Positions 1 to 64,000 of a stretch of DNA of 64,000 nucleotides are shown piece by piece. Each line of letters starts with the position of its first letter. Position 1 is the first letter of the stretch. The notes under the pieces were generated by a model. That model saw nothing but the letters and a program-made list of their open reading frames with translations. It did no database searches and was not told the DNA's origin. The DNA lies in assembly GCF_000711295.1 (NCBI RefSeq), contig NZ_JOMJ01000004.1, forward strand, positions 682,001 through 746,000, written 5' to 3'. Source of the DNA: Desulfohalovibrio reitneri (GTDB lineage: Bacteria > Desulfobacterota > Desulfovibrionia > Desulfovibrionales > Desulfovibrionaceae). The position numbers and the translations under genes are program-made.

Positions 1-349
1 CCGTCTTCGGAGTGATTGTCAGGGTCTCGGGATCCACCTCGCAGAAGGCGGGGATGGCTCCCACGGCCAGCACGGCGTGGTAGCAGGGCGGGGCTGTCAG
101 GGCGGGCAGGATGACCTCTTCCCCGGGCGAGACGCCCACGGCCTCCAGGGCCAGGGTCAGGGCGTCGGTGCCCGAGGCGCAGGCCACGGTTCCGGCCAGC
201 CCGGACCAGTCGGCGAACTCGCGCTCAAAGGCCTCGGTCTCGCGGCCGCCCAAAAACCAGCCGGAGTCCAGCACGCGCGCCAGGGCGGCGTTGATTTCCG
301 CCCGCTGGGGGGCGAGTTGCGCGGCCAGGTCGTTGAAGGGGACGGCCAT
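1..349 (-). CDS. DegT/DnrJ/EryC1/StrS-type aminotransferase, N-terminal part
   Basis: Only the first 116 codons are present; the gene runs off the window start. The translation begins MAVPFNDLAAQLAPQRAEI and continues with LDSGWFLGGRETEAFE and a CASGTDALTLAL segment. This is the typical N-terminus of PLP-dependent sugar aminotransferases of the DegT/StrS family, which aminate nucleotide-linked keto-sugars. The PLP lysine lies beyond the window. The ATG follows the fabI TAG with no gap and has no evident Shine-Dalgarno of its own, so translation is probably coupled to fabI. The substrate cannot be told. Confidence 0.8.
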   Translation of the reverse strand, partial: MAVPFNDLAAQLAPQRAEINAALARVLDSGWFLGGRETEAFEREFADWSGLAGTVACASGTDALTLALEAVGVSPGEEVILPALTAPPCYHAVLAVGAIPAFCEVDPETLTITPKT

Positions 350-1114
350 CTACATGCCCAGGATGTTGTAGCCCGAGTCCACGAAGACCACCTCGCCGGT
401 GACGCCGGAGGAGAGGTCGGAGGCCAGGTAGACCGCGGTCTTGCCCACGTCCTCGGTGGTCACGTTGCGCTTCATGGGGGCGCGTTCCTCAATGGTCTTG
501 AGGATGGAGCGGAAGCCGGAGATGCCGCTGGCGGCCAGGGTCTTGATGGGGCCGGCGCTGATGGCGTTGATGCGCACGCCCTTCTCGCCCAGGTCCACCG
601 CCAGGTAGCGCAGGCTGGACTCCAGGGCGGCCTTGGCCACGCCCATGACGTTGTAGTTGGCCACCACCTTGTCGGAGCCGTAGTAGGTCATGGTCAGCAC
701 CGAGGAGTCTGCCGCCAGCAGGGGCTCGAAGGTGCGGCACATGGCCACCAGGGAGTAGGCTGAGACGTCCATGGCCAGCTTGAAGCCGTCGCGGGAGGTG
801 TCGATGAAGCGGCCTTGCAGGTCGTCGCGGTTGGCGAAGGCGATGGAGTGGACCAGGATGTCGAACTCGCCCCAATGTTCCTTCACCGAGGCCGCGGCCT
901 GTTCCAGGCTGGCGTCGTCGGTGACGTCGCACTGCAGGGTGAACTCGCCGCCAAGCTCTTCGGAAATGGGGTCGATGCGCTTTTTGATGGCTTCCGAGGC
1001 GTAGCTGAAGCCCAGCCGCGCGCCGTTCTCCTTGAACTGCTTGGCGATGCCGTAGGCGATGGAGCGCTCGTTGGCCACGCCGAAGATGAGGGCCTTCTTT
1101 CCGTCCAGCAGCAT
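350..1114 (-). CDS. fabI: enoyl-[acyl-carrier-protein] reductase (NADH), FabI type
   Basis: The 254-residue protein should reduce trans-2-enoyl-ACP with NADH in the last step of type II fatty-acid elongation in the cytosol. It starts with a divergent Rossmann segment (LIFGVANERSIAYGIA), as in FabI, and carries the catalytic Tyr-x6-Lys signature at Y154 and K161 (YNVMGVAK). Length fits the family (about 255-262). The ATG has a good AGGAGA ribosome site that overlaps the purC stop codon 9 bp upstream. It sits in a minus-strand run hisD-purC-fabI-aminotransferase with tight junctions, so it is likely co-transcribed. Confidence 0.95.
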   Translation of the reverse strand: MLLDGKKALIFGVANERSIAYGIAKQFKENGARLGFSYASEAIKKRIDPISEELGGEFTLQCDVTDDASLEQAAASVKEHWGEFDILVHSIAFANRDDLQGRFIDTSRDGFKLAMDVSAYSLVAMCRTFEPLLAADSSVLTMTYYGSDKVVANYNVMGVAKAALESSLRYLAVDLGEKGVRINAISAGPIKTLAASGISGFRSILKTIEERAPMKRNVTTEDVGKTAVYLASDLSSGVTGEVVFVDSGYNILGM

Positions 1115-1123
1115 GTCGTTCTC

Positions 1124-2020
1124 CTAGGTTGCGAGCTTGGAGCCGGTCAGCAGCTCATAGATTTGCATGTAGGTGCGGCTCATGCGGTCGATGAGCTCGG
1201 CGGGAAGGGGCGGTCCCGGAGGGGTCTTGTCGAAGCCGATCTCCTCCAGGTAGTCGCGCAGGATCTGCTTGTCGTAGCTCTTCTGCCCCCTGCCGGGCTG
1301 GTAGTCGGCCAGATCCCAGAAGCGGGAGGAGTCCGGGGTCAGGGCCTCGTCGATCCACAGCAGTTCGCCCCCGGCCACGCCGAATTCGAACTTGGTGTCG
1401 GCGATGATGATGCCGCAGTTGCGGGCGTAGTTGCGGGCCTTCTTGTAAATGTCCAGGGAGAGCTTTTCCACCTCGCCCAGGACATCGCCGCCCATGAGCT
1501 TTCCGGCCTCCTCCACGGTGATGTTCTCATCGTGTTCCCCCGCCTCCGCCTTGGTGGAGGGAGTGAAGAGGGGCTCGGGCAGCTCCTGGGATTCCACCAG
1601 CCCTTGCGGCAGGTCGTGGCCGGAGACCTTGCCGGTGCGCTGGTAGTCCTTCCAGCCGGAGCCGGTGATGTAGCCGCGAATGATGCACTCCACGGGCAGG
1701 GGCTTGGCCTTCTTGACGATGACCGATCGGCCGCGCAGGTCCTCGGCGTAGGGTTGCAGGTAGTCCGGGTATTCCTCCACGTCGCGCAGGCGCACGTGGT
1801 TGTGCACCAGGTCGCGGAAGCGGTCCATCCAGAACAGGGTGATCTGGTTGAGCACCGCGCCCTTGTAGGGGATGGGATCGGGCAGGATGACGTCGAAGGC
1901 GGAGACCCGGTCCGTGGTCACGATGAGCAGCTCGTCGTCGGGCAGCTCGTAGATGTCGCGGACCTTGCCCCGGGAGACCAGGGGGATGCCGGGAATGTCT
2001 GTGCGGCTGACGATGTTCAT
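1124..2020 (-). CDS. purC: phosphoribosylaminoimidazole-succinocarboxamide synthase
   Basis: SAICAR synthase of de novo purine synthesis, which joins CAIR and aspartate using ATP. The N-terminus carries the SRGKVRDIYELPDDELLIV strand pair and the TDRVSAFDV motif that define the family, followed by GAVLNQ. At 298 residues it matches the longer PurC subclass. Its ATG overlaps the hisD stop as ATGA, so the two are translationally coupled, and its TAG lies inside the fabI ribosome-site region. Mixing a purine and a histidine gene in one operon is plausible because the AICAR by-product of histidine synthesis feeds purine synthesis. Confidence 0.95.
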   Translation of the reverse strand: MNIVSRTDIPGIPLVSRGKVRDIYELPDDELLIVTTDRVSAFDVILPDPIPYKGAVLNQITLFWMDRFRDLVHNHVRLRDVEEYPDYLQPYAEDLRGRSVIVKKAKPLPVECIIRGYITGSGWKDYQRTGKVSGHDLPQGLVESQELPEPLFTPSTKAEAGEHDENITVEEAGKLMGGDVLGEVEKLSLDIYKKARNYARNCGIIIADTKFEFGVAGGELLWIDEALTPDSSRFWDLADYQPGRGQKSYDKQILRDYLEEIGFDKTPPGPPLPAELIDRMSRTYMQIYELLTGSKLAT

Positions 2021-3336
2021 TGCTTTCCGTCCTTGCTGCGGATTTCCACCGCGCGGGCATGCGCCTCCAGCCCCTCCAGCCGGGCCAGCCGGGCGATGTC
2101 CTCGCCGAAGCGCTCCAGATACTCGCGCGGGGTGCGGATGAGGCTGGACTTCTTGAGAAAGGTTTCCACGGATAGGGCCTGGTCGAAGCGCGGGGTGCCC
2201 ATGGTGGGCAGGATGTGGTTGGGTCCGGCGAAGTAGTCGCCAACCGGCTCCGGCGTATCGTGCCCCAGGAAGATGGCCCCGGCGTGGCGTATGAGGCCAA
2301 GCCAGGCGAAGGGGTCGCGCACCGCGATTTCCAGGTGCTCCGGGGCCATGGCGTTGACCACCCGGCAGCCTTGCTCCAGGTCGTCCACCAGCACCACCGC
2401 GCCCCAGTCATCCAGGGCTTGCCGGGCGATGTCCGCCCGGGGCAGGGCGTCCCGCTGCCGCAGGAGTTCGGGCATGAGCTGTTCGGCCAGTTCCGGGCTG
2501 TCCGTGACCGCCACCGAAGCGGCCAGCGGGTCGTGCTCGGCCTGGGAGAGCATGTCCGCGGCCAGGTGGGCCGGGTCGGCGGAGTCGTCTGCCAGGATGG
2601 CGATCTCAGAGGGACCGGCCAGCATGTCGATGCCGATGGTGCCGATGAGCAGCCGCTTGGCCGTGGTGACGAAGATGTTGCCCGGCCCGGTGACCACGTC
2701 CACGCGGGGGATGGTCTCGGTGCCGTAGGCCAGGGCGGCCACGGCCCAGGCGGAGCCCAGGGCGTAGACCTCCTCGATGCCCAGCAGGTGCGCGGTGGCC
2801 AGGATGTACGGGTTAACTCCGCCGTCCCGCAGGGGCGGGGTGGTCACGGCGATGCCTTCGACCCCCGCCACCTGGGCGGGCACGGCGTTCATGAGCAGGG
2901 AGGATACCAGCGGTGTGTCGCCGCCAGCGCCGCCGGGCACGTAGAGCCCGGCGCGGTCCACCGGCCGGACGATCTGCCCCATTATGGAGCCGTCGTCCTC
3001 CAGCGACCACCAGGAGTTCTGGGTCTGGCGCTGGTGAAAGGCGCGGATGTTCTCAGCCGCCCGGGCGATGATCTCCATGTCCCCGGCGGGAACCTGTTGG
3101 GCGGCCTCGGCCATGCGGACCGGGTCCACGCGGATATGGTCCGGGTCGAAGCCCGGGCAGTCGAAGCGGCGGCAGTAATCCACAAGAGCGGCGTCGCCCT
3201 TCTGGCGAACCTCGCTGAGGATATCGCGGACTTTGGTCTCGATGGACTGGTCGGCGGAGGCGGAGCGGCCCGCCAGCCAGGCGGTGAAGTCGGTGATGTC
3301 GTCCAGTGTGCGGACCGTGAATTGTCGGCAGGGCAT
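2017..3336 (-). CDS. hisD: histidinol dehydrogenase
   Basis: The 439-residue zinc- and NAD-dependent enzyme performs the last two oxidations from L-histidinol to L-histidine. Family hallmarks include GLYVPGGAGGDTPLVSSLLM, the PGNIFVTTAKRL loop, the DMLAGPSEIAILADD segment and the SQAEHDP zinc-binding motif. Length is normal (430-440). The start at MPCRQF is preceded by AGGACG at a usable distance. The stop overlaps purC by 4 bp. A strong terminator for the upstream porin separates the two transcription units. Confidence 0.95.
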   Translation of the reverse strand: MPCRQFTVRTLDDITDFTAWLAGRSASADQSIETKVRDILSEVRQKGDAALVDYCRRFDCPGFDPDHIRVDPVRMAEAAQQVPAGDMEIIARAAENIRAFHQRQTQNSWWSLEDDGSIMGQIVRPVDRAGLYVPGGAGGDTPLVSSLLMNAVPAQVAGVEGIAVTTPPLRDGGVNPYILATAHLLGIEEVYALGSAWAVAALAYGTETIPRVDVVTGPGNIFVTTAKRLLIGTIGIDMLAGPSEIAILADDSADPAHLAADMLSQAEHDPLAASVAVTDSPELAEQLMPELLRQRDALPRADIARQALDDWGAVVLVDDLEQGCRVVNAMAPEHLEIAVRDPFAWLGLIRHAGAIFLGHDTPEPVGDYFAGPNHILPTMGTPRFDQALSVETFLKKSSLIRTPREYLERFGEDIARLARLEGLEAHARAVEIRSKDGKQ

Positions 3337-3435
3337 GGTGAAACGTCCTGTTTTGAAAAAAAGCGGGCCGAAGCGAACAGCCCGACCCCGCGCGGCAGGA
3401 TAGCCAAGGACCGGGGTCTTGTCGAGATGGAAGTG

Positions 3436-3467
3436 AAAAGGGCCGGAACCCGAAGGTTCCGGCCCTT
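3436..3467 (-). terminator. Intrinsic terminator of the porin gene
   Basis: A perfect 13-bp stem (3438-3450 with 3455-3467) closes a tetraloop that reads UUCG flanked by C and G on the minus strand. It is followed on that strand by TTTT-rich sequence. It lies 30 bp past the porin stop codon, between the porin and hisD. Confidence 0.85.
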
Positions 3468-3496
3468 GTGGCGTCGGTTGGTGGCGAATCAGGCTT

Positions 3497-4897
3497 CTAG
3501 AACTTGTACTTGAAGCCGGTGGTGAAGCGCCAGGCGGTCTCGGTGTCGTCGGCGTAGGTCGGGGCAGCGGCCTGCCAGGTGTCCTCGTCGACGTCCAGGC
3601 TGGCGATACCGAAGTTGGCGAACATGGCGAGGGACTCGTACACTTGGTAGGTGTTGTTGAAGTCCAGCTCCCACATGGAGTCCTCGTCGGTCATCACGGC
3701 GCCCAAGTACTGGCCGGAGCCCAGGTTATTGATGTTCGCGGCGTTGCGGCCCTTGACGGCGTCCTCATCGGAGGTGCCCTGGGCGTAGAAGACCACGAAC
3801 TGGTGGGTCAGGTCGGGGATGAACTGGATCTGGTCCAGGTTCAGGCCGACGGCCCACTTGGACAGCCAGGACATGGTGGAGTCGGCGGAACGGCCCATGG
3901 GATCGCCCAGGGTGAAGGAGCCGGGCACGTTGAAGCCGTTCTCGTCGTTGACCCACTGCACGCCGAAGTAGCGCTCGTCGCCGTTGTCGGCGTCGTCATC
4001 CAGGCCGGAGGCGTAGAAGCCGAACAGGCTGGGCACCATGAAGTCCAGGCCGGTGTACTCAACGGCCAGGTCGGCGATGTAGCCGTTACGGTCGTTCTGG
4101 CTCTCGCCGTACTCGGAGGCGGAGTAGTGGAAGTCACCGTAGAAGTTGAAGTCCTCGACAACGTCCACCTTGATGCCGATGCCGGCCCACCAGGCGGAGT
4201 TCTGGACGTCGTCCTCGGCGGTGGAGTTGTAGGAGTTCCACAGGCCGTTCAGGCCGGAGTCGTTGCCCACGGTGGCGATGGCGCCGTAGGGGGACAGGCT
4301 CACGCCCTCGAAGGTGAGGGGCAGGGCCAGGTAGAACACGTCGGAGGTGTTGTTGTTGTTGTCGGCAACGCGGCCGCCGTTGGCGCCGTTGGAGCCGGGG
4401 CGGAACCAGCCACCGGTGGCGGCGACCATGTCGTTGAAGCGGTAGCTCAGCAGGGCGCCGGCCACGTCAGCGTCCAGGCCGGGGTTGCCGAAGTAGCCGG
4501 CATCGGGCAGGCCCAGGGGGTAGAAGCCGACCTGGGTCAGCAGCTCGGTGCCGGGCCAGTTCCACTCCACGTAGGCGCGGTCGAGCTCCACGGCGAAGTT
4601 GTCACCAACGGTCTTTTCGTCACCGAAGTCATCGCTGCCGGTGGTGAAGCGGGTGAACATGGACACGTTCTCGTTGGCGGTGAAGCGGAAGTCCATGCGG
4701 GCGCGCTGGCGGATGCCGACGTGCTCCTCGTCATTGAGGGTGTTGTCGTCGTCCGCAGAGCGGAAATCCTTGTGGTTCCAGTAGTTGAAGCTCATCTCGT
4801 AGTCACCGCTCGCGTACACCTGCACCTCGGCGGAGGCCATGGCCACCGAACCGAGGACGAGGGCGGAAGCGAGGGCGAGCAACAGAAGTTTTTTCAT
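3497..4897 (-). CDS. Desulfovibrio-type outer membrane homotrimeric porin
   Basis: The 466-residue precursor begins MKKLLLLALASALVLGSVAM and has a clear signal peptide ending ASA before EVQVYASGDYEM. The mature part is rich in alternating aromatic, acidic and Asn residues with many short beta strands, and ends in phenylalanine (RFTTGFKYKF), the usual C-terminal signal for BAM-assembled barrels. It matches the major porin type of Desulfovibrio species, expected to let small solutes and sulfate across the outer membrane. The longer upstream reading frame was rejected because the signal peptide and the AAGGAA ribosome site both point to the ATG at 4897. The isolated transcription unit with a strong terminator suggests high expression. 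Confidence 0.88.
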   Translation of the reverse strand: MKKLLLLALASALVLGSVAMASAEVQVYASGDYEMSFNYWNHKDFRSADDDNTLNDEEHVGIRQRARMDFRFTANENVSMFTRFTTGSDDFGDEKTVGDNFAVELDRAYVEWNWPGTELLTQVGFYPLGLPDAGYFGNPGLDADVAGALLSYRFNDMVAATGGWFRPGSNGANGGRVADNNNNTSDVFYLALPLTFEGVSLSPYGAIATVGNDSGLNGLWNSYNSTAEDDVQNSAWWAGIGIKVDVVEDFNFYGDFHYSASEYGESQNDRNGYIADLAVEYTGLDFMVPSLFGFYASGLDDDADNGDERYFGVQWVNDENGFNVPGSFTLGDPMGRSADSTMSWLSKWAVGLNLDQIQFIPDLTHQFVVFYAQGTSDEDAVKGRNAANINNLGSGQYLGAVMTDEDSMWELDFNNTYQVYESLAMFANFGIASLDVDEDTWQAAAPTYADDTETAWRFTTGFKYKF

Positions 4898-5012
4898 TTC
4901 CTTCTCTCCCTTTTCTTGCCTTGTTTTGCCATGTGGGGCCACCAAACAAACGCCGCGGGCTTGAGCCCACGGCCATTGCCTACCCGCATCGAAAGGCGTT
5001 GACAAGACCTTT

Positions 5013-5031
5013 GCGTCACTTTTTTTGACGC
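5013..5031. promoter_or_regulatory. Inverted repeat in the porin/uvrC divergent intergenic region
   Basis: GCGTCA (5013-5018) and TGACGC (5026-5031) form a perfect 6-bp dyad around a T-rich 7-bp spacer. It lies in the 221-bp gap between the porin ATG and uvrC, next to long T tracts. A TTGACA hexamer occurs just upstream on the plus strand (4999-5004). It may be an operator for the porin promoter; no known regulator is assigned. Confidence 0.35.
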
Positions 5032-5118
5032 GGGTGCAATTTTTTTTACCGTGCAAATTTCTTGACCCGGTCCACGAACCCTGGACAGCCCGCGCGGCGG
5101 GATTACACTCCCCGTCCC

Positions 5119-6906
5119 ATGGACCCGGCCGACATCCTTCCAGACCTGCCCCAGGACCCCGGCGTCTACCTCATGCACGACGCCTCGGGACGTATCATCT
5201 ACGTGGGCAAGGCCAAGAACCTGCGCCGCCGCGTGTCGTCCTACTTCGGGCCGCCCGAGCGGCTGACCGCCAAGACCAGGGCCATGGTGTCGCGCATCAA
5301 CAACATCCGCACCCTGGTCACCTCCACGGAGAAGGAGGCGCTGCTTCTGGAGGACAGCCTCATCAAGAAGCACCGTCCGCGCTATAATATCCTTCTGCGC
5401 GATGATAAGCAGTACGTCCTCTTCCGCCTGGACAAGCGGTCCGACTTTCCCCGGCTGTCCATTACCCGCAACGTCAAGAAGGACGGCTCTGTCCATTTCG
5501 GTCCCTTCACCTCCGCTGCCCACGCCAAGCGCACCTGGCGGACCATCGGCCGCGTCTTTCCCCTGCGCAAGTGTTCCGACAGGGCCATGCGCAACCGCAC
5601 GCGCCCCTGCATCTACCATCATATGAACCAGTGCTTGGCTCCGTGCTGCCTGGGCGTCCCGCCAGAGGAGTACCGTCGCGTGGTGGCCGACGTGGAGATG
5701 CTGCTGAGCGGCCGCTCCAGCGAGCTGGCCGAGCGGCTGCAACGTGAGATGGAGTCCGCCTCCGATGCGCTGGATTTCGAGCGGGCGGCGCTCATGCGCG
5801 ACAGGTTGCATTCGGTGGAGGCCACCCTGGAAAAGCAGTCTGTGGTGCTGCCGGACGGCGGCGACCTGGACGTCATGGCCCCGGTGGACCTGGGCGAGGG
5901 CGGCGCGGCCCTGGGGCTGCTGTTCGTGCGGCAGGGCAGGCTGCTTGGTGGCAAGGGTGTGCTGCTGCCGGGGGTCGCTTTCGAGGACGCGCGCGAATGC
6001 GCGGCCAGCTTCCTTACGCAGTACTACGGGCCTGGCCGTTTCATGCCGCCCTCGATCATCATGCCCTGGCCGCCGGACGACCCAGCGGTGGTGGAGGCGC
6101 TGGCCGAGCGGCGCGGCGGCCCGGTCACGGTTCGCCCGGCACGCACCAGCCAGGAGAAGAGCCTGCTGGCCATGGCCCGGCGCAACGCGGCGGAGGAGGC
6201 GGCCAAGCGGCCGAGCGTACAGCTCAGCCTGTCCCGCGCCCTGCGGCTGGAAACCGAGCCGGAGCGCATCGAGTGCGTGGACGTCTCCCACCTGGGCGGC
6301 ACCGGCACCAGGGTGGGCATGGTGGTCTTGGAGGACGGCGAGCCGCGCAAGAACGCCTACCGGATCTACTCCATCGACGACGCCTCCGGCGACGACTACC
6401 GCGCCCTGGCCGCCTGGGCGGAGAGGCGGGTGGAATCCGGGGAGCCGTGGCCGGACCTGGTGGTCATCGACGGAGGCAAAGGGCAGCTCGAGGCCGTGGG
6501 GCGCGCGTTGCGGGAGAATGGGATGGAATGGGAGCTGGCCGCCATCGCCAAGGGGGAGAGCCGCCGCGCAGGCGAGTTGGAGGACCGGATTTTCCGCCCG
6601 GGACGCAAGAATCCCATGCCGCTGAAACCCGGTTCGCCGGAGTTGCTGCTTTTGCAGAGGTTGCGGGACGAGGCGCACCGCTTTGTGCTGGGGCGGCAGC
6701 GAAGGAGCCGCTCGGGCGAGGCGCTTTCCAGCGAATTGCTCAGCCTGGACGGGGTGGGGCCCAAGACGGCCCGCATCCTGTGGGAGCATTTCGACAGCCT
6801 GGAGGCCATGACGGCCGCCGCGCCGGAGGACCTGGCCGCCCTGCCGGGCATTGGAGCCAAGAAGGCGGAACGGCTGCACAAGGCCCTGCGGGGCCTGCGG
6901 GCCTGA
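5119..6906 (+). CDS. uvrC: excinuclease ABC subunit C
   Basis: The 595-residue UvrC makes both incisions around bulky DNA lesions in nucleotide excision repair with UvrAB. Visible in order: the N-terminal GIY-YIG nuclease (GVYLMHDASGRIIYVGKAKN), a cysteine cluster near residues 155-190, the UVR domain that contacts UvrB (DALDFERAALMRDRL), the RNase H-like second nuclease (IECVDVSHLGG, PDLVVIDGGKGQLEAV) and tandem helix-hairpin-helix motifs at the C-terminus (LDGVGPKTARILWEHF, LPGIGAKKAERLH). The ATG at 5119 fits the start of the GIY-YIG domain. No clear ribosome site precedes it, and a TTG 57 bp upstream is the only in-frame alternative. Confidence 0.95.
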   Translation: MDPADILPDLPQDPGVYLMHDASGRIIYVGKAKNLRRRVSSYFGPPERLTAKTRAMVSRINNIRTLVTSTEKEALLLEDSLIKKHRPRYNILLRDDKQYVLFRLDKRSDFPRLSITRNVKKDGSVHFGPFTSAAHAKRTWRTIGRVFPLRKCSDRAMRNRTRPCIYHHMNQCLAPCCLGVPPEEYRRVVADVEMLLSGRSSELAERLQREMESASDALDFERAALMRDRLHSVEATLEKQSVVLPDGGDLDVMAPVDLGEGGAALGLLFVRQGRLLGGKGVLLPGVAFEDARECAASFLTQYYGPGRFMPPSIIMPWPPDDPAVVEALAERRGGPVTVRPARTSQEKSLLAMARRNAAEEAAKRPSVQLSLSRALRLETEPERIECVDVSHLGGTGTRVGMVVLEDGEPRKNAYRIYSIDDASGDDYRALAAWAERRVESGEPWPDLVVIDGGKGQLEAVGRALRENGMEWELAAIAKGESRRAGELEDRIFRPGRKNPMPLKPGSPELLLLQRLRDEAHRFVLGRQRRSRSGEALSSELLSLDGVGPKTARILWEHFDSLEAMTAAAPEDLAALPGIGAKKAERLHKALRGLRA

Positions 6907-6986
6907 CAAGCCGCGCTTTACCTCTTGCCGTGGAGGCTGATAATGTGCCATTTCCCGCCGGACACACCTCAAGGAGATCGACCAGC

Positions 6987-8672
6987 ATGAAACGCATTGT
7001 GCAGCTCGCCGCGCTGCTGCTCGTATTCGTTGCGGCCAGCCCGGCCCTGGCCCAGCAGGGAAAGACTTTCAGCGTGCTTCCCTTCGAGATCAACGGTCCC
7101 GAGAAGTACGCCTACCTGTCCAAGGGCATCCAGAACATGCTCTCCTCGCGCCTGTCCTGGCAGGACAGGCTGCGCTCCATTCCGCCCGAGGAAGTGGCGG
7201 AGAACCCCCAGGGCAAGGCCGAAGCGCTGCGCGACATCAAGTCCCTGGGCGTGGACTACCTTGTTTGGGGCAGCGCCAACATCATGGGCGAGAACGTCAG
7301 CCTGGACATGATGGTGCAGGACCGAGACGGCAGGCAGTGGCCCAAGAGCGACTCCGTTCCCCTGGCCGACCTCATTCCGCGCATGGAGGAGATGGCCCGG
7401 CAGGTGAACGCCGAGGTGTTCGCCAAGCCGTCGGCCCGGGTGGCGGAAAAGAAGAACGCCGAAGGGGAGACCCAGGGCGCGCGCGTGCTCAACCCCGAGC
7501 TTGTGCAGAACAAGACCCAGGGCGGCGCGGTGCAGGAGGGCGAGGAATTCACCCTTAACCCCGCCTTCCGCTACCAGAACGTGCCGCAGGGGCAGGGCAA
7601 GTGGCGCAGCCAGGGGCTGCCCTTCGCCTCCGTGAACATGCAGGTGCGTGATCTTGACGGCGACGGCCGCACCGAAGTGGTGGTTGTCAATGAGGAACAG
7701 CTTATCGTCTTTCGACGGGAGGCGGGCAAGCTGCGCCGGCTGGCCGCGGCCGACCTGCCCAAGCGTTTCACCCTGTTCCGCATGAGCCTGCTGGACACCG
7801 ACCGCGACGGCCAAGTGGAGATATTCGCCTCCGGCTACACCGGAGGCATCTACATGGTGAACCAGTTCAGCGAGGGCAAGGCCCTGACCTTGATCTACAC
7901 CTTCGACCAGGGCTCGCTGACCATGCAGAACGACGGCGTCGAACTCTTCATGGCCGCCCAGAAGCTGCCCCCTTCCTACACCTACGTCCTGGTCGGACAG
8001 CGCATGGGTGCCGACGCCCTGTTCAGCGAACCGGTGCACGAGGTGATGCGCCGCGACGGGGAATATGTCCTGGGTCCGCGCATAAATCTTCCCAAGAACG
8101 CGTCTCCGTTCAACTTCGCCTTCCTGCCCGCGGACGGGAATATCAACAAGATCCTTGGCGACGAGGACCACCTCAGCGTCTACAACAACCAGAATGAACA
8201 GTTGGCCAAAACCGGTGAGGAATACGCCAACTCCATCATCGCCTTCGACATGCCCAGGCGCGTGGGCGGATTGGGCGTGGCGCACGGAGGCAGCGGCATG
8301 GAGGAGATCACCATGGTCATCCCCACCCGGCTGGTGCTGCACAGCGTCAACCAGCAGGGCAGGCGCGAGTTGCTGGTGGCCCGCAACATCTCCACCGCGG
8401 CATCCTTCTTCCAGCGCTACCGCAACTTCCCCTACGGCGAACTGCACTCCCTGTACTGGGACGGTGTGGGGCTGTCCGTGGACTGGAAAACCAGGCGGCA
8501 GAACGGCGCCGTGGTGGACTATGACCTGGCCGACATCGACAACGACGGCGACGAGGAATTGTGCCTGGCCGTGAACACGCACACCGGAGCTGCGGGCATC
8601 GGCAGCCAGCGCACGGTGGTGCTGGCCTTCGACCTGAACACCGGGAATTTCGCCTCCGGTTCGGGAAACTGA
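6987..8672 (+). CDS. Secreted FG-GAP/VCBS-type repeat protein with TolB-like N-terminus
   Basis: The 561-residue protein has a signal peptide ending SPALA before QQGKTFSVLPFEI. Residues about 25-140 resemble the N-terminal fold of TolB/CsgG-like outer-membrane proteins (SVLPFEINGPEKYAYLSKGIQNML). The rest contains calcium-binding type FG-GAP motifs: VRDLDGDGRTEVVVV, LLDTDRDGQVEIF and LADIDNDGDEELCLAV. Such repeats build beta propellers. A periplasmic or surface role is inferred, but the function is unknown. AAGGAG lies 10 bp before the ATG. It follows uvrC by 80 bp and ends at a very strong terminator. Confidence 0.75.
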   Translation: MKRIVQLAALLLVFVAASPALAQQGKTFSVLPFEINGPEKYAYLSKGIQNMLSSRLSWQDRLRSIPPEEVAENPQGKAEALRDIKSLGVDYLVWGSANIMGENVSLDMMVQDRDGRQWPKSDSVPLADLIPRMEEMARQVNAEVFAKPSARVAEKKNAEGETQGARVLNPELVQNKTQGGAVQEGEEFTLNPAFRYQNVPQGQGKWRSQGLPFASVNMQVRDLDGDGRTEVVVVNEEQLIVFRREAGKLRRLAAADLPKRFTLFRMSLLDTDRDGQVEIFASGYTGGIYMVNQFSEGKALTLIYTFDQGSLTMQNDGVELFMAAQKLPPSYTYVLVGQRMGADALFSEPVHEVMRRDGEYVLGPRINLPKNASPFNFAFLPADGNINKILGDEDHLSVYNNQNEQLAKTGEEYANSIIAFDMPRRVGGLGVAHGGSGMEEITMVIPTRLVLHSVNQQGRRELLVARNISTAASFFQRYRNFPYGELHSLYWDGVGLSVDWKTRRQNGAVVDYDLADIDNDGDEELCLAVNTHTGAAGIGSQRTVVLAFDLNTGNFASGSGN

Positions 8673-8697
8673 ACCGCGCGAATACGCGTTGTCCCGC

Positions 8698-8742
8698 ATG
8701 AGAAAAGCCCCGCGCCGGATTCCGGCGCGGGGCTTTTCTCAT
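8698..8742. terminator. Bidirectional intrinsic terminator
   Basis: A nearly perfect dyad with arms of about 22 bp (AGAAAAGCCCCGCGCC and its complement) is centred at 8720. It ends in TTTTCTCATTT on the plus strand and in AAAAG/CTTTTCTCAT on the minus strand. It sits between convergent genes (the FG-GAP protein and the hydrolase at 8762), so it can end both transcripts. Confidence 0.9.
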
Positions 8743-8761
8743 TTGCGCGCGGGCGCGGGGT

Positions 8762-9487
8762 TTAGTCGCAGCCGCAGGGCTCTCCGGCGTTCTCCGGCGG
8801 GGTAAGTGTAACGCTTTCGCCGGGCTGCATGGGCACCAGTCCACAGCGGGGGGCCAGCCGCTCCAGTTGGCCCTGGAAGCGGTCGGTGTTCTGTTCCAGT
8901 ATGGGGAAGGTGCCCCAGTGCATGGCCACGGTGCGGCGGCAGCCCAGCAGCCGTGCGGCGTAGGCCGCCTGTTCCGGATCCATGTTGAAGTGGCCGTCTA
9001 TGGGCAGCAGGGCCAGATGGATGTCGTGGAACTTGCCGAACAGCTCCATGGACGAGAACAGGCCTGTGTCCCCGGCGTGGTAGAGGCAGAAGCCGTCCGG
9101 CAGGGTGAGGATGAAGCCCGCGGCCACGCCCGTGGCAGAGGAGTGCATGGCCTGCACCATCTTGGCCTTGAGCCCGGCCGCGTCCACGGTGCCGCCGATG
9201 TTCATGCCCAGGCACTGCTCCTGCGGCAGCCCCAGGTCCTTGAGCTTGCCGCAGACGTCGAACATGGCCACGGCCGTGGCCCCGGTGCGCTGGCAAATCT
9301 CCAGAGCCTGCCCCATGTGGTCGTCGTGGTCGTGGGTGATGAACACGGCGTCCACGCTCTCGATGCTTTCCGCGCCGGTTCCGGCCGAAGGGTTGCCCTC
9401 GAAGAAGGGGTCGATGAGGACGGTCTTGCCGTCAGCGGTGCGCAGTTGGAAATTCGAGTGTCCGTGCCAGGTGAGGGTGTGCGGCAT
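8762..9487 (-). CDS. Metal-dependent hydrolase, metallo-beta-lactamase fold (UPF0173-like)
   Basis: The 241-residue cytosolic protein begins MPHTLTWHGHSNFQLR and has the metal-binding HxHxDH motif (THDHDDHMG), a second metal ligand region (YHAGDTGLFSSM) and LLPIDGHFNM. This is the pattern of the UlaG/UPF0173 branch of metallo-beta-lactamase-fold hydrolases. The substrate is unknown. It ends in a cysteine-containing tail (EPCGCD). It lies 11 bp downstream of ubiX on the same strand and is probably co-transcribed with it. Confidence 0.85.
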   Translation of the reverse strand: MPHTLTWHGHSNFQLRTADGKTVLIDPFFEGNPSAGTGAESIESVDAVFITHDHDDHMGQALEICQRTGATAVAMFDVCGKLKDLGLPQEQCLGMNIGGTVDAAGLKAKMVQAMHSSATGVAAGFILTLPDGFCLYHAGDTGLFSSMELFGKFHDIHLALLPIDGHFNMDPEQAAYAARLLGCRRTVAMHWGTFPILEQNTDRFQGQLERLAPRCGLVPMQPGESVTLTPPENAGEPCGCD

Positions 9488-9498
9488 GGTTCGCTCCT

Positions 9499-10068
9499 TC
9501 AGCTTCCCCAGGGTTTGATGAGGTCGTGCTCCACGCCTAGATGGTCCAGCACCCGCGCGGCCATAAAGTCAACCAGGTCGTCAACGGTCTCCGCGCGGCC
9601 GTAGAAGGCCGGGGCCGCGGGCATGATGGTCGCCCCGGCGCGGTCCGCTGCCAGCATGTTGGACAGGTGCGTGGCGTGCAGCGGGGTTTCCCGCACCATG
9701 AGCACCAGTGGCCGCCGCTCCTTGAGGGTGACGTCGGCTGCGCGGTGGACAAGGTTGCTGCCCAGGCCGGAGGCGATGGCCGCAAGACTGCTCATGGAGC
9801 AGGGAACCACCGCCATGCCGTGATGGGACCAGGAGCCGGAAGCGGGCGGCGCCGCGATGTCGTCCTGCCCGTACACGGCCCAGGCGGCCCGCTCCAGGCG
9901 GCCCATGCCGCCGTCGGTCTCCAGGGCCAGAACCCGCTGGGCGGCGTCGGAGAGAAGCAGGTGCAGCTGGACGCCGTCGCGGCCGCCCAGGAACTCGGCT
10001 AGGCGGATGGCGTAGGGCATGCCGCTGGCCCCGGTGACGGCCAGGAGAATGCGTCTGGTTTCGGGCAT
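9499..10068 (-). CDS. ubiX: flavin prenyltransferase, UbiX/PAD1 family
   Basis: The 189-residue protein begins MPETRRILLAVTGASGMPYAIRL, the glycine-rich FMN-binding start of the family. It continues with CSMSSLAAIASG and ends its core with RETPLHATHLSNML and an AAPAFYGR segment, all typical of UbiX. The enzyme prenylates FMN to make the cofactor of UbiD-type decarboxylases, so it probably serves menaquinone synthesis (futalosine or MenA route) or aromatic acid decarboxylation. The much longer open frame upstream was rejected because AAAGGAG sits 5 bp before the ATG at 10068. Confidence 0.92.
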   Translation of the reverse strand: MPETRRILLAVTGASGMPYAIRLAEFLGGRDGVQLHLLLSDAAQRVLALETDGGMGRLERAAWAVYGQDDIAAPPASGSWSHHGMAVVPCSMSSLAAIASGLGSNLVHRAADVTLKERRPLVLMVRETPLHATHLSNMLAADRAGATIMPAAPAFYGRAETVDDLVDFMAARVLDHLGVEHDLIKPWGS

Positions 10069-10091
10069 GGAGTCTCCTTTGGCCCGGAATG

Positions 10092-10775
10092 CTAGCCCAT
10101 TTGGGACGTGGAGGAAAGCGGGCGGCGGAAAACCGTGGTCTCCCATACGCCGTTGGCGAAGCGGGTGTATTCCCAGCCCCGCAGCATGGCGAAGATGGGC
10201 GCGTATTTGGGCCACTCGGAGTTGTCCAGGACAAGCAACCCGCCGGGTTTGACCCGCTCGCGGGCGTTGGCGGCGCAGGCCACGCGGGCTCGGCCGTCCA
10301 CCAGAATCATGTCGAAGGACTCCTCCGGGAACTCCAGCACGGAATCGGCGTAAGCGGCGAATTCCGGCTTGCGGAAGCACAGGTCCTGCTCGTCCCAGGC
10401 CGGGGGGCGGGAGTCCGGTTCCGCGTACGGAGTGTTGGGCTCGATGAAGCGCAAGTCCACGTTGTCGATGCCTTCGCGGGCCAGCCAGCGGGTCAGTTTG
10501 AGGTTCCACTTGGCCTTGTGCTCCAGGGTGGTCACTCGGTCTACGCGGCGGGCGAAGAAAAGAGTGGAGCGGCCGCCGCCCCACTCGAACACATTGGACC
10601 CGGGGGTGAGATGCTCCCGAAGCATGCGTACCGCGCCGGAGTTGAGCCAGGGGTACTCCGGGCGCAGGCGCATGCGCGCCTTGACCGGCATGTGCAGGAA
10701 TTCGCGCAAAACGGTCTTGATCAGGCGCGTGGAGAGCGGCTCGGCGGAGTCGGGGCGGACGACGGGCAGATACAT
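10092..10775 (-). CDS. SAM-dependent methyltransferase-like protein
   Basis: The 227-residue protein has a methyltransferase motif I (NVFEWGGGRSTLFFAR), an acidic residue after beta 2 (VTTLEHKAKWN) and a post-motif (SFDMILVDGRARVACA) followed by KPGGLLVLDN. These are features of class I SAM methyltransferases, here resembling the group that handles glycan or capsule substrates. The substrate is unknown. The start is uncertain: ATG 10775 gives the natural N-terminus (MYLPVVRPDS), and an upstream in-frame start at 10853 would add a Gly/Ser-rich stretch. It lies 23 bp upstream of ubiX on the same strand. Confidence 0.75.
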   Translation of the reverse strand: MYLPVVRPDSAEPLSTRLIKTVLREFLHMPVKARMRLRPEYPWLNSGAVRMLREHLTPGSNVFEWGGGRSTLFFARRVDRVTTLEHKAKWNLKLTRWLAREGIDNVDLRFIEPNTPYAEPDSRPPAWDEQDLCFRKPEFAAYADSVLEFPEESFDMILVDGRARVACAANARERVKPGGLLVLDNSEWPKYAPIFAMLRGWEYTRFANGVWETTVFRRPLSSTSQMG

Positions 10776-10866
10776 GGCCGCGGCACCATAGCCGGACCTT
10801 CCCCCGCTGGCAACGCTCCACTTGACAACCAATGCCCTGGACCCTACAACCACCTTCCTCGCAAGC

Positions 10867-10943
10867 GGGCAATTAGCTCAGTTGGATAGAGCGCCAGCCT
10901 CCGGAGCTGGAGGCCGCAGGTTCGAATCCTGCATTGCCCACCA
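10867..10943 (+). tRNA. tRNA-Arg, anticodon CCG
   Basis: A 77-nt cloverleaf: acceptor stem GGGCAAT/ATTGCCC, D-arm with AGCTCAGTTGGATAGAGC, anticodon stem CCAGC/GCTGG with loop CTCCGGA (anticodon CCG at 10901-10903) and T-arm GCAGG-TTCGAAT-CCTGC. The 3' CCA is encoded. It would read CGG codons. Confidence 0.97.
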
Positions 10944-10956
10944 CGAGATTTTCGCC

Positions 10957-10992
10957 AAAGGGGCCGCAAGCAACGCTTGCGGCCCTTTTTTT
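10957..10992 (+). terminator. Intrinsic terminator of tRNA-Arg
   Basis: An 11-bp stem (GGGCCGCAAGC with GCTTGCGGCCC, 10961-10971 and 10975-10985) has a 3-nt loop and is followed by seven T residues, 18 bp past the tRNA 3' end. Confidence 0.93.
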
Positions 10993-11081
10993 GTGCCGCC
11001 GCCCTCTCCTGGCGTGGCGCTCCATCGGAATCCCATCCCGTTCAATGCCTTATGAAGGAACTGTCGCGTAGGCCGGCGAAC

Positions 11082-11140
11082 TTGACAGAGAGCGATTCCT
11101 TACGTAAAAACTACACAAATAGAAAGTTAACTACGCAAAT
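11082..11140 (+). promoter_or_regulatory. Promoter and direct-repeat operator of the iclR/choline-sulfatase genes
   Basis: TTGACA (11082-11087), a 17-bp spacer and TAAAAA (11105-11110) form a good sigma-70-like promoter. Immediately downstream are two near-identical direct repeats, CTACACAAAT (11111-11120) and CTACGCAAAT (11131-11140), 20 bp apart start to start (two helical turns). They cover the expected transcription start. The regulator encoded next could bind here and repress its own operon; that is inference. Confidence 0.5.
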
Positions 11141-11152
11141 GAGTAGTAGCGA

Positions 11153-11890
11153 GTGAGCCAATCGACGTTAGCCAGAGCCCTGTTCGTCATGGACGAGGTG
11201 AGCAAGAGCCCCCAGGGGCTGCGCTTTTCCGAAGTGCAGACCGCGCTTGGCAATCCCAGTCCCACCACGGTGAACAAGATTCTCAAGGAATTGACCGCGG
11301 CGGACGCTCTGAACAAGTCCGCCGACGGCCGCTACGTAGTGGGCATGAAGGCCTACTTCTGGGGCAAGGCCGTGACCGCCCGCCAGGGACCCATGCGGAC
11401 CGTACGCGAGCGCATGGCCGACCTGCACCAGCGGTTCGAGGCCTCGGTGAACCTCTTCACCTGCTCCGGGGATCACATGTTCTGCCTGGAGAGCATCATG
11501 TCCCCGCAGTCGCCCACCCTGTGGCCCGCGGGCAAGGGACTGCCGCTACGGCTGCCGGTCATCGGCTCCATATTTTTCTTTACCAGGGAACAGCTGGACG
11601 ACGACGCGTTCCTGCGATCCGAGCTGGAACGCCATCGCCCCCGGCTGGACCTGGAGGACGTTCGCGCCATGATCAACGACGCCCGCGAGTCCGGCATGCA
11701 GCACGACGCCGGGCTTTTCTACCCCGGGGTGTATCGCATGGCCGTGCCGCTCATGGATCAGGGCAGCGTGTCCATGGTCATGGGGCTGGGCGTGCTTGAG
11801 GCGCATCAGGAACAAGACGGTGTGATGTCCCGCATCGCCTCCGCCATGCGCGAGGCCAAGGTGCACATCGAACAGGAAATGAATACGTAG
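11153..11890 (+). CDS. IclR-family transcriptional regulator
   Basis: The 245-residue protein has an N-terminal winged helix (LARALFVMDEVSKSPQGLRFSEV, then PSPTTVNKILKELTAADALN) and a C-terminal effector domain. The C-terminal part (YPGVYRMAVPLMDQGSVSMVMGLG) fits IclR effector domains. The start is a GTG at 11153 with only a weak ribosome site. It lies 23 bp upstream of the choline-sulfatase gene on the same strand, so it likely controls that gene in response to choline, choline-O-sulfate or sulfate. The ligand is inferred only from the neighbours. Confidence 0.82.
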   Translation: MSQSTLARALFVMDEVSKSPQGLRFSEVQTALGNPSPTTVNKILKELTAADALNKSADGRYVVGMKAYFWGKAVTARQGPMRTVRERMADLHQRFEASVNLFTCSGDHMFCLESIMSPQSPTLWPAGKGLPLRLPVIGSIFFFTREQLDDDAFLRSELERHRPRLDLEDVRAMINDARESGMQHDAGLFYPGVYRMAVPLMDQGSVSMVMGLGVLEAHQEQDGVMSRIASAMREAKVHIEQEMNT

Positions 11891-11913
11891 AAACGACGGA
11901 AAGGAGTTATTGG

Positions 11914-13440
11914 ATGGCTGAACAACGCCCCAACATACTTGTAATCCAGTGCGACCAGATGGCCGCTTCGGCGCTGTCCTGCTACGGCAACCGGGTCAGC
12001 AAGACGCCGCACATCGACTCGCTGTCCGAAGACGGCGTGGTATTCACAAGCGCCTACTGCAACAGCCCGCTGTGCGCACCCTCGCGATTCTCCATGATGG
12101 CCGGGCAGTACCCCTCCCGCATCGGCGCCTACGACAACGGCGCGGAGTTCCCGGCGGACATCCCCACTTTCGCCCACTACCTGCGCGCCAACGGCTACCG
12201 CACCACCCTGTGCGGCAAGATGCACTTCGTGGGCGGCGACCAGATGCACGGTTTCGAGGAGCGGCTGACCACCGACGTCTACCCCGCGGACCATGGCTGG
12301 ACACCCGACTGGTCCCGGCCGGAGCACCGCTTCGACTGGTGGTACCACAACATGGACAGCGTGGTGGACGCCGGACACAACGAACGCGCCAACCAGATCG
12401 ACTTTGACGACGAGGTGGGCTTCCAGGCCGAGCGGCACGTCTACGACATCGCCCGCGACAAGGATGACCGGCCCTTCTGCATGACCGTTTCCTTCACCAA
12501 CCCGCACGATCCGTACATCTGCCCCAAGGAACACTGGGACAGGTACGACCACGACGAGATCGACATGCCTCGCGTCGGACACATTCCCTACGACCAGTGC
12601 GACCCGCACAGCCAGCGGCTTCGCCACGCCTACAAGATGGGCGAGGGAGAAATGGACCCCGAGGACATCCGCAACGCCCGCCACGCCTATTATGGCCAGA
12701 TCAGCTACCTCGACGACAAGATCGGCCGCATCCTCAAGGCGCTGGACGACACCGGCATGCGCGAGAACACGGTCATCATCCTCACGGCCGACCACGGCGA
12801 CATGCTGGGCGAGCACGGCCTGTGGTTCAAGATGTCCCTGCTGGAGGACTCCGCGCGGGTGCCCTTCGTCATGAACGGCCCCGGCCTGAAGAGCGGCCGG
12901 GTGGCCAAGCCGGTTTCCCTGGTGGACCTCATGCCCACCATGATGGACCTGGCCGGAGCCCCGCAGCTCCAGGACCCGTCCGACAACATGGACGGCACCA
13001 GCCTGCTGCCCCTGGCCAAGGGCGGGGACGACCCGGACCGCCCGGCGGTGATCACCGAATACCTGGGCGAAGGCGCGGTGTCCCCCATGATCATGATCCG
13101 CGACGACCGCTACAAGTACATCCACTGTCCGGTGGACCCGCCGCAGCTCTTTGATCTGCAAGAGGACCCGGAAGAGCTGGACAATCTGGCCTGCAAGGCG
13201 GAGTACGCCAGCATGGTGGAAGAGTATCGGGCCAGAGTGCGCGAACACGTGGACCTGGAGGAGCTCGACCGCAGCGTGCACGCCAGCCAGAAGCGCCGCC
13301 GCATCGTTTTCGAGGCGCACATGACCGGCAAGCACACCCCCTGGGACTACCATCCGCCCTGCAAGGCGGCCAACCAGTACATGCGCAACCATCTCGACCT
13401 CAACGACGTCGAGGCCTGCTCGCGCATTTGCGGGAGATAA
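11914..13440 (+). CDS. betC: choline-sulfatase-like type I sulfatase
   Basis: The 508-residue enzyme carries the sulfatase signature with the residue to be converted to formylglycine, C54 in CAPSR. The N-terminal metal-binding Asp (VIQCDQ), the NPHDPY motif and the TADHGDMLGEHGLW motif are in place. The C-terminal segment TPWDYHPPCKAANQYMRNH matches the extra C-terminal domain of choline-sulfatases, which hydrolyse choline-O-sulfate to choline and sulfate. No signal peptide is seen, so it is cytosolic. Being a Cys-type sulfatase in an anaerobe it needs the radical SAM maturase encoded next. AAAGGAG precedes the ATG. Another organic sulfate ester remains possible as substrate. Confidence 0.87.
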   Translation: MAEQRPNILVIQCDQMAASALSCYGNRVSKTPHIDSLSEDGVVFTSAYCNSPLCAPSRFSMMAGQYPSRIGAYDNGAEFPADIPTFAHYLRANGYRTTLCGKMHFVGGDQMHGFEERLTTDVYPADHGWTPDWSRPEHRFDWWYHNMDSVVDAGHNERANQIDFDDEVGFQAERHVYDIARDKDDRPFCMTVSFTNPHDPYICPKEHWDRYDHDEIDMPRVGHIPYDQCDPHSQRLRHAYKMGEGEMDPEDIRNARHAYYGQISYLDDKIGRILKALDDTGMRENTVIILTADHGDMLGEHGLWFKMSLLEDSARVPFVMNGPGLKSGRVAKPVSLVDLMPTMMDLAGAPQLQDPSDNMDGTSLLPLAKGGDDPDRPAVITEYLGEGAVSPMIMIRDDRYKYIHCPVDPPQLFDLQEDPEELDNLACKAEYASMVEEYRARVREHVDLEELDRSVHASQKRRRIVFEAHMTGKHTPWDYHPPCKAANQYMRNHLDLNDVEACSRICGR

Positions 13441-13450
13441 GGCCGACTAC

Positions 13451-13480
13451 CCGGCCGTCCCGCTTCGGCGGGGCGGCCGG
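13451..13480 (+). other. Stable hairpin at the betC 3' end
   Basis: A 13-bp stem (13451-13463 with 13468-13480, one G-U pair) closes a C(UUCG)G tetraloop just after the sulfatase stop. There is no T tract. It lies 14 bp before the maturase ATG, so it probably stabilises the upstream mRNA or lowers maturase expression rather than ending transcription. Confidence 0.6.
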
Positions 13481-13493
13481 ACCAGCTGAGATC

Positions 13494-14615
13494 ATGCGAC
13501 CCTTTTCCCTGCTCATAAAACCGGCGGCTGCCGACTGCAACCTGCGCTGCGACTACTGCTTCTACCTGGACAAGGGGAAGCTGTACCCCGGCGCGCGGAA
13601 GCACCGCATGTCAAACGAAACGCTGCGGGCGCTTCTTTCCAGCTATCTGGAGACACCGCAACCGGTGCACTCCCTGGTTTGGCAGGGCGGCGAGCCAACC
13701 CTCATGGGCGAGGCCTTTTTCCGCAGCGTCACAGAGGAGCAGAAGCGGCTCGCCCCGCGTGGCGCCCGCATCGCCAACAGCCTGCAGACCAACGCCACCC
13801 TGGTGAAGGAAGGGCTGGCCGCCCACCTGGGCAAATACAAGTTTCTTGTCGGCTGCAGCATAGACGGCCCCGCCGACCTGCACGACGCCTTCCGCCGGAC
13901 CACCTCCGGCCGTCCCACCCATGCCAGGGCGGTGCGGGGAGCTCGCACCCTGGTCAAACACGGCGTGCCGGTCAACGCGGTGGCCCTGGTTTCCGCAGCC
14001 AACGTGGACTCGCCCCGACGGGTGTACCGCCACCTGCTGGAGCTGGGGTTCGGGCATGTGCAGTTCGTGCCCTGCGTGGAGTTCGACGAGTCCGGAGAGC
14101 CCCTGCCCTTCACCATCACCGGGGAACAGTGGGGGGAGTTCCTGCGGGGCGTGTTCGAGGAGTGGCATGGCCGGGGGCACTGGAACGTCTCCGTGCGCAA
14201 CTTCGAGTCCGTACTGGCCAAAATGGCCGGTGCTTCCGCCGGTGAGTGCCGCCTGTGCGAGCAGTGCGATCAGTACCTGGTGGTGGAATACAACGGCGAC
14301 ATCTACCCCTGCGATTTTTACGTGGACGAAGAACACCGCCTGGGCAACGTGCACGACATGTCCCTGGCCGAGGCCAGGGAGACCCAATTCTACCAGGCTT
14401 TCACCACCGCCAAGTCCCGCCTGCCCGAGGGCTGCTCCGACTGCGACCATCTTTCGCTGTGCATGGGGGACTGCCCCAAGTTCAGGACGGGTGCAAGCGG
14501 GGCAGCGAGTTGGCTTTGTCCGGGCTGGCGGATGTTTTTTCAGACTACGCGGGAACGGTTCGAGTCTCTGGCTCGAGCCATTGCCGCGCGGCAATCCGGT
14601 ATGCCGCGCGGTTGA
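13494..14615 (+). CDS. anaerobic sulfatase-maturating enzyme (radical SAM, SPASM domain)
   Basis: The 373-residue protein starts MRPFSLLIKPAAADCNLRCDYCFYL, with the CxxxCxxC motif that holds the radical-SAM [4Fe-4S] cluster. The C-terminal SPASM region contains two further cysteine sets (CRLCEQC... YPCDFYV, then CSDCDHLSLCMGDCPKF) for auxiliary clusters. Such enzymes oxidise the active-site Cys or Ser of sulfatases to formylglycine without oxygen. Adjacency to a Cys-type sulfatase makes betC its obvious client. The ATG at 13494 is preferred over a TTG at 13428 that would overlap betC, because the domain starts here. Confidence 0.9.
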   Translation: MRPFSLLIKPAAADCNLRCDYCFYLDKGKLYPGARKHRMSNETLRALLSSYLETPQPVHSLVWQGGEPTLMGEAFFRSVTEEQKRLAPRGARIANSLQTNATLVKEGLAAHLGKYKFLVGCSIDGPADLHDAFRRTTSGRPTHARAVRGARTLVKHGVPVNAVALVSAANVDSPRRVYRHLLELGFGHVQFVPCVEFDESGEPLPFTITGEQWGEFLRGVFEEWHGRGHWNVSVRNFESVLAKMAGASAGECRLCEQCDQYLVVEYNGDIYPCDFYVDEEHRLGNVHDMSLAEARETQFYQAFTTAKSRLPEGCSDCDHLSLCMGDCPKFRTGASGAASWLCPGWRMFFQTTRERFESLARAIAARQSGMPRG

Positions 14616-14647
14616 CCCCGCTTCGCAAACCCAACCAAGGAGGATTC

Positions 14648-15568
14648 ATGAAACGTGTAACCACATGCCTGACTCTCGTGCTGTCTTTGCTGCTGTTCTG
14701 CGCGACCGCCCAGGCGGCTGACCAAATCCGCTTCGGTGTGCCGCCGTGGCCCGGAGTCGAGGTCAAGACCGAAGTGGCCAGCCAGATTCTGAACACCCTT
14801 GGCTACGAGACCGAATCCCTGCAGATCGGTCCCCCGGTCATCTACAGCAGCTTCTCCTCCGGCGAGGTGGATGTGTTCCTGGGCGGCTGGGTGCCGCAGC
14901 AGAACTCCCTGCTTAATCCACAACTTGAAAGTGGCGCGGCGGAAATCGCCCAGACCAACCTGGACAATGCCCTCATCAGTCTGTGCGTGCCCAAGTACGC
15001 GGCCGAGGCGGGCGTGAAAAGCTTCGCCGACCTGGACAAGCACGGCGAGAAGTTCAACCGCCACATCTACAACATCGAGGTGGGGTCGCCCATGCACACC
15101 GCCATGGACGAGATCATCGCCAACGACGTGGCCGGGCTGGGCGACTGGCAGCAGACCGGCACCACCACCTCCGCCATGCTCATGGAAGCCAAGAGCCGCA
15201 TGGACAACAAGGAGTGGGTCGCTTTCGCCTGCTGGCGGCCGCACTGGATGAACGTGAAGATCGACATGGCCTACCTTGAGCCCGTGCCCGGCACGGAAAA
15301 GTTCGCCAGCGAGTCCAAAGTGCACACTGTAGTGCGCGGCGGTCTGAAGGACACCCATCCACAGGTCTACCGCTTCCTCAAGAATCTGAAGGTGGACTCC
15401 CGGACTCAGAGCCTGTGGATCATGGATTACGGACAGAATGAAATCCCGGCCGACGAGGTGGCCGCCGAATGGATTTCCGCAAACAAGTCCACCGTGGCCA
15501 AGTGGCTGGATGGCGTGAAAGCGGCTGACGGCACCCCGGCCATGGAGAAGATCGAGCAGGCTTTCTAA
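14648..15568 (+). CDS. Periplasmic quaternary-amine binding protein (OpuAC/ProX family)
   Basis: The 306-residue precursor has a signal peptide (ending ATAQA) and a mature protein starting DQIRFGVPPWPGVEVKTE. Repeated tryptophans in PPWPGVE, FLGGWVPQQ and AFACWRPHWMN are where betaine/choline binding proteins build an aromatic box around a trimethylammonium group. AAGGAGG precedes the ATG. No permease or ATPase lies beside it, so it must use a transporter elsewhere. The ligand is inferred as choline, glycine betaine or choline-O-sulfate from the betC neighbourhood. Confidence 0.82.
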   Translation: MKRVTTCLTLVLSLLLFCATAQAADQIRFGVPPWPGVEVKTEVASQILNTLGYETESLQIGPPVIYSSFSSGEVDVFLGGWVPQQNSLLNPQLESGAAEIAQTNLDNALISLCVPKYAAEAGVKSFADLDKHGEKFNRHIYNIEVGSPMHTAMDEIIANDVAGLGDWQQTGTTTSAMLMEAKSRMDNKEWVAFACWRPHWMNVKIDMAYLEPVPGTEKFASESKVHTVVRGGLKDTHPQVYRFLKNLKVDSRTQSLWIMDYGQNEIPADEVAAEWISANKSTVAKWLDGVKAADGTPAMEKIEQAF

Positions 15569-15603
15569 CTACCGCCATTCATCAGGGGAAGGTGAATGCC
15601 CGT

Positions 15604-15673
15604 CCTTCCGCCGCGCAGCCGTGCGGCGGAAGGGCGAAGGGGCCGCGGGCTTTGGCTTGCGGCCCCTTTTTTT
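15604..15673 (+). terminator. Tandem hairpins and intrinsic terminator after the choline-sulfate genes
   Basis: First hairpin: a 13-bp stem at 15604-15616 with 15621-15633. Second: a 12-bp stem at 15639-15650 with 15655-15666, followed by seven T residues. The second is a standard terminator for the betC cluster; the first probably blocks 3' decay. Confidence 0.85.
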
Positions 15674-15749
15674 GCTCGCGGCCCGGTCGGTTGTGCTTGC
15701 CGGAGGGCGAAAGGCGGGGTACTTGGTGGATAATCCAAAGGAGTGCGTC

Positions 15750-16022
15750 ATGCCGGAAAAGGTGCTGTTCAAGAGCGAGGAACCGTCCAGCCGTGGAGAC
15801 GCGGCGAAATTTCTCCGCCAACTGGCGGACAAGGTGGAGTCGGGGCATGTGGTGCTCAAGCAGGCGGGGGAGGAAACCTCCCTGGACCTGCCGGAGAACT
15901 TGACCCTGGAAGTGAAGGCGGAACAAGAGATGAAGCCCGGCCGTGCCGGCAAGATGAGCCTGGAAGTGGAAATGGAATGGACGCCGGGCGAGGAGCCCAA
16001 GGGCGGCGTGGAATTGGCCTGA
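15750..16022 (+). CDS. amphi-Trp domain protein
   Basis: The 90-residue acidic protein begins MPEKVLFKSEEPSSRGDAAK. It has the pattern LADKVESGHVVLKQ, then LTLEVKAEQEMKPG, and closes with LEVEMEWTPG including the single conserved Trp. This matches the small amphi-Trp domain family of unknown function. AAAGGAG lies 6 bp before the ATG. It stands alone between the terminator of the choline-sulfate genes and a convergent cupin gene. Confidence 0.75.
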   Translation: MPEKVLFKSEEPSSRGDAAKFLRQLADKVESGHVVLKQAGEETSLDLPENLTLEVKAEQEMKPGRAGKMSLEVEMEWTPGEEPKGGVELA

Positions 16023-16028
16023 TACAGA

Positions 16029-16460
16029 TCACTTCACGGTGATCTGCTCGCCTTTCTCCCCGGCGTAGAAAACGATGATTTCCGCCGGTTCGTCGCCGGT
16101 GTTTTCGCCGTGGTGCCAGGTATCCACCACCTCCACGATGGGCTGCCCTGCGGTGAGGCGGAGGGTGTCCCCGGCCTCGGTGGTCACGGTCAACTCCCCG
16201 CGCAGCAGCACTCCCGCGTTGATGACGGGGTGGGCGTGGCGGGGCAGTTTCGCGCCGGGCGCGATTTCGATGCGCAGGATGGTGATCTGGGGCTGGCCGT
16301 CTCCGTAGGCGGGCAGCTCCGCGCCGTTCCAGCTGTGGGTGGTCTTGGCCAGATGCCGGACGGTGATTCCGTTTCCGCTGTCCGCCAGGACGGTCGAGGC
16401 GAAGGCCAGGAGCAGCCCGGCGGCCAGACACGCTGCCAGCCGCCGGATATGTCCGGCCAC
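16029..16460 (-). CDS. Exported cupin-domain protein
   Basis: The 143-residue product has a hydrophobic signal segment (LAACLAAGLLLAFASTVLA) and then one cupin barrel: motif 1 around LPRHAHPVINAGVLLRGE and motif 2 around PIVEVVDTWHHGEN. These could bind a metal through His residues. The GTG at 16460 is chosen because GGAAG lies upstream and it starts 4 nt after the glpK stop; a TTG at 16481 would overlap glpK. It ends the glycerol operon on the minus strand. The role is unknown; a periplasmic sugar- or metal-binding function is a guess. Confidence 0.7.
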   Translation of the reverse strand: MAGHIRRLAACLAAGLLLAFASTVLADSGNGITVRHLAKTTHSWNGAELPAYGDGQPQITILRIEIAPGAKLPRHAHPVINAGVLLRGELTVTTEAGDTLRLTAGQPIVEVVDTWHHGENTGDEPAEIIVFYAGEKGEQITVK

Positions 16461-16464
16461 GCGG

Positions 16465-17976
16465 CTATTCTTCCCAGCCAAAACTGCGCTCCACGGCCAT
16501 CTTCCAGCGACGGTAGCCCTCGGCGCGTTGCTCCTCGGGCATGTTCGGGGTCCAGCGCTTGTCCTCTTCCCAGTTGTTGTAGAGCTCCTCGCGCTCCGAC
16601 CAGAACCCGGTGGCGATGCCCGCGCAGTAGGCCGCGCCCAGGCAGGTGGTCTCGGAGACCTTGGGGCGGATGACCGGCACGTCCAGCACGTCAGCCTGGA
16701 ACTGCATGAGCAGCTCGTTGGCCACCATGCCGCCGTCCACCTTGAGGACCTTGAGTTCCGTGGTGGCGTCCTTGTTCATGGCCTCCACGATGTCCTTGGT
16801 CTGGTAGGCGGTGGCCTCCAGCACGGCCCGGGCGATGTGGTTCTTTGTGGTGTAGCGGGTCAGGCCCACCATCACCCCGCGCGCGTCCGGCCGCCAGTAG
16901 GGGGCCAGCAGGCCGGAGAAGGCGGGCACTACATAGACCCCGCTGGTGTCCTCCACCTTGGCGGCCAATTCCTCCACCTGGGGCGCGGTCTCGATCATCT
17001 CCAGGTTGTCCCGCAGCCACTGCACCAGCGCACCGGCCAGGGCAATGGGCCCTTCCAGACAGTAGGAAGGCTTTCGGCCGCTGAACTGGTAGGCCAGGGT
17101 GGTGATGAGGCCGTGGGAGGACATGACCGGCTCGTGCCCAGTGTGCATGAGCAGGAAGCAGCCGGTGCCGTATGTGTTCTTGGCCTCGCCCGGGGTGAAG
17201 CAGGTCTGGCCCACCAGGGCGGCCTGCTGGTCGCCAACCGCGCCGCAGACCGGAATGCGCGCCCCCAGGGGGCCGGACTCCGAGGTGGGGCCCCAGGTCC
17301 CCTCGTCCGAGGAGGGCACGATGCGGGGCAGGCAGTGGCGCGGCAGGTCCAGCACTTCCAGGATGGAGTCGTCCCAGGAGAGGGTGCGCAGGTTCATGAG
17401 CATGGTGCGCGAGGCGTTGGTCACGTCGGTGACGTGCGCTCCCCCTTTGGGTCCTCCGGTGAGCCACCAGATGACCCAGGTTTCCATGGTGCCGAAGAGG
17501 GCCTCGCCCCGCTCGGCCGCCTCCCTGGCCTCGGGCACGGTGTCCAGAATCCACTTGAATTTGGGGCCGGAAAAGTAGGTGGAGACGGGCAGGCCGGTGA
17601 TGTCGCGGAAGCGGTCCTGGCCGCCCTCGGCGATGAGTTCCTTGCAGATGCCGTGGGTGCGGGCGCACTGCCAGACCACGGCGTTGTTGTACGGTTTGCC
17701 TGTCTTGCGGTTCCAGACGACCGAAGTCTCCCGCTGGTTGGTGATGCCGATGCCCGCCAACTGCTTGCCGGAGATGCCCGACTTGGTCAGGGCCCCCTTG
17801 ATGACCTCCTGGGTGTTGGCCCATATCTCCATGGGGTCGTGCTCCACCCAGCCCGGCTTGGGGAAAATCTGCCGGTGTTCCTTCTGGTCCATGCCGGCGA
17901 TGCGCCCCTTCTTGTCGAAGAGGATGAATCGCGTGCTGGTGGTCCCTTGGTCGATGGCTCCGATGTATTCGGCCAT
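16465..17976 (-). CDS. glpK: glycerol kinase
   Basis: The 503-residue FGGY-family kinase converts glycerol and ATP to sn-glycerol 3-phosphate in the cytosol. The N-terminal nucleotide-binding motif ([15 protein letters not shown]), [28 protein letters not shown] and the C-terminal [16 protein letters not shown] are all present, and the length matches the family. GGGAGG lies 7 bp before the ATG. It is the last catabolic gene of the glycerol transporter operon, downstream of a hairpin that may lower its expression relative to the binding protein. Confidence 0.96.
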
Positions 17977-18019
17977 GGGCTCGCCTCCCCCGGTCTTGCC
18001 GTCCTGAAAAATCAGCTGG

Positions 18020-18055
18020 AAAAGGAAGGACCGGCCCTCCGGGGAGGGCCGGTCC
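18020..18055 (-). terminator. Hairpin between glpV and glpK, probable partial terminator
   Basis: A 13-bp perfect stem (GGACCGGCCCTCC, 18028-18040, with 18043-18055) is followed on the minus strand by TTCCTTTT. The weak U tract and the lack of a new promoter before glpK suggest partial termination or mRNA protection that leaves the binding-protein message in excess. Confidence 0.65.
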
Positions 18056-18069
18056 GGTACGGTCGCCTG

Positions 18070-19767
18070 TTACTGTTTCCAGGCCTTGATCATCTCGTCG
18101 TAGGGCATGGTCTTGGGTTCTTCCGGACCACGCTCCGGCTTGGGCGAGCCGGGCTGGTTCAGCCAGTACTCGCGGGACTTCTTGGGATTGAGCTCGGGGG
18201 AGTACTTGGCCATGCGCAGCTTGCCCATGATGTCGTCCATGGTCTCGGCCAGGTTGTCCATGGCCTGCTGCGGGGTAACTTCGCCGGTGACGGCGGAGGC
18301 CACGTTCTTCCACCACTGCTCGGCCAGCAGGGGGTAGTGGGGCACGTTGGGGCCGGAGTCGGTCCACATGTGCTCCACGGGGGACTTGTAGAAGGTGATG
18401 ATGCCGCCGAAGTCGCCTTCGCGCTCAGCCAGGTAGTCGGAGTGCACGGTGGACTTGCGGATGGGGGTGCGGCCCACCATGAACTTCTTCAGGCAGACGG
18501 ACTTGGAGGTGCAGAACTGCGCCCACAGCCAGGCGGCGGCGCGCTTGTCGCCGGTGACGGAGTCCTTGAGGATGGTCCAGGAACCGGCGTCCTGGTAGCC
18601 GACCTTCATGCCCTCTTCCCAGTAGCGGCCGTGCGGGGTGGGGGCCACGCGCCACAGCGGCTTGCCATTCTCGTCGGTGACGGGGCTTTCGGGATCGGTG
18701 AAGGCGGGGTCGGATAGCCAGGTGATGTACTGGAACACGCGCTGGGCCACGTTGCCGCGCGCGGGAGTGGGACCGGCCTCGGACCAGGTCATGGAGGCGG
18801 CGTACGGCGGGGCGTACTTTTTCATCCACTCGATGTACTTGGTGGTGGCGTAGACGGCCGCGGGGGAGTTGGCGGCGCCGCCGCGCTCGACCGTGGCGCC
18901 GCGGGGAATCTTGTTCTCCACGCGGATGCCCCATTCGTCCACGGGAAGGCCGTTGGGCAGGCCTTTGTCGCCCACGCCGGCGATGGACAGCCAGGCGTCG
19001 GTGAAGCGCCAGCCAAGGGAGGGCGACTTCTTGCCGTAGTCCATGTGGCCGTAGACGGTCTGGCCGTCGATGGTCTTGCCGGTAAAGAATTCGGCGATGT
19101 CCTCGTAGGCGGCCCAGTTGACGGGGACGCCCAGCTCATAGCCGTACTTTTCCTTGAACTCGGCCTTGAACTCGGGATCGGTGAACCAGTCGTAGCGGAA
19201 CCAGTAGAGGTTGGCGAACTGCTGGTCGGGCAGCTGCAGCTGGTTGCCGTCGTAGTCCTGGCCGAACTCGGGGTTCAGGAAGTCTTCCAGGTCCAGATAG
19301 GGGCTGGTGACGCCCTTGCCCTCGCCCTTCATGTACTCGGTGAGGTTCAGGGCCGAGTCCATGCGCAGGTGGGTGCCGATCATGTCGGCGTCGTTGACGT
19401 AGATGTCGTAGAGGGGGCGGCGGGTCTGGATCTGCCGCTGGATGCGGTCGACCACCGCGCCCTCGCCGATGATGTCGTGGGTGACCTTGATGCCGGTGAT
19501 TTCCTCGAAGGCCTTGGCCAGGACGTCAGCCTCCCACTTGTGGGTGGTGATGCCCTCGGCCACGGATTTAATCTCCATGCCCTTGTAGGGCTCGGCGGCC
19601 TTCTTGAACCACTCGAGTTCCTTGCGTTGCTCTTCCTTGCTGATGGCCGAGGGCTGGAATTCATCGATCCATTTGTCGATCGCGTCCTCGGCGAAAACGG
19701 TGCCCGGCAGGGCCAGCGCCGCCGCCACAAGAGCGGTCAGCAGCGCCAAGCGCAATGTTCCTCGCAT
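18070..19767 (-). CDS. glpV: glycerol ABC transporter, periplasmic binding protein
   Basis: The 565-residue protein has a signal peptide (MRGTLRLALLTALVAAALAL, cleavage after VFA) and a large type I binding-protein fold. It sits downstream of genes for two permeases, two ATPases and a DUF2160 protein and upstream of glpK, the same gene set as the glpSTPQUV glycerol transporter known from Rhizobium leguminosarum. It should capture glycerol in the periplasm. The ATG at 19767 was chosen because AAGGAG lies 6 bp upstream; an ATG two codons earlier is too close to the ribosome site. Assignment to glycerol rests mainly on operon context. Confidence 0.87.
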   Translation of the reverse strand: MRGTLRLALLTALVAAALALPGTVFAEDAIDKWIDEFQPSAISKEEQRKELEWFKKAAEPYKGMEIKSVAEGITTHKWEADVLAKAFEEITGIKVTHDIIGEGAVVDRIQRQIQTRRPLYDIYVNDADMIGTHLRMDSALNLTEYMKGEGKGVTSPYLDLEDFLNPEFGQDYDGNQLQLPDQQFANLYWFRYDWFTDPEFKAEFKEKYGYELGVPVNWAAYEDIAEFFTGKTIDGQTVYGHMDYGKKSPSLGWRFTDAWLSIAGVGDKGLPNGLPVDEWGIRVENKIPRGATVERGGAANSPAAVYATTKYIEWMKKYAPPYAASMTWSEAGPTPARGNVAQRVFQYITWLSDPAFTDPESPVTDENGKPLWRVAPTPHGRYWEEGMKVGYQDAGSWTILKDSVTGDKRAAAWLWAQFCTSKSVCLKKFMVGRTPIRKSTVHSDYLAEREGDFGGIITFYKSPVEHMWTDSGPNVPHYPLLAEQWWKNVASAVTGEVTPQQAMDNLAETMDDIMGKLRMAKYSPELNPKKSREYWLNQPGSPKPERGPEEPKTMPYDEMIKAWKQ

Positions 19768-19874
19768 CTCCATCTCCTTACTGAAAGGTTCGTGTATCCC
19801 ACCTTCAGCCAATCCTTCGGATGCCGCTATCACCTCCTTGTGCGGATACAAATTCTGGAACGGCGACCGTCCCG

Positions 19875-20171
19875 CTATCCCCGTCGTCCCTGGACAAGAA
19901 ACCAGACGACGGCGATGGCGGACGGTATGAGCAGCAGGCTGTTGCCCACGATCAAAAGCCAAAGCAAAAAGATCAGGATGGAGGTGATGATGCCGATGAA
20001 GAAACGGTCACCCCGCGTGGTTTTGATGGGGTAGAAGCCCTTGCGGGCGATGGAGGGGCTTCTGGCGTCCCACATTCCGAGCGCGGCGATGCAGAGGAGC
20101 AGCCCGCCGATGGCCAGGCCGCTCTGCCAGGTCCAGTACATCCATTCGGTCGCGTCGCGGAACCAGTCCAT
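19875..20171 (-). CDS. glpU: glycerol ABC transporter, small membrane subunit (DUF2160)
   Basis: The 98-residue protein begins MDWFRDATEWMYWTWQSGLA and has two hydrophobic helices (about 18-35 and 57-90) separated by a basic loop with RKGFYPIKTTRGDRFF. This is the DUF2160 pattern found only inside glycerol-type ABC operons. It starts 3 bp after glpQ. Its role in the transporter is unknown; it may stabilise the permeases. Confidence 0.85.
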   Translation of the reverse strand: MDWFRDATEWMYWTWQSGLAIGGLLLCIAALGMWDARSPSIARKGFYPIKTTRGDRFFIGIITSILIFLLWLLIVGNSLLLIPSAIAVVWFLVQGRRG

Positions 20172-20174
20172 GAT

Positions 20175-20972
20175 CTACACCCTTCCCAGGGCGAAGCCCT
20201 TGGCCATGTAGTTGCGCACGAAGTAGACCACCACCGCGCCGGGGATGATGGTCAGGAAACCGGCCGCGGCCAGCAGGCCCCATTTCACGCCTTCCGCGCC
20301 GATGCCCACCGTCAGGGTGACGACCACCGGCTTGGCGTTGGTCACGGTCAGCGCCTGGGCCAGGATCAGTTCCACCCAGGAGAAGGTGAAGCAGAAGAAG
20401 GCGGTCACGCCGATACCCGGCCCGATGAGGGGCAGGAATATCTTCCTGAAGAAGCGCGGGAAGGAGTAGCCGTCGATGAAGGCTGTCTCGTCGATCTCTC
20501 GGGGGATGCCGGACATGAACCCTTCAAGGATCCAGATGGCCAGCGGGATGTTGATCAGGCAGTGGGCCAGAGCCACGGCCCAGACCGTGTCGTAAATGTG
20601 CAGGATGTAATAGAGTTCGGTGAAGGGGATCATGAACACCGCGGCAGGGGCCATGCGGTTGGTCAGGAGCCAGAAGAATAGATGGTGGGAGCCCCGGAAG
20701 TTCCAGCGGGAGAAGGCGTAGGCCCCAGGGATGGCCGCCACCAGGGTCATGATCACGTTGAGGAAGACGTAGGTCAGGGAGTTGATGAAGCTGTTCCGCC
20801 AGACCTCGGAGGTGAAAATCTCCATGTAGTGCTTGAAGGTGATCTCCTTGGGGAAGAAGGTCAGTTCCTTCAAGATCTCATTGTCCGTCTTCAACGAGGT
20901 GATGACCATCCAGTAGATGGGGATGAACAGCAGGACGAAGTAGACGATGAGGGCGATGCTGCGCTTTCTCAT
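20175..20972 (-). CDS. glpQ: glycerol ABC transporter permease 2
   Basis: The 265-residue inner-membrane protein has six hydrophobic helices and the cytoplasmic EAA-like coupling loop (EIDETAFIDGYSFPRFFRKI) that contacts the ATPases. It belongs to the MalG-type binding-protein-dependent permeases. Its ATG overlaps the glpP stop as ATGA, so the two permeases are made in a coupled way. The symbol follows the rhizobial glycerol transporter, not the unrelated phosphodiesterase GlpQ. Confidence 0.87.
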   Translation of the reverse strand: MRKRSIALIVYFVLLFIPIYWMVITSLKTDNEILKELTFFPKEITFKHYMEIFTSEVWRNSFINSLTYVFLNVIMTLVAAIPGAYAFSRWNFRGSHHLFFWLLTNRMAPAAVFMIPFTELYYILHIYDTVWAVALAHCLINIPLAIWILEGFMSGIPREIDETAFIDGYSFPRFFRKIFLPLIGPGIGVTAFFCFTFSWVELILAQALTVTNAKPVVVTLTVGIGAEGVKWGLLAAAGFLTIIPGAVVVYFVRNYMAKGFALGRV

Positions 20973-21826
20973 CCTTCCTCTCCTTTGCCCAGGTGGGTGA
21001 TTATCTGGAAGAACAGGTAGCAGAAAACAATGACGATGAAGAGGTAGATGATGGACACGGCTCCGGCGTAGCCCAAGTCATAGGACTGCGCCTTGCGGGC
21101 CACGTGCAGGGAGAGGAATGTCGTCGAACTCCCCGGACCGCCGCCCGTGAGCAAGAGCGGCTCCGCGTATATCTTGAACGAGTCCATGAAGCGCAGGAGC
21201 ACCGCCAGGATGAGCACCGGCTTGAGCTTGGGCAGGGTGACGTAACGGAAAGTCTTCCAGGCCGAGGCCCCGTCGATTTCAGCGGCCTGGTAGTAGGCGT
21301 CCGGGATGGCCTGCAGTCCGGCGAAGGAGAGCAGGGCGGCCAGCGGAGTCCAGTGCCAGACGTCCAGCAGGAAGATGGTGGCAGGGGCGTCGAAGGCGTC
21401 CAGGGCCACGTTGAAGTTGTAGCCGAACATGGCCAGGAGCTCGGGCAGGGGGCCGATGTCCGACTGGGTGAAGAGCCGCCAGATGATGCCCACCACGTTG
21501 AAGGGGATGAGCAGCGGGATGCCCAGAAGCACTAGGCAAAGCGCCATTTGCCATCCTTTGCGGGGCAGGGCCAGGGCGATGGCGATGCCCAGGGGGATCT
21601 CCACCGCCAGGATGAGGGTGGAAAGCACCAGCTGCCGACCCAGCGCGCCGCGGAAGGCGGGGTCCGCCAGGACCTCGGCGTAGTTCTCCAGCCCAACGAA
21701 CGTGGGCATGGAGCCAGCGAAAATGTAGTGGATGGAGTAGTTGATGACGGTCATAAGCGGGATGAACGCGCTTATGGAGACCAGGAACAGGGTGGGTATG
21801 AGGAAAAACCAGGCTCTGTTCTTCAT
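20969..21826 (-). CDS. glpP: glycerol ABC transporter permease 1
   Basis: The 285-residue protein begins MKNRAWFFLIPTLFLVSISAF. It has about six transmembrane helices and the EAA loop YQAAEIDGASAWKTFRYVTLP typical of MalF-type permeases. It pairs with GlpQ to form the membrane channel. It follows the ATPase gene glpT by 39 bp and overlaps glpQ by 4 bp. Confidence 0.87.
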   Translation of the reverse strand: MKNRAWFFLIPTLFLVSISAFIPLMTVINYSIHYIFAGSMPTFVGLENYAEVLADPAFRGALGRQLVLSTLILAVEIPLGIAIALALPRKGWQMALCLVLLGIPLLIPFNVVGIIWRLFTQSDIGPLPELLAMFGYNFNVALDAFDAPATIFLLDVWHWTPLAALLSFAGLQAIPDAYYQAAEIDGASAWKTFRYVTLPKLKPVLILAVLLRFMDSFKIYAEPLLLTGGGPGSSTTFLSLHVARKAQSYDLGYAGAVSIIYLFIVIVFCYLFFQIITHLGKGEEG

Positions 21827-21865
21827 GAGGCGTCTTCCCGCTTCTGGCTGTTGCTCTGGCGGTTT

Positions 21866-22969
21866 CTAGGCGATCCTGCGTTCATCGGAGAATACCTTGA
21901 TGTGCTGCTCGGGGAAGCGCACGGAGACCGTGTCTCCCTCCCGCGAGGTGATGCGCTCCGGCACCCGCGCCTTGAGGCGCAGGTCGTCCCTTTCCATGGT
22001 GTAGATGCGGTAGGCCCCGGTGTCCTCGATGATAGTCACATTCCACCGGGTCCAGGCGGGATCGTCCGTCTCCGTGTCGCCTCTCACCTCCACGTATTCC
22101 GGCCGCAGACCGATCTGCAGCTTGCCGCCCGCGCCGCGCAGGGTGGACAGCAGTTCGTCGGACGCGGGCAGCTGGAAGGAGCCGAAATCGAGCTTGCCGT
22201 CCGCCGGGGTCACGTCCAGGACGTTCATGCCCGGCGAGCCGATGAAGTAGCCGATGAATGGGGAGGCGGGCTCGGAGTGCAACTCGTCCGGCGACCCTTT
22301 CTGCACCAGCCGTCCGGCCCGGACGATGGTCACGTCCTGGGCGAAGGTCAGCGCCTCGTGCTGGTCGTGGGTGACGTAGATCATGGTCTTGCCGGTGTCG
22401 CGTTGCACCTGCTTGAGCTTGCGGCGCAGATGCCACTTGAGCTTGGGGTCGATGACCGTCAGCGGCTCGTCCAGCAGGATGGCCGAGGTGTCGTCGCGGA
22501 TGATGCCCCGGCCCAGGGATATCTTCTGCCGTTCGGCTGGGTTGAGCTTGGCCGCGTTGTGCTTGAGGTGCGGGGTGAGGTCCAACAGTTCGGCCACCTC
22601 CCGCACCTTGTCGCGCACCAGTCCTTCCGGCTGCTTCTGGTTGCGCAGGGGGAAGGCCAGGTTGTTGAAGACGTTCATGGAACCGTAGACCACGGGAAAC
22701 TGGAAGACCTGGGCCACCTTGCGCTCTTTTGGCGGCATGGCGGTCATGTCCTGGCCGTCGATGAGCACCTGGCCCTCGGAGGGGGTGAGCAGGCCGGAGA
22801 TGATGTTCAGCAGGGTGGTCTTGCCGCAGCCCGAGGGGCCCAGCAGGGCGTTGGCCGTGCCGTCCTCCCAGGTGATGGAGAGGTCCTTGACCGCCCATTC
22901 CCGCTCGTCCCGTGGAATCTCCGGGTCGGAGTAGGAGTGGGAGACGTTTTTCAGTTCAATGGTGGCCAT
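21866..22969 (-). CDS. glpT: glycerol ABC transporter ATPase (degenerate signature motif)
   Basis: The 367-residue protein has Walker A (GPSGCGKTT, 44-52), a Q-loop, Walker B (AILLDEP, D167/E168) and an intact switch histidine H201 (YVTHDQHEAL). The ABC signature is not LSGGQ but LNPAE (142-146, followed by RQKISLGRG). A regulatory OB-like C-terminal domain follows. It should pair with GlpS to energise glycerol import. Starts 4 bp after glpS. The symbol follows the rhizobial glycerol operon and is unrelated to the GlpT antiporter. Confidence 0.88.
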   Translation of the reverse strand: MATIELKNVSHSYSDPEIPRDEREWAVKDLSITWEDGTANALLGPSGCGKTTLLNIISGLLTPSEGQVLIDGQDMTAMPPKERKVAQVFQFPVVYGSMNVFNNLAFPLRNQKQPEGLVRDKVREVAELLDLTPHLKHNAAKLNPAERQKISLGRGIIRDDTSAILLDEPLTVIDPKLKWHLRRKLKQVQRDTGKTMIYVTHDQHEALTFAQDVTIVRAGRLVQKGSPDELHSEPASPFIGYFIGSPGMNVLDVTPADGKLDFGSFQLPASDELLSTLRGAGGKLQIGLRPEYVEVRGDTETDDPAWTRWNVTIIEDTGAYRIYTMERDDLRLKARVPERITSREGDTVSVRFPEQHIKVFSDERRIA

Positions 22970-22973
22970 GGCG

Positions 22974-24107
22974 CTAGCCCCTTGCCTCGGCGCGAGGGCC
23001 GTTGTTCTCGGGTTCGTCCGTCTTCAGCACCAGCTCGCGGGTGGAGGTGTCATAGAGGAAGAGGCGTTTGGGGTCGAGATAGACCTCGATGGACTCGTCG
23101 AGGTCGCTGTCCGCGAACTCCTCCACCAACATGACCAGCTGGCTGCTGTAGTGCTCCAGGTGCAGTTCCGTGTCAGAGCCGATGCGTTCGGCCAGCCGCA
23201 CGGAAACGGACATGGGCACCATGTCCGGGCGCTCGCGGGTCTGCTTGAGGTTGTAGGCGCGCACACCGACGATGTACTCGGAACGGTGCAGCCGGTCGGC
23301 GTATTCCGTCACGTCAACGCTGACCTCCTGGGAGAGGTGCAGGATGTGGCGGTCGCCGTGCACGTGCAGCTTGCCCTGCATGAGATTCATGCTGGGGTAG
23401 GAGAAGTAGTTGCCCACATCGGCCAGCCTGGGCATGCGGTAGACATCCTCCATCTCGCCCACCTGGAGGATCTCTCCTTCCTGCAGGTAGGCCACGTGGG
23501 TGGCCATGGAGAGCACGTCCACCGGGTCCGGAGTGGCGTAAACCACCACGCCGCCCTTCTGGCGGAGGATATTCTTCAGTTCGCCGCGCAGCTCCTCGCG
23601 CAATTTGTAGTCGAGGTTGGCCAGGGGTTCGTCCAGGAAGGTGAACTTGGCTTCCTTGGTTAGCGCCCGGGCGATGGCCACCCGCTGTTTCTGGCCGCCG
23701 GAAATCTCTTCAGGGAAGTGGTCCAGGACTTGGGAAAGACCCAGCAACTGGGCGTTTTCCCGCACCTTGCGGTCGATCTCGCCTTTGGAGAGCTTCTTGC
23801 CGCCCAGCCGGAGCGGCGAAGCGATGTTCTCGTAGACGCTCATGGAGGGGTAGTTGATGAACTGCTGGTAGACCATGGCCACCGGCAGCTTCTGCACGGC
23901 CTCCTTGGTCACGTCCTTGCCGTCGAAAAAGACGCGCCCCCTGTCCGGCATGTCGATGCCGCACATGATGCGCAGCAGCGTGGTCTTGCCGGCGTCGGAG
24001 GGACCGAGAATGGTCATGAACGCCCCGTCCTCGACCTCCAGGGAGACTTCCTTCAAGGCCGCTTCGCCTTGGAACGTCTTTGTTACCGAATCAACGACTA
24101 TTCCCAT
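22974..24107 (-). CDS. glpS: glycerol ABC transporter ATPase (switch histidine missing)
   Basis: The 377-residue partner ATPase has Walker A (GPSDAGKTT, 35-43), a canonical signature ISGGQ (135-139) and Walker B (TFLDEP, D159/E160). At the H-loop it reads YATPDPVD, so proline P193 replaces the histidine that normally senses the ATP gamma-phosphate. A MalK-like C-terminal domain follows. It is the first transporter gene, 57 bp past glpB. Together with GlpT it would form one intact and one degenerate ATP site. Confidence 0.88.
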   Translation of the reverse strand: MGIVVDSVTKTFQGEAALKEVSLEVEDGAFMTILGPSDAGKTTLLRIMCGIDMPDRGRVFFDGKDVTKEAVQKLPVAMVYQQFINYPSMSVYENIASPLRLGGKKLSKGEIDRKVRENAQLLGLSQVLDHFPEEISGGQKQRVAIARALTKEAKFTFLDEPLANLDYKLREELRGELKNILRQKGGVVVYATPDPVDVLSMATHVAYLQEGEILQVGEMEDVYRMPRLADVGNYFSYPSMNLMQGKLHVHGDRHILHLSQEVSVDVTEYADRLHRSEYIVGVRAYNLKQTRERPDMVPMSVSVRLAERIGSDTELHLEHYSSQLVMLVEEFADSDLDESIEVYLDPKRLFLYDTSTRELVLKTDEPENNGPRAEARG

Positions 24108-24164
24108 TCGCCTCCACCCTTGCTGTCTGCTGGTCCCGATGGGTAAAACGGGTCGGAAAGCGCC

Positions 24165-25436
24165 TCATCCCGACCGTGTCAAAGCCTCCACGGCGCGCAG
24201 CGCTGTGGCCAGGGCCAAACCGCTGCCGCACTTTTCCCTCACCCAGTCCTGTCCCGCCAGGATGGCCCCGGCGGCGTACAGTCCTTGCGTCGGCCGTCCC
24301 GATTCGTCCAGGGGCCGGAAATCGTCGTCCACGTCCAGCCCCGCCCGGTTCACCGGGTGCCCCCCGGCATCGAGAAAGTCTTGGCCGTGCCATTTTTCGC
24401 GGCCCCCGGGCTGGCGCACCGGCAGGCCGAACAGCGGCTCCACAAGCCTGTCACGTTTCGCCCGCAGTCCGCCGCCCAGGCAGCGGCCTCCGGCCAGCAG
24501 CACGTTGCGCGCCCGTACAGTCTCGCTTGCCCGGCCATACAGGCCCAGGTCAAGCTCGAAGTCGCTGTCGTTGCGCCGGACGGCCAGGACGTTGGCATCG
24601 GTGTGGATGCGCACGCCGCGCCCGCGCAGTTCCTCGGAAAAGCGCTCCCACATGCGCAAACCGGGGATTCCGGGGGGCATGGTGGGGATTTCGAATACCC
24701 GTACGCCGAGTCCCTCCTCCAGGCGGCGGTGGATTTCCCTGGTGCGGTAGAGCCCGAGCACTGCGGGCAGGCCCACGTACTCGGCGTGTTCGACGAGCGG
24801 GCGCAGCGCCTCCACCAGCCGGTCGCGGGTCTCGGGCGTCTCCAGGGTCTGGGAAAGCTGTTCGCAGTAGTGGTCCGGTGAATCCTCGAATCCGGGGAAG
24901 TCGATGACCTCCACGCGCAGGCCGGGCCACTTCTCGCCCTGGACCTCGGCGATCTGGCGCGGGCTGAACCCCTTCAGCCCCTTGAATCCCACGATCAGGC
25001 AAGGAGCCTTGGCCGCCAGCGCGTCGGCGTTGCCGCGCATGGTCGCGGGGACGCATGCGGTTCGCTTGACTGTGCCCAGGGGGGAGAGGATGGATTTGTT
25101 GGCCTCATGCAGCCCGGAGTAGGCCAGGCCCGATTCAGCGGAAAAATTCAAAAACTCCTCGAAGGAGCGGCCGGCGGCTTCCGCACCGGCCCGGGTCAGG
25201 GGGTGGCCGGGAAGGTCGGCGGAAAGAGCCTTCAGCGCCTGCATCGGGTCGTCCCAGGCACGGCTCTCGGCCACGGGGTGCACGGAGAGAAAGTCAAGGC
25301 AGCCGGAGGAGTAGGCCATGGCTCCGCTGGTGCCGGTCATGGCCGTGTCCAGGCCCCGGCCGGAAGCGAAGGCGGCCCCGGCCGCTCCGGCCATGCCCGC
25401 GCCGATGACGAACAGGTCGTGAATCCGCTCGGCCAC
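24165..25436 (-). CDS. glpB: anaerobic glycerol-3-phosphate dehydrogenase subunit B
   Basis: The 423-residue flavoprotein begins with an FAD-binding Rossmann motif (DLFVIGAGMAGAAGAAFA) and carries GlpB-like segments (SSGCLDFLSVHP, LYAAGAILAGQDW). It would form the GlpAB pair that oxidises glycerol 3-phosphate to dihydroxyacetone phosphate, passing electrons to a GlpC-type membrane-associated Fe-S protein. It begins with GTG directly after the glpA TAG (no gap), indicating coupled synthesis. Confidence 0.88.
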   Translation of the reverse strand: MAERIHDLFVIGAGMAGAAGAAFASGRGLDTAMTGTSGAMAYSSGCLDFLSVHPVAESRAWDDPMQALKALSADLPGHPLTRAGAEAAGRSFEEFLNFSAESGLAYSGLHEANKSILSPLGTVKRTACVPATMRGNADALAAKAPCLIVGFKGLKGFSPRQIAEVQGEKWPGLRVEVIDFPGFEDSPDHYCEQLSQTLETPETRDRLVEALRPLVEHAEYVGLPAVLGLYRTREIHRRLEEGLGVRVFEIPTMPPGIPGLRMWERFSEELRGRGVRIHTDANVLAVRRNDSDFELDLGLYGRASETVRARNVLLAGGRCLGGGLRAKRDRLVEPLFGLPVRQPGGREKWHGQDFLDAGGHPVNRAGLDVDDDFRPLDESGRPTQGLYAAGAILAGQDWVREKCGSGLALATALRAVEALTRSG

Positions 25437-26984
25437 CTAGTCCTCCAGGTCCAGGTTCAGCAGGCCGCAGTACAGGGCTTCCTGCAACTCGTTCTGCACC
25501 AGGGGCATGTCCCAGAGGATGGGACGTTGCCCGCGCCATCGCTCGGCCAGGAAGTCCCTGATGTTTTCCACGCCCTGCCTCTCTCGCAGAACGCCCCGGT
25601 CATAGAGGTGAGCCGTGGTGCGCAGGGCGCAGAAACTGCCCTGGCAGGACCCCTTACCCAGGCGGCTGCGGCGGGAGATGGCTTTCAGTCCCACGCGGGG
25701 ATCTTCGGCCATGTCGTCCAGTATGGCGTCCACCGCCTTCTTGGGGATCATCTCGCACTCGCACAGCACCACGTCCTTGGGGTCGACCGAAGTGATCTCC
25801 TCGAGGGCCAGGCCTCCCGGTTCGGTCCATCGCCAGGTTTCGCAGCAGGGGTAGGGCTCCTCGCGGGTGCGGCAGGGTGCGTTCACGCCCAGCTTGGCGC
25901 AGACCGAGTCGGCCGTCTTTTCGGCCATGAGGCGGAAGGTGGTCAGCTTGCCGCCGGTGATGGTCAGGAAGTTGTCCAGGCCGTCCTCGGCGTGGTCCAT
26001 GAGGGAGAATCCCCGGCTCACCTCCCGGTCGCCGCCGTCCTTGCCCCTGGGCTGCACCAGCGGGCGAACACCGGCGTAGGCGCGGATGTAGCGGGTCCGC
26101 TCCAGTTTGGGGACCATCCGCGATTCTTGTTCGATGATGTCGTCCACCTCCCGCACGGTGGGCAGGATGTTGTCGGGCGAATCCAGGCGGATGGAGGTGG
26201 TTCCGAGAATGGAGACGGTGCCGCCGGGCACCAGGATGTCGGAGTCGCTTGGCGGCCGGAGGCGGTTGATGACCCGGTGGGAGACGCGGTTGTGGCTGAC
26301 CACCAGGGTGCCTTTGGAATAAAGCAAGGGCACGTCCAGACCGGCCAGCCCGGCCACTTGTCCGGCCCAGGCCCCGGTGGCGTTGACGAAGATTTCCGCC
26401 TCGGCCTCGAAGCGTTTCCCGGTGCGGGTGTCCTCCAGGGTGGCGGAGCGGATGCGGCCGCTGTCGCGGGTGAAGGCCACCACCTTGGTGCGCCGAAGAA
26501 ATTTCGCCCCGTGCTCCCTGGCGTGGGAGACGTTTTCCAAAGCCAGGCGGAAGGGGTCGATGGAGGCGTCCTCCACCTCGTAGGCGGCGATGGTTTCGGT
26601 GGAGAGATGGGGCTCCCTCTCCCTGGCTTCATCAGGGGAAATCTCGCGGCAGGGAACGCCGCTGGCTTCGCAGTGGCCGGGAAAATCGGCGATGTAGGAT
26701 TCGTCGTCGCCCTTGACGGCCACGAACAGTCCGCCCGTGTCCTCGATGATGTCCGGGGCAAGCTGTTTGAGAAGGGCCGCTTCCTGGCGGCATTCGCGGG
26801 CTGATTCGGGATCGTTGGAGACGTATCGGGCCCCGGAATGGAGCAGGCCGTGGTTGGCCCCGGAGGTTCCGGCGTTGAGGTCGCGGCTTTCCACCAGGCA
26901 GCAATCCACGCCGCGAAGGGCGAGGTCCCGGAGTAGGCCGGTTCCAGTGGCCCCCCCGCCGAAGATCAGAACGCGTGTTTGCAT
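25437..26984 (-). CDS. glpA: anaerobic glycerol-3-phosphate dehydrogenase subunit A
   Basis: The 515-residue FAD enzyme begins MQTRVLIFGGGATGTGLLRD and has the GlpA/GlpD catalytic fold (GTSGANHGLLHSGARYV, VNATGAWAG, ITGGKLTTFRLMAEK). The C-terminal BFD-like domain has the cysteine set CECEM...GKGSCQGSFC expected to bind a [2Fe-2S] cluster, which separates GlpA from the aerobic GlpD. The long upstream frame was rejected because the Rossmann motif begins at residue 5 from ATG 26984. It is the first gene of the minus-strand glycerol operon, divergent from glpR. Confidence 0.93.
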   Translation of the reverse strand: MQTRVLIFGGGATGTGLLRDLALRGVDCCLVESRDLNAGTSGANHGLLHSGARYVSNDPESARECRQEAALLKQLAPDIIEDTGGLFVAVKGDDESYIADFPGHCEASGVPCREISPDEAREREPHLSTETIAAYEVEDASIDPFRLALENVSHAREHGAKFLRRTKVVAFTRDSGRIRSATLEDTRTGKRFEAEAEIFVNATGAWAGQVAGLAGLDVPLLYSKGTLVVSHNRVSHRVINRLRPPSDSDILVPGGTVSILGTTSIRLDSPDNILPTVREVDDIIEQESRMVPKLERTRYIRAYAGVRPLVQPRGKDGGDREVSRGFSLMDHAEDGLDNFLTITGGKLTTFRLMAEKTADSVCAKLGVNAPCRTREEPYPCCETWRWTEPGGLALEEITSVDPKDVVLCECEMIPKKAVDAILDDMAEDPRVGLKAISRRSRLGKGSCQGSFCALRTTAHLYDRGVLRERQGVENIRDFLAERWRGQRPILWDMPLVQNELQEALYCGLLNLDLED

Positions 26985-27040
26985 CCGGCCCGCCTCGCTT
27001 TCCCCACCGTCTGCCAAGGTTGGGTTTCGATCTTCACCGG

Positions 27041-27123
27041 ACTGTAACAGAATGGAATCTGCTTGCAAGTGAATATTTTCGGTATCGCCAGGATGGCGTG
27101 GGTAAATTTTCGTTTGCGAAAAT
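27041..27123. promoter_or_regulatory. glpA promoter and probable GlpR operators in the glpA/glpR divergent region
   Basis: On the minus strand TTGCAA (27063-27068), a 16-bp spacer and TACAGT (27041-27046) form a plausible glpA promoter. Just upstream are ATTTTCG-GTAT-CGCCAG (27075-27091) and a perfect palindrome ATTTTCG-TTTG-CGAAAAT (27106-27123), 31 bp apart, about three helical turns. Their position between glpR and the operon it should control makes them the likely GlpR sites. Confidence 0.6.
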
Positions 27124-27252
27124 CGCCGCCCGGACGTACATGAAAATGACACGGTTTCGTGAAGCAACGAGCCGGAATGGGCAGAACGTTCTTCGGGCCC
27201 GAGGACGACACGGGCCTGGGGTCCGGAAGCCGGGCCAAGAAAGGAGGGAACC

Positions 27253-28092
27253 ATTTCCACACGCGTCATCCCCTTCGGCGACCGCTGGCTGACCAGGGAG
27301 GAACTGGCGGGCCTGACTCCGCGGAGGCGGGACATTCTCTCCGCCGTGCACGAGCACGGCTATGTCTCCACGGAGAGCCTCGCCGAACGGTTCGACGTGA
27401 CCGCCCAGACCATCCGCCGCGACATCAATCTGCTCTGCGAAAAGGGGCTGTTGGTGCGCTACCACGGCGGCGCCGGCATCAACACCAGCGTGGCCAACCT
27501 GACGTATTCCACCCGCAAGGACCTGCACCGGGAGGAAAAGCGGAGCATCGCGGCCATGGTCGCCGCCAGACTGCCCAACCACGCTTCGCTCTTCCTGGAC
27601 ATCGGCACCACCTCCGAGGAGATCGCCCGGGCTCTCCAGGGCCACCAGGGCCTGCGCGTCATAACTAACAATCTCAACGTGGCCGTCATCCTCTCGGAGA
27701 ACGAGACGTTCGAGGTCACGGTCTGCGGCGGCCGGGTGCGTTCACGCGACAACGGTCTGGTGGGCGAGGGCGCGCTGGAGTTTCTGGAGCAGTTCAAGGT
27801 CGACTTCTGCGTCCTCACCCTCTCCGGCATCGACGCCGAGGGGCAGCTGCTCGACTACGACTACTCCGAGGTCAAGGCCATGCGCGTCATGATGCGCAAC
27901 GCGCGGTCAACATACTTGGCGGCGGATCATAGCAAATTTACCCGCACCCCCCTCATCAGCATCGCCCACATCGGCGAGGTGGACATCTTTTTTACTGACC
28001 GCCGGCCTTCCGATTCCCTGTGCCGCATTTTGCGGGAGAAGGGGGTGGAGCTGGTGCTGCCGGGTGAGGGGAAGGCCGAAGATGACATGTGA
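27253..28092 (+). CDS. glpR: DeoR-family glycerol regulon repressor, apparent AUU start
   Basis: The protein has the DeoR helix-turn-helix (RRRDILSAVHEHGYVSTESLAERF, then VTAQTIRRDINLLCEKGLL) and the sugar-phosphate-binding DeoR C-terminal domain (IGTTSEEIARAL, AADHSKFTR). It probably senses glycerol 3-phosphate. The first in-frame GTG (27346) falls inside the first helix of the DNA-binding domain, so it cannot be the true start. No ATG, GTG or TTG lies upstream in frame, but AAGGAGGG followed by AACC stands directly before an ATT at 27253. A 279-residue product from ATT is the best fit; CTG codons at 27304 or 27313 are weaker choices. Divergent from glpA. Confidence 0.85.
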   Translation: MSTRVIPFGDRWLTREELAGLTPRRRDILSAVHEHGYVSTESLAERFDVTAQTIRRDINLLCEKGLLVRYHGGAGINTSVANLTYSTRKDLHREEKRSIAAMVAARLPNHASLFLDIGTTSEEIARALQGHQGLRVITNNLNVAVILSENETFEVTVCGGRVRSRDNGLVGEGALEFLEQFKVDFCVLTLSGIDAEGQLLDYDYSEVKAMRVMMRNARSTYLAADHSKFTRTPLISIAHIGEVDIFFTDRRPSDSLCRILREKGVELVLPGEGKAEDDM

Positions 28093-28152
28093 CGACCGGA
28101 CTCCGGGAAAGAAGCCCGGCGAGTTCCAACACGAGCCTGCGAGGCGAGAATC

Positions 28153-29451
28153 ATGAGTGAAAAGTGCCGACTTCCGCGCGAGGCCAGGGAAGTGTCCTTC
28201 ATGCACATCGTGGAGGAAATCCTTCCCGAGGGGGGGCATCTGGACATGTGCCTGACCTGCGGTCTCTGCACCGCGGGCTGCCCGGCCACGGGCCTGGAGG
28301 GCATGGATCCCCGCAAGTTCCTGCGCATGGCCGCGCTGGGCATGGACAAGGAGGTCACCTCCACGCCGTGGATCTGGATGTGCACCCTGTGCCGCCGCTG
28401 CTCCCACGTCTGCCCCATGTCCATCGACATTCCCCAACTGGTCTTCCACGCCCGCGAGGCCTGGCCGCGCGAAGAGCGCCCGTCCGGCATCGTCAATTCC
28501 TGCGACGTGGCCCTGCGCACGCCCACGGCCAGCGCCATGGGAATCTCCGAGGAGGATTTCGAGTTCGTCGTGGGCGACGTGCTGGAGGAAATCCGCGAGA
28601 CCCAGGAGTGCTGCCGCGAGATCGTTGCGCCGGTGAACAAGCAGGGGGCCACCTTCTATCTCAACCAGAACTCGCGCGAGCCGGTTACCGAACCGGACGA
28701 GATGGTGCCCCTGTGGAAGATCCTCAACTACGTGGGCGCGGACTGGACCTATGGCACGGCCGGGTGGGCCGCGGAGAACTACTGCATGTTCGCCGCGGAC
28801 ACGGGTGCCTGGAAGAAGATCGTGGAGACCAAGGTCAAGGCGGTGGAGGGCCTGCGAGCCGACGTCTGGCTCAACACCGAGTGAGGGCACGAATTCTACG
28901 CGGTCCGGGCCGGGCTGCGAAAATTCGGCATCAAGCCCAGCTTTTCCCTGGAGAGCATCATTCCCTGGTACGCCCGCTGGATTCGGGAGGGCAAGCTGCC
29001 GGTCAATCCCGACTGGAACAAGGATCTGGGCGTGAAGTTCACCGTCCAGGATCCCTGTCAGCTTGTGCGCAAGTCCCTGGGCGACCCCGTGGCCGAGGAC
29101 CTGCGCTTCATCACCAAGGCGGTGGTGGGCGAGGAGAACTTCGTGGAAATGTATCCCAACAAGTCCAACAACTACTGCTGCGGCGGTGGCGGCGGGGCGT
29201 TGCAGGCGGGGTTCCACAACCACCGCCGGGCCTACGGCAAGCTCAAGTTCGACCAGATTCAGGCCACCGGGGCGGATTACGTCATCACCCCGTGCCACAA
29301 CTGCCACTCCCAGATTCACGACTTGGCCGGGTACCACGGCGCGGGCTACCACACGGTCCACCTCTGGACCCTCATCTGCCTGTCGCTGGGGATTCTGGGC
29401 GAGAACGAGCGGGCCTACCTGGGTCCCGATCTGGCGGAAGTGGGGCTGTAG
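28153..29451 (+). CDS. GlpC-like Fe-S oxidoreductase with in-frame UGA (probable selenoprotein)
   Basis: The frame from 28153 is interrupted only by TGA at 28882-28884 and continues without a shift to TAG at 29451, giving 432 residues with Sec at 244. N-terminal region: two [4Fe-4S] motifs (C33/C36/C39/C43-Pro and C77/C80/C83/C87-Pro). Then two CCG-type domains: the first is degenerate (NYCMF... WLNTE-U-GHEFY), the second complete (C302, C342-C343, C381 and C384 in TPCHNC). The UGA falls where this family has the Cys of the first domain. A SECIS-like hairpin follows. Next to glpR and divergent from glpAB, it is the obvious GlpC-type electron carrier from GlpAB to menaquinone or another acceptor; an HdrD-like role is the main alternative. 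Without Sec insertion only a 243-residue fragment is made. Confidence 0.82.
28899..28919 (+). promoter_or_regulatory. Candidate bacterial SECIS element
   Basis: Bases 28899-28906 pair with 28912-28919 (eight pairs, two of them G-U) around a 5-nt loop GGGCC. The loop starts 22 nt after the UGA, inside the spacing known for SelB-dependent bacterial SECIS hairpins, and begins with G-G as in the E. coli fdhF loop. It lies within the coding sequence, as bacterial SECIS elements do. Confidence 0.6.
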
Positions 29452-29491
29452 TCCCGCGCATCGGCGGTATACGACTTCATCCCCGCCCGGC

Positions 29492-30415
29492 TTAGTCGAA
29501 CGGCCGGGCCGGGCGGGGGATATCCACCTCGTCCCCGTCCCTGGCCGCCTGCGCGCCGGGGAAAACAGCGCCAGCCTCGCGGGCGAAATCGTCCGTGTCG
29601 TTGTGGCGCGGTGAGAAGTGGGTCAGCAGCAGCGCGCCCGCTCCCGCCTCCGCGGCCAACTCGCCCGCCTGGACGGCGGTCATGTGGGCATACTGCTGGG
29701 CCAGGTCGGCGTGCTCGTGCAGGTACGTGGCTTCGCAGAGCAGCAGGCTCGAGTTTTCGGCCAGTTTCAGGGCCACTTCACATTTCCGCGTGTCCGTTAC
29801 GTAGGCGAAGGACTGGCCCGGGCGGCGGACGCCCACATCCCCCAGCACCACCTCCCGACCGTGGACCTCGACTTTGCCTTCCTCTTTCAACCGTCTGGCC
29901 AGCGGTCCTGACACGCCGAATTCAGCGAGCCTCTCCGGCAGCAGGTTCACCTTGTCCGGCTCCTGGAGCCTGTAGCCGTAGCAGGTGACTCCGTGGTCCA
30001 GGGCGGCGGCCCGCAGCGTGGCGAAGCCGAGGTCCATATCGGCTTGGTCGCCGCGCACCGATCGCCGAACAAGCTCGACATCTGCGTGGTGGAGGGTGCA
30101 ATCGAGCAGGTTGGCCAGAACATGCTCTTGTTCTCCCGGGTAGACGATTTCCACCCGCTTGCCCGGCATTTCCAGGGCGATGCGCTGTAACACGCCGGGA
30201 AGGCCCAGGCAGTGGTCGCCGTGGAAGTGTGAGAGCAGGATGTGGCTCACGCGGGAGGCGGAGACCCGGAAGAGGCCCATCTGCCGCTGGGTGCCCTCGC
30301 CTGGATCCAGCAGCAGCCCTGCCTCGTCCCAGGCCAGGAAGTGGCCAGAGTGATTGCGGTCGCGGGTGGGCACCCTGGACGATGTGCCCAGGACCCGGAG
30401 GCGGCGTTCGCTCAT
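29492..30415 (-). CDS. rnz: ribonuclease Z
   Basis: The 307-residue metallo-beta-lactamase-fold nuclease trims tRNA 3' ends. The metal-binding motif HFHGDHCLGLPG, the YVTDTRKCE region, LCEATYLHEHADLA and the C-terminal LLTHFSPRH fit RNase Z/ElaC well, and the length is typical (300-310). It is convergent with the selenoprotein gene, 40 bp apart, and lies 42 bp downstream of the dehydrogenase gene on the same strand. Confidence 0.92.
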   Translation of the reverse strand: MSERRLRVLGTSSRVPTRDRNHSGHFLAWDEAGLLLDPGEGTQRQMGLFRVSASRVSHILLSHFHGDHCLGLPGVLQRIALEMPGKRVEIVYPGEQEHVLANLLDCTLHHADVELVRRSVRGDQADMDLGFATLRAAALDHGVTCYGYRLQEPDKVNLLPERLAEFGVSGPLARRLKEEGKVEVHGREVVLGDVGVRRPGQSFAYVTDTRKCEVALKLAENSSLLLCEATYLHEHADLAQQYAHMTAVQAGELAAEAGAGALLLTHFSPRHNDTDDFAREAGAVFPGAQAARDGDEVDIPRPARPFD

Positions 30416-30457
30416 GCCGTCTTTGTATGGAAGGGCCCGCCCGGCGGCAAGCCCTGG

Positions 30458-31471
30458 TTATTTGGTGTGCTTTTCCGCAGAGACGGTGTTGCCCGAATCC
30501 TCTGCCTTGCCCGCCTCGAAGTCCGAGATGTTTTGCAGCGTGATGCGGCTGATGGACTCCATGGCCTCCTCGGTGAAGAAGGCTTGGTGCCCGGTGACAA
30601 TGACGTTGGGCATGATGAGCAACCGGGTCAGGAGATCGTCGTCGATGACCTTGCCGGACAGGTCCTGGTAGAAGATATCCGACTCCTCCTCGTAGACGTC
30701 GATGGCCATGCCCCCCAGGCTTCCCGATTTGAGGGCCTCGATGGCGGCCTCGGTGTCCACCAGCTTGCCCCGACTGGTGTTGACCAGCATGGCTCCGCGC
30801 TTCATGCCCGAGAGGGCCTTCTCGTCGACGAGGTGATGCGTCTTGGGAGTGAGGGGAAGGTGCAGGGAGACGATATCCGAGCGGGACAAGAGGTCCTTGA
30901 GGGGCACGTACCCCACTCCCATATCCTTCACGTCGTCCCGCTCCGAACGGGAATGGGCCAGTACGGAACAACCGAAACCCCGCATGATGCGGCACATGAC
31001 CGTGCCTATCTTGCCCGTGCCGATGACGCCCACGGTCTTGCCGTGCAGGTCGAAGCCAAGCAGCCCCTCCAGGGAGAAATTCTTTTCCCGCACCCGGTTG
31101 AAGGAGCGGTGGATTTTGCGGTCCAGGGCCAGGACCAGACCCACTGTGTGCTCGGCCACGGCGTGGGGGGAGTAGTCCGGCACCCGCATCACCGTCATGC
31201 CCAGTTCTCCGGCCTTGGTCAGGTCCACGTTGTTGAACCCGGCACACCGCAGGGCCACCAGCCGGGTGCCGCCGCCGTGAAGGGTCTGCAGGATGTCCGC
31301 GTCCAGGCGGTCGTTCACAAAGCAGCAAACCCCTTCGTATCCCTCGGCCAGACGGGCCGTTTCCGGCAGCAGCCGGGGTTCGAAATAATCGAGTTGGTGG
31401 TCGAACTCCTGGTTGGCCTGGTCAAAGAAATCGCGATCGTGGCTCTTGGTGCTGAAAAAGGCGATGCGCAT
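30458..31471 (-). CDS. ldhA: D-lactate dehydrogenase-like 2-hydroxyacid dehydrogenase
   Basis: The 337-residue NAD-dependent enzyme begins MRIAFFSTKSHDRDFFDQAN, like fermentative D-lactate dehydrogenases. It has the NAD-binding motif GVIGTGKIG, the catalytic Arg region (VNTSRGKLVDTEA), the glutamate region (DVYEEESDIFY) and the catalytic His (VTGHQAFFTEEA). It would interconvert pyruvate and D-lactate. The upstream in-frame extension to 31735 has no domain and was not used; ATG 31471 has only a weak ribosome site. A long regulatory gap separates it from the divergent hdrA. Confidence 0.87.
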   Translation of the reverse strand: MRIAFFSTKSHDRDFFDQANQEFDHQLDYFEPRLLPETARLAEGYEGVCCFVNDRLDADILQTLHGGGTRLVALRCAGFNNVDLTKAGELGMTVMRVPDYSPHAVAEHTVGLVLALDRKIHRSFNRVREKNFSLEGLLGFDLHGKTVGVIGTGKIGTVMCRIMRGFGCSVLAHSRSERDDVKDMGVGYVPLKDLLSRSDIVSLHLPLTPKTHHLVDEKALSGMKRGAMLVNTSRGKLVDTEAAIEALKSGSLGGMAIDVYEEESDIFYQDLSGKVIDDDLLTRLLIMPNVIVTGHQAFFTEEAMESISRITLQNISDFEAGKAEDSGNTVSAEKHTK

Positions 31472-31682
31472 TGTTTCCGTCCGTTTCGCTTGGCTGAAGT
31501 CCGACCGGGGCGGGCGGTTCCCGCAAGGTATTACTTGTATTCCGGACGGTCGGCGATCCCAAGGTGAGAAAGAGGCCAGTTTCCGGGGAGGTGGCGAGAC
31601 GGGCCCGTGGGCCTGACGAACGTTTCCGGCGTTTGCCCACTCCAATTCGGACTTCTGCGGGAGGGTGTTGTTGAATGGGCAA

Positions 31683-31717
31683 TCAAACAAGTCGGAATGC
31701 CCGCAAGCCTTGTTTGA
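31683..31717. promoter_or_regulatory. Inverted repeat in the ldhA/hdrA intergenic region
   Basis: TCAAACAAG (31683-31691) and CTTGTTTGA (31709-31717) are perfect 9-bp arms around a 17-bp spacer. The dyad is closer to ldhA (212 bp from its start) than to hdrA. It could bind a dimeric regulator of either gene. Confidence 0.4.
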
Positions 31718-31850
31718 GTGCACAATCACGCCCAAGTAAGTATGATATTTAATTCATTGATTGCAAATGAATGCCTTGTGAATCTTTTTCCACAGTTTTG
31801 CCCGCGCCACATGTTACACGAATAATAATTTAGTGTTACTCCGGCCGATT

Positions 31851-31866
31851 TGGCTTGTCACACGCA
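31851..31866 (+). promoter_or_regulatory. Possible sigma-54-type promoter upstream of hdrA
   Basis: TGGCTTG and ACGCA place GG (31852-31853) and GC (31864-31865) exactly 10 bp apart as in -24/-12 promoters. The -24 core is good and the -12 core is one base off. It would start RNA near 31877, giving a leader of about 215 nt before hdrA. The rest of the 620-bp gap (31472-32091) shows AT-rich sequence and no credible gene. Confidence 0.3.
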
Positions 31867-31978
31867 CCACTGAAATGTATAGAGGGTCAGCTTTGAGCAC
31901 GATGGGGATACATGCGGTTGAAAGATATGCAGAATCGGAAGGCGCACGGCGCCACTGCCAGACCGTGACGGGATGATC

Positions 31979-32015
31979 GGGTCGCGAGGCTATACGCCTT
32001 GCGGCCCTTTTTTTT
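31979..32015 (+). terminator. Intrinsic terminator inside the hdrA leader (attenuator or sRNA end)
   Basis: A 12-bp stem (31979-31990 with 31996-32007, two G-U pairs) with loop TATAC is followed by eight T residues. No plus-strand gene precedes it: the nearest upstream gene is on the minus strand. It ends 77 bp before the hdrA ATG, so it either attenuates the operon or ends a small RNA. Confidence 0.8.
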
Positions 32016-32091
32016 GTTCTCTTCTCCGGGGGGATTGGAACCGGGCAAGGGAACGTGGCGGATAGGGAAGCAACCCGCAAAGGAGGAAACC

Positions 32092-34101
32092 ATGGCGAAA
32101 GTGGGTGTGTACGTCTGTCATTGCGGCTCGAACATCGCCGGTGTGATCGATGTCGAGGCCGTACGGGCGTTCGCCGAGACGCTGCCTGACGTGGTCGTTT
32201 CACGAAAAGACCTCTTCATGTGCTCGGACTCGGGACAGGAACTCATCAAGCAGGACATCAAGGACGGCGTGGTGGACCGCGTCGTGGTCGCGGCCTGCAC
32301 GCCGCGCACGCACGAGCCCATTTTCCGGGGCGTCTGTGAGTCCGCAGGCCTGAACAAGTATCTCTTTGAGATGGCCAACATCCGCGACCAGTCCAGCTGG
32401 GTCCATCCGCAGGACCCCTCCGGGGCCACGGAGAAGGCCAAGATGGTCGTGTCCTCGGCCGTGGGCAAGGCAGCCCGGCTCAAGCCCCTCGAGGACAAGT
32501 TCGTGGACGTCACCCAGAAGGCCATGGTGGTCGGCGGCGGCGTGGGCGGCATCTTCTCCGCCCTGGAGCTGGCCAACATGGGCTACAAGACCTACCTCGT
32601 GGAGAAGGACCCCAGCATCGGCGGCGTGATGGCCCAGCTGGACAAGACCTTCCCCACCAACGACTGCTCCGCCTGCATCCTGACCCCGGTCATGGTCGAG
32701 GCGGGAAGCCACCCCAACATCGAGCTCATGACCTACTCCGAGATCGATGACGTGGAGGGCTTCATCGGCAACTACAACGTCAAGGTCCGCCGCAAGCAGA
32801 CCTACATCGACTGGAAGAAGTGCACCGGCTGCGGCGCCTGCGTGGACGTCTGCCCGGGCAAGGCCCCGGACAAGTTTGACGCCGGGCTCTCCAAGCGGTC
32901 CGCCGCCTACATCCACTTCCCCCAGGCCGTGCCCAAGAAGGCCGTGGTGGACATGGACTCCTGCCTCAACTGCGCCGGGCGCAAAATCGGCAGCGAGCCC
33001 AAAACCTCCAAAAAGACCGGCGAGCCCATGTACGCCCCGTGCGAGAAGGCCTGCCCCGCAGATGCCGTTGACCGCTCCATCAACTACAATCCCGAAGGGG
33101 AGATCGTTGAGGTGGACGTGGGCACCATCGTCGTGGCCACCGGCTACAAGGTCATGGAGAAAGACTGCTTCAAGGAGCTGGCTCCCCAGCACTCCAACGT
33201 CATGACCGCCCTGCAGTTGGAGCGGCTCATCTCCGCCACCGGCCCTACCGGAGGCAAGCTGCTCAAGCCCTCCAACAACGAAAAGCCCAAGACCATCAAC
33301 TTCGTCTCCTGCGTTGGCTCCCGCGACGTCAATCACCACACCTACTGCTCGCGGGTGTGCTGCATGTACATGATAAAACAGGCCCGGCTCCTCAAGGAGA
33401 AGTACCCGGACCTCGACATCTACATGCACTTTATCGACGTGCGCACCGCTGGCAAGGACTACGACGAGTACTACACCGGCGCGCGGCGCATGGGCATCAA
33501 CTTCCTCAAGGGCAAGGTCGGCTCCATCCAGACCCTCGACGACGACAAGATGCGCGTGGTGGCCTACGACATGGAGCACGGCGAGAACGTCGAGATCGAA
33601 TCCGACATGGTCATCCTGGCCACGGCCATCGAGCAGACCGAGAGCGCCAAGGGCTTGGCCCAGAAGCTCGGCCTGCAGTTCGACGGTTCCGGCTTCTTCA
33701 AGGAAATGCACCCCAAGCTCGGACCGGTGGAGACCGCCACCCAGGGCATCTACCTGGCCGGCTGCTGCCAGGGCCCCAAGGACATCCCGGACACCGTTTC
33801 CCAGGCCAAGGGCGCTGCCGCCGCGGCCGCCGTTCCGCTGGCCCAGGGCAAGGTCAAGATCGAGCCGATCATCTCCGAGGTGCACGCCGAGAAGTGCTCC
33901 GGCTGCGGCATCTGCGTGCCGTTGTGCCCGTACTCGGCCATCTCCATGAAGACCTTCGCCGACAGGCCCCGCGCCGAGATCGACATCACCCAGTGCAAGG
34001 GGTGCGGCGTGTGCACGGCCACCTGTCCCAGCGCTGCCATCGTGCTGCACGGCTACGAGGAAGAACAGATCATGGCCCAGATCGCGGCCCTGACCAGCTA
34101 G
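32092..34101 (+). CDS. hdrA: heterodisulfide reductase-like subunit A (FAD, bifurcating)
   Basis: The 669-residue cytosolic flavoprotein starts AKVGVYVCHCGSNIAG. It has an FAD-binding GGGVGGIFSALELANMG motif, an inserted ferredoxin site (KCTGCGACVDVCPG), the CSRVCCMYM cysteine cluster and two C-terminal [4Fe-4S] motifs (CSGCGICVPLCP, CKGCGVCTATCP). HdrA is the flavin-based electron-bifurcation centre in HdrABC-MvhADG complexes. All cluster positions use Cys codons, unlike the Sec-containing HdrA of some methanogens. The ATG at 32092 has AAAGGAGG upstream. It heads a six-gene operon with a hydrogenase, so ferredoxin reduction coupled to H2 oxidation is expected. Confidence 0.93.
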   Translation: MAKVGVYVCHCGSNIAGVIDVEAVRAFAETLPDVVVSRKDLFMCSDSGQELIKQDIKDGVVDRVVVAACTPRTHEPIFRGVCESAGLNKYLFEMANIRDQSSWVHPQDPSGATEKAKMVVSSAVGKAARLKPLEDKFVDVTQKAMVVGGGVGGIFSALELANMGYKTYLVEKDPSIGGVMAQLDKTFPTNDCSACILTPVMVEAGSHPNIELMTYSEIDDVEGFIGNYNVKVRRKQTYIDWKKCTGCGACVDVCPGKAPDKFDAGLSKRSAAYIHFPQAVPKKAVVDMDSCLNCAGRKIGSEPKTSKKTGEPMYAPCEKACPADAVDRSINYNPEGEIVEVDVGTIVVATGYKVMEKDCFKELAPQHSNVMTALQLERLISATGPTGGKLLKPSNNEKPKTINFVSCVGSRDVNHHTYCSRVCCMYMIKQARLLKEKYPDLDIYMHFIDVRTAGKDYDEYYTGARRMGINFLKGKVGSIQTLDDDKMRVVAYDMEHGENVEIESDMVILATAIEQTESAKGLAQKLGLQFDGSGFFKEMHPKLGPVETATQGIYLAGCCQGPKDIPDTVSQAKGAAAAAAVPLAQGKVKIEPIISEVHAEKCSGCGICVPLCPYSAISMKTFADRPRAEIDITQCKGCGVCTATCPSAAIVLHGYEEEQIMAQIAALTS

Positions 34102-34111
34102 GAGGAACGAG

Positions 34112-34621
34112 ATGGCGATTCAGCTGTCCAAGGATAAAATCGACGAGGCCATCAACACCATCATCGAATACGGTGGCGACGGCATCCAGCGCTGCGTGCA
34201 GTGCGGTGCCTGCTCCTCGGTCTGCCCCGGCGTGCAGGCCGGTTTCCCCGTGCTCTGCCGCCTGCTGATCAAGAAGCTGCAGGACGGGCTGCTGGAGGAC
34301 ATCATCGAGGAGCAGTCCTCTTGGGGGTGCCAGAACTGCAACCGCTGCACCGAGGTCTGCCCGCAGGGCGTGCGGCCGCAGGAAGTGGTCATCGCCTTCC
34401 GCCGCTACCAGGCCAATGAACTGGCCTTCTCCACCTCCACCGTTTCCGCGCAGATGCAGCTGCACGACATCGGCCACGCCGTCTTCACCGAGGCAGGCGA
34501 GCTGCGTGAGGGCGTGGGACTTCCCGGCAAGGCGCCCACCTCGGCGTACAACGAGAAGGCCCAAGAGGAGATTCAGGCCATCCTGGACAACAGCCCCATG
34601 GCCGAGCTGGGGCTCTTCTAA
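34112..34621 (+). CDS. hdrC: heterodisulfide reductase-like subunit C
   Basis: The 169-residue iron-sulfur protein has two [4Fe-4S] motifs (CVQCGACSSVCPG and CQNCNRCTEVCP) and carries electrons from HdrA to HdrB. AGGAACGAG precedes the ATG 10 bp after hdrA. Length and motif spacing fit HdrC. Confidence 0.92.
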   Translation: MAIQLSKDKIDEAINTIIEYGGDGIQRCVQCGACSSVCPGVQAGFPVLCRLLIKKLQDGLLEDIIEEQSSWGCQNCNRCTEVCPQGVRPQEVVIAFRRYQANELAFSTSTVSAQMQLHDIGHAVFTEAGELREGVGLPGKAPTSAYNEKAQEEIQAILDNSPMAELGLF

Positions 34622-34633
34622 AAGGAGCGGACA

Positions 34634-35551
34634 ATGGAAAACTACGGACTCTTCCTGGGGTGCAACATCCCCTTCAAGGCTCCTGACATAGAGCAGTCCT
34701 TCCGCAAGGCCCTGCCCGCCCTGGGCATCGGCCTGGAAGACCTGGAGGGTGCCTCCTGCTGCCCCGCCTGGGGTACCGCGCCCTCCTTCGACAAGCCCAC
34801 CTGGTGCGCCGTCTCGGGCCGCAACATCACCCTGGCCGAGGACAGGGGCATCGACTTGGTGACTGGCTGCAACTCCTGCTACGGCATCCTCTCGGAAGCC
34901 AAGCACTTCATGGACGCCCACCCCGAGCTGAAGAAGAAGGCCAACGAACTGCTGGCCCACGCCGGGCGGGAGTACAAAGGCACCTCGGAGATCTACCACG
35001 TCTCCCAGGTGCTGCATGAAATGGTGGGGCCCGAGAAGATCAAGCAGAACATCAAGTACGACCTGGAAGGCCTGAAGGTCGCGGTGCAGCCCGGCTGCCA
35101 CCAGCTCTGGCCCTCCGATGCCTACAAGATCAAAGAGGACAACCCCTACGAGCCCACCCAGCTCCGCGAGCTGGCCGAGGCCCTGGGCGCCAGCGCGCCG
35201 CACTACTCGCGTCTGTCCTCCTGCTGCGGCATGGGCGGCATGCGCACCGCGGACGTGGAGAAGTCCCTGGGGCTGTTCGCCGAGAAGATGCGTTCCATCA
35301 TCGAGGAGCTGGATCCGGACATCATCGTCACCACCTGTTCCTCCTGCTTCCTGCAGTTCGATATGTCCCAGCCCATCCTCCAGGAGCGCGGGCTGATCCC
35401 CAAGTCCGTGCCGGTGTTCTACTACACCCAGCTCCTGGCCCTGGCCATGGGCTTCGACCCCAAGGAAGTGGCGGCCATTTCCAAGACGCCGCGCGAGGAC
35501 ATCATCAAGGAGATCCAGAGCGAGAAGCGCCTGGTGAAGGAGGTCGCCTAG
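34634..35551 (+). CDS. hdrB: heterodisulfide reductase-like subunit B
   Basis: The 305-residue protein has two complete CCG domains: ASCCPAW with GCNSCYG, then PGCH, SSCCGMGG and TCSSCF. These bind the noncubane [4Fe-4S] clusters that reduce disulfides. In methanogens the substrate is CoM-S-S-CoB; in sulfate reducers an intracellular disulfide or trisulfide such as DsrC has been proposed. It lies 12 bp after hdrC and 2 bp before mvhD. Confidence 0.93.
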   Translation: MENYGLFLGCNIPFKAPDIEQSFRKALPALGIGLEDLEGASCCPAWGTAPSFDKPTWCAVSGRNITLAEDRGIDLVTGCNSCYGILSEAKHFMDAHPELKKKANELLAHAGREYKGTSEIYHVSQVLHEMVGPEKIKQNIKYDLEGLKVAVQPGCHQLWPSDAYKIKEDNPYEPTQLRELAEALGASAPHYSRLSSCCGMGGMRTADVEKSLGLFAEKMRSIIEELDPDIIVTTCSSCFLQFDMSQPILQERGLIPKSVPVFYYTQLLALAMGFDPKEVAAISKTPREDIIKEIQSEKRLVKEVA

Positions 35552-35553
35552 CC

Positions 35554-35973
35554 ATGCCGTGGACTCCCAACATCGTCGGATTCGCTTGCCAGTGGTGCAC
35601 CTACGCCGGGGCGGACCTGGCCGGGAACCTGCGCTGCAAGTATCCCCCGACCATCAAGCTCATCAAGGTTCCCTGCTCCGGCACCGTGGAGCCCGAGTTC
35701 ATCCTGGAAGCCCTGCGCCGCGGCGCGGACGGCGTCCTGGTGGGCGGCTGCCACTTCGGCGACTGCCACTACAAGGAAGGCAACTACAAGACCTCGCGCC
35801 GCATGATGCTGCTCAAGAAGCTCATCGAGGACGAGGGCTTCGATTCCCGCCGTTTCCGGCTGGAGTGGATCTCCGGCGCAGAGGGCATGAAGTTCGCCGA
35901 GGTGGTCACGGAATTCACCGACCAGCTCACCGAACTCGGCCCCAACCCGGTCAAGGAAGCCGTCAAGGCCTAG
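35554..35973 (+). CDS. mvhD: F420-non-reducing hydrogenase/Hdr linker subunit D
   Basis: The 139-residue protein begins MPWTPNIVGFACQWCTYAGAD and has the five conserved cysteines of MvhD (FACQWC, RCKY, PCSG, GGCHFGDCH). They bind a [2Fe-2S] cluster that connects the hydrogenase to HdrA. It starts 2 bp after hdrB, so the junction between Hdr and hydrogenase modules is tight. Confidence 0.93.
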   Translation: MPWTPNIVGFACQWCTYAGADLAGNLRCKYPPTIKLIKVPCSGTVEPEFILEALRRGADGVLVGGCHFGDCHYKEGNYKTSRRMMLLKKLIEDEGFDSRRFRLEWISGAEGMKFAEVVTEFTDQLTELGPNPVKEAVKA

Positions 35974-36006
35974 TGCCCGGCGTGAAGACACCACAAGGAG
36001 ATACCA

Positions 36007-36984
36007 ATGGCTGACAAAGTGAAGGTTGGCATCCTGTTGGCCGGTGGCTGCGCGGGCTGCGAGATGGCCCTGGTGGACCTCTCCGAGCGCTTGGTGGACG
36101 CCCTCGACGCCCTCGAGATCGTCTTCTGGGCCCCCACCGCCGCCGACGTGAAATACAAGGACCTCGAAGCCATGCCCGACGACTTCATCGATGTCGGGTT
36201 CGTGGACGGCATGGTCCGCAACTCCGAGAACAAGCACACCGTCGAGGTGCTGCGCAAGAAGTCCAAGGTGCTGATCGGCTACGGCGCCTGCGCCGGGCTG
36301 GGCGGCATCGCCGCCATGGGCGACCTCCACACCCAGGAGGAACTGTTCAACACCGCCTACAAGGACTCCTGGTCCACGGACAACCCGGACGGCGTCATGC
36401 CCACCCCGGAGTACACCCTGGAAGGCAAGTACGACCTGACCATCCCGTCCTTCACCGACCGCGTCTACACCGTGGACGAGCTGGTGGACGTGGACTATTT
36501 CGTGGGCGGCTGCCCGCCGCACCACGAGCACGTCATGAAGGCCATCGAGCTGTTGCTCTCGGGTCAACTTCCCGCCAAGGGCTCCTGGCTTACCGGCGGC
36601 AAGGCCGTGTGCGACGTGTGCAAGCGCAACCCCGCCGAGACCGGCGAGACCCGACGCCCCGTGGGCAAGGTCTACCGCATGATCGACGGGCAGCCCGACC
36701 CGGACAAGTGCCTGCTGCAGCAGGGCTACATCTGCTTCGGGCCCATCACCCAGGGCGATTGCGGCTCGGCCTGCCTCAGCGCCAACGTGCCCTGCCGCGG
36801 CTGCGGCGGCCCGCTGCCCGGGGTGAAGGACTACGGCGCGCGCTGCCTGCAGACCATCGCATCGGCCCTGGCGGACGACGCCTCCACCGAGGAGCTGATG
36901 GCCAAGTACCCGCAATTGGCCAAGTTCGTTTACCGCTACTCCTACACCACCGGCAAAATCGACCGGAAGACGCCGGCCGCATAG
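36007..36984 (+). CDS. mvhG: NiFe hydrogenase small subunit, group 3c (Mvh type)
   Basis: The 325-residue subunit has the N-terminal proximal-cluster motif (GGCAGCEMALVDL), GYGACAGLGGIAAMG, the GGCPPHHEHV motif and the C-terminal CxxC-rich region for further Fe-S clusters. No twin-arginine signal is present, so the enzyme is cytoplasmic. It passes electrons from the NiFe site to MvhD. AAGGAG precedes the ATG. Confidence 0.94.
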   Translation: MADKVKVGILLAGGCAGCEMALVDLSERLVDALDALEIVFWAPTAADVKYKDLEAMPDDFIDVGFVDGMVRNSENKHTVEVLRKKSKVLIGYGACAGLGGIAAMGDLHTQEELFNTAYKDSWSTDNPDGVMPTPEYTLEGKYDLTIPSFTDRVYTVDELVDVDYFVGGCPPHHEHVMKAIELLLSGQLPAKGSWLTGGKAVCDVCKRNPAETGETRRPVGKVYRMIDGQPDPDKCLLQQGYICFGPITQGDCGSACLSANVPCRGCGGPLPGVKDYGARCLQTIASALADDASTEELMAKYPQLAKFVYRYSYTTGKIDRKTPAA

Positions 36985-36999
36985 GGCGGGAGGAATACA

Positions 37000-38466
37000 G
37001 TGCAAAAAGTCGAAATCAATCCCATTACCCGACTGGAAGGCCACGGGAAGATCGCCATCTTCCTGGATGACAACGGAAACGTGGATGACGCCTTCTTCCA
37101 GACGGTGGAGTTCCGCGGCTACGAGAAGTTCCTCCAGGGCCTGCCCATGGAGGAGGTGCCCCGTACCGTCTCCACCATCTGCGGCGTGTGCCGGGCAGTG
37201 CACTTCATGGCCTCCACCAAGGCCTCCGACGGTGTCTTCGGCGTGGAATGCCACCCAGTGGGCAAGAAACTGCGCGAGCTGTTCTTCAACGCCCACTATG
37301 TTGAAGACCACGCCATCATCCTCTACGCCCTGGGCTTCCCCGACTTCGTGGTGGGCCCCGAGGCCGACCCGGCCGTGCGCAACGTGGTTGGGCTCATCCA
37401 GGCCGTGGGCAAGGAGACCGCCAAGCTGGTCCTGTCCAAGCGCGAGAAGGCAGTGAAGATCTTCGAGCTGCTGGGCGGACGCCCCAACCACCCCGTAGCC
37501 GGCCTGCCCGGCGGCTGGTCCCGCTCCATCTCCGAGGAGGAGCGGAAGCAGATCGAGGAGTGGGGCAAGGAGCTGGTGGAGCTGGGCGAGCTGACCCTGA
37601 AGGTCTTCAACGACGTGGTCCTGGAAAACCCTTCCTACGTGGACCTGGTCACCGGACCGATCTACGATGTGGAAGTGGGCTACATGGGAAGCGTCAACGA
37701 AGACGGCACCATGGCGTACTACGACGGCACCCAGAAGGTCATCAACGCCAAGGGCGAAGAGGTCGGCACCTTCCAGGGCAAAGAGTACCTGGACTTCATC
37801 GCCGAGCGCGTGCAGCCCTGGAGCTACCTGAAATTCCCCTACCAGAAGAAGGTCGGGGACTGGGACGGCATCAAGGGCGGTCCTGACACCAATTTATACT
37901 CCGTCGGCCCCCTGGCGCGTTTTAACGTGGCCAACGGCTGCCGCGGCCAGAAGGCCCAGCAGCACTACGAGCAGTTCTTCAAGGTGCTGGGCGACAAGCC
38001 CGTGCACAAGGTCCTGGCCTACCACTGGGCCCGGGCCATCGAATTGCTGGACGCCGCCGAACAGCTGGTGGAGATCGCCTCCGATACCTCCATCGTTTCC
38101 AAGGACACCTGGAACAAGCCCGACGAGGTGGCCGGGGAAGGCGTGGGCATCATCGAGGCCCCGCGCGGTACCCTCATCCACCACTATGAGGCCGACGAGA
38201 AGGGCATCGTCACCGGTGCCAACCTCATCGTGGCCACCACCCACAACAACGCGCCCATCAACCTGGCCGTGAAGAACGCCGCCAAGCACTTCATCAAGAA
38301 CGGCGACGTCTCCGAGGGCATGCTCAACTACGTGGAGATGGCCTTCCGTCCCTACGACCTGTGCCTGGCCTGCGCCACCCACGCCATCACCGGCGGCCAG
38401 ACCCCGCTGGAAATCGAGATTCTCGACTCCAACGGCAAGCTGTACAAGAAGCTCAAGAACTTCTAG
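37000..38466 (+). CDS. mvhA: NiFe hydrogenase large subunit, group 3c (Mvh type)
   Basis: The 488-residue catalytic subunit binds the NiFe(CN)2CO site through C61/C64 (ICGVC) and C455/C458 (LCLACATH). The usual Pro before the third Cys is Leu here (DLCLAC). After H461 there is a 27-residue C-terminal extension, which a maturation protease would remove; such a protease is encoded next. The third ligand is Cys, not Sec. It starts with GTG and has GGGAGG upstream. The protein oxidises H2 for HdrA-based bifurcation. Confidence 0.94.
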   Translation: MQKVEINPITRLEGHGKIAIFLDDNGNVDDAFFQTVEFRGYEKFLQGLPMEEVPRTVSTICGVCRAVHFMASTKASDGVFGVECHPVGKKLRELFFNAHYVEDHAIILYALGFPDFVVGPEADPAVRNVVGLIQAVGKETAKLVLSKREKAVKIFELLGGRPNHPVAGLPGGWSRSISEEERKQIEEWGKELVELGELTLKVFNDVVLENPSYVDLVTGPIYDVEVGYMGSVNEDGTMAYYDGTQKVINAKGEEVGTFQGKEYLDFIAERVQPWSYLKFPYQKKVGDWDGIKGGPDTNLYSVGPLARFNVANGCRGQKAQQHYEQFFKVLGDKPVHKVLAYHWARAIELLDAAEQLVEIASDTSIVSKDTWNKPDEVAGEGVGIIEAPRGTLIHHYEADEKGIVTGANLIVATTHNNAPINLAVKNAAKHFIKNGDVSEGMLNYVEMAFRPYDLCLACATHAITGGQTPLEIEILDSNGKLYKKLKNF

Positions 38467-38495
38467 TTCCCGGGCTTTAGGCAAAGACGAACCAC

Positions 38496-38524
38496 GGGCC
38501 GGGGGCATCGCCCCCGGCCCTTTT
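38496..38524 (+). terminator. Intrinsic terminator-like hairpin after mvhA
   Basis: An 11-bp perfect stem (GGGCCGGGGGC with GCCCCCGGCCC, 38496-38506 and 38510-38520) has loop ATC and is followed by four T residues. The short T run and the co-oriented protease gene 36 bp on suggest partial termination. Confidence 0.75.
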
Positions 38525-38560
38525 GCATCCGCTCACCGCGAGCGCGCACAAGGAGAGGAA

Positions 38561-39010
38561 GTGGCCAAACCACTGGTCATCGGTATCGGCAACCCCCTGC
38601 TCAAGGACGACCGGGCGGGGCTTCTGGTCATAGAGGAGCTTGAAAAGCGCGGCGCGGACGTGGACGTGCTGGACCTCTATACCGTGGGCTTCGACCTCAT
38701 CGACAACTGCAAGGGCCGGGAAAAGGTCATCGTGGTGGACGCCTGCATGCTTGGCTTCGAGCCCGGCGAAGTGGTGGAGGCGGCCATGGACGAGGTCTTC
38801 ACCAACGCCTCCCTGGTCAACTCCCACGCCATCACCATCGGCACCACTCTCAAGGTGGGCTACGAGGTCTTTCCCGAGGAGATGCCCTCCGACCTCAAGC
38901 TGCTGCTCATCGAGGTCAAGGAGGTGGACGAGTTCACCAAGGAGATGAGCCCCGAGGTGGAGGCAGCGGTGGAAAAGGTCGTTCAGGGCATCATGTCGGG
39001 ACAATACTAG
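38561..39010 (+). CDS. hydrogenase maturation protease (HycI/HyaD family)
   Basis: The 149-residue protein begins AKPLVIGIGNPLLKDDRAGLLV, with the GIGNPLLxDD motif that senses nickel, and has a second metal ligand region (VDACMLGFEPGEV) and SHAITIG. It cleaves the C-terminal extension of the large subunit after Ni insertion. Starts with GTG behind AAGGAGAGG. Its client is almost certainly MvhA. Confidence 0.92.
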   Translation: MAKPLVIGIGNPLLKDDRAGLLVIEELEKRGADVDVLDLYTVGFDLIDNCKGREKVIVVDACMLGFEPGEVVEAAMDEVFTNASLVNSHAITIGTTLKVGYEVFPEEMPSDLKLLLIEVKEVDEFTKEMSPEVEAAVEKVVQGIMSGQY

Positions 39011-39038
39011 CCCGGCGCCCAAAACGGCTTTTTGTGAA

Positions 39039-39078
39039 GAAAACGCCCCAACCCGCGTGCGGGGGAGGGCGTTTTCCT
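39039..39078. terminator. Bidirectional terminator between the hydrogenase and trehalose operons
   Basis: GAAAACGCCC (39039-39048) pairs with GGGCGTTTTC (39067-39076); an inner CCCGC/GCGGG stem tops it. It is flanked by T-rich sequence on the plus strand and by A/T-rich sequence on the other side, between convergent genes. Confidence 0.75.
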
Positions 39079-39104
39079 TTAGGTGGCGGCTTGGCTGGGG
39101 CCGC

Positions 39105-41921
39105 CTACTGTGCGGGCACAAGCAGGGCCAGAGGAAACTCTTTGAGGGCCTCGCTCAGGTAGAGGCTGGAGGAAGGAGAGAACTCCCGGCTGGTGAAGAT
39201 ATCCCGAAGCGGAACTTCCAGATCGGCCGCCTCGGACATATCCGCCACGCGGGTGTCGCCCCAGAAAGCTCCCACGGGCAAGCGCGTTTCCCCGGCGGCC
39301 GATGCGAACAGCCTGGGCAAGAGGGCCACGGCCGTTCCGCCCTCGCCGGTGCGGGCGAAGCCGTAGGCGCAGCCCGCCTGTTGCCCCTCCAAGATCAGTG
39401 GCTCGAACCCGCCGCGCTCGAAGAGGTCCGGCATCTCCGCCCGCAGGCGCAACAGCCGGGAGAGTACGAACAGCTTGACGCGGCCGTCCTCCGGCGACTC
39501 CAAAAGCTCGGCAAGCAGGCCCTCGCGGTCCTCCTTCTCCGCCTTGTCCAGCTCCGTGAGCAGGCGTGACCGCAGGCCGTAGTCCACAGGACGGCGGTTG
39601 TCCGGGTCCACGAAGGAGAAATCCCACAGCTCGCAGCCCTGGTAGACGTCCGGCAGGCCGGGGCAGACGGCCTTGAGCATGGTCTGACTCAGGGAGAGAA
39701 TGGCTCCGGCTCGGGAGACGCGCTCCCACAGCGGTTCGAATATCTCCCGGAAGGCCTTTCCCTTTTTGGCGTCCAGCAGTTCCCGGGCGAACTCCACCAT
39801 GGCCCGCTCGTAGTCCTCGTCCGGTGTCAACCAGCCGGAATGCTCTTTTGCCTCGCGGATGGCCTTCACCAGATAGGCCTCCAGACGGTCGGCGAAGCCT
39901 TCCCGCTCCTCCTTGTCCCACGGCCAGTGGGACAGCAGGCATTGGTACACCAGATACTCGTCGTTGCCGTCGGGAGCGCGGCGTCCGCCCGCCTTGCCCT
40001 TGAGCGGCGCGGCCGCCTCCCGCATGGCCAGGGCGGCCTGCCTCCACTGCTCCGGCAACTGGGAGAGGGCGGCCAGCCGCATGCGGGCGTCCTCGCCGCG
40101 CTTGTTGTCGTGGCTGGCGGTGGCGTTCATGCCCCGCGGCCAGTGCTCGGCGCGGTCCCGCACAAAGACCGCGAAATCGTCCGGACGGCGGGCGAAGTTC
40201 TCCGGGCTGCCGCCCACCTCGTTGCTGGAAAGAAGACGGTTGTAGACGTAGAGCAGGGTGTCCTCGTGCCCCTTGGCCATGAGGGGGCCGGAATACTGCT
40301 GGAAACGCATGACGAAGTGAATCCACTCGCGCCGGGACTCCTCGTCCAGCCGGTCGTCGTAGCGCAGCAGCAGGAACCGCTCCAGGAAGTCGAATTCGTG
40401 CCGCAGGTCCGGCTTGGCCCGCCGGGCCGAGTTGATGGCCTGGCGGATGTAGGTCATGTCCGCCGGACGGAATACCTCGCCGGAGGCGTAGGTGCGGTAG
40501 ACGGGGAAACGGCACAGCACCTCGGCGATGGCCTCGCGGGTGGCGTTCATGGTGATGTCGAAGCCGCGCAGATCGCGCGAGGCCACGGCGTTGACGTGAC
40601 GAGCCAGGTTGTCCACGTCGCCGGTCATGTGTCGGCGGACGATGACCCGCTTCTTGTCCACGGCCAGATCGTCCAGGGACTGTTTCAGCCCGGTGAACTC
40701 GCGGTAGAAGGACTCGAATGGCTCCTCGCCGCCGGGGTCGGTCAACAGGCCACAGGCGGCGTTCATGAATTCGTACCCGGTTGACCCCTGGATGGGCCAG
40801 AAGCCGGGCAGGTGCTCGTCCTCCCCGCCCTCGCGGCAGAGAATTTTCTCCACGTAAAGCAGGGCGTTTGGAGCGCGCTCCCGCAGACGGCGCAGGTAGC
40901 CGGTGGGGTCGTACAGCCCGTCCACGTGGTCGATGCGCAACCCGTCGAATTCCCCCTCGGCCGTCTTTTCCAGCACCATCTCGTGCGTGTGATCAAAGAC
41001 GTCCACGTCCTCCACCCGCAGGCAGATGAGATCGTTGATTGAAAAGAAGCGGCGGTAGTTCAGTTCCTCGGAAGCCACCTTCCAGAAAGAGAGGCGGAAA
41101 TGTTGCTTGGCCAGCAGTTCCGCCAGCAGGTCGTAGGGGCGTTCCTCGTCGCGCGGCTTTTCGCCGTTGATGATGGCCAAGTTGTCGTTGACGTGACGGC
41201 CAACAGGCTTGGAAGGCTTGGCCATCTCGAAGAGCAGCCGTTTGATGAAGGAAATCTGCTCGTAATACTCCTCCTCGATTTCCGCCGCGCCAAGGGAGCG
41301 CACGGAGTAGATGAGCCCCAGCAGCTTGACGTATTCCGGGTGATCTTCGCCCAGCCTGCGCTTCAGCTCCCGCAGGTTCAGGGAGAGGATGTCTGCGTAG
41401 GAGTCCAGGGAGAGGGGGAGCCGAAGTTCGTAGTAGCGAACATAGAATCCATCCTCGTCCAGGCCGATGGTGATCTCGCCGTTCTCCAGGGTGTGGGCGA
41501 AGAGGTCACCCAGAAAGGGGGCCAGCATCCGTCCGCGCAGGCTTTCTATGGGGTGGTTCCAGTCGATGTCGAAGAAATTGAAGTAGCGGGAGCGGGAACC
41601 GTTCTCCAGCAGGTCCACCAGGGTGCGGTTGCCGCCGAAAACGGCCCGGTGGTTGGGCACGATGTCCTGAATCCAGCCCAGTTTGCGGCGCTTGCGGGCG
41701 CGGGTTAGTTCGGCAAGCGCCTCTTCGCCGCCAAGCTCGGGGTTGATGGCGTTGTGGTCGCAGACGTCGTAGCCGTGGTCCGACCCCGGACGGGCCTGGA
41801 AGATGGGCGAGGCGTAGATGTGGGACACGCCGAGGCGGCTCAGGTAGCCAAGTATCTTCCGGCATTCGTCGAAGCCGAAGGTTGGAGTGAACTGGATGCG
41901 GTAGGTGGCCGTGGGGATCAT
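39105..41921 (-). CDS. treY: malto-oligosyltrehalose synthase
   Basis: The 938-residue GH13 enzyme converts the reducing end of malto-oligosaccharides to a trehalosyl unit. It begins MIPTATYRIQFTPTFGFDEC and carries GVSHIYASPIFQARPGSDHGYD, IVPNHRAV, the catalytic Asp region FDGLRIDHVDGLYDP, ALLYVEKIL and the NATASHDNKRGEDAR motif, all specific to TreY. Its ATG overlaps the GH57 stop as ATGA. It acts upstream of TreZ in the route from glycogen-like chains to trehalose. Confidence 0.94.
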   Translation of the reverse strand: MIPTATYRIQFTPTFGFDECRKILGYLSRLGVSHIYASPIFQARPGSDHGYDVCDHNAINPELGGEEALAELTRARKRRKLGWIQDIVPNHRAVFGGNRTLVDLLENGSRSRYFNFFDIDWNHPIESLRGRMLAPFLGDLFAHTLENGEITIGLDEDGFYVRYYELRLPLSLDSYADILSLNLRELKRRLGEDHPEYVKLLGLIYSVRSLGAAEIEEEYYEQISFIKRLLFEMAKPSKPVGRHVNDNLAIINGEKPRDEERPYDLLAELLAKQHFRLSFWKVASEELNYRRFFSINDLICLRVEDVDVFDHTHEMVLEKTAEGEFDGLRIDHVDGLYDPTGYLRRLRERAPNALLYVEKILCREGGEDEHLPGFWPIQGSTGYEFMNAACGLLTDPGGEEPFESFYREFTGLKQSLDDLAVDKKRVIVRRHMTGDVDNLARHVNAVASRDLRGFDITMNATREAIAEVLCRFPVYRTYASGEVFRPADMTYIRQAINSARRAKPDLRHEFDFLERFLLLRYDDRLDEESRREWIHFVMRFQQYSGPLMAKGHEDTLLYVYNRLLSSNEVGGSPENFARRPDDFAVFVRDRAEHWPRGMNATASHDNKRGEDARMRLAALSQLPEQWRQAALAMREAAAPLKGKAGGRRAPDGNDEYLVYQCLLSHWPWDKEEREGFADRLEAYLVKAIREAKEHSGWLTPDEDYERAMVEFARELLDAKKGKAFREIFEPLWERVSRAGAILSLSQTMLKAVCPGLPDVYQGCELWDFSFVDPDNRRPVDYGLRSRLLTELDKAEKEDREGLLAELLESPEDGRVKLFVLSRLLRLRAEMPDLFERGGFEPLILEGQQAGCAYGFARTGEGGTAVALLPRLFASAAGETRLPVGAFWGDTRVADMSEAADLEVPLRDIFTSREFSPSSSLYLSEALKEFPLALLVPAQ

Positions 41922-44335
41922 GGCAATCTCACTTTCAGCATTTCACCGAGCCGGGCGAAGACCTCCGCCCGCTCGGCCCGGCCGGTTCCGCCGGGGAAGG
42001 GCGCGTTGGACCGGGCCAGATCAAAGAAGACGTTTTCGGCGCGTCCGAGATTGAGATGCAGGGGCAGGTCCGCGAGGGCTTCCATGACGTTCCGCACGGC
42101 CGTGGCGGTCTCCATCCAGGCTTGCGGGTCCTGTTCTTCGCTCAGGCGCTCCATGGTGCGGTTGATCCACCCCGCGGCCACATACTGCAGGGTTTCGGTC
42201 TCCACCGCCAAGTCCAGGCGGTTGCGCTCTTCAATGAGCCCGCGCAAGCGATCCACGTCCATCTCGCTGTCCTCGAACAGGCGAAGCATATCGGCATTGA
42301 CCACGTGTTTGGCCGCGTCCATGAGCTTGGAATCCACCGGCATGTCCAGCCAGTGCAGGAAGTTGAGGAGCGCGTAGTTGGCGTCGTGCACAGAGCGGTA
42401 CGACTGTTCCGCCTCGTCCAGGGTGGGCTGAATGATGCGGCCCACGACTTTTCGCTGCTCATCGCGGAAGAGGTGGCGTACGGAGTAGGTCTGTTTGCCG
42501 AAGTGGCGGTCCAGCGTGCGGATGGCCTCGGCCATGTCGCCCATCTCGAAGGCTTGGCTTAACTCCTTGGCCATTGCCTTGAAGGCGGATTCGTCGAGTT
42601 CCGAGCTGACGCCGCAGGTAACGTTGTGGTCGCCGGTGGTGAGCACGGCGAAGCGGAAGAATTCGTTCTCCGTGGTGACGGTGGAGGAGATACGCGCCTC
42701 GCCCCAGGCGACGTTGGAGCGGCCGGCGGGCAGCCGGTGGAAGTGTACGGAGCGCGCCTGGTAGCATGCGAAATCCGCGTGCTCCGCCTCCTCGGCGAAG
42801 AGGGCGGACATGGCGTAATGGGCACAGACACGGTGCATGTCCACCTGGGCCGGTTTGGCCAGTTTGGAGTAGATTTCCGCGCCGTTGGAGAAGACATTGG
42901 ACGGTGCTCGGGAGAGCCGTCCAACGTACTTCTTGCTCAAATCCTTGGCTCCCAGCTCCTGGGCAAGCTGGATGGCCCTCACTGCGTACTGGATGACCTG
43001 CACCGTTTCGATGCCGGATATCTCGTCGAAGAACCAGCCGCAGCTTGTGAAGATGAGCTGGGCGTACCGCTCAAGCTCCAACAGCTTGAGAACCCGCACC
43101 CGCTCCACGCCGTACACTTCCCTGGTGCAGTGGTGCGAGAGGAAGGAGTCGAGGTTTTCCGGCGAGCGATCCAGCAGGACGTGGATGTAATCGTCCCGGG
43201 CCTTCCACGGGTCGCGCAGCAGTTGCGGCCCCTGTTCCTCGTAAATGGACGCGGCTTCCCCGGCCAACCAGTTCATGGCGTTGCGCAGGGGCTTGCGCCA
43301 TTTCTGGTGCCAGTCGCCGTGCATGCCGGAGTTGCAGCCGCAGTCGGACTTCCAGCGCTCCACCCCATGCACGCAACTCCAGGAGGAATTCTCGAAGATT
43401 TTAATTTCATACTGCGGAGGATGCTCTTCAAGGTACTGTCCGTAATTGATGAGCCCCACTTCCGGGTCCTCCTCGATGAGGCGGAGGGCATAGGAAAGCG
43501 CCATTTCCCCGTGGCGGTGGTGGTGGCCGTAGGTCTCGCCGTCGGTGGCGATGTGGACCAGCTGGGGCCACTCCCTGCCGTTTTCGGTGAAGGCTCCCAT
43601 GAGCCGATTGCGGAAGGTCTCTCCCGAGGTAAGCAGCCCCTCGAAAGCCAACTCCCGCGAGATGGGGCCGTCGTAGACGAAGAGGGCGATTTCCCGGCCG
43701 GAGGGCAGTTTGCAGACATACGGAGTGGTAGGGTCAGCCTGGTCTCCGGAAACGTCGTGAAACTCAGAGTCTGAACCCAGCCTGCGTACCCCGGAGACCT
43801 GGTTGGGGGCCAGAATGGTGAACTTGACGCCGAACTCGGCCAGGATGTCCAGGCTTTCCAGGTCCACGGCCGTTTCCGGCAGCCACATGCCTTCCGGGTC
43901 GCGTCCGAAGCGGCGGCGGAAGTCCTCCATGCCCCAATGGACCTGGGTGCGGCGGTCGCGCTCTCCGGCCAGGGGCATGATCATGTGGTTGTACACCTGG
44001 GCCATGGCCGAGCCGTGGCCCCCGAAACGGTCACGGGAGCGCACGTCCGCTTCCACGATGGCCTCCAGCGTCTCGGGGGCCTTTCGCTCCATCCAGGCCA
44101 GCAGGGTGGGCCCGACGTTAAAGCTCATCTTTTCGAAATTGTTAACGATCTCCTTGATGCGGTGCTCGTCGTCAAGGATGCGGGAGACGGTGTTGGGACG
44201 GTAGCACTCCGCGGTGATGCGCTCGTTCCAGTCGTGGAATGGGCGGGCGGAATCCTGCAACTCCACCTCCTCCAGCCAGGGGTTCTCGCGCGGGGGCTGG
44301 TAGAAGTGGCCGTGAATGCAAATGTACCTGTTCAT
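41918..44335 (-). CDS. GH57-family glycoside hydrolase with DUF3536 domain
   Basis: The 805-residue protein begins MNRYICIHGHFYQPPRENPW, the GH57 N-terminal motif, and contains GMWLPETAVDLESLDILAEFG and HIATDGETYGHHHRHGEMALSYAL further in. A C-terminal DUF3536 domain follows. GH57 members include amylases and branching enzymes. Lying between treY and treZ with 4-bp overlaps on both sides, it probably remodels or shortens alpha-glucan for them. Exact specificity is unknown. Confidence 0.88.
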   Translation of the reverse strand: MNRYICIHGHFYQPPRENPWLEEVELQDSARPFHDWNERITAECYRPNTVSRILDDEHRIKEIVNNFEKMSFNVGPTLLAWMERKAPETLEAIVEADVRSRDRFGGHGSAMAQVYNHMIMPLAGERDRRTQVHWGMEDFRRRFGRDPEGMWLPETAVDLESLDILAEFGVKFTILAPNQVSGVRRLGSDSEFHDVSGDQADPTTPYVCKLPSGREIALFVYDGPISRELAFEGLLTSGETFRNRLMGAFTENGREWPQLVHIATDGETYGHHHRHGEMALSYALRLIEEDPEVGLINYGQYLEEHPPQYEIKIFENSSWSCVHGVERWKSDCGCNSGMHGDWHQKWRKPLRNAMNWLAGEAASIYEEQGPQLLRDPWKARDDYIHVLLDRSPENLDSFLSHHCTREVYGVERVRVLKLLELERYAQLIFTSCGWFFDEISGIETVQVIQYAVRAIQLAQELGAKDLSKKYVGRLSRAPSNVFSNGAEIYSKLAKPAQVDMHRVCAHYAMSALFAEEAEHADFACYQARSVHFHRLPAGRSNVAWGEARISSTVTTENEFFRFAVLTTGDHNVTCGVSSELDESAFKAMAKELSQAFEMGDMAEAIRTLDRHFGKQTYSVRHLFRDEQRKVVGRIIQPTLDEAEQSYRSVHDANYALLNFLHWLDMPVDSKLMDAAKHVVNADMLRLFEDSEMDVDRLRGLIEERNRLDLAVETETLQYVAAGWINRTMERLSEEQDPQAWMETATAVRNVMEALADLPLHLNLGRAENVFFDLARSNAPFPGGTGRAERAEVFARLGEMLKVRLP

Positions 44336-46173
44336 GTTTGTTCCTCGTGAATGCGGGCGCTGTAAGGTGGCAGCAAGCCGGGTTCGCCTCCGGTGCCACC
44401 GAAGTCGTCGTTGGATGAATCAAGCAGAACCCGGCAACCGGGCAGGAAGGCGTCCGGGTCCGCCGAGGCTGGCTTGTCCGAGAAATTGAAGAGGCAGAGC
44501 AGGCGTTCGCCCGGCCGTCCCCGGCGCATGGCCAGCAGGCCCTCCCGCTCGAAGCACCAGAAGCGGCAGTGCTCCTTGTCCGGACGTCGCAGCGCCTGAT
44601 GGGTCCGCCGCAGCTCCAGCAGACGGGAGTACCAGGCGAACATGGCCGCGTGGCGACCCGTAAGCCGCTTCTCCGGGGCGATGCGGGAGGCGGCCAGTGT
44701 TTCCGGGGCCGCCGGATCGGGCGGCTCCTTGTCCTTGAAGAAGTCGGCGAACTCTTCGGCCCGTCCTTCCCGCACCGCGTCCAGAAGCCACTTGTCACCA
44801 TGGTCGATGAAGTAGAGGAAAGGAGCGTCCTCGCCGAACTCCTCGCCCATGAAGAGCAGGGGCACGGCCGGGGCGGTGAGCAGGGCGGCCGCGGCCAGTT
44901 TGCAGGCCTCGAAGGAGACCAGCGAGGGCAGCCGTTCCCCCAGGGCGCGATTGCCCACCTGGTCGTGGTTCTGGATGCAGAAAACGAAGCTCTCACCTGG
45001 CAGGTGCCCGCACGGCTCGCCGTGCGCGCGCCGGCGGAACGGGGAGTACTCGCCCTGGTAGGCCCAGCCGTCCTCCATGGCGCGGGCCACCTGCTCCAAG
45101 GCGCCATAGTCAATGTAGTAGCCACCGCGTTCGCCCGTGAGCAGGGAGTGGACGGCGTGGTGGAAGTCGTCGGCCCACATGGCTTGCATGCCCATGCCGC
45201 CTGAATCGCGCGGCCGAACCAGGGATGCGCGGTTGAGGCAGTCCTCGGCCATGAGCACGGGCTCGCGGCCGGTGCGCTCTCCCACTTCGGCCGCGCGCCG
45301 GGAAAGTTCGGCCAGAATGTGCTCCGGCCGTTCGTCGAAGATCATAAACACCGCGTCCAGCCGCAAACCGTCCAGGTGGTAGCGGGTCAGCCAGTGCTCC
45401 AGGTTGTCCAGAAAGTAGGCCCGCACGCCGTCGGAGCCGGGGCCGTCGAAGTTGATCGCCTCGCCCCACGGGGTCTGGTAGCGGTCGGTGAAGTAGGGGC
45501 CGAACTCGCGCAGATAATTTCCCTCGGGCCCCAAGTGGTTGTAGACCACGTCCAGCACCACGGCCAAGCCGCGCGCGTGGGCCGCGTCCACGAACGCCTT
45601 GAAGCCCTCCGGCCCGCCATAATTGGCCTGGACAGCGAAGGGCTGCACTCCATCGTACCCCCAGTTGCGCTCCCCCGGAAAGGCGGCCACTGGCATGACC
45701 TCCACCGTGGTCACGCCCAGGGCGGTCAGGTAATCAAGCCGCTTAATGGCTGCCTGAAAGGTTCCCTCCTCGGTAAAAGTGCCCACGTGCAACTCGTAGA
45801 TGACCCACTCTTCCCTGGGCGGTGGGACGAACCCGGCGTCCGTCCAGGGGAAGGCGTCATGGGCAACCAGGGTGGAGGGGCCATGCACCCCTTCCTCCTG
45901 CAGATGGGAGGCGGGATCGGGCCGCTTGTCCCCGCCGTCCAGCACGTAGGCGTATCGCGCGCCGGCTTGCGGGCCGGGCACCTCCGCCCGCCAGAAACCG
46001 TCCGGTCCGCGGTTCATGGCCACCGTTCCTGGGCCGCCTTCCACGTGCAGTTCCACCCGCTCCGGGTTTGGAGCGTACAGGGAAAAGGTCCAGGTTCCGT
46101 CGTCCGTCTTGCTTATGCCGTGTCGCATTGCCGCCATGGGGGGTTGATGATGAAGGGGGTTTCGGATTTTCAC
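44332..46173 (-). CDS. treZ: malto-oligosyltrehalose trehalohydrolase
   Basis: The 613-residue GH13 enzyme releases trehalose from the TreY product. It has an N-terminal CBM48-like domain (TFSLYAPNPERVELHVEG), then VIYELHVGTFTEEGTF, DVVYNHLGPEGNYL, the nucleophile region HLDGLRLDAVF, the acid VLMAEDC and FCIQNHDQVGNRALG. The start is unsure: GTG at 46173, or ATGs at 46137 and 46128; none has a good ribosome site. It is the first gene of the minus-strand trehalose operon. Confidence 0.92.
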   Translation of the reverse strand: MKIRNPLHHQPPMAAMRHGISKTDDGTWTFSLYAPNPERVELHVEGGPGTVAMNRGPDGFWRAEVPGPQAGARYAYVLDGGDKRPDPASHLQEEGVHGPSTLVAHDAFPWTDAGFVPPPREEWVIYELHVGTFTEEGTFQAAIKRLDYLTALGVTTVEVMPVAAFPGERNWGYDGVQPFAVQANYGGPEGFKAFVDAAHARGLAVVLDVVYNHLGPEGNYLREFGPYFTDRYQTPWGEAINFDGPGSDGVRAYFLDNLEHWLTRYHLDGLRLDAVFMIFDERPEHILAELSRRAAEVGERTGREPVLMAEDCLNRASLVRPRDSGGMGMQAMWADDFHHAVHSLLTGERGGYYIDYGALEQVARAMEDGWAYQGEYSPFRRRAHGEPCGHLPGESFVFCIQNHDQVGNRALGERLPSLVSFEACKLAAAALLTAPAVPLLFMGEEFGEDAPFLYFIDHGDKWLLDAVREGRAEEFADFFKDKEPPDPAAPETLAASRIAPEKRLTGRHAAMFAWYSRLLELRRTHQALRRPDKEHCRFWCFEREGLLAMRRGRPGERLLCLFNFSDKPASADPDAFLPGCRVLLDSSNDDFGGTGGEPGLLPPYSARIHEEQT

Positions 46174-46313
46174 GATGATATATGCCAGAAACCGAACACT
46201 TCGTCACGGGGAGTCCCGCTTTTCGCATCGTCCCCGCTTTCTCACCCCTTTGCCCCCTGTTTGAGAGTGGCTGGAAGGCGGTAAGTGAATGGAAAGCCGA
46301 AAGGAGTGGAGGC

Positions 46314-46952
46314 ATGGCTCTGTATCGCAACCGGGACGACGCGGGCCGCAAGCTCGCCGAAAGCTTGGCGGACCTGCGCGGCGAAGGAAACCTTATTGTG
46401 TTGGGGCTGCCTCGAGGCGGTGTGCCGGTGGCCTTTCCCGTGGCGGAGAAGTTGAATGCGCCGCTGGACGTCTTCGTGGTCCGCAAATTGGGTGCGCCGG
46501 GGCAGGAGGAAGTGGCCATGGGGGCCATCGCCTCGGGGGACGTCATGGTCCTCAACCAGGGCATGATCAGCATGATCAACGTCACTGACGCCCAGATTCA
46601 GCAAGTCGCCGAGCGCGAGGGGAAGGAGCTTCGCCGACGCGAGGAGGTCTACCGTCAGGGCCGGCCGCCCCTTGAACTGCGTGACAAGACCGTCATATTG
46701 GTGGATGACGGGGCGGCCACCGGGGCCACCATGCGGGTGGCGCTCAAGGCCATTCGCGAACTGGAGCCCGCCAAGCTGGTGGCGGCTCTGCCCGTGGCCA
46801 GCAAGGAGGCCTGCGAGGCCTTTGCCGAACAGGCCGACAGAGTGGAATGTCTGGCTACGCCGGAGCCGTTCAGCGCGGTGGGCTATTGGTACGACGACTT
46901 CGGGCAGACGAAGGACCAGGAGGTGCGAAGCCTGCTGGCCATGACGAGGTAG
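46314..46952 (+). CDS. phosphoribosyltransferase-fold protein
   Basis: The 212-residue protein has the PRPP-binding motif VILVDDGAATGATMRVA and an N-terminal LIVLGLPRGGVPVAFPVAE segment. This is the pattern of stand-alone PRT-fold proteins of unclear substrate, distinct from the named purine and pyrimidine enzymes. AAAGGAG precedes the ATG. Its TAG is followed directly by the ATG of the next gene, so it likely heads a plus-strand operon divergent from treZ. Confidence 0.8.
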   Translation: MALYRNRDDAGRKLAESLADLRGEGNLIVLGLPRGGVPVAFPVAEKLNAPLDVFVVRKLGAPGQEEVAMGAIASGDVMVLNQGMISMINVTDAQIQQVAEREGKELRRREEVYRQGRPPLELRDKTVILVDDGAATGATMRVALKAIRELEPAKLVAALPVASKEACEAFAEQADRVECLATPEPFSAVGYWYDDFGQTKDQEVRSLLAMTR

Positions 46953-49001
46953 ATGCTCACGGCGGGGGAAAACTGCTGGCGGGTGGGCAGGGCGTCCAAG
47001 GCCGCCCTGTTGCCCGAAGGGGAGGCCTATTTCCTGGCCGCGGCCCAGTCCATGGCCGGGGCGCGCGACCGCATCCGCCTTGCGGGCTGGGACTTCGACA
47101 GCCGGGTGCGGCTGTGGCGCGGCGACACCCCGCCCGTTCTCCCGGAAGCACCCAGCCAGCTTGGCCCCTATCTGGCCCACCTCGTCCGGCGCACCCCCAC
47201 CCTGGTGGTGGAGATACTGCTCTGGCGATATTCCCTGCTCTACGCTCCCTCCCGCGAACCCCTGCTTTTTCACCGGCCGGACTGGCTGCGCCACCCGCGC
47301 ATCCGCTTCCGCATGGACGACGACTACCCCATGGGCGGGTCGCACCACCAGAAGTTCCTGGTCTGCGACGGCCGGGTGGCCTTCTGCGGCGGATTGGACA
47401 TGGCCCCCGGCCGCTGGGACACCGAACGACACGAAGCCGACGACCCCAGGCGGGTGGACGCGCGCACCGGCAGGTATCCCCCATACCACGACGCCATGCT
47501 TGTTTTCGAGGGAACGCCGGCCATTTGGCTGGACGAGTTGTTTCGCCACCGCTGGTGGCGCGGCACCGGAGACCGCTTGGCCCCGGCCAAGCGAAGCGGG
47601 GATGCCTGGCCCGTCTCGGTCGAGCCGTGGTTCACCAAGATACGTATGGGGTTGGCCCGTACCGACCCGGACTTCAAGGGACGTCCCGAGGTGCGCGAGG
47701 TGGAGCGGCTGGACGTTGACCTGATCAAGGCCGCGCGTCGCCGCCTGTACATCGAGAACCAGTACTTCACCGCCGAGCCCATACTGCACGCCCTGGGGGA
47801 GCGTTTGCTGGAGGAGGACGGCCCGGAGATCATGATCGTCCTTCCGGAGCGGTGCCAGGACCTCTTGCAGCGTTCCACCATGGACGCCATGCGGCGGGAG
47901 GCCGTGGCATTTCTGCGCCACCGCGACAAGTACGGACGCCTCTCCCTGGTCTACCCGGACAAGGCCGACCTCGGGAAGAAGTGGGTCAACGTGCATGCCA
48001 AGCTTATGGTGGTGGACGATCGCTGGCTGCGGGTCGGCTCCTCCAACCTCAATTATCGTTCCATGGGGCTGGACACGGAATGCGACGCGGTTTTGGACGC
48101 CGAGAACAGGTTCGAAGCGCGGGAGATGGTGGAGTATGCCCGCCGCCGGCTGTTGGGCATCCACCTGGGCGTATCCCCGGAGGCCTTCCGAAAGGCGGAG
48201 GAGGAGGCCGGGAGCATGGCCGGTGCGGCGGACAGGCTGGGCGGCTCGCGGCGGCGGCTGCGCTCTTTCGATACCCCCGAGGAAGCCGGAGGGGAGACCC
48301 GGTCCTGGCTGCTGGACCCTTCCAAACCGTTACTGGTGGACCGCGTCATGGACGCCTGGGTGCTTGGCGGGGGAGAAGGCACTCCCTACCGCCACCTCAT
48401 CCGTCTGGGATTGGCCGCCGGAGTGGTGGGCTGGCTGGCCCTGCACGGCGCGCCCCAGCAACCGGGTTTTCCCCAGGCCGTGCTGCTGCTGACCCTGGCT
48501 GGCTTGGCCTTCACCCCGTTGCAGATGGTCAGCGGGGCGGCCTCGGTTTTTTTCCCGCTGGGCCACGCGTTGGGCTTGTCCTGGATAGGCTGCCTGCTGG
48601 CCGGGCTCATAGGTTTTGGTTTTGGCCGCCTGCTGGGAGCCGATCGTCTTTCTGGCCTTATGGGAAGAAAGTTGGAAAAACTGCACCGGCATGTGGATCG
48701 CGATCCGGTTTCCAGCGCCGCAGTGGCCCGCCTGGTCTCCCTGGACACCTACACCTCAGTCAGTCTGGCCTTCGGGGCCGGTCCCTCCAGCCTGCCCGCC
48801 TACATGGCGGGAACCGCCGTGGGCGTGGTGCCGGGCATCGTGTTCGCCAATTGCCTCGGCGCGCTGCTTGCCGGGTTGCATGCCGGATTCGACTGGGCGC
48901 TGCTGCTGCTCATTTTGCTTTGGGCCGTTGGAGCGGGAGAGTACGCGGTGTGGCTGCGCCGCAGGCTGGCGGGGTACGACCGAGGGGAGCCCCCGCCGTG
49001 A
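46953..49001 (+). CDS. Phospholipase D-family protein fused to a VTT (DedA-like) membrane domain
   Basis: The 682-residue protein has two HKD motifs of the phospholipase D superfamily: HHQKFLVCDGRVAFCGG (about residue 130) and HAKLMVVDDRWLRVGSSNLN (about residue 350). The last 220 residues are hydrophobic with at least five helices and a VTT/SNARE-associated core (FTPLQMVSGAASVFFPLGHALG, then AYMAGTAVGVVPGIVF). It may be a cardiolipin synthase-like or phosphatidyl-transfer enzyme anchored by a lipid-scrambling DedA-type domain. It begins at the base after the preceding stop and overlaps the next gene. Confidence 0.85.
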   Translation: MLTAGENCWRVGRASKAALLPEGEAYFLAAAQSMAGARDRIRLAGWDFDSRVRLWRGDTPPVLPEAPSQLGPYLAHLVRRTPTLVVEILLWRYSLLYAPSREPLLFHRPDWLRHPRIRFRMDDDYPMGGSHHQKFLVCDGRVAFCGGLDMAPGRWDTERHEADDPRRVDARTGRYPPYHDAMLVFEGTPAIWLDELFRHRWWRGTGDRLAPAKRSGDAWPVSVEPWFTKIRMGLARTDPDFKGRPEVREVERLDVDLIKAARRRLYIENQYFTAEPILHALGERLLEEDGPEIMIVLPERCQDLLQRSTMDAMRREAVAFLRHRDKYGRLSLVYPDKADLGKKWVNVHAKLMVVDDRWLRVGSSNLNYRSMGLDTECDAVLDAENRFEAREMVEYARRRLLGIHLGVSPEAFRKAEEEAGSMAGAADRLGGSRRRLRSFDTPEEAGGETRSWLLDPSKPLLVDRVMDAWVLGGGEGTPYRHLIRLGLAAGVVGWLALHGAPQQPGFPQAVLLLTLAGLAFTPLQMVSGAASVFFPLGHALGLSWIGCLLAGLIGFGFGRLLGADRLSGLMGRKLEKLHRHVDRDPVSSAAVARLVSLDTYTSVSLAFGAGPSSLPAYMAGTAVGVVPGIVFANCLGALLAGLHAGFDWALLLLILLWAVGAGEYAVWLRRRLAGYDRGEPPP

Positions 49002-49732
49002 GCCGGTTGCGGGTTCTCAGCTACAACGTGCACGCCTGGGTGGACAGGGACGGGCGGTTCGACCCGGAACGGGTGCTGGCTGTGGTCGAATCCGCGCGGG
49101 CGGACGTGGTCTGTTTGCAGGAGGTGGTTCTGGACCCGGAAAACGACGAGCCGCACCACGCCCCCACGTTGGGGGAAGTCTCGGAACGCTTGAACATGCT
49201 GGCCGTGCCCGGTCCCACCCTGGAACGGAAGGGCGCGCCGTACGGCAACCTGCTGCTCAGCCGGTTCCACGTGCTGGGAAGAAGACTGGTGGACATCAGC
49301 CATCCAGGCCGTGAACCGCGCGGCATCATCGACGTGGATTTGGAAACGCCGGGAGGCGTCCTGCGTGTCATGACCACCCATCTGGGTCTCTCCCCGGTGG
49401 AGCGCACCGCCCAGGTGCGCTGGCTCATGGAGCAGGTCAAGGCGGAGTCGTGGCCCTTGGTGCTGTGCGGCGACTTCAACGAGTGGATTCCCGGCCGCCC
49501 GGGGCGCATGAAACGCCACTTCGGTTCCACCCCCGCCCCCAAGACCTTCCCCGCCAGGCTGCCCATGCTGGCCTTGGACCGCGTCTGGTGCCGTCCCAGG
49601 GCAATCCTCCGCAACCTGGAGGTCATGGGCGGCTTCGAAGCCAGCCGCGCCTCGGACCATCGCCCGCTGCTGGCGGACATCGATTTCGCCCGACTCCCCG
49701 CCATTTCCCCGAAGGCTCCCCTTTCGCCATGA
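48998..49732 (+). CDS. endonuclease/exonuclease/phosphatase-family protein
   Basis: The 244-residue protein shows the family motifs LSYNVHAW, VVCLQEVVLDPEND, THLGLSPVERTAQVRW, LCGDFNEW and SDHRPLLADI, which bind Mg and the phosphate. Such enzymes cut phosphodiesters in DNA, lipids or inositol phosphates. Pairing with a phospholipase D/VTT protein is common and suggests lipid metabolism. The GTG start overlaps the previous stop as GTGA, with GGGGAG upstream. Confidence 0.87.
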   Translation: MSRLRVLSYNVHAWVDRDGRFDPERVLAVVESARADVVCLQEVVLDPENDEPHHAPTLGEVSERLNMLAVPGPTLERKGAPYGNLLLSRFHVLGRRLVDISHPGREPRGIIDVDLETPGGVLRVMTTHLGLSPVERTAQVRWLMEQVKAESWPLVLCGDFNEWIPGRPGRMKRHFGSTPAPKTFPARLPMLALDRVWCRPRAILRNLEVMGGFEASRASDHRPLLADIDFARLPAISPKAPLSP

Positions 49733-49781
49733 CCCCAAGACGGTCACAATCGGGAAAGTGTAAACCAAAAAGGAGTCTCAT

Positions 49782-50789
49782 ATGGAATACGTCACCATCC
49801 CTGGAACCGGCATGGAGGTATCCCGCGTGGCCCTGGGCACTTGGGCCATCGGCGGCTGGATGTGGGGCGGCACGGATGAGGACGAGTCCATCCGCACCAT
49901 CCACGCCGCCCTGGACAAGGGGGTCAACCTGGTGGACACCGCCCCGGTCTACGGCTTCGGCCGCTCCGAGGAGATCGTGGGCAAGGCGTTGGAGCAGTGG
50001 CGCGAACCGCGCGAGAAGGTGTGCATCTCCACCAAGGTGGCCCTGGAATGGGACGATGAGGGCACGGTGGTCCGCAACTCAACCAGGGAGCGCATTCTCA
50101 AGGAGGTCGAGGACTCCCTCAAGCGGCTGCGGACCGACTACCTCGACGTTTACTACATCCACTGGCCCGATCCGCTGGTTCCTTTCGAGGAAACGGCCGA
50201 GGTCATGAACCGGTTGCTTCAGGACGGCAAGGTTCGGGCCATCGGCGTGTCCAACTACTCGCAGCAGCAGATGGACACCTTCCGCAAGGCCGCGCCCATT
50301 AACCTCTGTCAGCCGCCCTACAACATCTTCGAGCGGCAGATCGAGGAGGATGTGAAGCCCTACTGCGAGAAGAACAACATCGGCCTGATGACATACGGTG
50401 CCCTCTGCCGGGGGCTGCTTTCCGGCAAGATGACGGCCGACAGGGAGTTCACCGGCGACGACCTGCGCAAGGTTGACCCCAAATTCCAGCAGCCCCGCTT
50501 TGATCAATACCTGAACGCGGCTGAGAAGCTAGACGGCATCGCCCACGAGAAATACTCCAGCAATCTCCTGCCCTTCGCCGTGCGATGGGTGCTGGACAAA
50601 GGAGTCCAGATCGCCCTGTGGGGCGGCCGCCATCCCCACCAGATGGATGCCCTGCCGGAGGTATTCGGCTGGAGCCTGGACAACGAGGACATGGAGCGAA
50701 TCGACCGGCTCCTGGAGGTGGAGATCCGCAACCCCGCCGGGCCGGAGTTCATGGCGCCACCCAACCGCAAGGAAGCGGACCTGGGCTAA
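49782..50789 (+). CDS. aldo/keto reductase
   Basis: The 335-residue NAD(P)H-dependent oxidoreductase has the catalytic tetrad: Asp and Tyr in LVDTAPVYGFG, Lys in ISTKVALEW and His in YYIHWPDP. Substrate-binding and cofactor segments (GVSNYSQQQM, LCQPPYNIFERQ) are in place. It reduces an aldehyde or ketone that cannot be identified. AAAAAGGAG lies 8 bp before the ATG. An imperfect C/G hairpin follows its stop (about 50818-50850) without a T tract. Confidence 0.9.
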   Translation: MEYVTIPGTGMEVSRVALGTWAIGGWMWGGTDEDESIRTIHAALDKGVNLVDTAPVYGFGRSEEIVGKALEQWREPREKVCISTKVALEWDDEGTVVRNSTRERILKEVEDSLKRLRTDYLDVYYIHWPDPLVPFEETAEVMNRLLQDGKVRAIGVSNYSQQQMDTFRKAAPINLCQPPYNIFERQIEEDVKPYCEKNNIGLMTYGALCRGLLSGKMTADREFTGDDLRKVDPKFQQPRFDQYLNAAEKLDGIAHEKYSSNLLPFAVRWVLDKGVQIALWGGRHPHQMDALPEVFGWSLDNEDMERIDRLLEVEIRNPAGPEFMAPPNRKEADLG

Positions 50790-50872
50790 CCCCTCCCAAT
50801 CACCGCACTACCCGATACCTCCCCCCTGCCTCCCCTGTGGAGGTGGGGGGAAGGACCGTACTATACTGCCTA

Positions 50873-51260
50873 TTGGAGTGGATCAGGCAACCGGAGGCGC
50901 GCGGCATCATACTCTTCCACATTCTCCTGGCCCTGGCGGCGGCCATCGTGTTCATGGGCATGTCCGCCATGCTTTTTCGGGCGCGCAAGGCGTGGATGCG
51001 TTCTTACCGGGCGGCGCTCTTGCTCTTTGTGGCCGCTCTGGCGGGGGGAGTCTGGCTGCAGCCCGGCGGTCCGCCGGTGTGGTCGGTCTTTTGGCTGCCC
51101 TTCCTGGCCGCGGCCGCGCTCATATGGGGGCTGATGGTCCTGTTTCCCACCAAGGAGCGAAAAGAGGAGGAGCCGGGAAGAGGGACGGAAAAGCTCTCCA
51201 AGGCCAAGTCCCCTTCGGTTTCCGGGCTCATAGGCGCATACTTTTGGTTCCTGCTCATTA
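50873..51260 (+). pseudogene. Small membrane protein gene, 5' part, split by an IS element
   Basis: The frame codes for three hydrophobic helices (IILFHILLALAAAIVFMGM; AALLLFVAALAGGVWL; SVFWLPFLAAAALIWGLMVLF), then a basic linker and the start of a fourth helix (GAYFWFLLI). The frame runs 11 bp into the IS and stops at 51271. Removing the IS and one copy of the target duplication restores a 146-codon frame that ends at 52777. The start is unsure: TTG 50873, or GTG 50843/50837; a TATACT hexamer lies at 50862-50867. The family is not recognised. Confidence 0.65.
51255..51260 (+). repeat. Target-site duplication, left copy
   Basis: TCATTA directly before the left inverted repeat; the same six bases follow the right inverted repeat at 52719-52724. 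If one more base belongs to the inverted repeat, the duplication is the 4-bp CATT. Confidence 0.85.
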
Positions 51261-52718
51261 GTCGGCCCTGAAAAACATCTATGACACTGAAAAGAATTAA
51301 CAAAGTGTAGCATTCAATGTATCATTCTCGACCAGGAACTGTAGTGATTCTGCAAGAAACCGGTCGCGCCGTCACCGGTTCGGGAGTGATGATGAAGGCC
51401 AAGCCAGCCAAAAGCGATCAGGGCAATTTCCTCTACGAGGACCTCATCGATCAGCTCAATCCCAAGGACCCGCTGCTCAAGCTTGCAGCGAACATCCCCT
51501 GGGAAAGGTTCGAGCAGGAGTTTTCTAGCCTCTATAGTGAGTATGGTCGTCCAGCAAAGCCCATAAGACTCATGGTCGGGCTCATGATCCTCAAGCAGCT
51601 TGAAAATCTGAGCGACGAGCGTGTCATTGAGGCTTGGGTCCGGAACCCCTACTATCAGGCCTTCTGCGGTGAGACGCATTTCCGGTGGAGGCTTCCTTGT
51701 GACCCCACGGACTTGGTTTATTTCCGCAAACGCATCGGCGAGGGTGGGGCGCGTTTGATCTTCGAGGTCTCGGTGGGTCTGCACGGCGACGACGCCATGG
51801 AGCGGGAGATCGCCGTGGACACCACGGTCCAGGAGAAGAACATCACCTTCCCCACTGACGTGAAGCTTCTGACCAAGGTCATCAAGCGATGCAGGGCCAT
51901 CGCCGAGTTCGAAGGAATCAGCTTGCGCCGCAGTTTCCGCCGTGAATTGCCAGGCCTCCTGCGCCAGCGATTCAAGAGTCGCAAGATCATCAAACGCATT
52001 CGGACCATGGCTGGCGTCCTGATCCGCGAACTTGAGCGCAAACTGCCCAAGGATTCGTTGGCCAGGCACAGGGAAGCTATGCAGCTCTTCCGCCGGGTCC
52101 ATGACCAGAAACGTACCGACAAGAACAAGACCTACAGCCTGCACGAACCGGACGTGCTTTGCATCGGCAAGGGCAAAGAGCACAAAAAGTACGAGTTCGG
52201 ACGCAAGGCCTCCATCGCCTGGACCAAGACCACCGGTGTGATCGTAGGAGCCATGTCCTTCAAGGAGAACGTTTTCGACGGTCACACCCTGCCGGATGTT
52301 CTGGAGCAAGTTTCGCAAATCACGGAATCCTGCCCCGAGGCGGCCATCTGTGACCGGGGTTACAGGGGGCGCAAAAAAGTCGGTGACACGAGCATTCTGA
52401 TTCCGGGCCGGCCGAAGAAAAGCGACACGCCCTACCAGAGACGAAAGGCCAGGCAACGTTTTCGCAGACGCGCTGGCATCGAGCCGGTGATCGGACATCT
52501 CAAACACGACTTCCGCATGGCCAAAAACTTCCTGAAAGGGGCCCTCGGTGATGCGATCAACCTGCTGATGGCCGCAGCCGCGTTCAACTTCAAGAAGTGG
52601 ATGCGGGGACTGAAGCACTTTTTGTCTCTTTTCGCCCCTTGGCTCTGCTTCGGAACCTGGAGTCGGGGCAGACTAAAGTACGCCTGATTCAATCTGAAAG
52701 GCCTTTTTCAGGACCGAC
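51261..52718 (+). mobile_element. Complete IS5-family-like insertion sequence, 1458 bp
   Basis: The ends are 15-bp inverted repeats with one mismatch: GTCGGCCCTGAAAAA (51261-51275) and, inverted, GTCGGTCCTGAAAAA (52704-52718). They enclose one intact transposase gene and are flanked by identical TCATTA copies. Intact ends, intact transposase and a perfect duplication point to recent insertion. It separates the small membrane protein gene from its last codons, 80 bp upstream of ppsA. Confidence 0.92.
51317..52687 (+). CDS. IS5-family transposase
   Basis: The 456-residue DDE transposase starts with an N-terminal DNA-binding region (GNFLYEDLIDQLNPKDPLLK, RLMVGLMILKQLENLSDERV). The catalytic core follows: first Asp in REIAVDTTVQEKNI, second Asp in AAICDRGYRGRKK and the Glu in RRRAGIEPVIGHLKHDFRM. 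Codon use is less GC-rich than the neighbours. An alternative ATG 24 codons later (51389) would give MMKAKPAKSD, also plausible. Confidence 0.93.
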   Translation: MYHSRPGTVVILQETGRAVTGSGVMMKAKPAKSDQGNFLYEDLIDQLNPKDPLLKLAANIPWERFEQEFSSLYSEYGRPAKPIRLMVGLMILKQLENLSDERVIEAWVRNPYYQAFCGETHFRWRLPCDPTDLVYFRKRIGEGGARLIFEVSVGLHGDDAMEREIAVDTTVQEKNITFPTDVKLLTKVIKRCRAIAEFEGISLRRSFRRELPGLLRQRFKSRKIIKRIRTMAGVLIRELERKLPKDSLARHREAMQLFRRVHDQKRTDKNKTYSLHEPDVLCIGKGKEHKKYEFGRKASIAWTKTTGVIVGAMSFKENVFDGHTLPDVLEQVSQITESCPEAAICDRGYRGRKKVGDTSILIPGRPKKSDTPYQRRKARQRFRRRAGIEPVIGHLKHDFRMAKNFLKGALGDAINLLMAAAAFNFKKWMRGLKHFLSLFAPWLCFGTWSRGRLKYA

Positions 52719-52724
52719 TCATTA
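52719..52724 (+). repeat. Target-site duplication, right copy
   Basis: TCATTA directly after the right inverted repeat, identical to 51255-51260. Confidence 0.85.
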
Positions 52725-52777
52725 CACTGCTCATCGCGGTCATCGCCAGGTACTGGCTGTTTTTCGCCAAGGCGTGA
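52725..52777 (+). pseudogene. Small membrane protein gene, 3' remnant
   Basis: Joined in frame to 51260 these bases encode TLLIAVIARYWLFFAKA and a TGA at 52775-52777, which complete the fourth hydrophobic helix. The stop lies 21 bp before the ppsA ATG, so the intact gene was probably co-transcribed with ppsA. Confidence 0.7.
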
Positions 52778-52798
52778 CGGCAGACGGAGAAACACGAC

Positions 52799-56944
<4,146 letters not shown>

Positions 56945-56948
<4 letters not shown>

Positions 56949-57244
56949 GCCCGGAACGGAAGGACGAGGAGTTCAGCGAGCGGATTGGCCGCAAGGAGGA
57001 GCGCAAGATGCGCGCCCGCCGGGAAGGCGAACCCAATCCTTGGTTCGGGCTGGGCATGTTTGGCCTGGTGGGCTGGTCCGTGGCCATCCCCACTGTCATC
57101 GGTACGGCCATCGGCGTCTGGCTGGACGCGGATGGCGGCGGAGACGGCCGGTCCTGGACCCTGACCCTGCTCGGCGCGGGCCTGGGCGTGGGGTGCCTGA
57201 CCGCCTGGTTCTGGGTGCGGCGGGAAAGCGGAGGTGGCGAATGA
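56945..57244 (+). CDS. atpQ: N-ATPase accessory membrane protein AtpQ
   Basis: The 99-residue protein has a charged N-terminus and two hydrophobic helices (WFGLGMFGLVGWSVAIPTVIG and WTLTLLGAGLGVGCLTAWFW), related to AtpI. In N-ATPase operons this second position after atpC is held by AtpQ, thought to help c-ring assembly. The ATG overlaps the atpC stop as ATGA. Confidence 0.85.
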
Positions 57245-57531
57245 ATGGCGGACTCTACCTGGACATGACCCTGGGCCTGCTGGGCGGCGTGGTCATCGGC
57301 GCGGCCTGTTTCGCCGCTCTGTGGTGGCAGATTGGACGCGTGCGCGCCAGTTCCCGGCCCGGCTTGTATCTGCTCCTGGGCTTTGTGGTCCGCTCCGTGG
57401 TGGCTGTGGGCGGATTGTGGCTCATCTCCGGCGGCAGGCCGCTCCCCCTGCTGACCGGGGTGCTCGGATTCTTTCTGGCCCGGCTGGCGGCCACCCGTCT
57501 CGTCCGGCCGCGCGGGACGGAGGAAGCGTGA
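57241..57531 (+). CDS. atpR: N-ATPase accessory membrane protein AtpR
   Basis: The 96-residue protein has three hydrophobic helices and a buried arginine (R51 in LLLGFVVRSVVAV), the feature noted for AtpR, which is found only in N-ATPase operons. The ATG overlaps the atpQ stop as ATGA and its own stop overlaps atpB as GTGA. Confidence 0.85.
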   Translation: MNGGLYLDMTLGLLGGVVIGAACFAALWWQIGRVRASSRPGLYLLLGFVVRSVVAVGGLWLISGGRPLPLLTGVLGFFLARLAATRLVRPRGTEEA

Positions 57532-58259
57532 CGTTGAAGGACATCAGCCCGGACCAGGTGGTCTACTGGTCGCGCGGCGTCGTCGAACTCAACGCCACCA
57601 TCGTCTGGACCTGGATCGTCATGGCCGGACTGGTGCTCTTTTCCCTGCTCATTACCTCCCGCCTCTCCACCGGCACCAAGATGTCGCGCTGGCAGAACCT
57701 GCTGGAGATCATCGTGCAGGGCATGCGGGACGAGATCGAGGGCATCGCGGGGCAGAAGCCGGGCATCTATCTGCCATTCGTGGGCACGCTCTTCCTCTTC
57801 ATCGCCGTCAGCAACGTGCTGGGGGCGCTGGTGCCGGGCTTTGTGTCCCCCACGGCCTCGTTGTCCACAACGGCGGCCCTGGCCATCTGTGTATTCGTGG
57901 CCGTGTACATCTACGGCATCGCCGACCGGGGCGTGGTGGACTACTTCCGCCTCTACCTCAAGCCCAGCCCGCTCATGCTGCCCTTCAACATCATGGGCGA
58001 GTTGTCCCGCACCTTGGCCCTGGCTGTGCGCCTCTTCGGCAACGTCATGAGCGGGGCCAAGATCGTGACCATCCTCCTGGCGGTGGCCCCCATCTTCTTC
58101 CCCATCCTCATGAAGGCCCTGGGCCTGCTGACAGGACTTTTGCAGGCTTACATCTTCGCCATCCTGGCCATGGTCTACATCGCCGGTGCCACCCGCGCAC
58201 GCAAGCAGAGCGAGGAAAAGGAACCCGCCCAAGAGGGCGGCCAGCAAGGAGAATCCTGA
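57528..58259 (+). CDS. atpB: N-ATPase subunit a
   Basis: The 243-residue membrane subunit forms the ion half-channels. The essential arginine is R168 in LALAVRLFGNVMSG, and the LPFVGTLFLFIAVSN and PFNIMGELSRTLAL segments fit AtpB. GTG start with the 4-bp overlap with atpR. Confidence 0.93.
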   Translation: MTLKDISPDQVVYWSRGVVELNATIVWTWIVMAGLVLFSLLITSRLSTGTKMSRWQNLLEIIVQGMRDEIEGIAGQKPGIYLPFVGTLFLFIAVSNVLGALVPGFVSPTASLSTTAALAICVFVAVYIYGIADRGVVDYFRLYLKPSPLMLPFNIMGELSRTLALAVRLFGNVMSGAKIVTILLAVAPIFFPILMKALGLLTGLLQAYIFAILAMVYIAGATRARKQSEEKEPAQEGGQQGES

Positions 58260-58260
58260 C

Positions 58261-58542
58261 ATGAACATCGCCGCCGTCATCGGACTGGCCTCCGTGGTCA
58301 CGGCCGGACTGACCATCGCCATCGGCGCCATCGGCCCGGCTTTGGGCGAGGGGCGGGCCGTGGCCCAGGCCCTCAGTTCCATGGCCCAGCAGCCGGACGA
58401 ATCCGGGACCATTTCCCGCACCCTCTTCGTGGGCCTGGCCATGATCGAGTCCACGGCCATCTACTGCTTCGTGGTCTCCATGATCCTGCTCTTCGCCAAC
58501 CCCTTCTGGGACTGGGCCATCCAGCAGGCGGCCGGAGGCTAG
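58261..58542 (+). CDS. atpE: N-ATPase subunit c (two carboxylates)
   Basis: The 93-residue rotor subunit has two helices. The main ion-binding carboxylate is E63 in IESTAIY, with S64, T65 and Y68 as in Na-binding c subunits. In helix 1 the place of the sodium-ligand Gln is taken by a second acid, E30 (GPALGEGRA). Ion specificity is therefore unclear from sequence: Na and H have both been suggested for N-ATPases with this double-acid site. Confidence 0.94.
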   Translation: MNIAAVIGLASVVTAGLTIAIGAIGPALGEGRAVAQALSSMAQQPDESGTISRTLFVGLAMIESTAIYCFVVSMILLFANPFWDWAIQQAAGG

Positions 58543-58545
58543 GCC

Positions 58546-59394
58546 ATGCTCATCGACTGGTTCACGGTCGGAGCCCAGATCGTCAATTTTCTGGTGCTTA
58601 TGGCCCTGCTGAAAATCTTTCTCTACGACCGCATCGTGCGGGCCATGGACAAGCGCGAGGAGCGCATTTCCGCCAGCTTGCAGGAAGCTGACCAGCGCAC
58701 CGAGAAGGCGGACCAGGAACGTGAACGCCTGCGAGAGGAGCGACGCGAGCTTGAGATGAAGCGGGAAGAGGTCTTGGACGACGCCCGACGGGAGGCCGAG
58801 AAGCGGAGAGAGGAAATGTTGCGTGACGCCAAGGACGAGGCGGAGGCCTTGCGGCGGCGGTTCGCCGAGGCCTTCGAGCGGGAGAAGCGCTCCCTGGCCT
58901 CGGAACTGCGTGAAGGAGTGGTGCGGGAGTTCACCGACCTGTTGCGTAAGGCCATGCGAATTCTTGCGGGCACCGACCTGGAGGATAGGGCTGCGGAGGT
59001 CTTTCAGCAGCGGCTGGACGACCTGGATGAAACGCAGTGCGGCAAGCTCGCCCAGGGCGCGGAACGGGACGGCGGGCGGTTGGCCGTGACCACCGCTTTC
59101 GAACTGCCCGGCAAGCTCAAGAGTGCCCTCACCCGTAAAATCCATCAGCGTATCGGCGAGGACGTGGAGTGCGAGTACGCCACGGACGGCGAGGTGCTGC
59201 TGGGCGTGGAGCTTTCCGCTGGCGGCGCGCGGGTGGCCTGGAGCATGCGGGAGTATTTGCGCAGGCTGGAGGAGAGCGTCATGGAGGTGCTCGAGAGCCG
59301 GGGCTACGGCGACGAGGACGCTCCGGCGGAATCCGGGGATAAACCCGCCGCCGGAACCATGAAAACGCGACCCGCCGGAGGGGGCGATGACTGA
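58546..59394 (+). CDS. atpF: N-ATPase subunit b, extended with a delta-like C-terminus
   Basis: The 282-residue protein is much longer than a usual b subunit (about 156-170). Residues 8-28 form the membrane anchor and 35-125 a highly charged coiled coil. Residues about 180-245 ([41 protein letters not shown]) resemble the C-terminal part of delta/OSCP. No separate delta gene exists in the operon, so this tail probably supplies that role. It overlaps atpA by 8 bp. Confidence 0.88.
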
Positions 59395-61018
59395 CGAATC
59401 CGGCCTCGATATGCTGCGGAGCGCTTTGAATGGTCCGCTGGTGGCGGCGCGGGAGGCGGCCGATGCTCCGTTCGAGCCAGTGCTGGAGAACGTGGGCCGC
59501 ATCCGTTCCATCGGGGAAGGGGTGGCCAGGGTCCGCGGCCTGCGAGGCGTGCGCTCCGAGGAATTGATCAGTTTCCGTGGCGGCCGTCTTGGTCTGGCGC
59601 TCAACGTGGACGAGAACGAGACCGGCGTGGTTATGCTGGATCCCTCGGAGTCTCTGGGCTCCGGGGACGAGGCCCGGCGCACCGGGCGGGTGCTGGACAC
59701 CCTGGTGGGGCCGGAACTGCGGGGCAGGGTGGTGGATCCCAGGGGGCGTCCCCTGGACGACAAGGGACCCTTGCGCACGGCCGATCGGCTGCCGGTGGAG
59801 CGCCCGGCCCCGGCCATCATGGATCGCGCTCCGGTGCAGGAACCGTTGCAGACCGGCCTGAAGGTGGTGGACGCCCTCATCCCTGTGGGGCGCGGACAGC
59901 GGGAGTTGATCCTGGGCGATCGGCAGACAGGCAAGACAGCCGTGGCCCTGGACACCGTTCTCAACCAGAAGAACCGGGAGGTCTTTTGCATCTATTGCGG
60001 CGTGGGCAAGCGGGCATCGGCCATGGCCAAGGTCATCGCCACCCTGCGCGAGAATGGGGCCATTGACTATTCCTGCGTGGTCATGGCCACCGAGGAGGAT
60101 CCGCCCGGCCTGCAATTCGCGGCCCCCTACGCGGCCATGAGCATGGGCGAGCGGATCATGGAGGAGGGCGGCGACGCCCTGGTCATCCTCGACGACCTGA
60201 CCCGGCACGCCCGCGCCTACCGCGAACTCTCCCTGCTGCTGCGCCGCCCGCCGGGGCGCGAGGCCTTTCCGGGGGACATCTTCTACATCCATTCCCGGCT
60301 GCTGGAGCGCTCCACGCATCTGTCCAAGGAGCAGGGCGGCGGCTCCCTGACCGCCCTGCCCATCATCGAGACCGAGGCGCAGAACATTTCCGCCTACATC
60401 CCCACCAACCTCATCTCCATCACGGACGGGCAGATATATCTTTCCCCGGACCTGTTTCAGAAGGCCATCCTGCCCGCGGTGGACGTGGGCCGGTCGGTTT
60501 CCCGGGTGGGCGGCAAGACGCAGCTTCCCGCTTACCGGGCCGTGGCCGGCGACCTCAAGCTTGCCTATTCGCAGTTCGAGGAGTTGGAGGCGTTCTCCCG
60601 CTTCGGCACCCGGCTGGACGAGGAGACCCGCCAGACCCTTGAGCGGGGAAAACGGGTGCGTGAAGTGCTTAAGCAGGACCAGTATTCCCCGCTGCCGGTG
60701 ATGGAGCAGCTGGCCCAACTTATCGCGGTCAATCAGGGCGTGCTGGACGACCTGCCTCTGGACGGCTTGGCATTCCGTGTGGCCGAGGCGGCGGCCGCCG
60801 TTGTCGCGGACATGCCCGATCTCTCGGAGAAGGTGCTCTCCGGCAAAAAACTGGACGACGCGGAGCGTGAGAGGGTGGCCGGGGCCATGGCGGACCACCT
60901 GCGCGAGGAAGCTGAAAGCAAGGAAACGGAGGAGAAGGAAAGGGGAAGTACGGAATCCGAAGGAGTGAAGTCCGAAGGCCGGAAAGCGGATAGTCCGGAG
61001 GAAGGAGCGGATGGCTGA
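59387..61018 (+). CDS. atpA: N-ATPase subunit alpha
   Basis: The 543-residue protein has the alpha Walker [10 protein letters not shown], the [21 protein letters not shown] region and [19 protein letters not shown]. The C-terminus carries a long acidic/basic tail after residue 500 that is absent in most alpha subunits. It overlaps both neighbours by 8 bp. Confidence 0.94.
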
Positions 61019-61913
61019 ATCCACCGAAGCCCTTGCCCGCCGCATCTCCGGGGCGGAGGACCTGCATTCCGTGGTCAAGACCATGAAGGCCATGGCCGCG
61101 GTGAACATCCGCCATTTTCAGGACGCGGCCGAATCCATGGAGCGCTACCGCCACACTGTGGAGCTGGGTTTCACAGCAGTACTGCGGTCGCGCCCCGATC
61201 TGCTCTCCCGCTCCCGCCCCGCCTTGCCTGACGCGCCGCTGGGCGCGGTCCTTTTTGGTTCGGACCAGGGCATGTGCGGGCAGCTCAACGAGGAGGTGGG
61301 GCGGCTGTATCTACGGACGCTGCGGGACGAAAACCGTGATCCGCACAAGGTTTCGCTGTTGGCCATGGGGGAGCGGCTGGCGGGCTTCGCCGAGGAGGCG
61401 GCAACCGCGCCGGAAAAAATGTTTCACGTGCCGGGCGGTGCGGACGGCATCGGCCGGCTGGTCAGGTCCATGCTCGTCTCGGTGGAGGAGTGGACCAGGC
61501 AGCGCGGCATTGAGCGGCTTGCCCTGTTCTACAGCCGGGAGGCGGAGCGGGGCGGCACCGAGGCTGTCGTGGACGAACTGCTTCCCCTGGACAGGGAGTG
61601 GATGAGGCGCCTGGCGAGGAGGGAGTGGCCCACTCGTTCCCTGCCGGTGGTGACAATGGACACCGGGGAACTGTACTCTCGGCTGGTGCGGCAGTATCTC
61701 TTTTCCGGGTTTTTCCGGGCCGTTGCCCAGTCCCTGGCCGCGGAAAACGCCGCCAGGCTGGCCTCCATGCAGGGCGCGGAGAGCAGCATCCGGGACAAAT
61801 TGCGCGAACTGCGCCAGAGCTACCAGCAACAGCGGCAGAACGCCATCACCGAAGAAATCATCGACATCGTTTCCGGCTTCGAAGCATTGGAAGAGAGTGG
61901 TGAGGCCAAATGA
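61011..61913 (+). CDS. atpG: N-ATPase subunit gamma
   Basis: The 300-residue rotor stalk begins with a long helix ([21 protein letters not shown]) and ends with a second one ([27 protein letters not shown]), the coiled-coil of gamma. The middle has [19 protein letters not shown]. The stop overlaps treT as ATGA, so the operon continues beyond the ATPase. Confidence 0.92.
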
Positions 61914-63154
61914 CCAGGATGAAAGGAATCGAGGCCTTCAAGCCCCTCATCGGAGCTGAGTCGGTTGAGCGCATCAAGTCCAAGGCCGCCATGGTGGACG
62001 ACATGCATGTGGTGCACGTCAACTCCACCTTCTACGGCGGAGGGGTGGCCGAACTGCTCTCCTCCCTGACCATCCTCATGAACCAGCTGGGCGTGCGCAC
62101 CGGCTGGCGGGTCATCCAGGGATCGCCGGATTTCTTCAGCATAACCAAAAAGATGCACAACGCCCTGCAAGGTGGCGGCATCCGCCTGACCCAGCTGAAA
62201 AAGGACATCTACGAGCGGGTGGTGGAAAAGAACGCCATGCGCAACCATTTTCAGGACCACGACCTGGTCATGGTGCATGATCCCCAGCCTTTGCCGCTCA
62301 TCCAGCATTACCGCCGCCGCTGCCCATGGGTCTGGCGCTGCCATGTGGACCTTTCCGAGCCGCACGAGGAACTGTGGGACTACCTCAAGCAATTCGTCAG
62401 CCAGTACGACGCCACCATCGTCAGCACCAGGGGGTACACCCGCGACCTGGACTCGCCCCAACTCCGTTTCCACCCCGCCCTGGACCCGTTCGACTCCAAA
62501 AACGTTGAGATGGGCGAGAAGGAGATAACCGGCCGGCTGGAGCATTACGGCATCCCCACCGATAGGCCCCTGGTTGTGCAGATTTCCCGTTTCGACAAAT
62601 GGAAGGATCCGGAGGGGGTGGTCGAGGCCTTCAAGAAGGCCAGGGAAGAAGTGGACGCTACCCTTGTTCTGTTGGGCAACATCGCCACCGACGACCCCGA
62701 GGGCGAGAGGGTGTACCAGTCCCTGATGGATTGCCGCGAGGAACGCATCATCATCCTCTCCAAGCAGGACACCTCCCTGGTCAACGCTTTGCAGCGGCGG
62801 GCCGCAGTGGTGGTGCAGAAGTCCATCCGCGAGGGGTTCGGCCTGACCGTGACCGAGGCCATGTGGAAGGGGACGGCCGTCGTTGGCGGCCGGGCCGGAG
62901 GTATTCCCTCCCAGATCACGGATGGCGAGAACGGATTCCTGGTGGATTCCGTTGATGAGTGTGCGGAGCGAATAAAACAGCTCATTGGCGACGAATCCCT
63001 GCGCCAGCGGCTCGGCGAGGCCGCCATTGAAACCGTGCGGGAGAACTTTCTTCTCAGCAGGCTGGCGGAGCAGCACCTGGATCTTATGGGGTCGTTCCAC
63101 TCGGAGTTCACTTTGGAAGGCATGTCCACCTGTCGCGTCAATGGAGGAGACTAG
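61910..63154 (+). CDS. treT: trehalose synthase (glycosyltransferring), TreT-like GT4
   Basis: The 414-residue GT4 enzyme shows the TreT/trehalose phosphorylase pattern: VVHVNSTFYGGGVAELLSSL, VMVHDPQPLPLI, RCHVDLSEPHEELWDYL, PALDPFDSKN, QISRFDKWKDPEGVV and the C-terminal KSIREGFGLTVTEAMWKGTAVVGG. TreT makes trehalose from nucleotide-glucose and glucose. Trehalose phosphorylase of the same clade is an alternative. It is coupled to atpG by a 4-bp overlap. Confidence 0.85.
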   Translation: MTRMKGIEAFKPLIGAESVERIKSKAAMVDDMHVVHVNSTFYGGGVAELLSSLTILMNQLGVRTGWRVIQGSPDFFSITKKMHNALQGGGIRLTQLKKDIYERVVEKNAMRNHFQDHDLVMVHDPQPLPLIQHYRRRCPWVWRCHVDLSEPHEELWDYLKQFVSQYDATIVSTRGYTRDLDSPQLRFHPALDPFDSKNVEMGEKEITGRLEHYGIPTDRPLVVQISRFDKWKDPEGVVEAFKKAREEVDATLVLLGNIATDDPEGERVYQSLMDCREERIIILSKQDTSLVNALQRRAAVVVQKSIREGFGLTVTEAMWKGTAVVGGRAGGIPSQITDGENGFLVDSVDECAERIKQLIGDESLRQRLGEAAIETVRENFLLSRLAEQHLDLMGSFHSEFTLEGMSTCRVNGGD

Positions 63155-63155
63155 G

Positions 63156-64000
63156 GTGCGCGTGTGCATGTTCACCAACACCTATCTGCCACACGTTGGC
63201 GGTGTGGCCCGCTCTGTGGACGCGTTCAGCCGTGACTTGGCGGCCAGGGGACACGAGGTGCTGGTGGTGGCTCCCACCTTTCCGGACAAGGAGGACGGCG
63301 AGGAGCCGGGGCCGGTGGCCGGAGTGAGCGTCTTTCGAGTCCCCGCCATCCAGAATTTCAACGGTTCGGATTTCTCGGTGCGGCTTCCCATGCCCTTCCG
63401 GCTGAGCAAGCGCATAGACGGCTTCAATCCGGACCTCATCCACTCCCACCACCCCTTCCTCCTGGGTGACGCCGCTCTGCGGGCGGCCGAGGTGCGCGGA
63501 CTGCCCGTGGTCTTTACCCACCACACCATGTACGAGCGCTATACCCATTATGTGCTGGAAACCGAGGCCATGAAACGCTTCGTGATCCAGCTTTCCACCG
63601 GCTACGCCAACCTGGTGGACCGGGTTGTGGCTCCATCCGAGAGCGTTGCCGAGGTGTTGCGGCGACGCAAGGTCAAGACGCCCATCCGGGTGGTGCCCAC
63701 CGGAGTGGATACGAAATTCTTCGCCTCCGGTGACGGTGAGCGGTTCCGAGTCAAACACGGCATCGAAACGAGTACGCCTGTTGTCGGCCATCTGGGCAGA
63801 TTGGCTTTCGAGAAGAATCTCGACTACCTGGGGCGTGCCGTCGCCGAGTACCTTCGCCATAACGAAGGCGTTTTCCTGGTGGCAGGGAACGGGCCGGCGG
63901 AAAAGCGGCTGCGGAACATCTTTTCGGAGGAAAAGCTCAAGGGGCACCTGCTGCTGGTCGGCATGCTGCAAGGGGACGACTTGGCCGACTGCTACAAGGC
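63156..64000 (+). CDS. GT4-family glycosyltransferase, N-terminal part
   Basis: The 281 codons present begin MRVCMFTNTYLPHVGGVARS and have a GT-B N-domain (PDLIHSHHPFLLGDAALRAA, VVFTHHTMYERYTHYV) and the start of the nucleotide domain (RVVPTGVDTKFF, VVGHLGRLAFEKNLDYLG). This resembles diacylglycerol and mannosyl glycosyltransferases that use UDP- or GDP-sugars. GTG 63156 is chosen because GGAGGAG lies 6 bp upstream; ATG 63141 would overlap treT more. The gene is cut by the window end. Confidence 0.87.
   Translation, partial: MRVCMFTNTYLPHVGGVARSVDAFSRDLAARGHEVLVVAPTFPDKEDGEEPGPVAGVSVFRVPAIQNFNGSDFSVRLPMPFRLSKRIDGFNPDLIHSHHPFLLGDAALRAAEVRGLPVVFTHHTMYERYTHYVLETEAMKRFVIQLSTGYANLVDRVVAPSESVAEVLRRRKVKTPIRVVPTGVDTKFFASGDGERFRVKHGIETSTPVVGHLGRLAFEKNLDYLGRAVAEYLRHNEGVFLVAGNGPAEKRLRNIFSEEKLKGHLLLVGMLQGDDLADCYK

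Follow-up and report, generated by a model that had tools for sequence, protein, structure and literature searches.

Selenoproteins listed as 'Fe-S oxidoreductase (GlpC)' have been recorded as a family since 2006 (PMC1794560), and have reappeared in PMC5029168, whose table row gives 31 and 47 (which we take as organisms and proteins), in PMC9312934, and in a 2026 review that notes their UGH motif and places them among the 'other' selenoproteins (PMC13188914); in these listings the family carries no assigned function. Two further described systems are close to the one reported here. In Desulfobacterium autotrophicum HRM2, HdrD4 and HdrF2 contain selenocysteine, and HdrF1 and HdrF2, clustered with glpAB, were put forward as electron acceptors of GlpAB (PMC2702500), so that electron transfer from GlpAB to a protein of the Hdr type has been published as an idea. 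EtfD uses Cys581 as a ligand of a linear [3Fe-4S] cluster and His583 as a ligand of the noncubane cluster next to it (PMC13083937). In the titles and abstract openings surveyed, nothing beyond the D. autotrophicum genome paper describes a glpAB locus with a Sec protein, and no literature was found that links glycerol with DVU3132, which we take to be the locus name of the Desulfovibrio vulgaris family member. The selenoprotein family is already known, and a glp-linked role for it has been little noted.

The window analysed here, a stretch of 64,000 nucleotides from Desulfohalovibrio reitneri, contains a member of this family within a glycerol locus (Table 1). As the initial annotation had stated, its frame is interrupted by a single UGA; the reading was verified over the 188 codons that follow, up to a TAG at 29449–29451, and read-through places residue 244 in the motif LNTE-U-GHEF. 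The split expected from ordinary annotation also occurs: a standard ORF call returns two frames, 28153–28884 (243 aa) and 29032–29451 (139 aa, GTG start), which shortens the gene and would lose its second half. The glycerol-gene neighbourhood is likewise as described, with glpR and the selenoprotein gene on one strand and the divergent glpA and glpB, followed by the ABC transporter genes and glpK, on the opposite strand. In the GlpA frame, about 115 N-terminal codons precede the TIGR03377 match, so translation of glpA probably begins further inside the frame, which would leave a wider gap to glpR. Genes for HdrABC, MvhD, VhuG and VhuA are located 2.5 kb downstream of the selenoprotein gene (31999–38466); their frames contain no in-frame TGA, Sec forms of HdrA, FrhD and FrhA being known elsewhere (PMC1794560).

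Table 1. Features of the locus, with positions in the window.
Feature	Position	Strand	Basis
Predicted selenoprotein gene, 432 aa with Sec244; two [4Fe-4S] motifs, degenerate CCG1, complete CCG2; HmcF/DsrK/HdrD-like	28153..29451	+	Frame, domain and family searches, codon column
UGA, predicted selenocysteine codon, residue 244, in NTE-U-GHE	28882..28884	+	TGA in 98/112 and Cys codon in 14/112 close copies
Two cubane [4Fe-4S] motifs, Cys 33/36/39/43 and 77/80/83/87	28240..28425	+	Pfam Fer4_8, residues 30-91; Cys invariance
Cys211 codon	28783..28785	+	Invariant in 112/112 close copies, absent in 9/9 distant
His246 codon; aligns with EtfD His583, noncubane cluster ligand	28888..28890	+	Profile alignment; PMC13083937
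SECIS-like hairpin, arms 28900-28906 and 28912-28918 with GGGCC (28907-28911) between	28900..28918	+	7/7 pairs in the window
Complete CCG domain, Cys 302, 342, 343, 381, 384	29041..29316	+	Pfam CCG, 297-388; Cys invariance
GlpR-like DeoR-family regulator; own stop TGA; 60 nt upstream of the selenoprotein gene	27346..28092	+	PRK10906, 263 bits (cut-off 331)
GlpA	25437..27335	-	TIGR03377, 574.8 bits, above cut-off
GlpB	24165..25436	-	TIGR03378, 210.6 bits, above cut-off
ABC transporter: two UgpC-like ATPases (22974-24107, 21866-22969), two permeases (20969-21826, 20175-20972)	20175..24107	-	Below family cut-offs
Solute-binding protein (SBP_bac_8), probably of the adjoining ABC transporter	18070..19962	-	Family search
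Glycerol kinase GlpK	16465..17976	-	TIGR01311, 732 bits, above cut-off

Close homologues, defined by E<=1e-100, were found in 94 of the 348 genomes of the order, that of the window included; a class-wide search covered the same 348 genomes. These genomes gave 117 close matches, 14 of them without TGA, and 112 were used, including the copy in the window, whereas the five left out (four partial, and one with a score equal to that of another match in its genome) all had TGA. The residue 244 column of the 112 close copies contains 98 UGA and 14 Cys codons and no other codon. When nine distant homologues were added, the resulting 121 rows showed TGA in 104, TGC in 14 and TGT in 3, the distant rows contributing six TGA and three Cys. 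The alignment of Cys with the UGA, which the initial annotation had proposed as a check, is thus observed in 14 of the 112 close copies and in three of the nine distant ones. Among named genomes, the best 80 of at least 558 confirmed loci comprise 81 copies, 78 with U and 3 with C; this set overlaps slightly with the first, since 7 of the 80 loci (L169-L173, L176, L182) lie on contigs that match contigs of the first set in length. No relative was confirmed in viral contigs among 104 pattern matches.

Two further groups of relatives were observed. Six loci (L153, L157, L158, L159, L160, L161) form a distant second subfamily, 31–36% identical, in which this column is likewise TGA (motif PEUGHAY or PEUGHSY) and Cys211 is absent. 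In addition, a Cys paralogue with the motif NIECGHSF adjoins a Sec copy on five contigs (G211:C5, G275:C1, G276:C2, G277:C12 and G338:C236, carrying L074, L070, L073, L072 and L071, respectively). All five paralogues group together in a well-supported branch made up of nine Cys-form rows, and the paired Cys and Sec copies lie downstream of hdrABC genes in four of the five cases, L071 being the exception.

A bacterial SECIS element is a hairpin located just 3' of the UGA with a G in its apical loop. The conserved loop G is indicated in a figure legend of PMC1794560, and both features are present at 28900–28918. The initial annotation had a hairpin beginning 22 nt past the UGA; the hairpin is real, but 22 nt marks the start of its loop, and the 7-bp stem starts after a spacer of 15 nt (28885–28899). 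Stem pairing in the 98 Sec rows, which share kinship and are not independent, averages 6.79 of 7 pairs (7 pairs in 78 rows, 6 in 19 and 5 in one), as against a mean of 4.42 (sd 0.105, maximum 4.73) in 1000 synonymous recodings. Pair 4 of the stem is GC in 77 of these rows, AT in 8, GT in 4, TA in 3 and unpaired in 6. Pairing in the 14 Cys rows is lower, with a mean of 4.14, although three of them still have 6 of 7; in the same register, between 4 and 6 pairs form in the six distant Sec rows, and the 78 Sec copies of the named genomes (among the best 80 of at least 558 loci) have 7 pairs in 36 and 6 pairs in 42. For the copy in the window, a folding program gave a longer stem of 9 bp that closes on a loop of 3 nt. 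An Rfam search of the 64-kb window at the gathering threshold returned a tRNA as its sole match.

The sel genes, whose presence was a further proposed check, were all found in the same genome above family cut-offs: selA (603.5 bits), selB (352.8 bits), selD (341.8 bits) and tRNA-Sec (82.5). A single TGA also occurs within selD (G000:C3:436642-437562), pointing to a Sec-type SelD. By comparison of lists, selA (E<=1e-60) is present in 83 of the 91 genomes with the TGA form; the eight genomes lacking such a match (G050, G053, G056, G057, G060, G228, G229, G338) are 53–94% complete. Cys forms alone occur in three genomes; of these, G091 and G201 possess selA, while G177, glp-linked and 95% complete, gave no selA match at E<=1e-60.

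Taken together, the order-wide in-frame UGA, the Cys in other homologues, the conserved SECIS-like hairpin and the complete set of selA, selB, selD and tRNA-Sec indicate that the UGA is almost certainly read as selenocysteine, as the initial annotation had claimed. That the UGA is instead a true stop, whether of a decayed gene, through a sequencing error or between two separate proteins, agrees with the two frames of the standard ORF call and with the use of UGA as the ordinary stop of glpR and glpB in the window, but its likelihood is minimal given the identical TGA in 98 of 112 close copies with Cys in the remainder, the invariant Cys residues C-terminal of the UGA, a hairpin conserved beyond synonymous chance and the sel genes in the genome. 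The pseudogene, error and two-gene readings were accordingly discarded on the conserved TGA and the conserved downstream Cys, and genome-wide UGA recoding was ruled out by the TGA codons that terminate glpR, glpB and a permease gene in the window.

The 432-residue read-through protein exhibits two [4Fe-4S] motifs followed by one complete C-terminal CCG domain, as detected with Pfam. The full CCG motifs claimed in the initial annotation therefore stand for the C-terminal domain, the only match to Pfam CCG (297–388), and not for the N-terminal lobe, which is degenerate; similarly, the UGA does occupy the first Cys of the CxxC of the first CCG domain, but within that degenerate lobe. The five CCG2 Cys and four of the cubane Cys are conserved in 112 of 112 close rows, and the remaining four cubane Cys in 111 of 112, one row being incomplete. 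Cys117 and Cys211 are present in all 112 close rows and in none of the nine distant ones; by this alignment the selenoprotein family has Cys211 as an additional Cys. The other N-lobe CCG Cys of canonical GlpC have no counterpart in the alignment. The GlpC-like identity originally assigned to the protein was not upheld by family models: the best NCBIfam matches, all far below cut-off, are HmcF (169 of 750 bits), TmcB (157 of 735) and DsrK (114 of 400), and on the scores of TIGR03379 (38 of 279.9 bits) and PRK11168 (50 of 278) a canonical GlpC was ruled out.

An AlphaFold model, computed from a 39-row alignment with Cys in place of residue 244, reached pLDDT 86.7 and pTM 0.86, with pLDDT below 50 in loop 345–350. 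The best fold match of this predicted model was EtfD (9ojn; Z 23.9, rmsd 3.0, 369 residues aligned), followed by HdrB chains (Z 20-21), LutA (19.9) and a Helicobacter pylori protein (19.7). Its predicted fold, like that of EtfD and HdrB, suggests an HdrCB/EtfD-type electron carrier. In a profile alignment, Sec244 corresponds to EtfD Cys581 and His246 to EtfD His583. A different function has to be weighed at this point, namely that Sec244 is catalytic and undergoes exchange with a disulfide, either of a protein or of a small molecule (for example DsrC or an Hdr-type heterodisulfide), which would make the protein a reductase and not just a relay. Consistent with this proposal are the HdrB fold match of the predicted model, the disulfide cleavage performed by the noncubane clusters of HdrB (PMC13083937), the Cys-Gly-His of the DsrK of the same genome at the Sec position, and Cys211, which is invariant in the close family, missing in three relatives of the same genome as well as in the nine distant rows, and could pair with Sec244. 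Against it, His246 matches EtfD His583, the residue that renders that cluster non-catalytic (PMC13083937), and we judge a reductase to be rather improbable.

The genes adjoining the 112 close copies point to several partners of the electron carrier. hdrABC was found beside 40 copies, glp genes beside 17, hdrA-vhu beside 12, a sigma-54 regulator beside 11 and other genes beside 32, the last figure being an upper bound since some copies lie near contig ends. As no adjacent glpA was seen for 95 of the 112, glp is just one partner among several. Of the 17 glp-linked copies, all beside glpA/glpB and spanning three families (f1, f3, f4), 15 have Sec and 2 have Cys. In a first tree, with the nine distant rows as outgroup and L098 not counted as glp, the glp label needs 3 changes. 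In a second tree, of the 112 close rows, the 17 occupy one side of a branch (SH-aLRT 97.4), a count that includes L098, which was moved from 'other' to glp after the first tree had been seen and whose glpA fragment, at 62% over 156 aa, was verified only later. Both are quick trees (LG+G4, no bootstrap). Among the best 80 of at least 558 loci of named genomes, L170 and L172 (Sec) and L213 (Cys) are glp-linked; L170 and L172 are apparently two of the 17 copies (G021, G175), and L213 belongs to Desulfopila aestuarii, whose genome also has a Sec copy, L181.

Canonical GlpC (E<=1e-60) occurs in 88 of the 348 genomes and GlpB (E<=1e-30) in 157. At E<=1e-60, no canonical GlpC was found in the genome of the window, in 14 of the 17 glp-linked genomes, or at any of the 17 glp-linked loci themselves. 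The three glp-linked genomes that possess one (G177, G229, G230) encode it beside a second glpB elsewhere, and their linked loci show the order glpA-glpB-selenoprotein-family gene on one strand. With 17 copies beside glpA/glpB, a single tree group and no canonical GlpC at those loci, a member of the selenoprotein family probably serves as GlpC in the glp cluster. The linkage pattern points to replacement of canonical GlpC, although this is not the only solution in the order: at least 55 genomes (157 - 88 - 14) encode GlpB but lack both canonical GlpC and a linked copy, so that other acceptors are open to GlpAB. Moreover, Sec is not essential to the role, as two of the 17 glp-linked copies have Cys, one of them (G091) in a genome with selA.

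These neighbourhoods also bear on the possibility that GlpAB is not the partner, and that the protein serves the HdrABC-Vhu cluster 2.5 kb downstream or acts as a general thiol/disulfide acceptor, its position beside the glp genes being due to chance. Such a role would fit the 36 Sec and 4 Cys copies that adjoin hdrABC and the 12 that adjoin hdrA-vhu, the HdrABC, MvhD, VhuG and VhuA genes close by in the window, and the published Sec operon in which 'GlpC' is coupled with hdrA-frhDGA (PMC1794560). However, the glp-linked copies form a single group across families f1, f3 and f4, no Hdr query protein was found within 7 kb in 16 of the 17 (several of them on short contigs), and in the window the intervening RNase Z and dehydrogenase genes are on the opposite strand. 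We therefore regard a chance association with the glp genes as unlikely.

The explanation that we favour, and consider likely as a whole, is that the gene encodes a 432-residue selenoprotein, an HdrCB/EtfD-type carrier that takes the place of GlpC at the glp cluster. SelB and tRNA-Sec would decode UGA-244, helped by the hairpin 15 nt downstream. By analogy with EtfD and HdrB, the protein would bear two cubane [4Fe-4S] clusters in front and a complete CCG domain holding one noncubane [4Fe-4S] cluster, while the stripped-down first CCG lobe would retain Sec244 and His246. Electrons from the GlpAB flavins would pass to the noncubane cluster and then to the cubane clusters, with the quinone pool or an acceptor of the Hdr type as their destination. 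The GlpC-place step is drawn from the linkage, the single glp-linked group and the absence of canonical GlpC at those loci. More speculatively, Sec244, two residues from the presumed ligand His246, may tune or protect electron entry at the noncubane cluster; the lower potential envisaged for a Sec residue in the initial annotation is likewise speculative. In its most specific form, this explanation would have a lineage of sulfate-reducer-type bacteria exchange canonical GlpC for the selenoprotein, with Sec244 and His246, in the reduced lobe of CCG1, sitting at the noncubane [4Fe-4S] cluster of CCG2 and Sec contacting or ligating this cluster at the site of electron handover from the GlpAB flavin, a proposal that we put forward as quite doubtful. 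If true, it would represent a natural selenolate at an Hdr-type cluster. Because the glp-linked group provides a likely partner and a simple assay, glycerol-3-phosphate oxidation, the role of Sec is directly testable, and the glpAB-adjacent copies, naturally Sec in 15 and Cys in 2 of 17, offer material for comparison.

Compared with the listed 'Fe-S oxidoreductase (GlpC)' family, found in deltaproteobacterial anaerobes, characterized by the UGH motif and including a D. vulgaris member (PMC1794560, PMC13188914, PMC5029168), the protein described here is likewise a UGH-motif Fe-S protein; the published operon is glpC-hdrA-frhD-frhG-frhA (PMC1794560), whereas here we find linkage to glpAB and an apparent displacement of GlpC. 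With HdrD4 and HdrF2 it shares the combination of Sec and an Hdr-type protein in a sulfate reducer (PMC2702500). HdrF, however, has transmembrane helices (PMC2702500) and the alignment of the present protein to EtfD is confined to the soluble part of the latter; HdrD4 may be the nearer match. EtfD of Mycobacterium smegmatis (9ojn) resembles it in the two cubanes, the CCG2 domain and a Cys-x-His at the Sec position, but possesses a heme membrane domain and a second, linear cluster (PMC13083937). The alignment starts at EtfD residue 277 and leaves out this N-terminal membrane domain; Cys581 is replaced by Sec, Cys584 by Glu (in the window) or Val, and Cys503 and Cys538 are beyond the aligned part. 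With no counterpart of the ligand Cys584 in the alignment, an EtfD-type first cluster (D1) cannot be assumed. HmcF, TmcB and DsrK are the best family models, and the DsrK of the same genome (L249) and a second relative encoded there (L250) both have Cys-Gly-His at the Sec column; nevertheless, Cys211 is absent in the three aligned relatives of this genome, L250 having a Cys at 117. Finally, canonical GlpC (TIGR03379, E. coli type) shares the slot beside glpAB and the Fer4 plus CCG layout and differs in its family model, matched here by only 38 of 279.9 bits, in the first CCG lobe, reduced here, and in Sec. The position in the glpAB locus thus speaks for GlpC-like working, and not for membership of the GlpC family.
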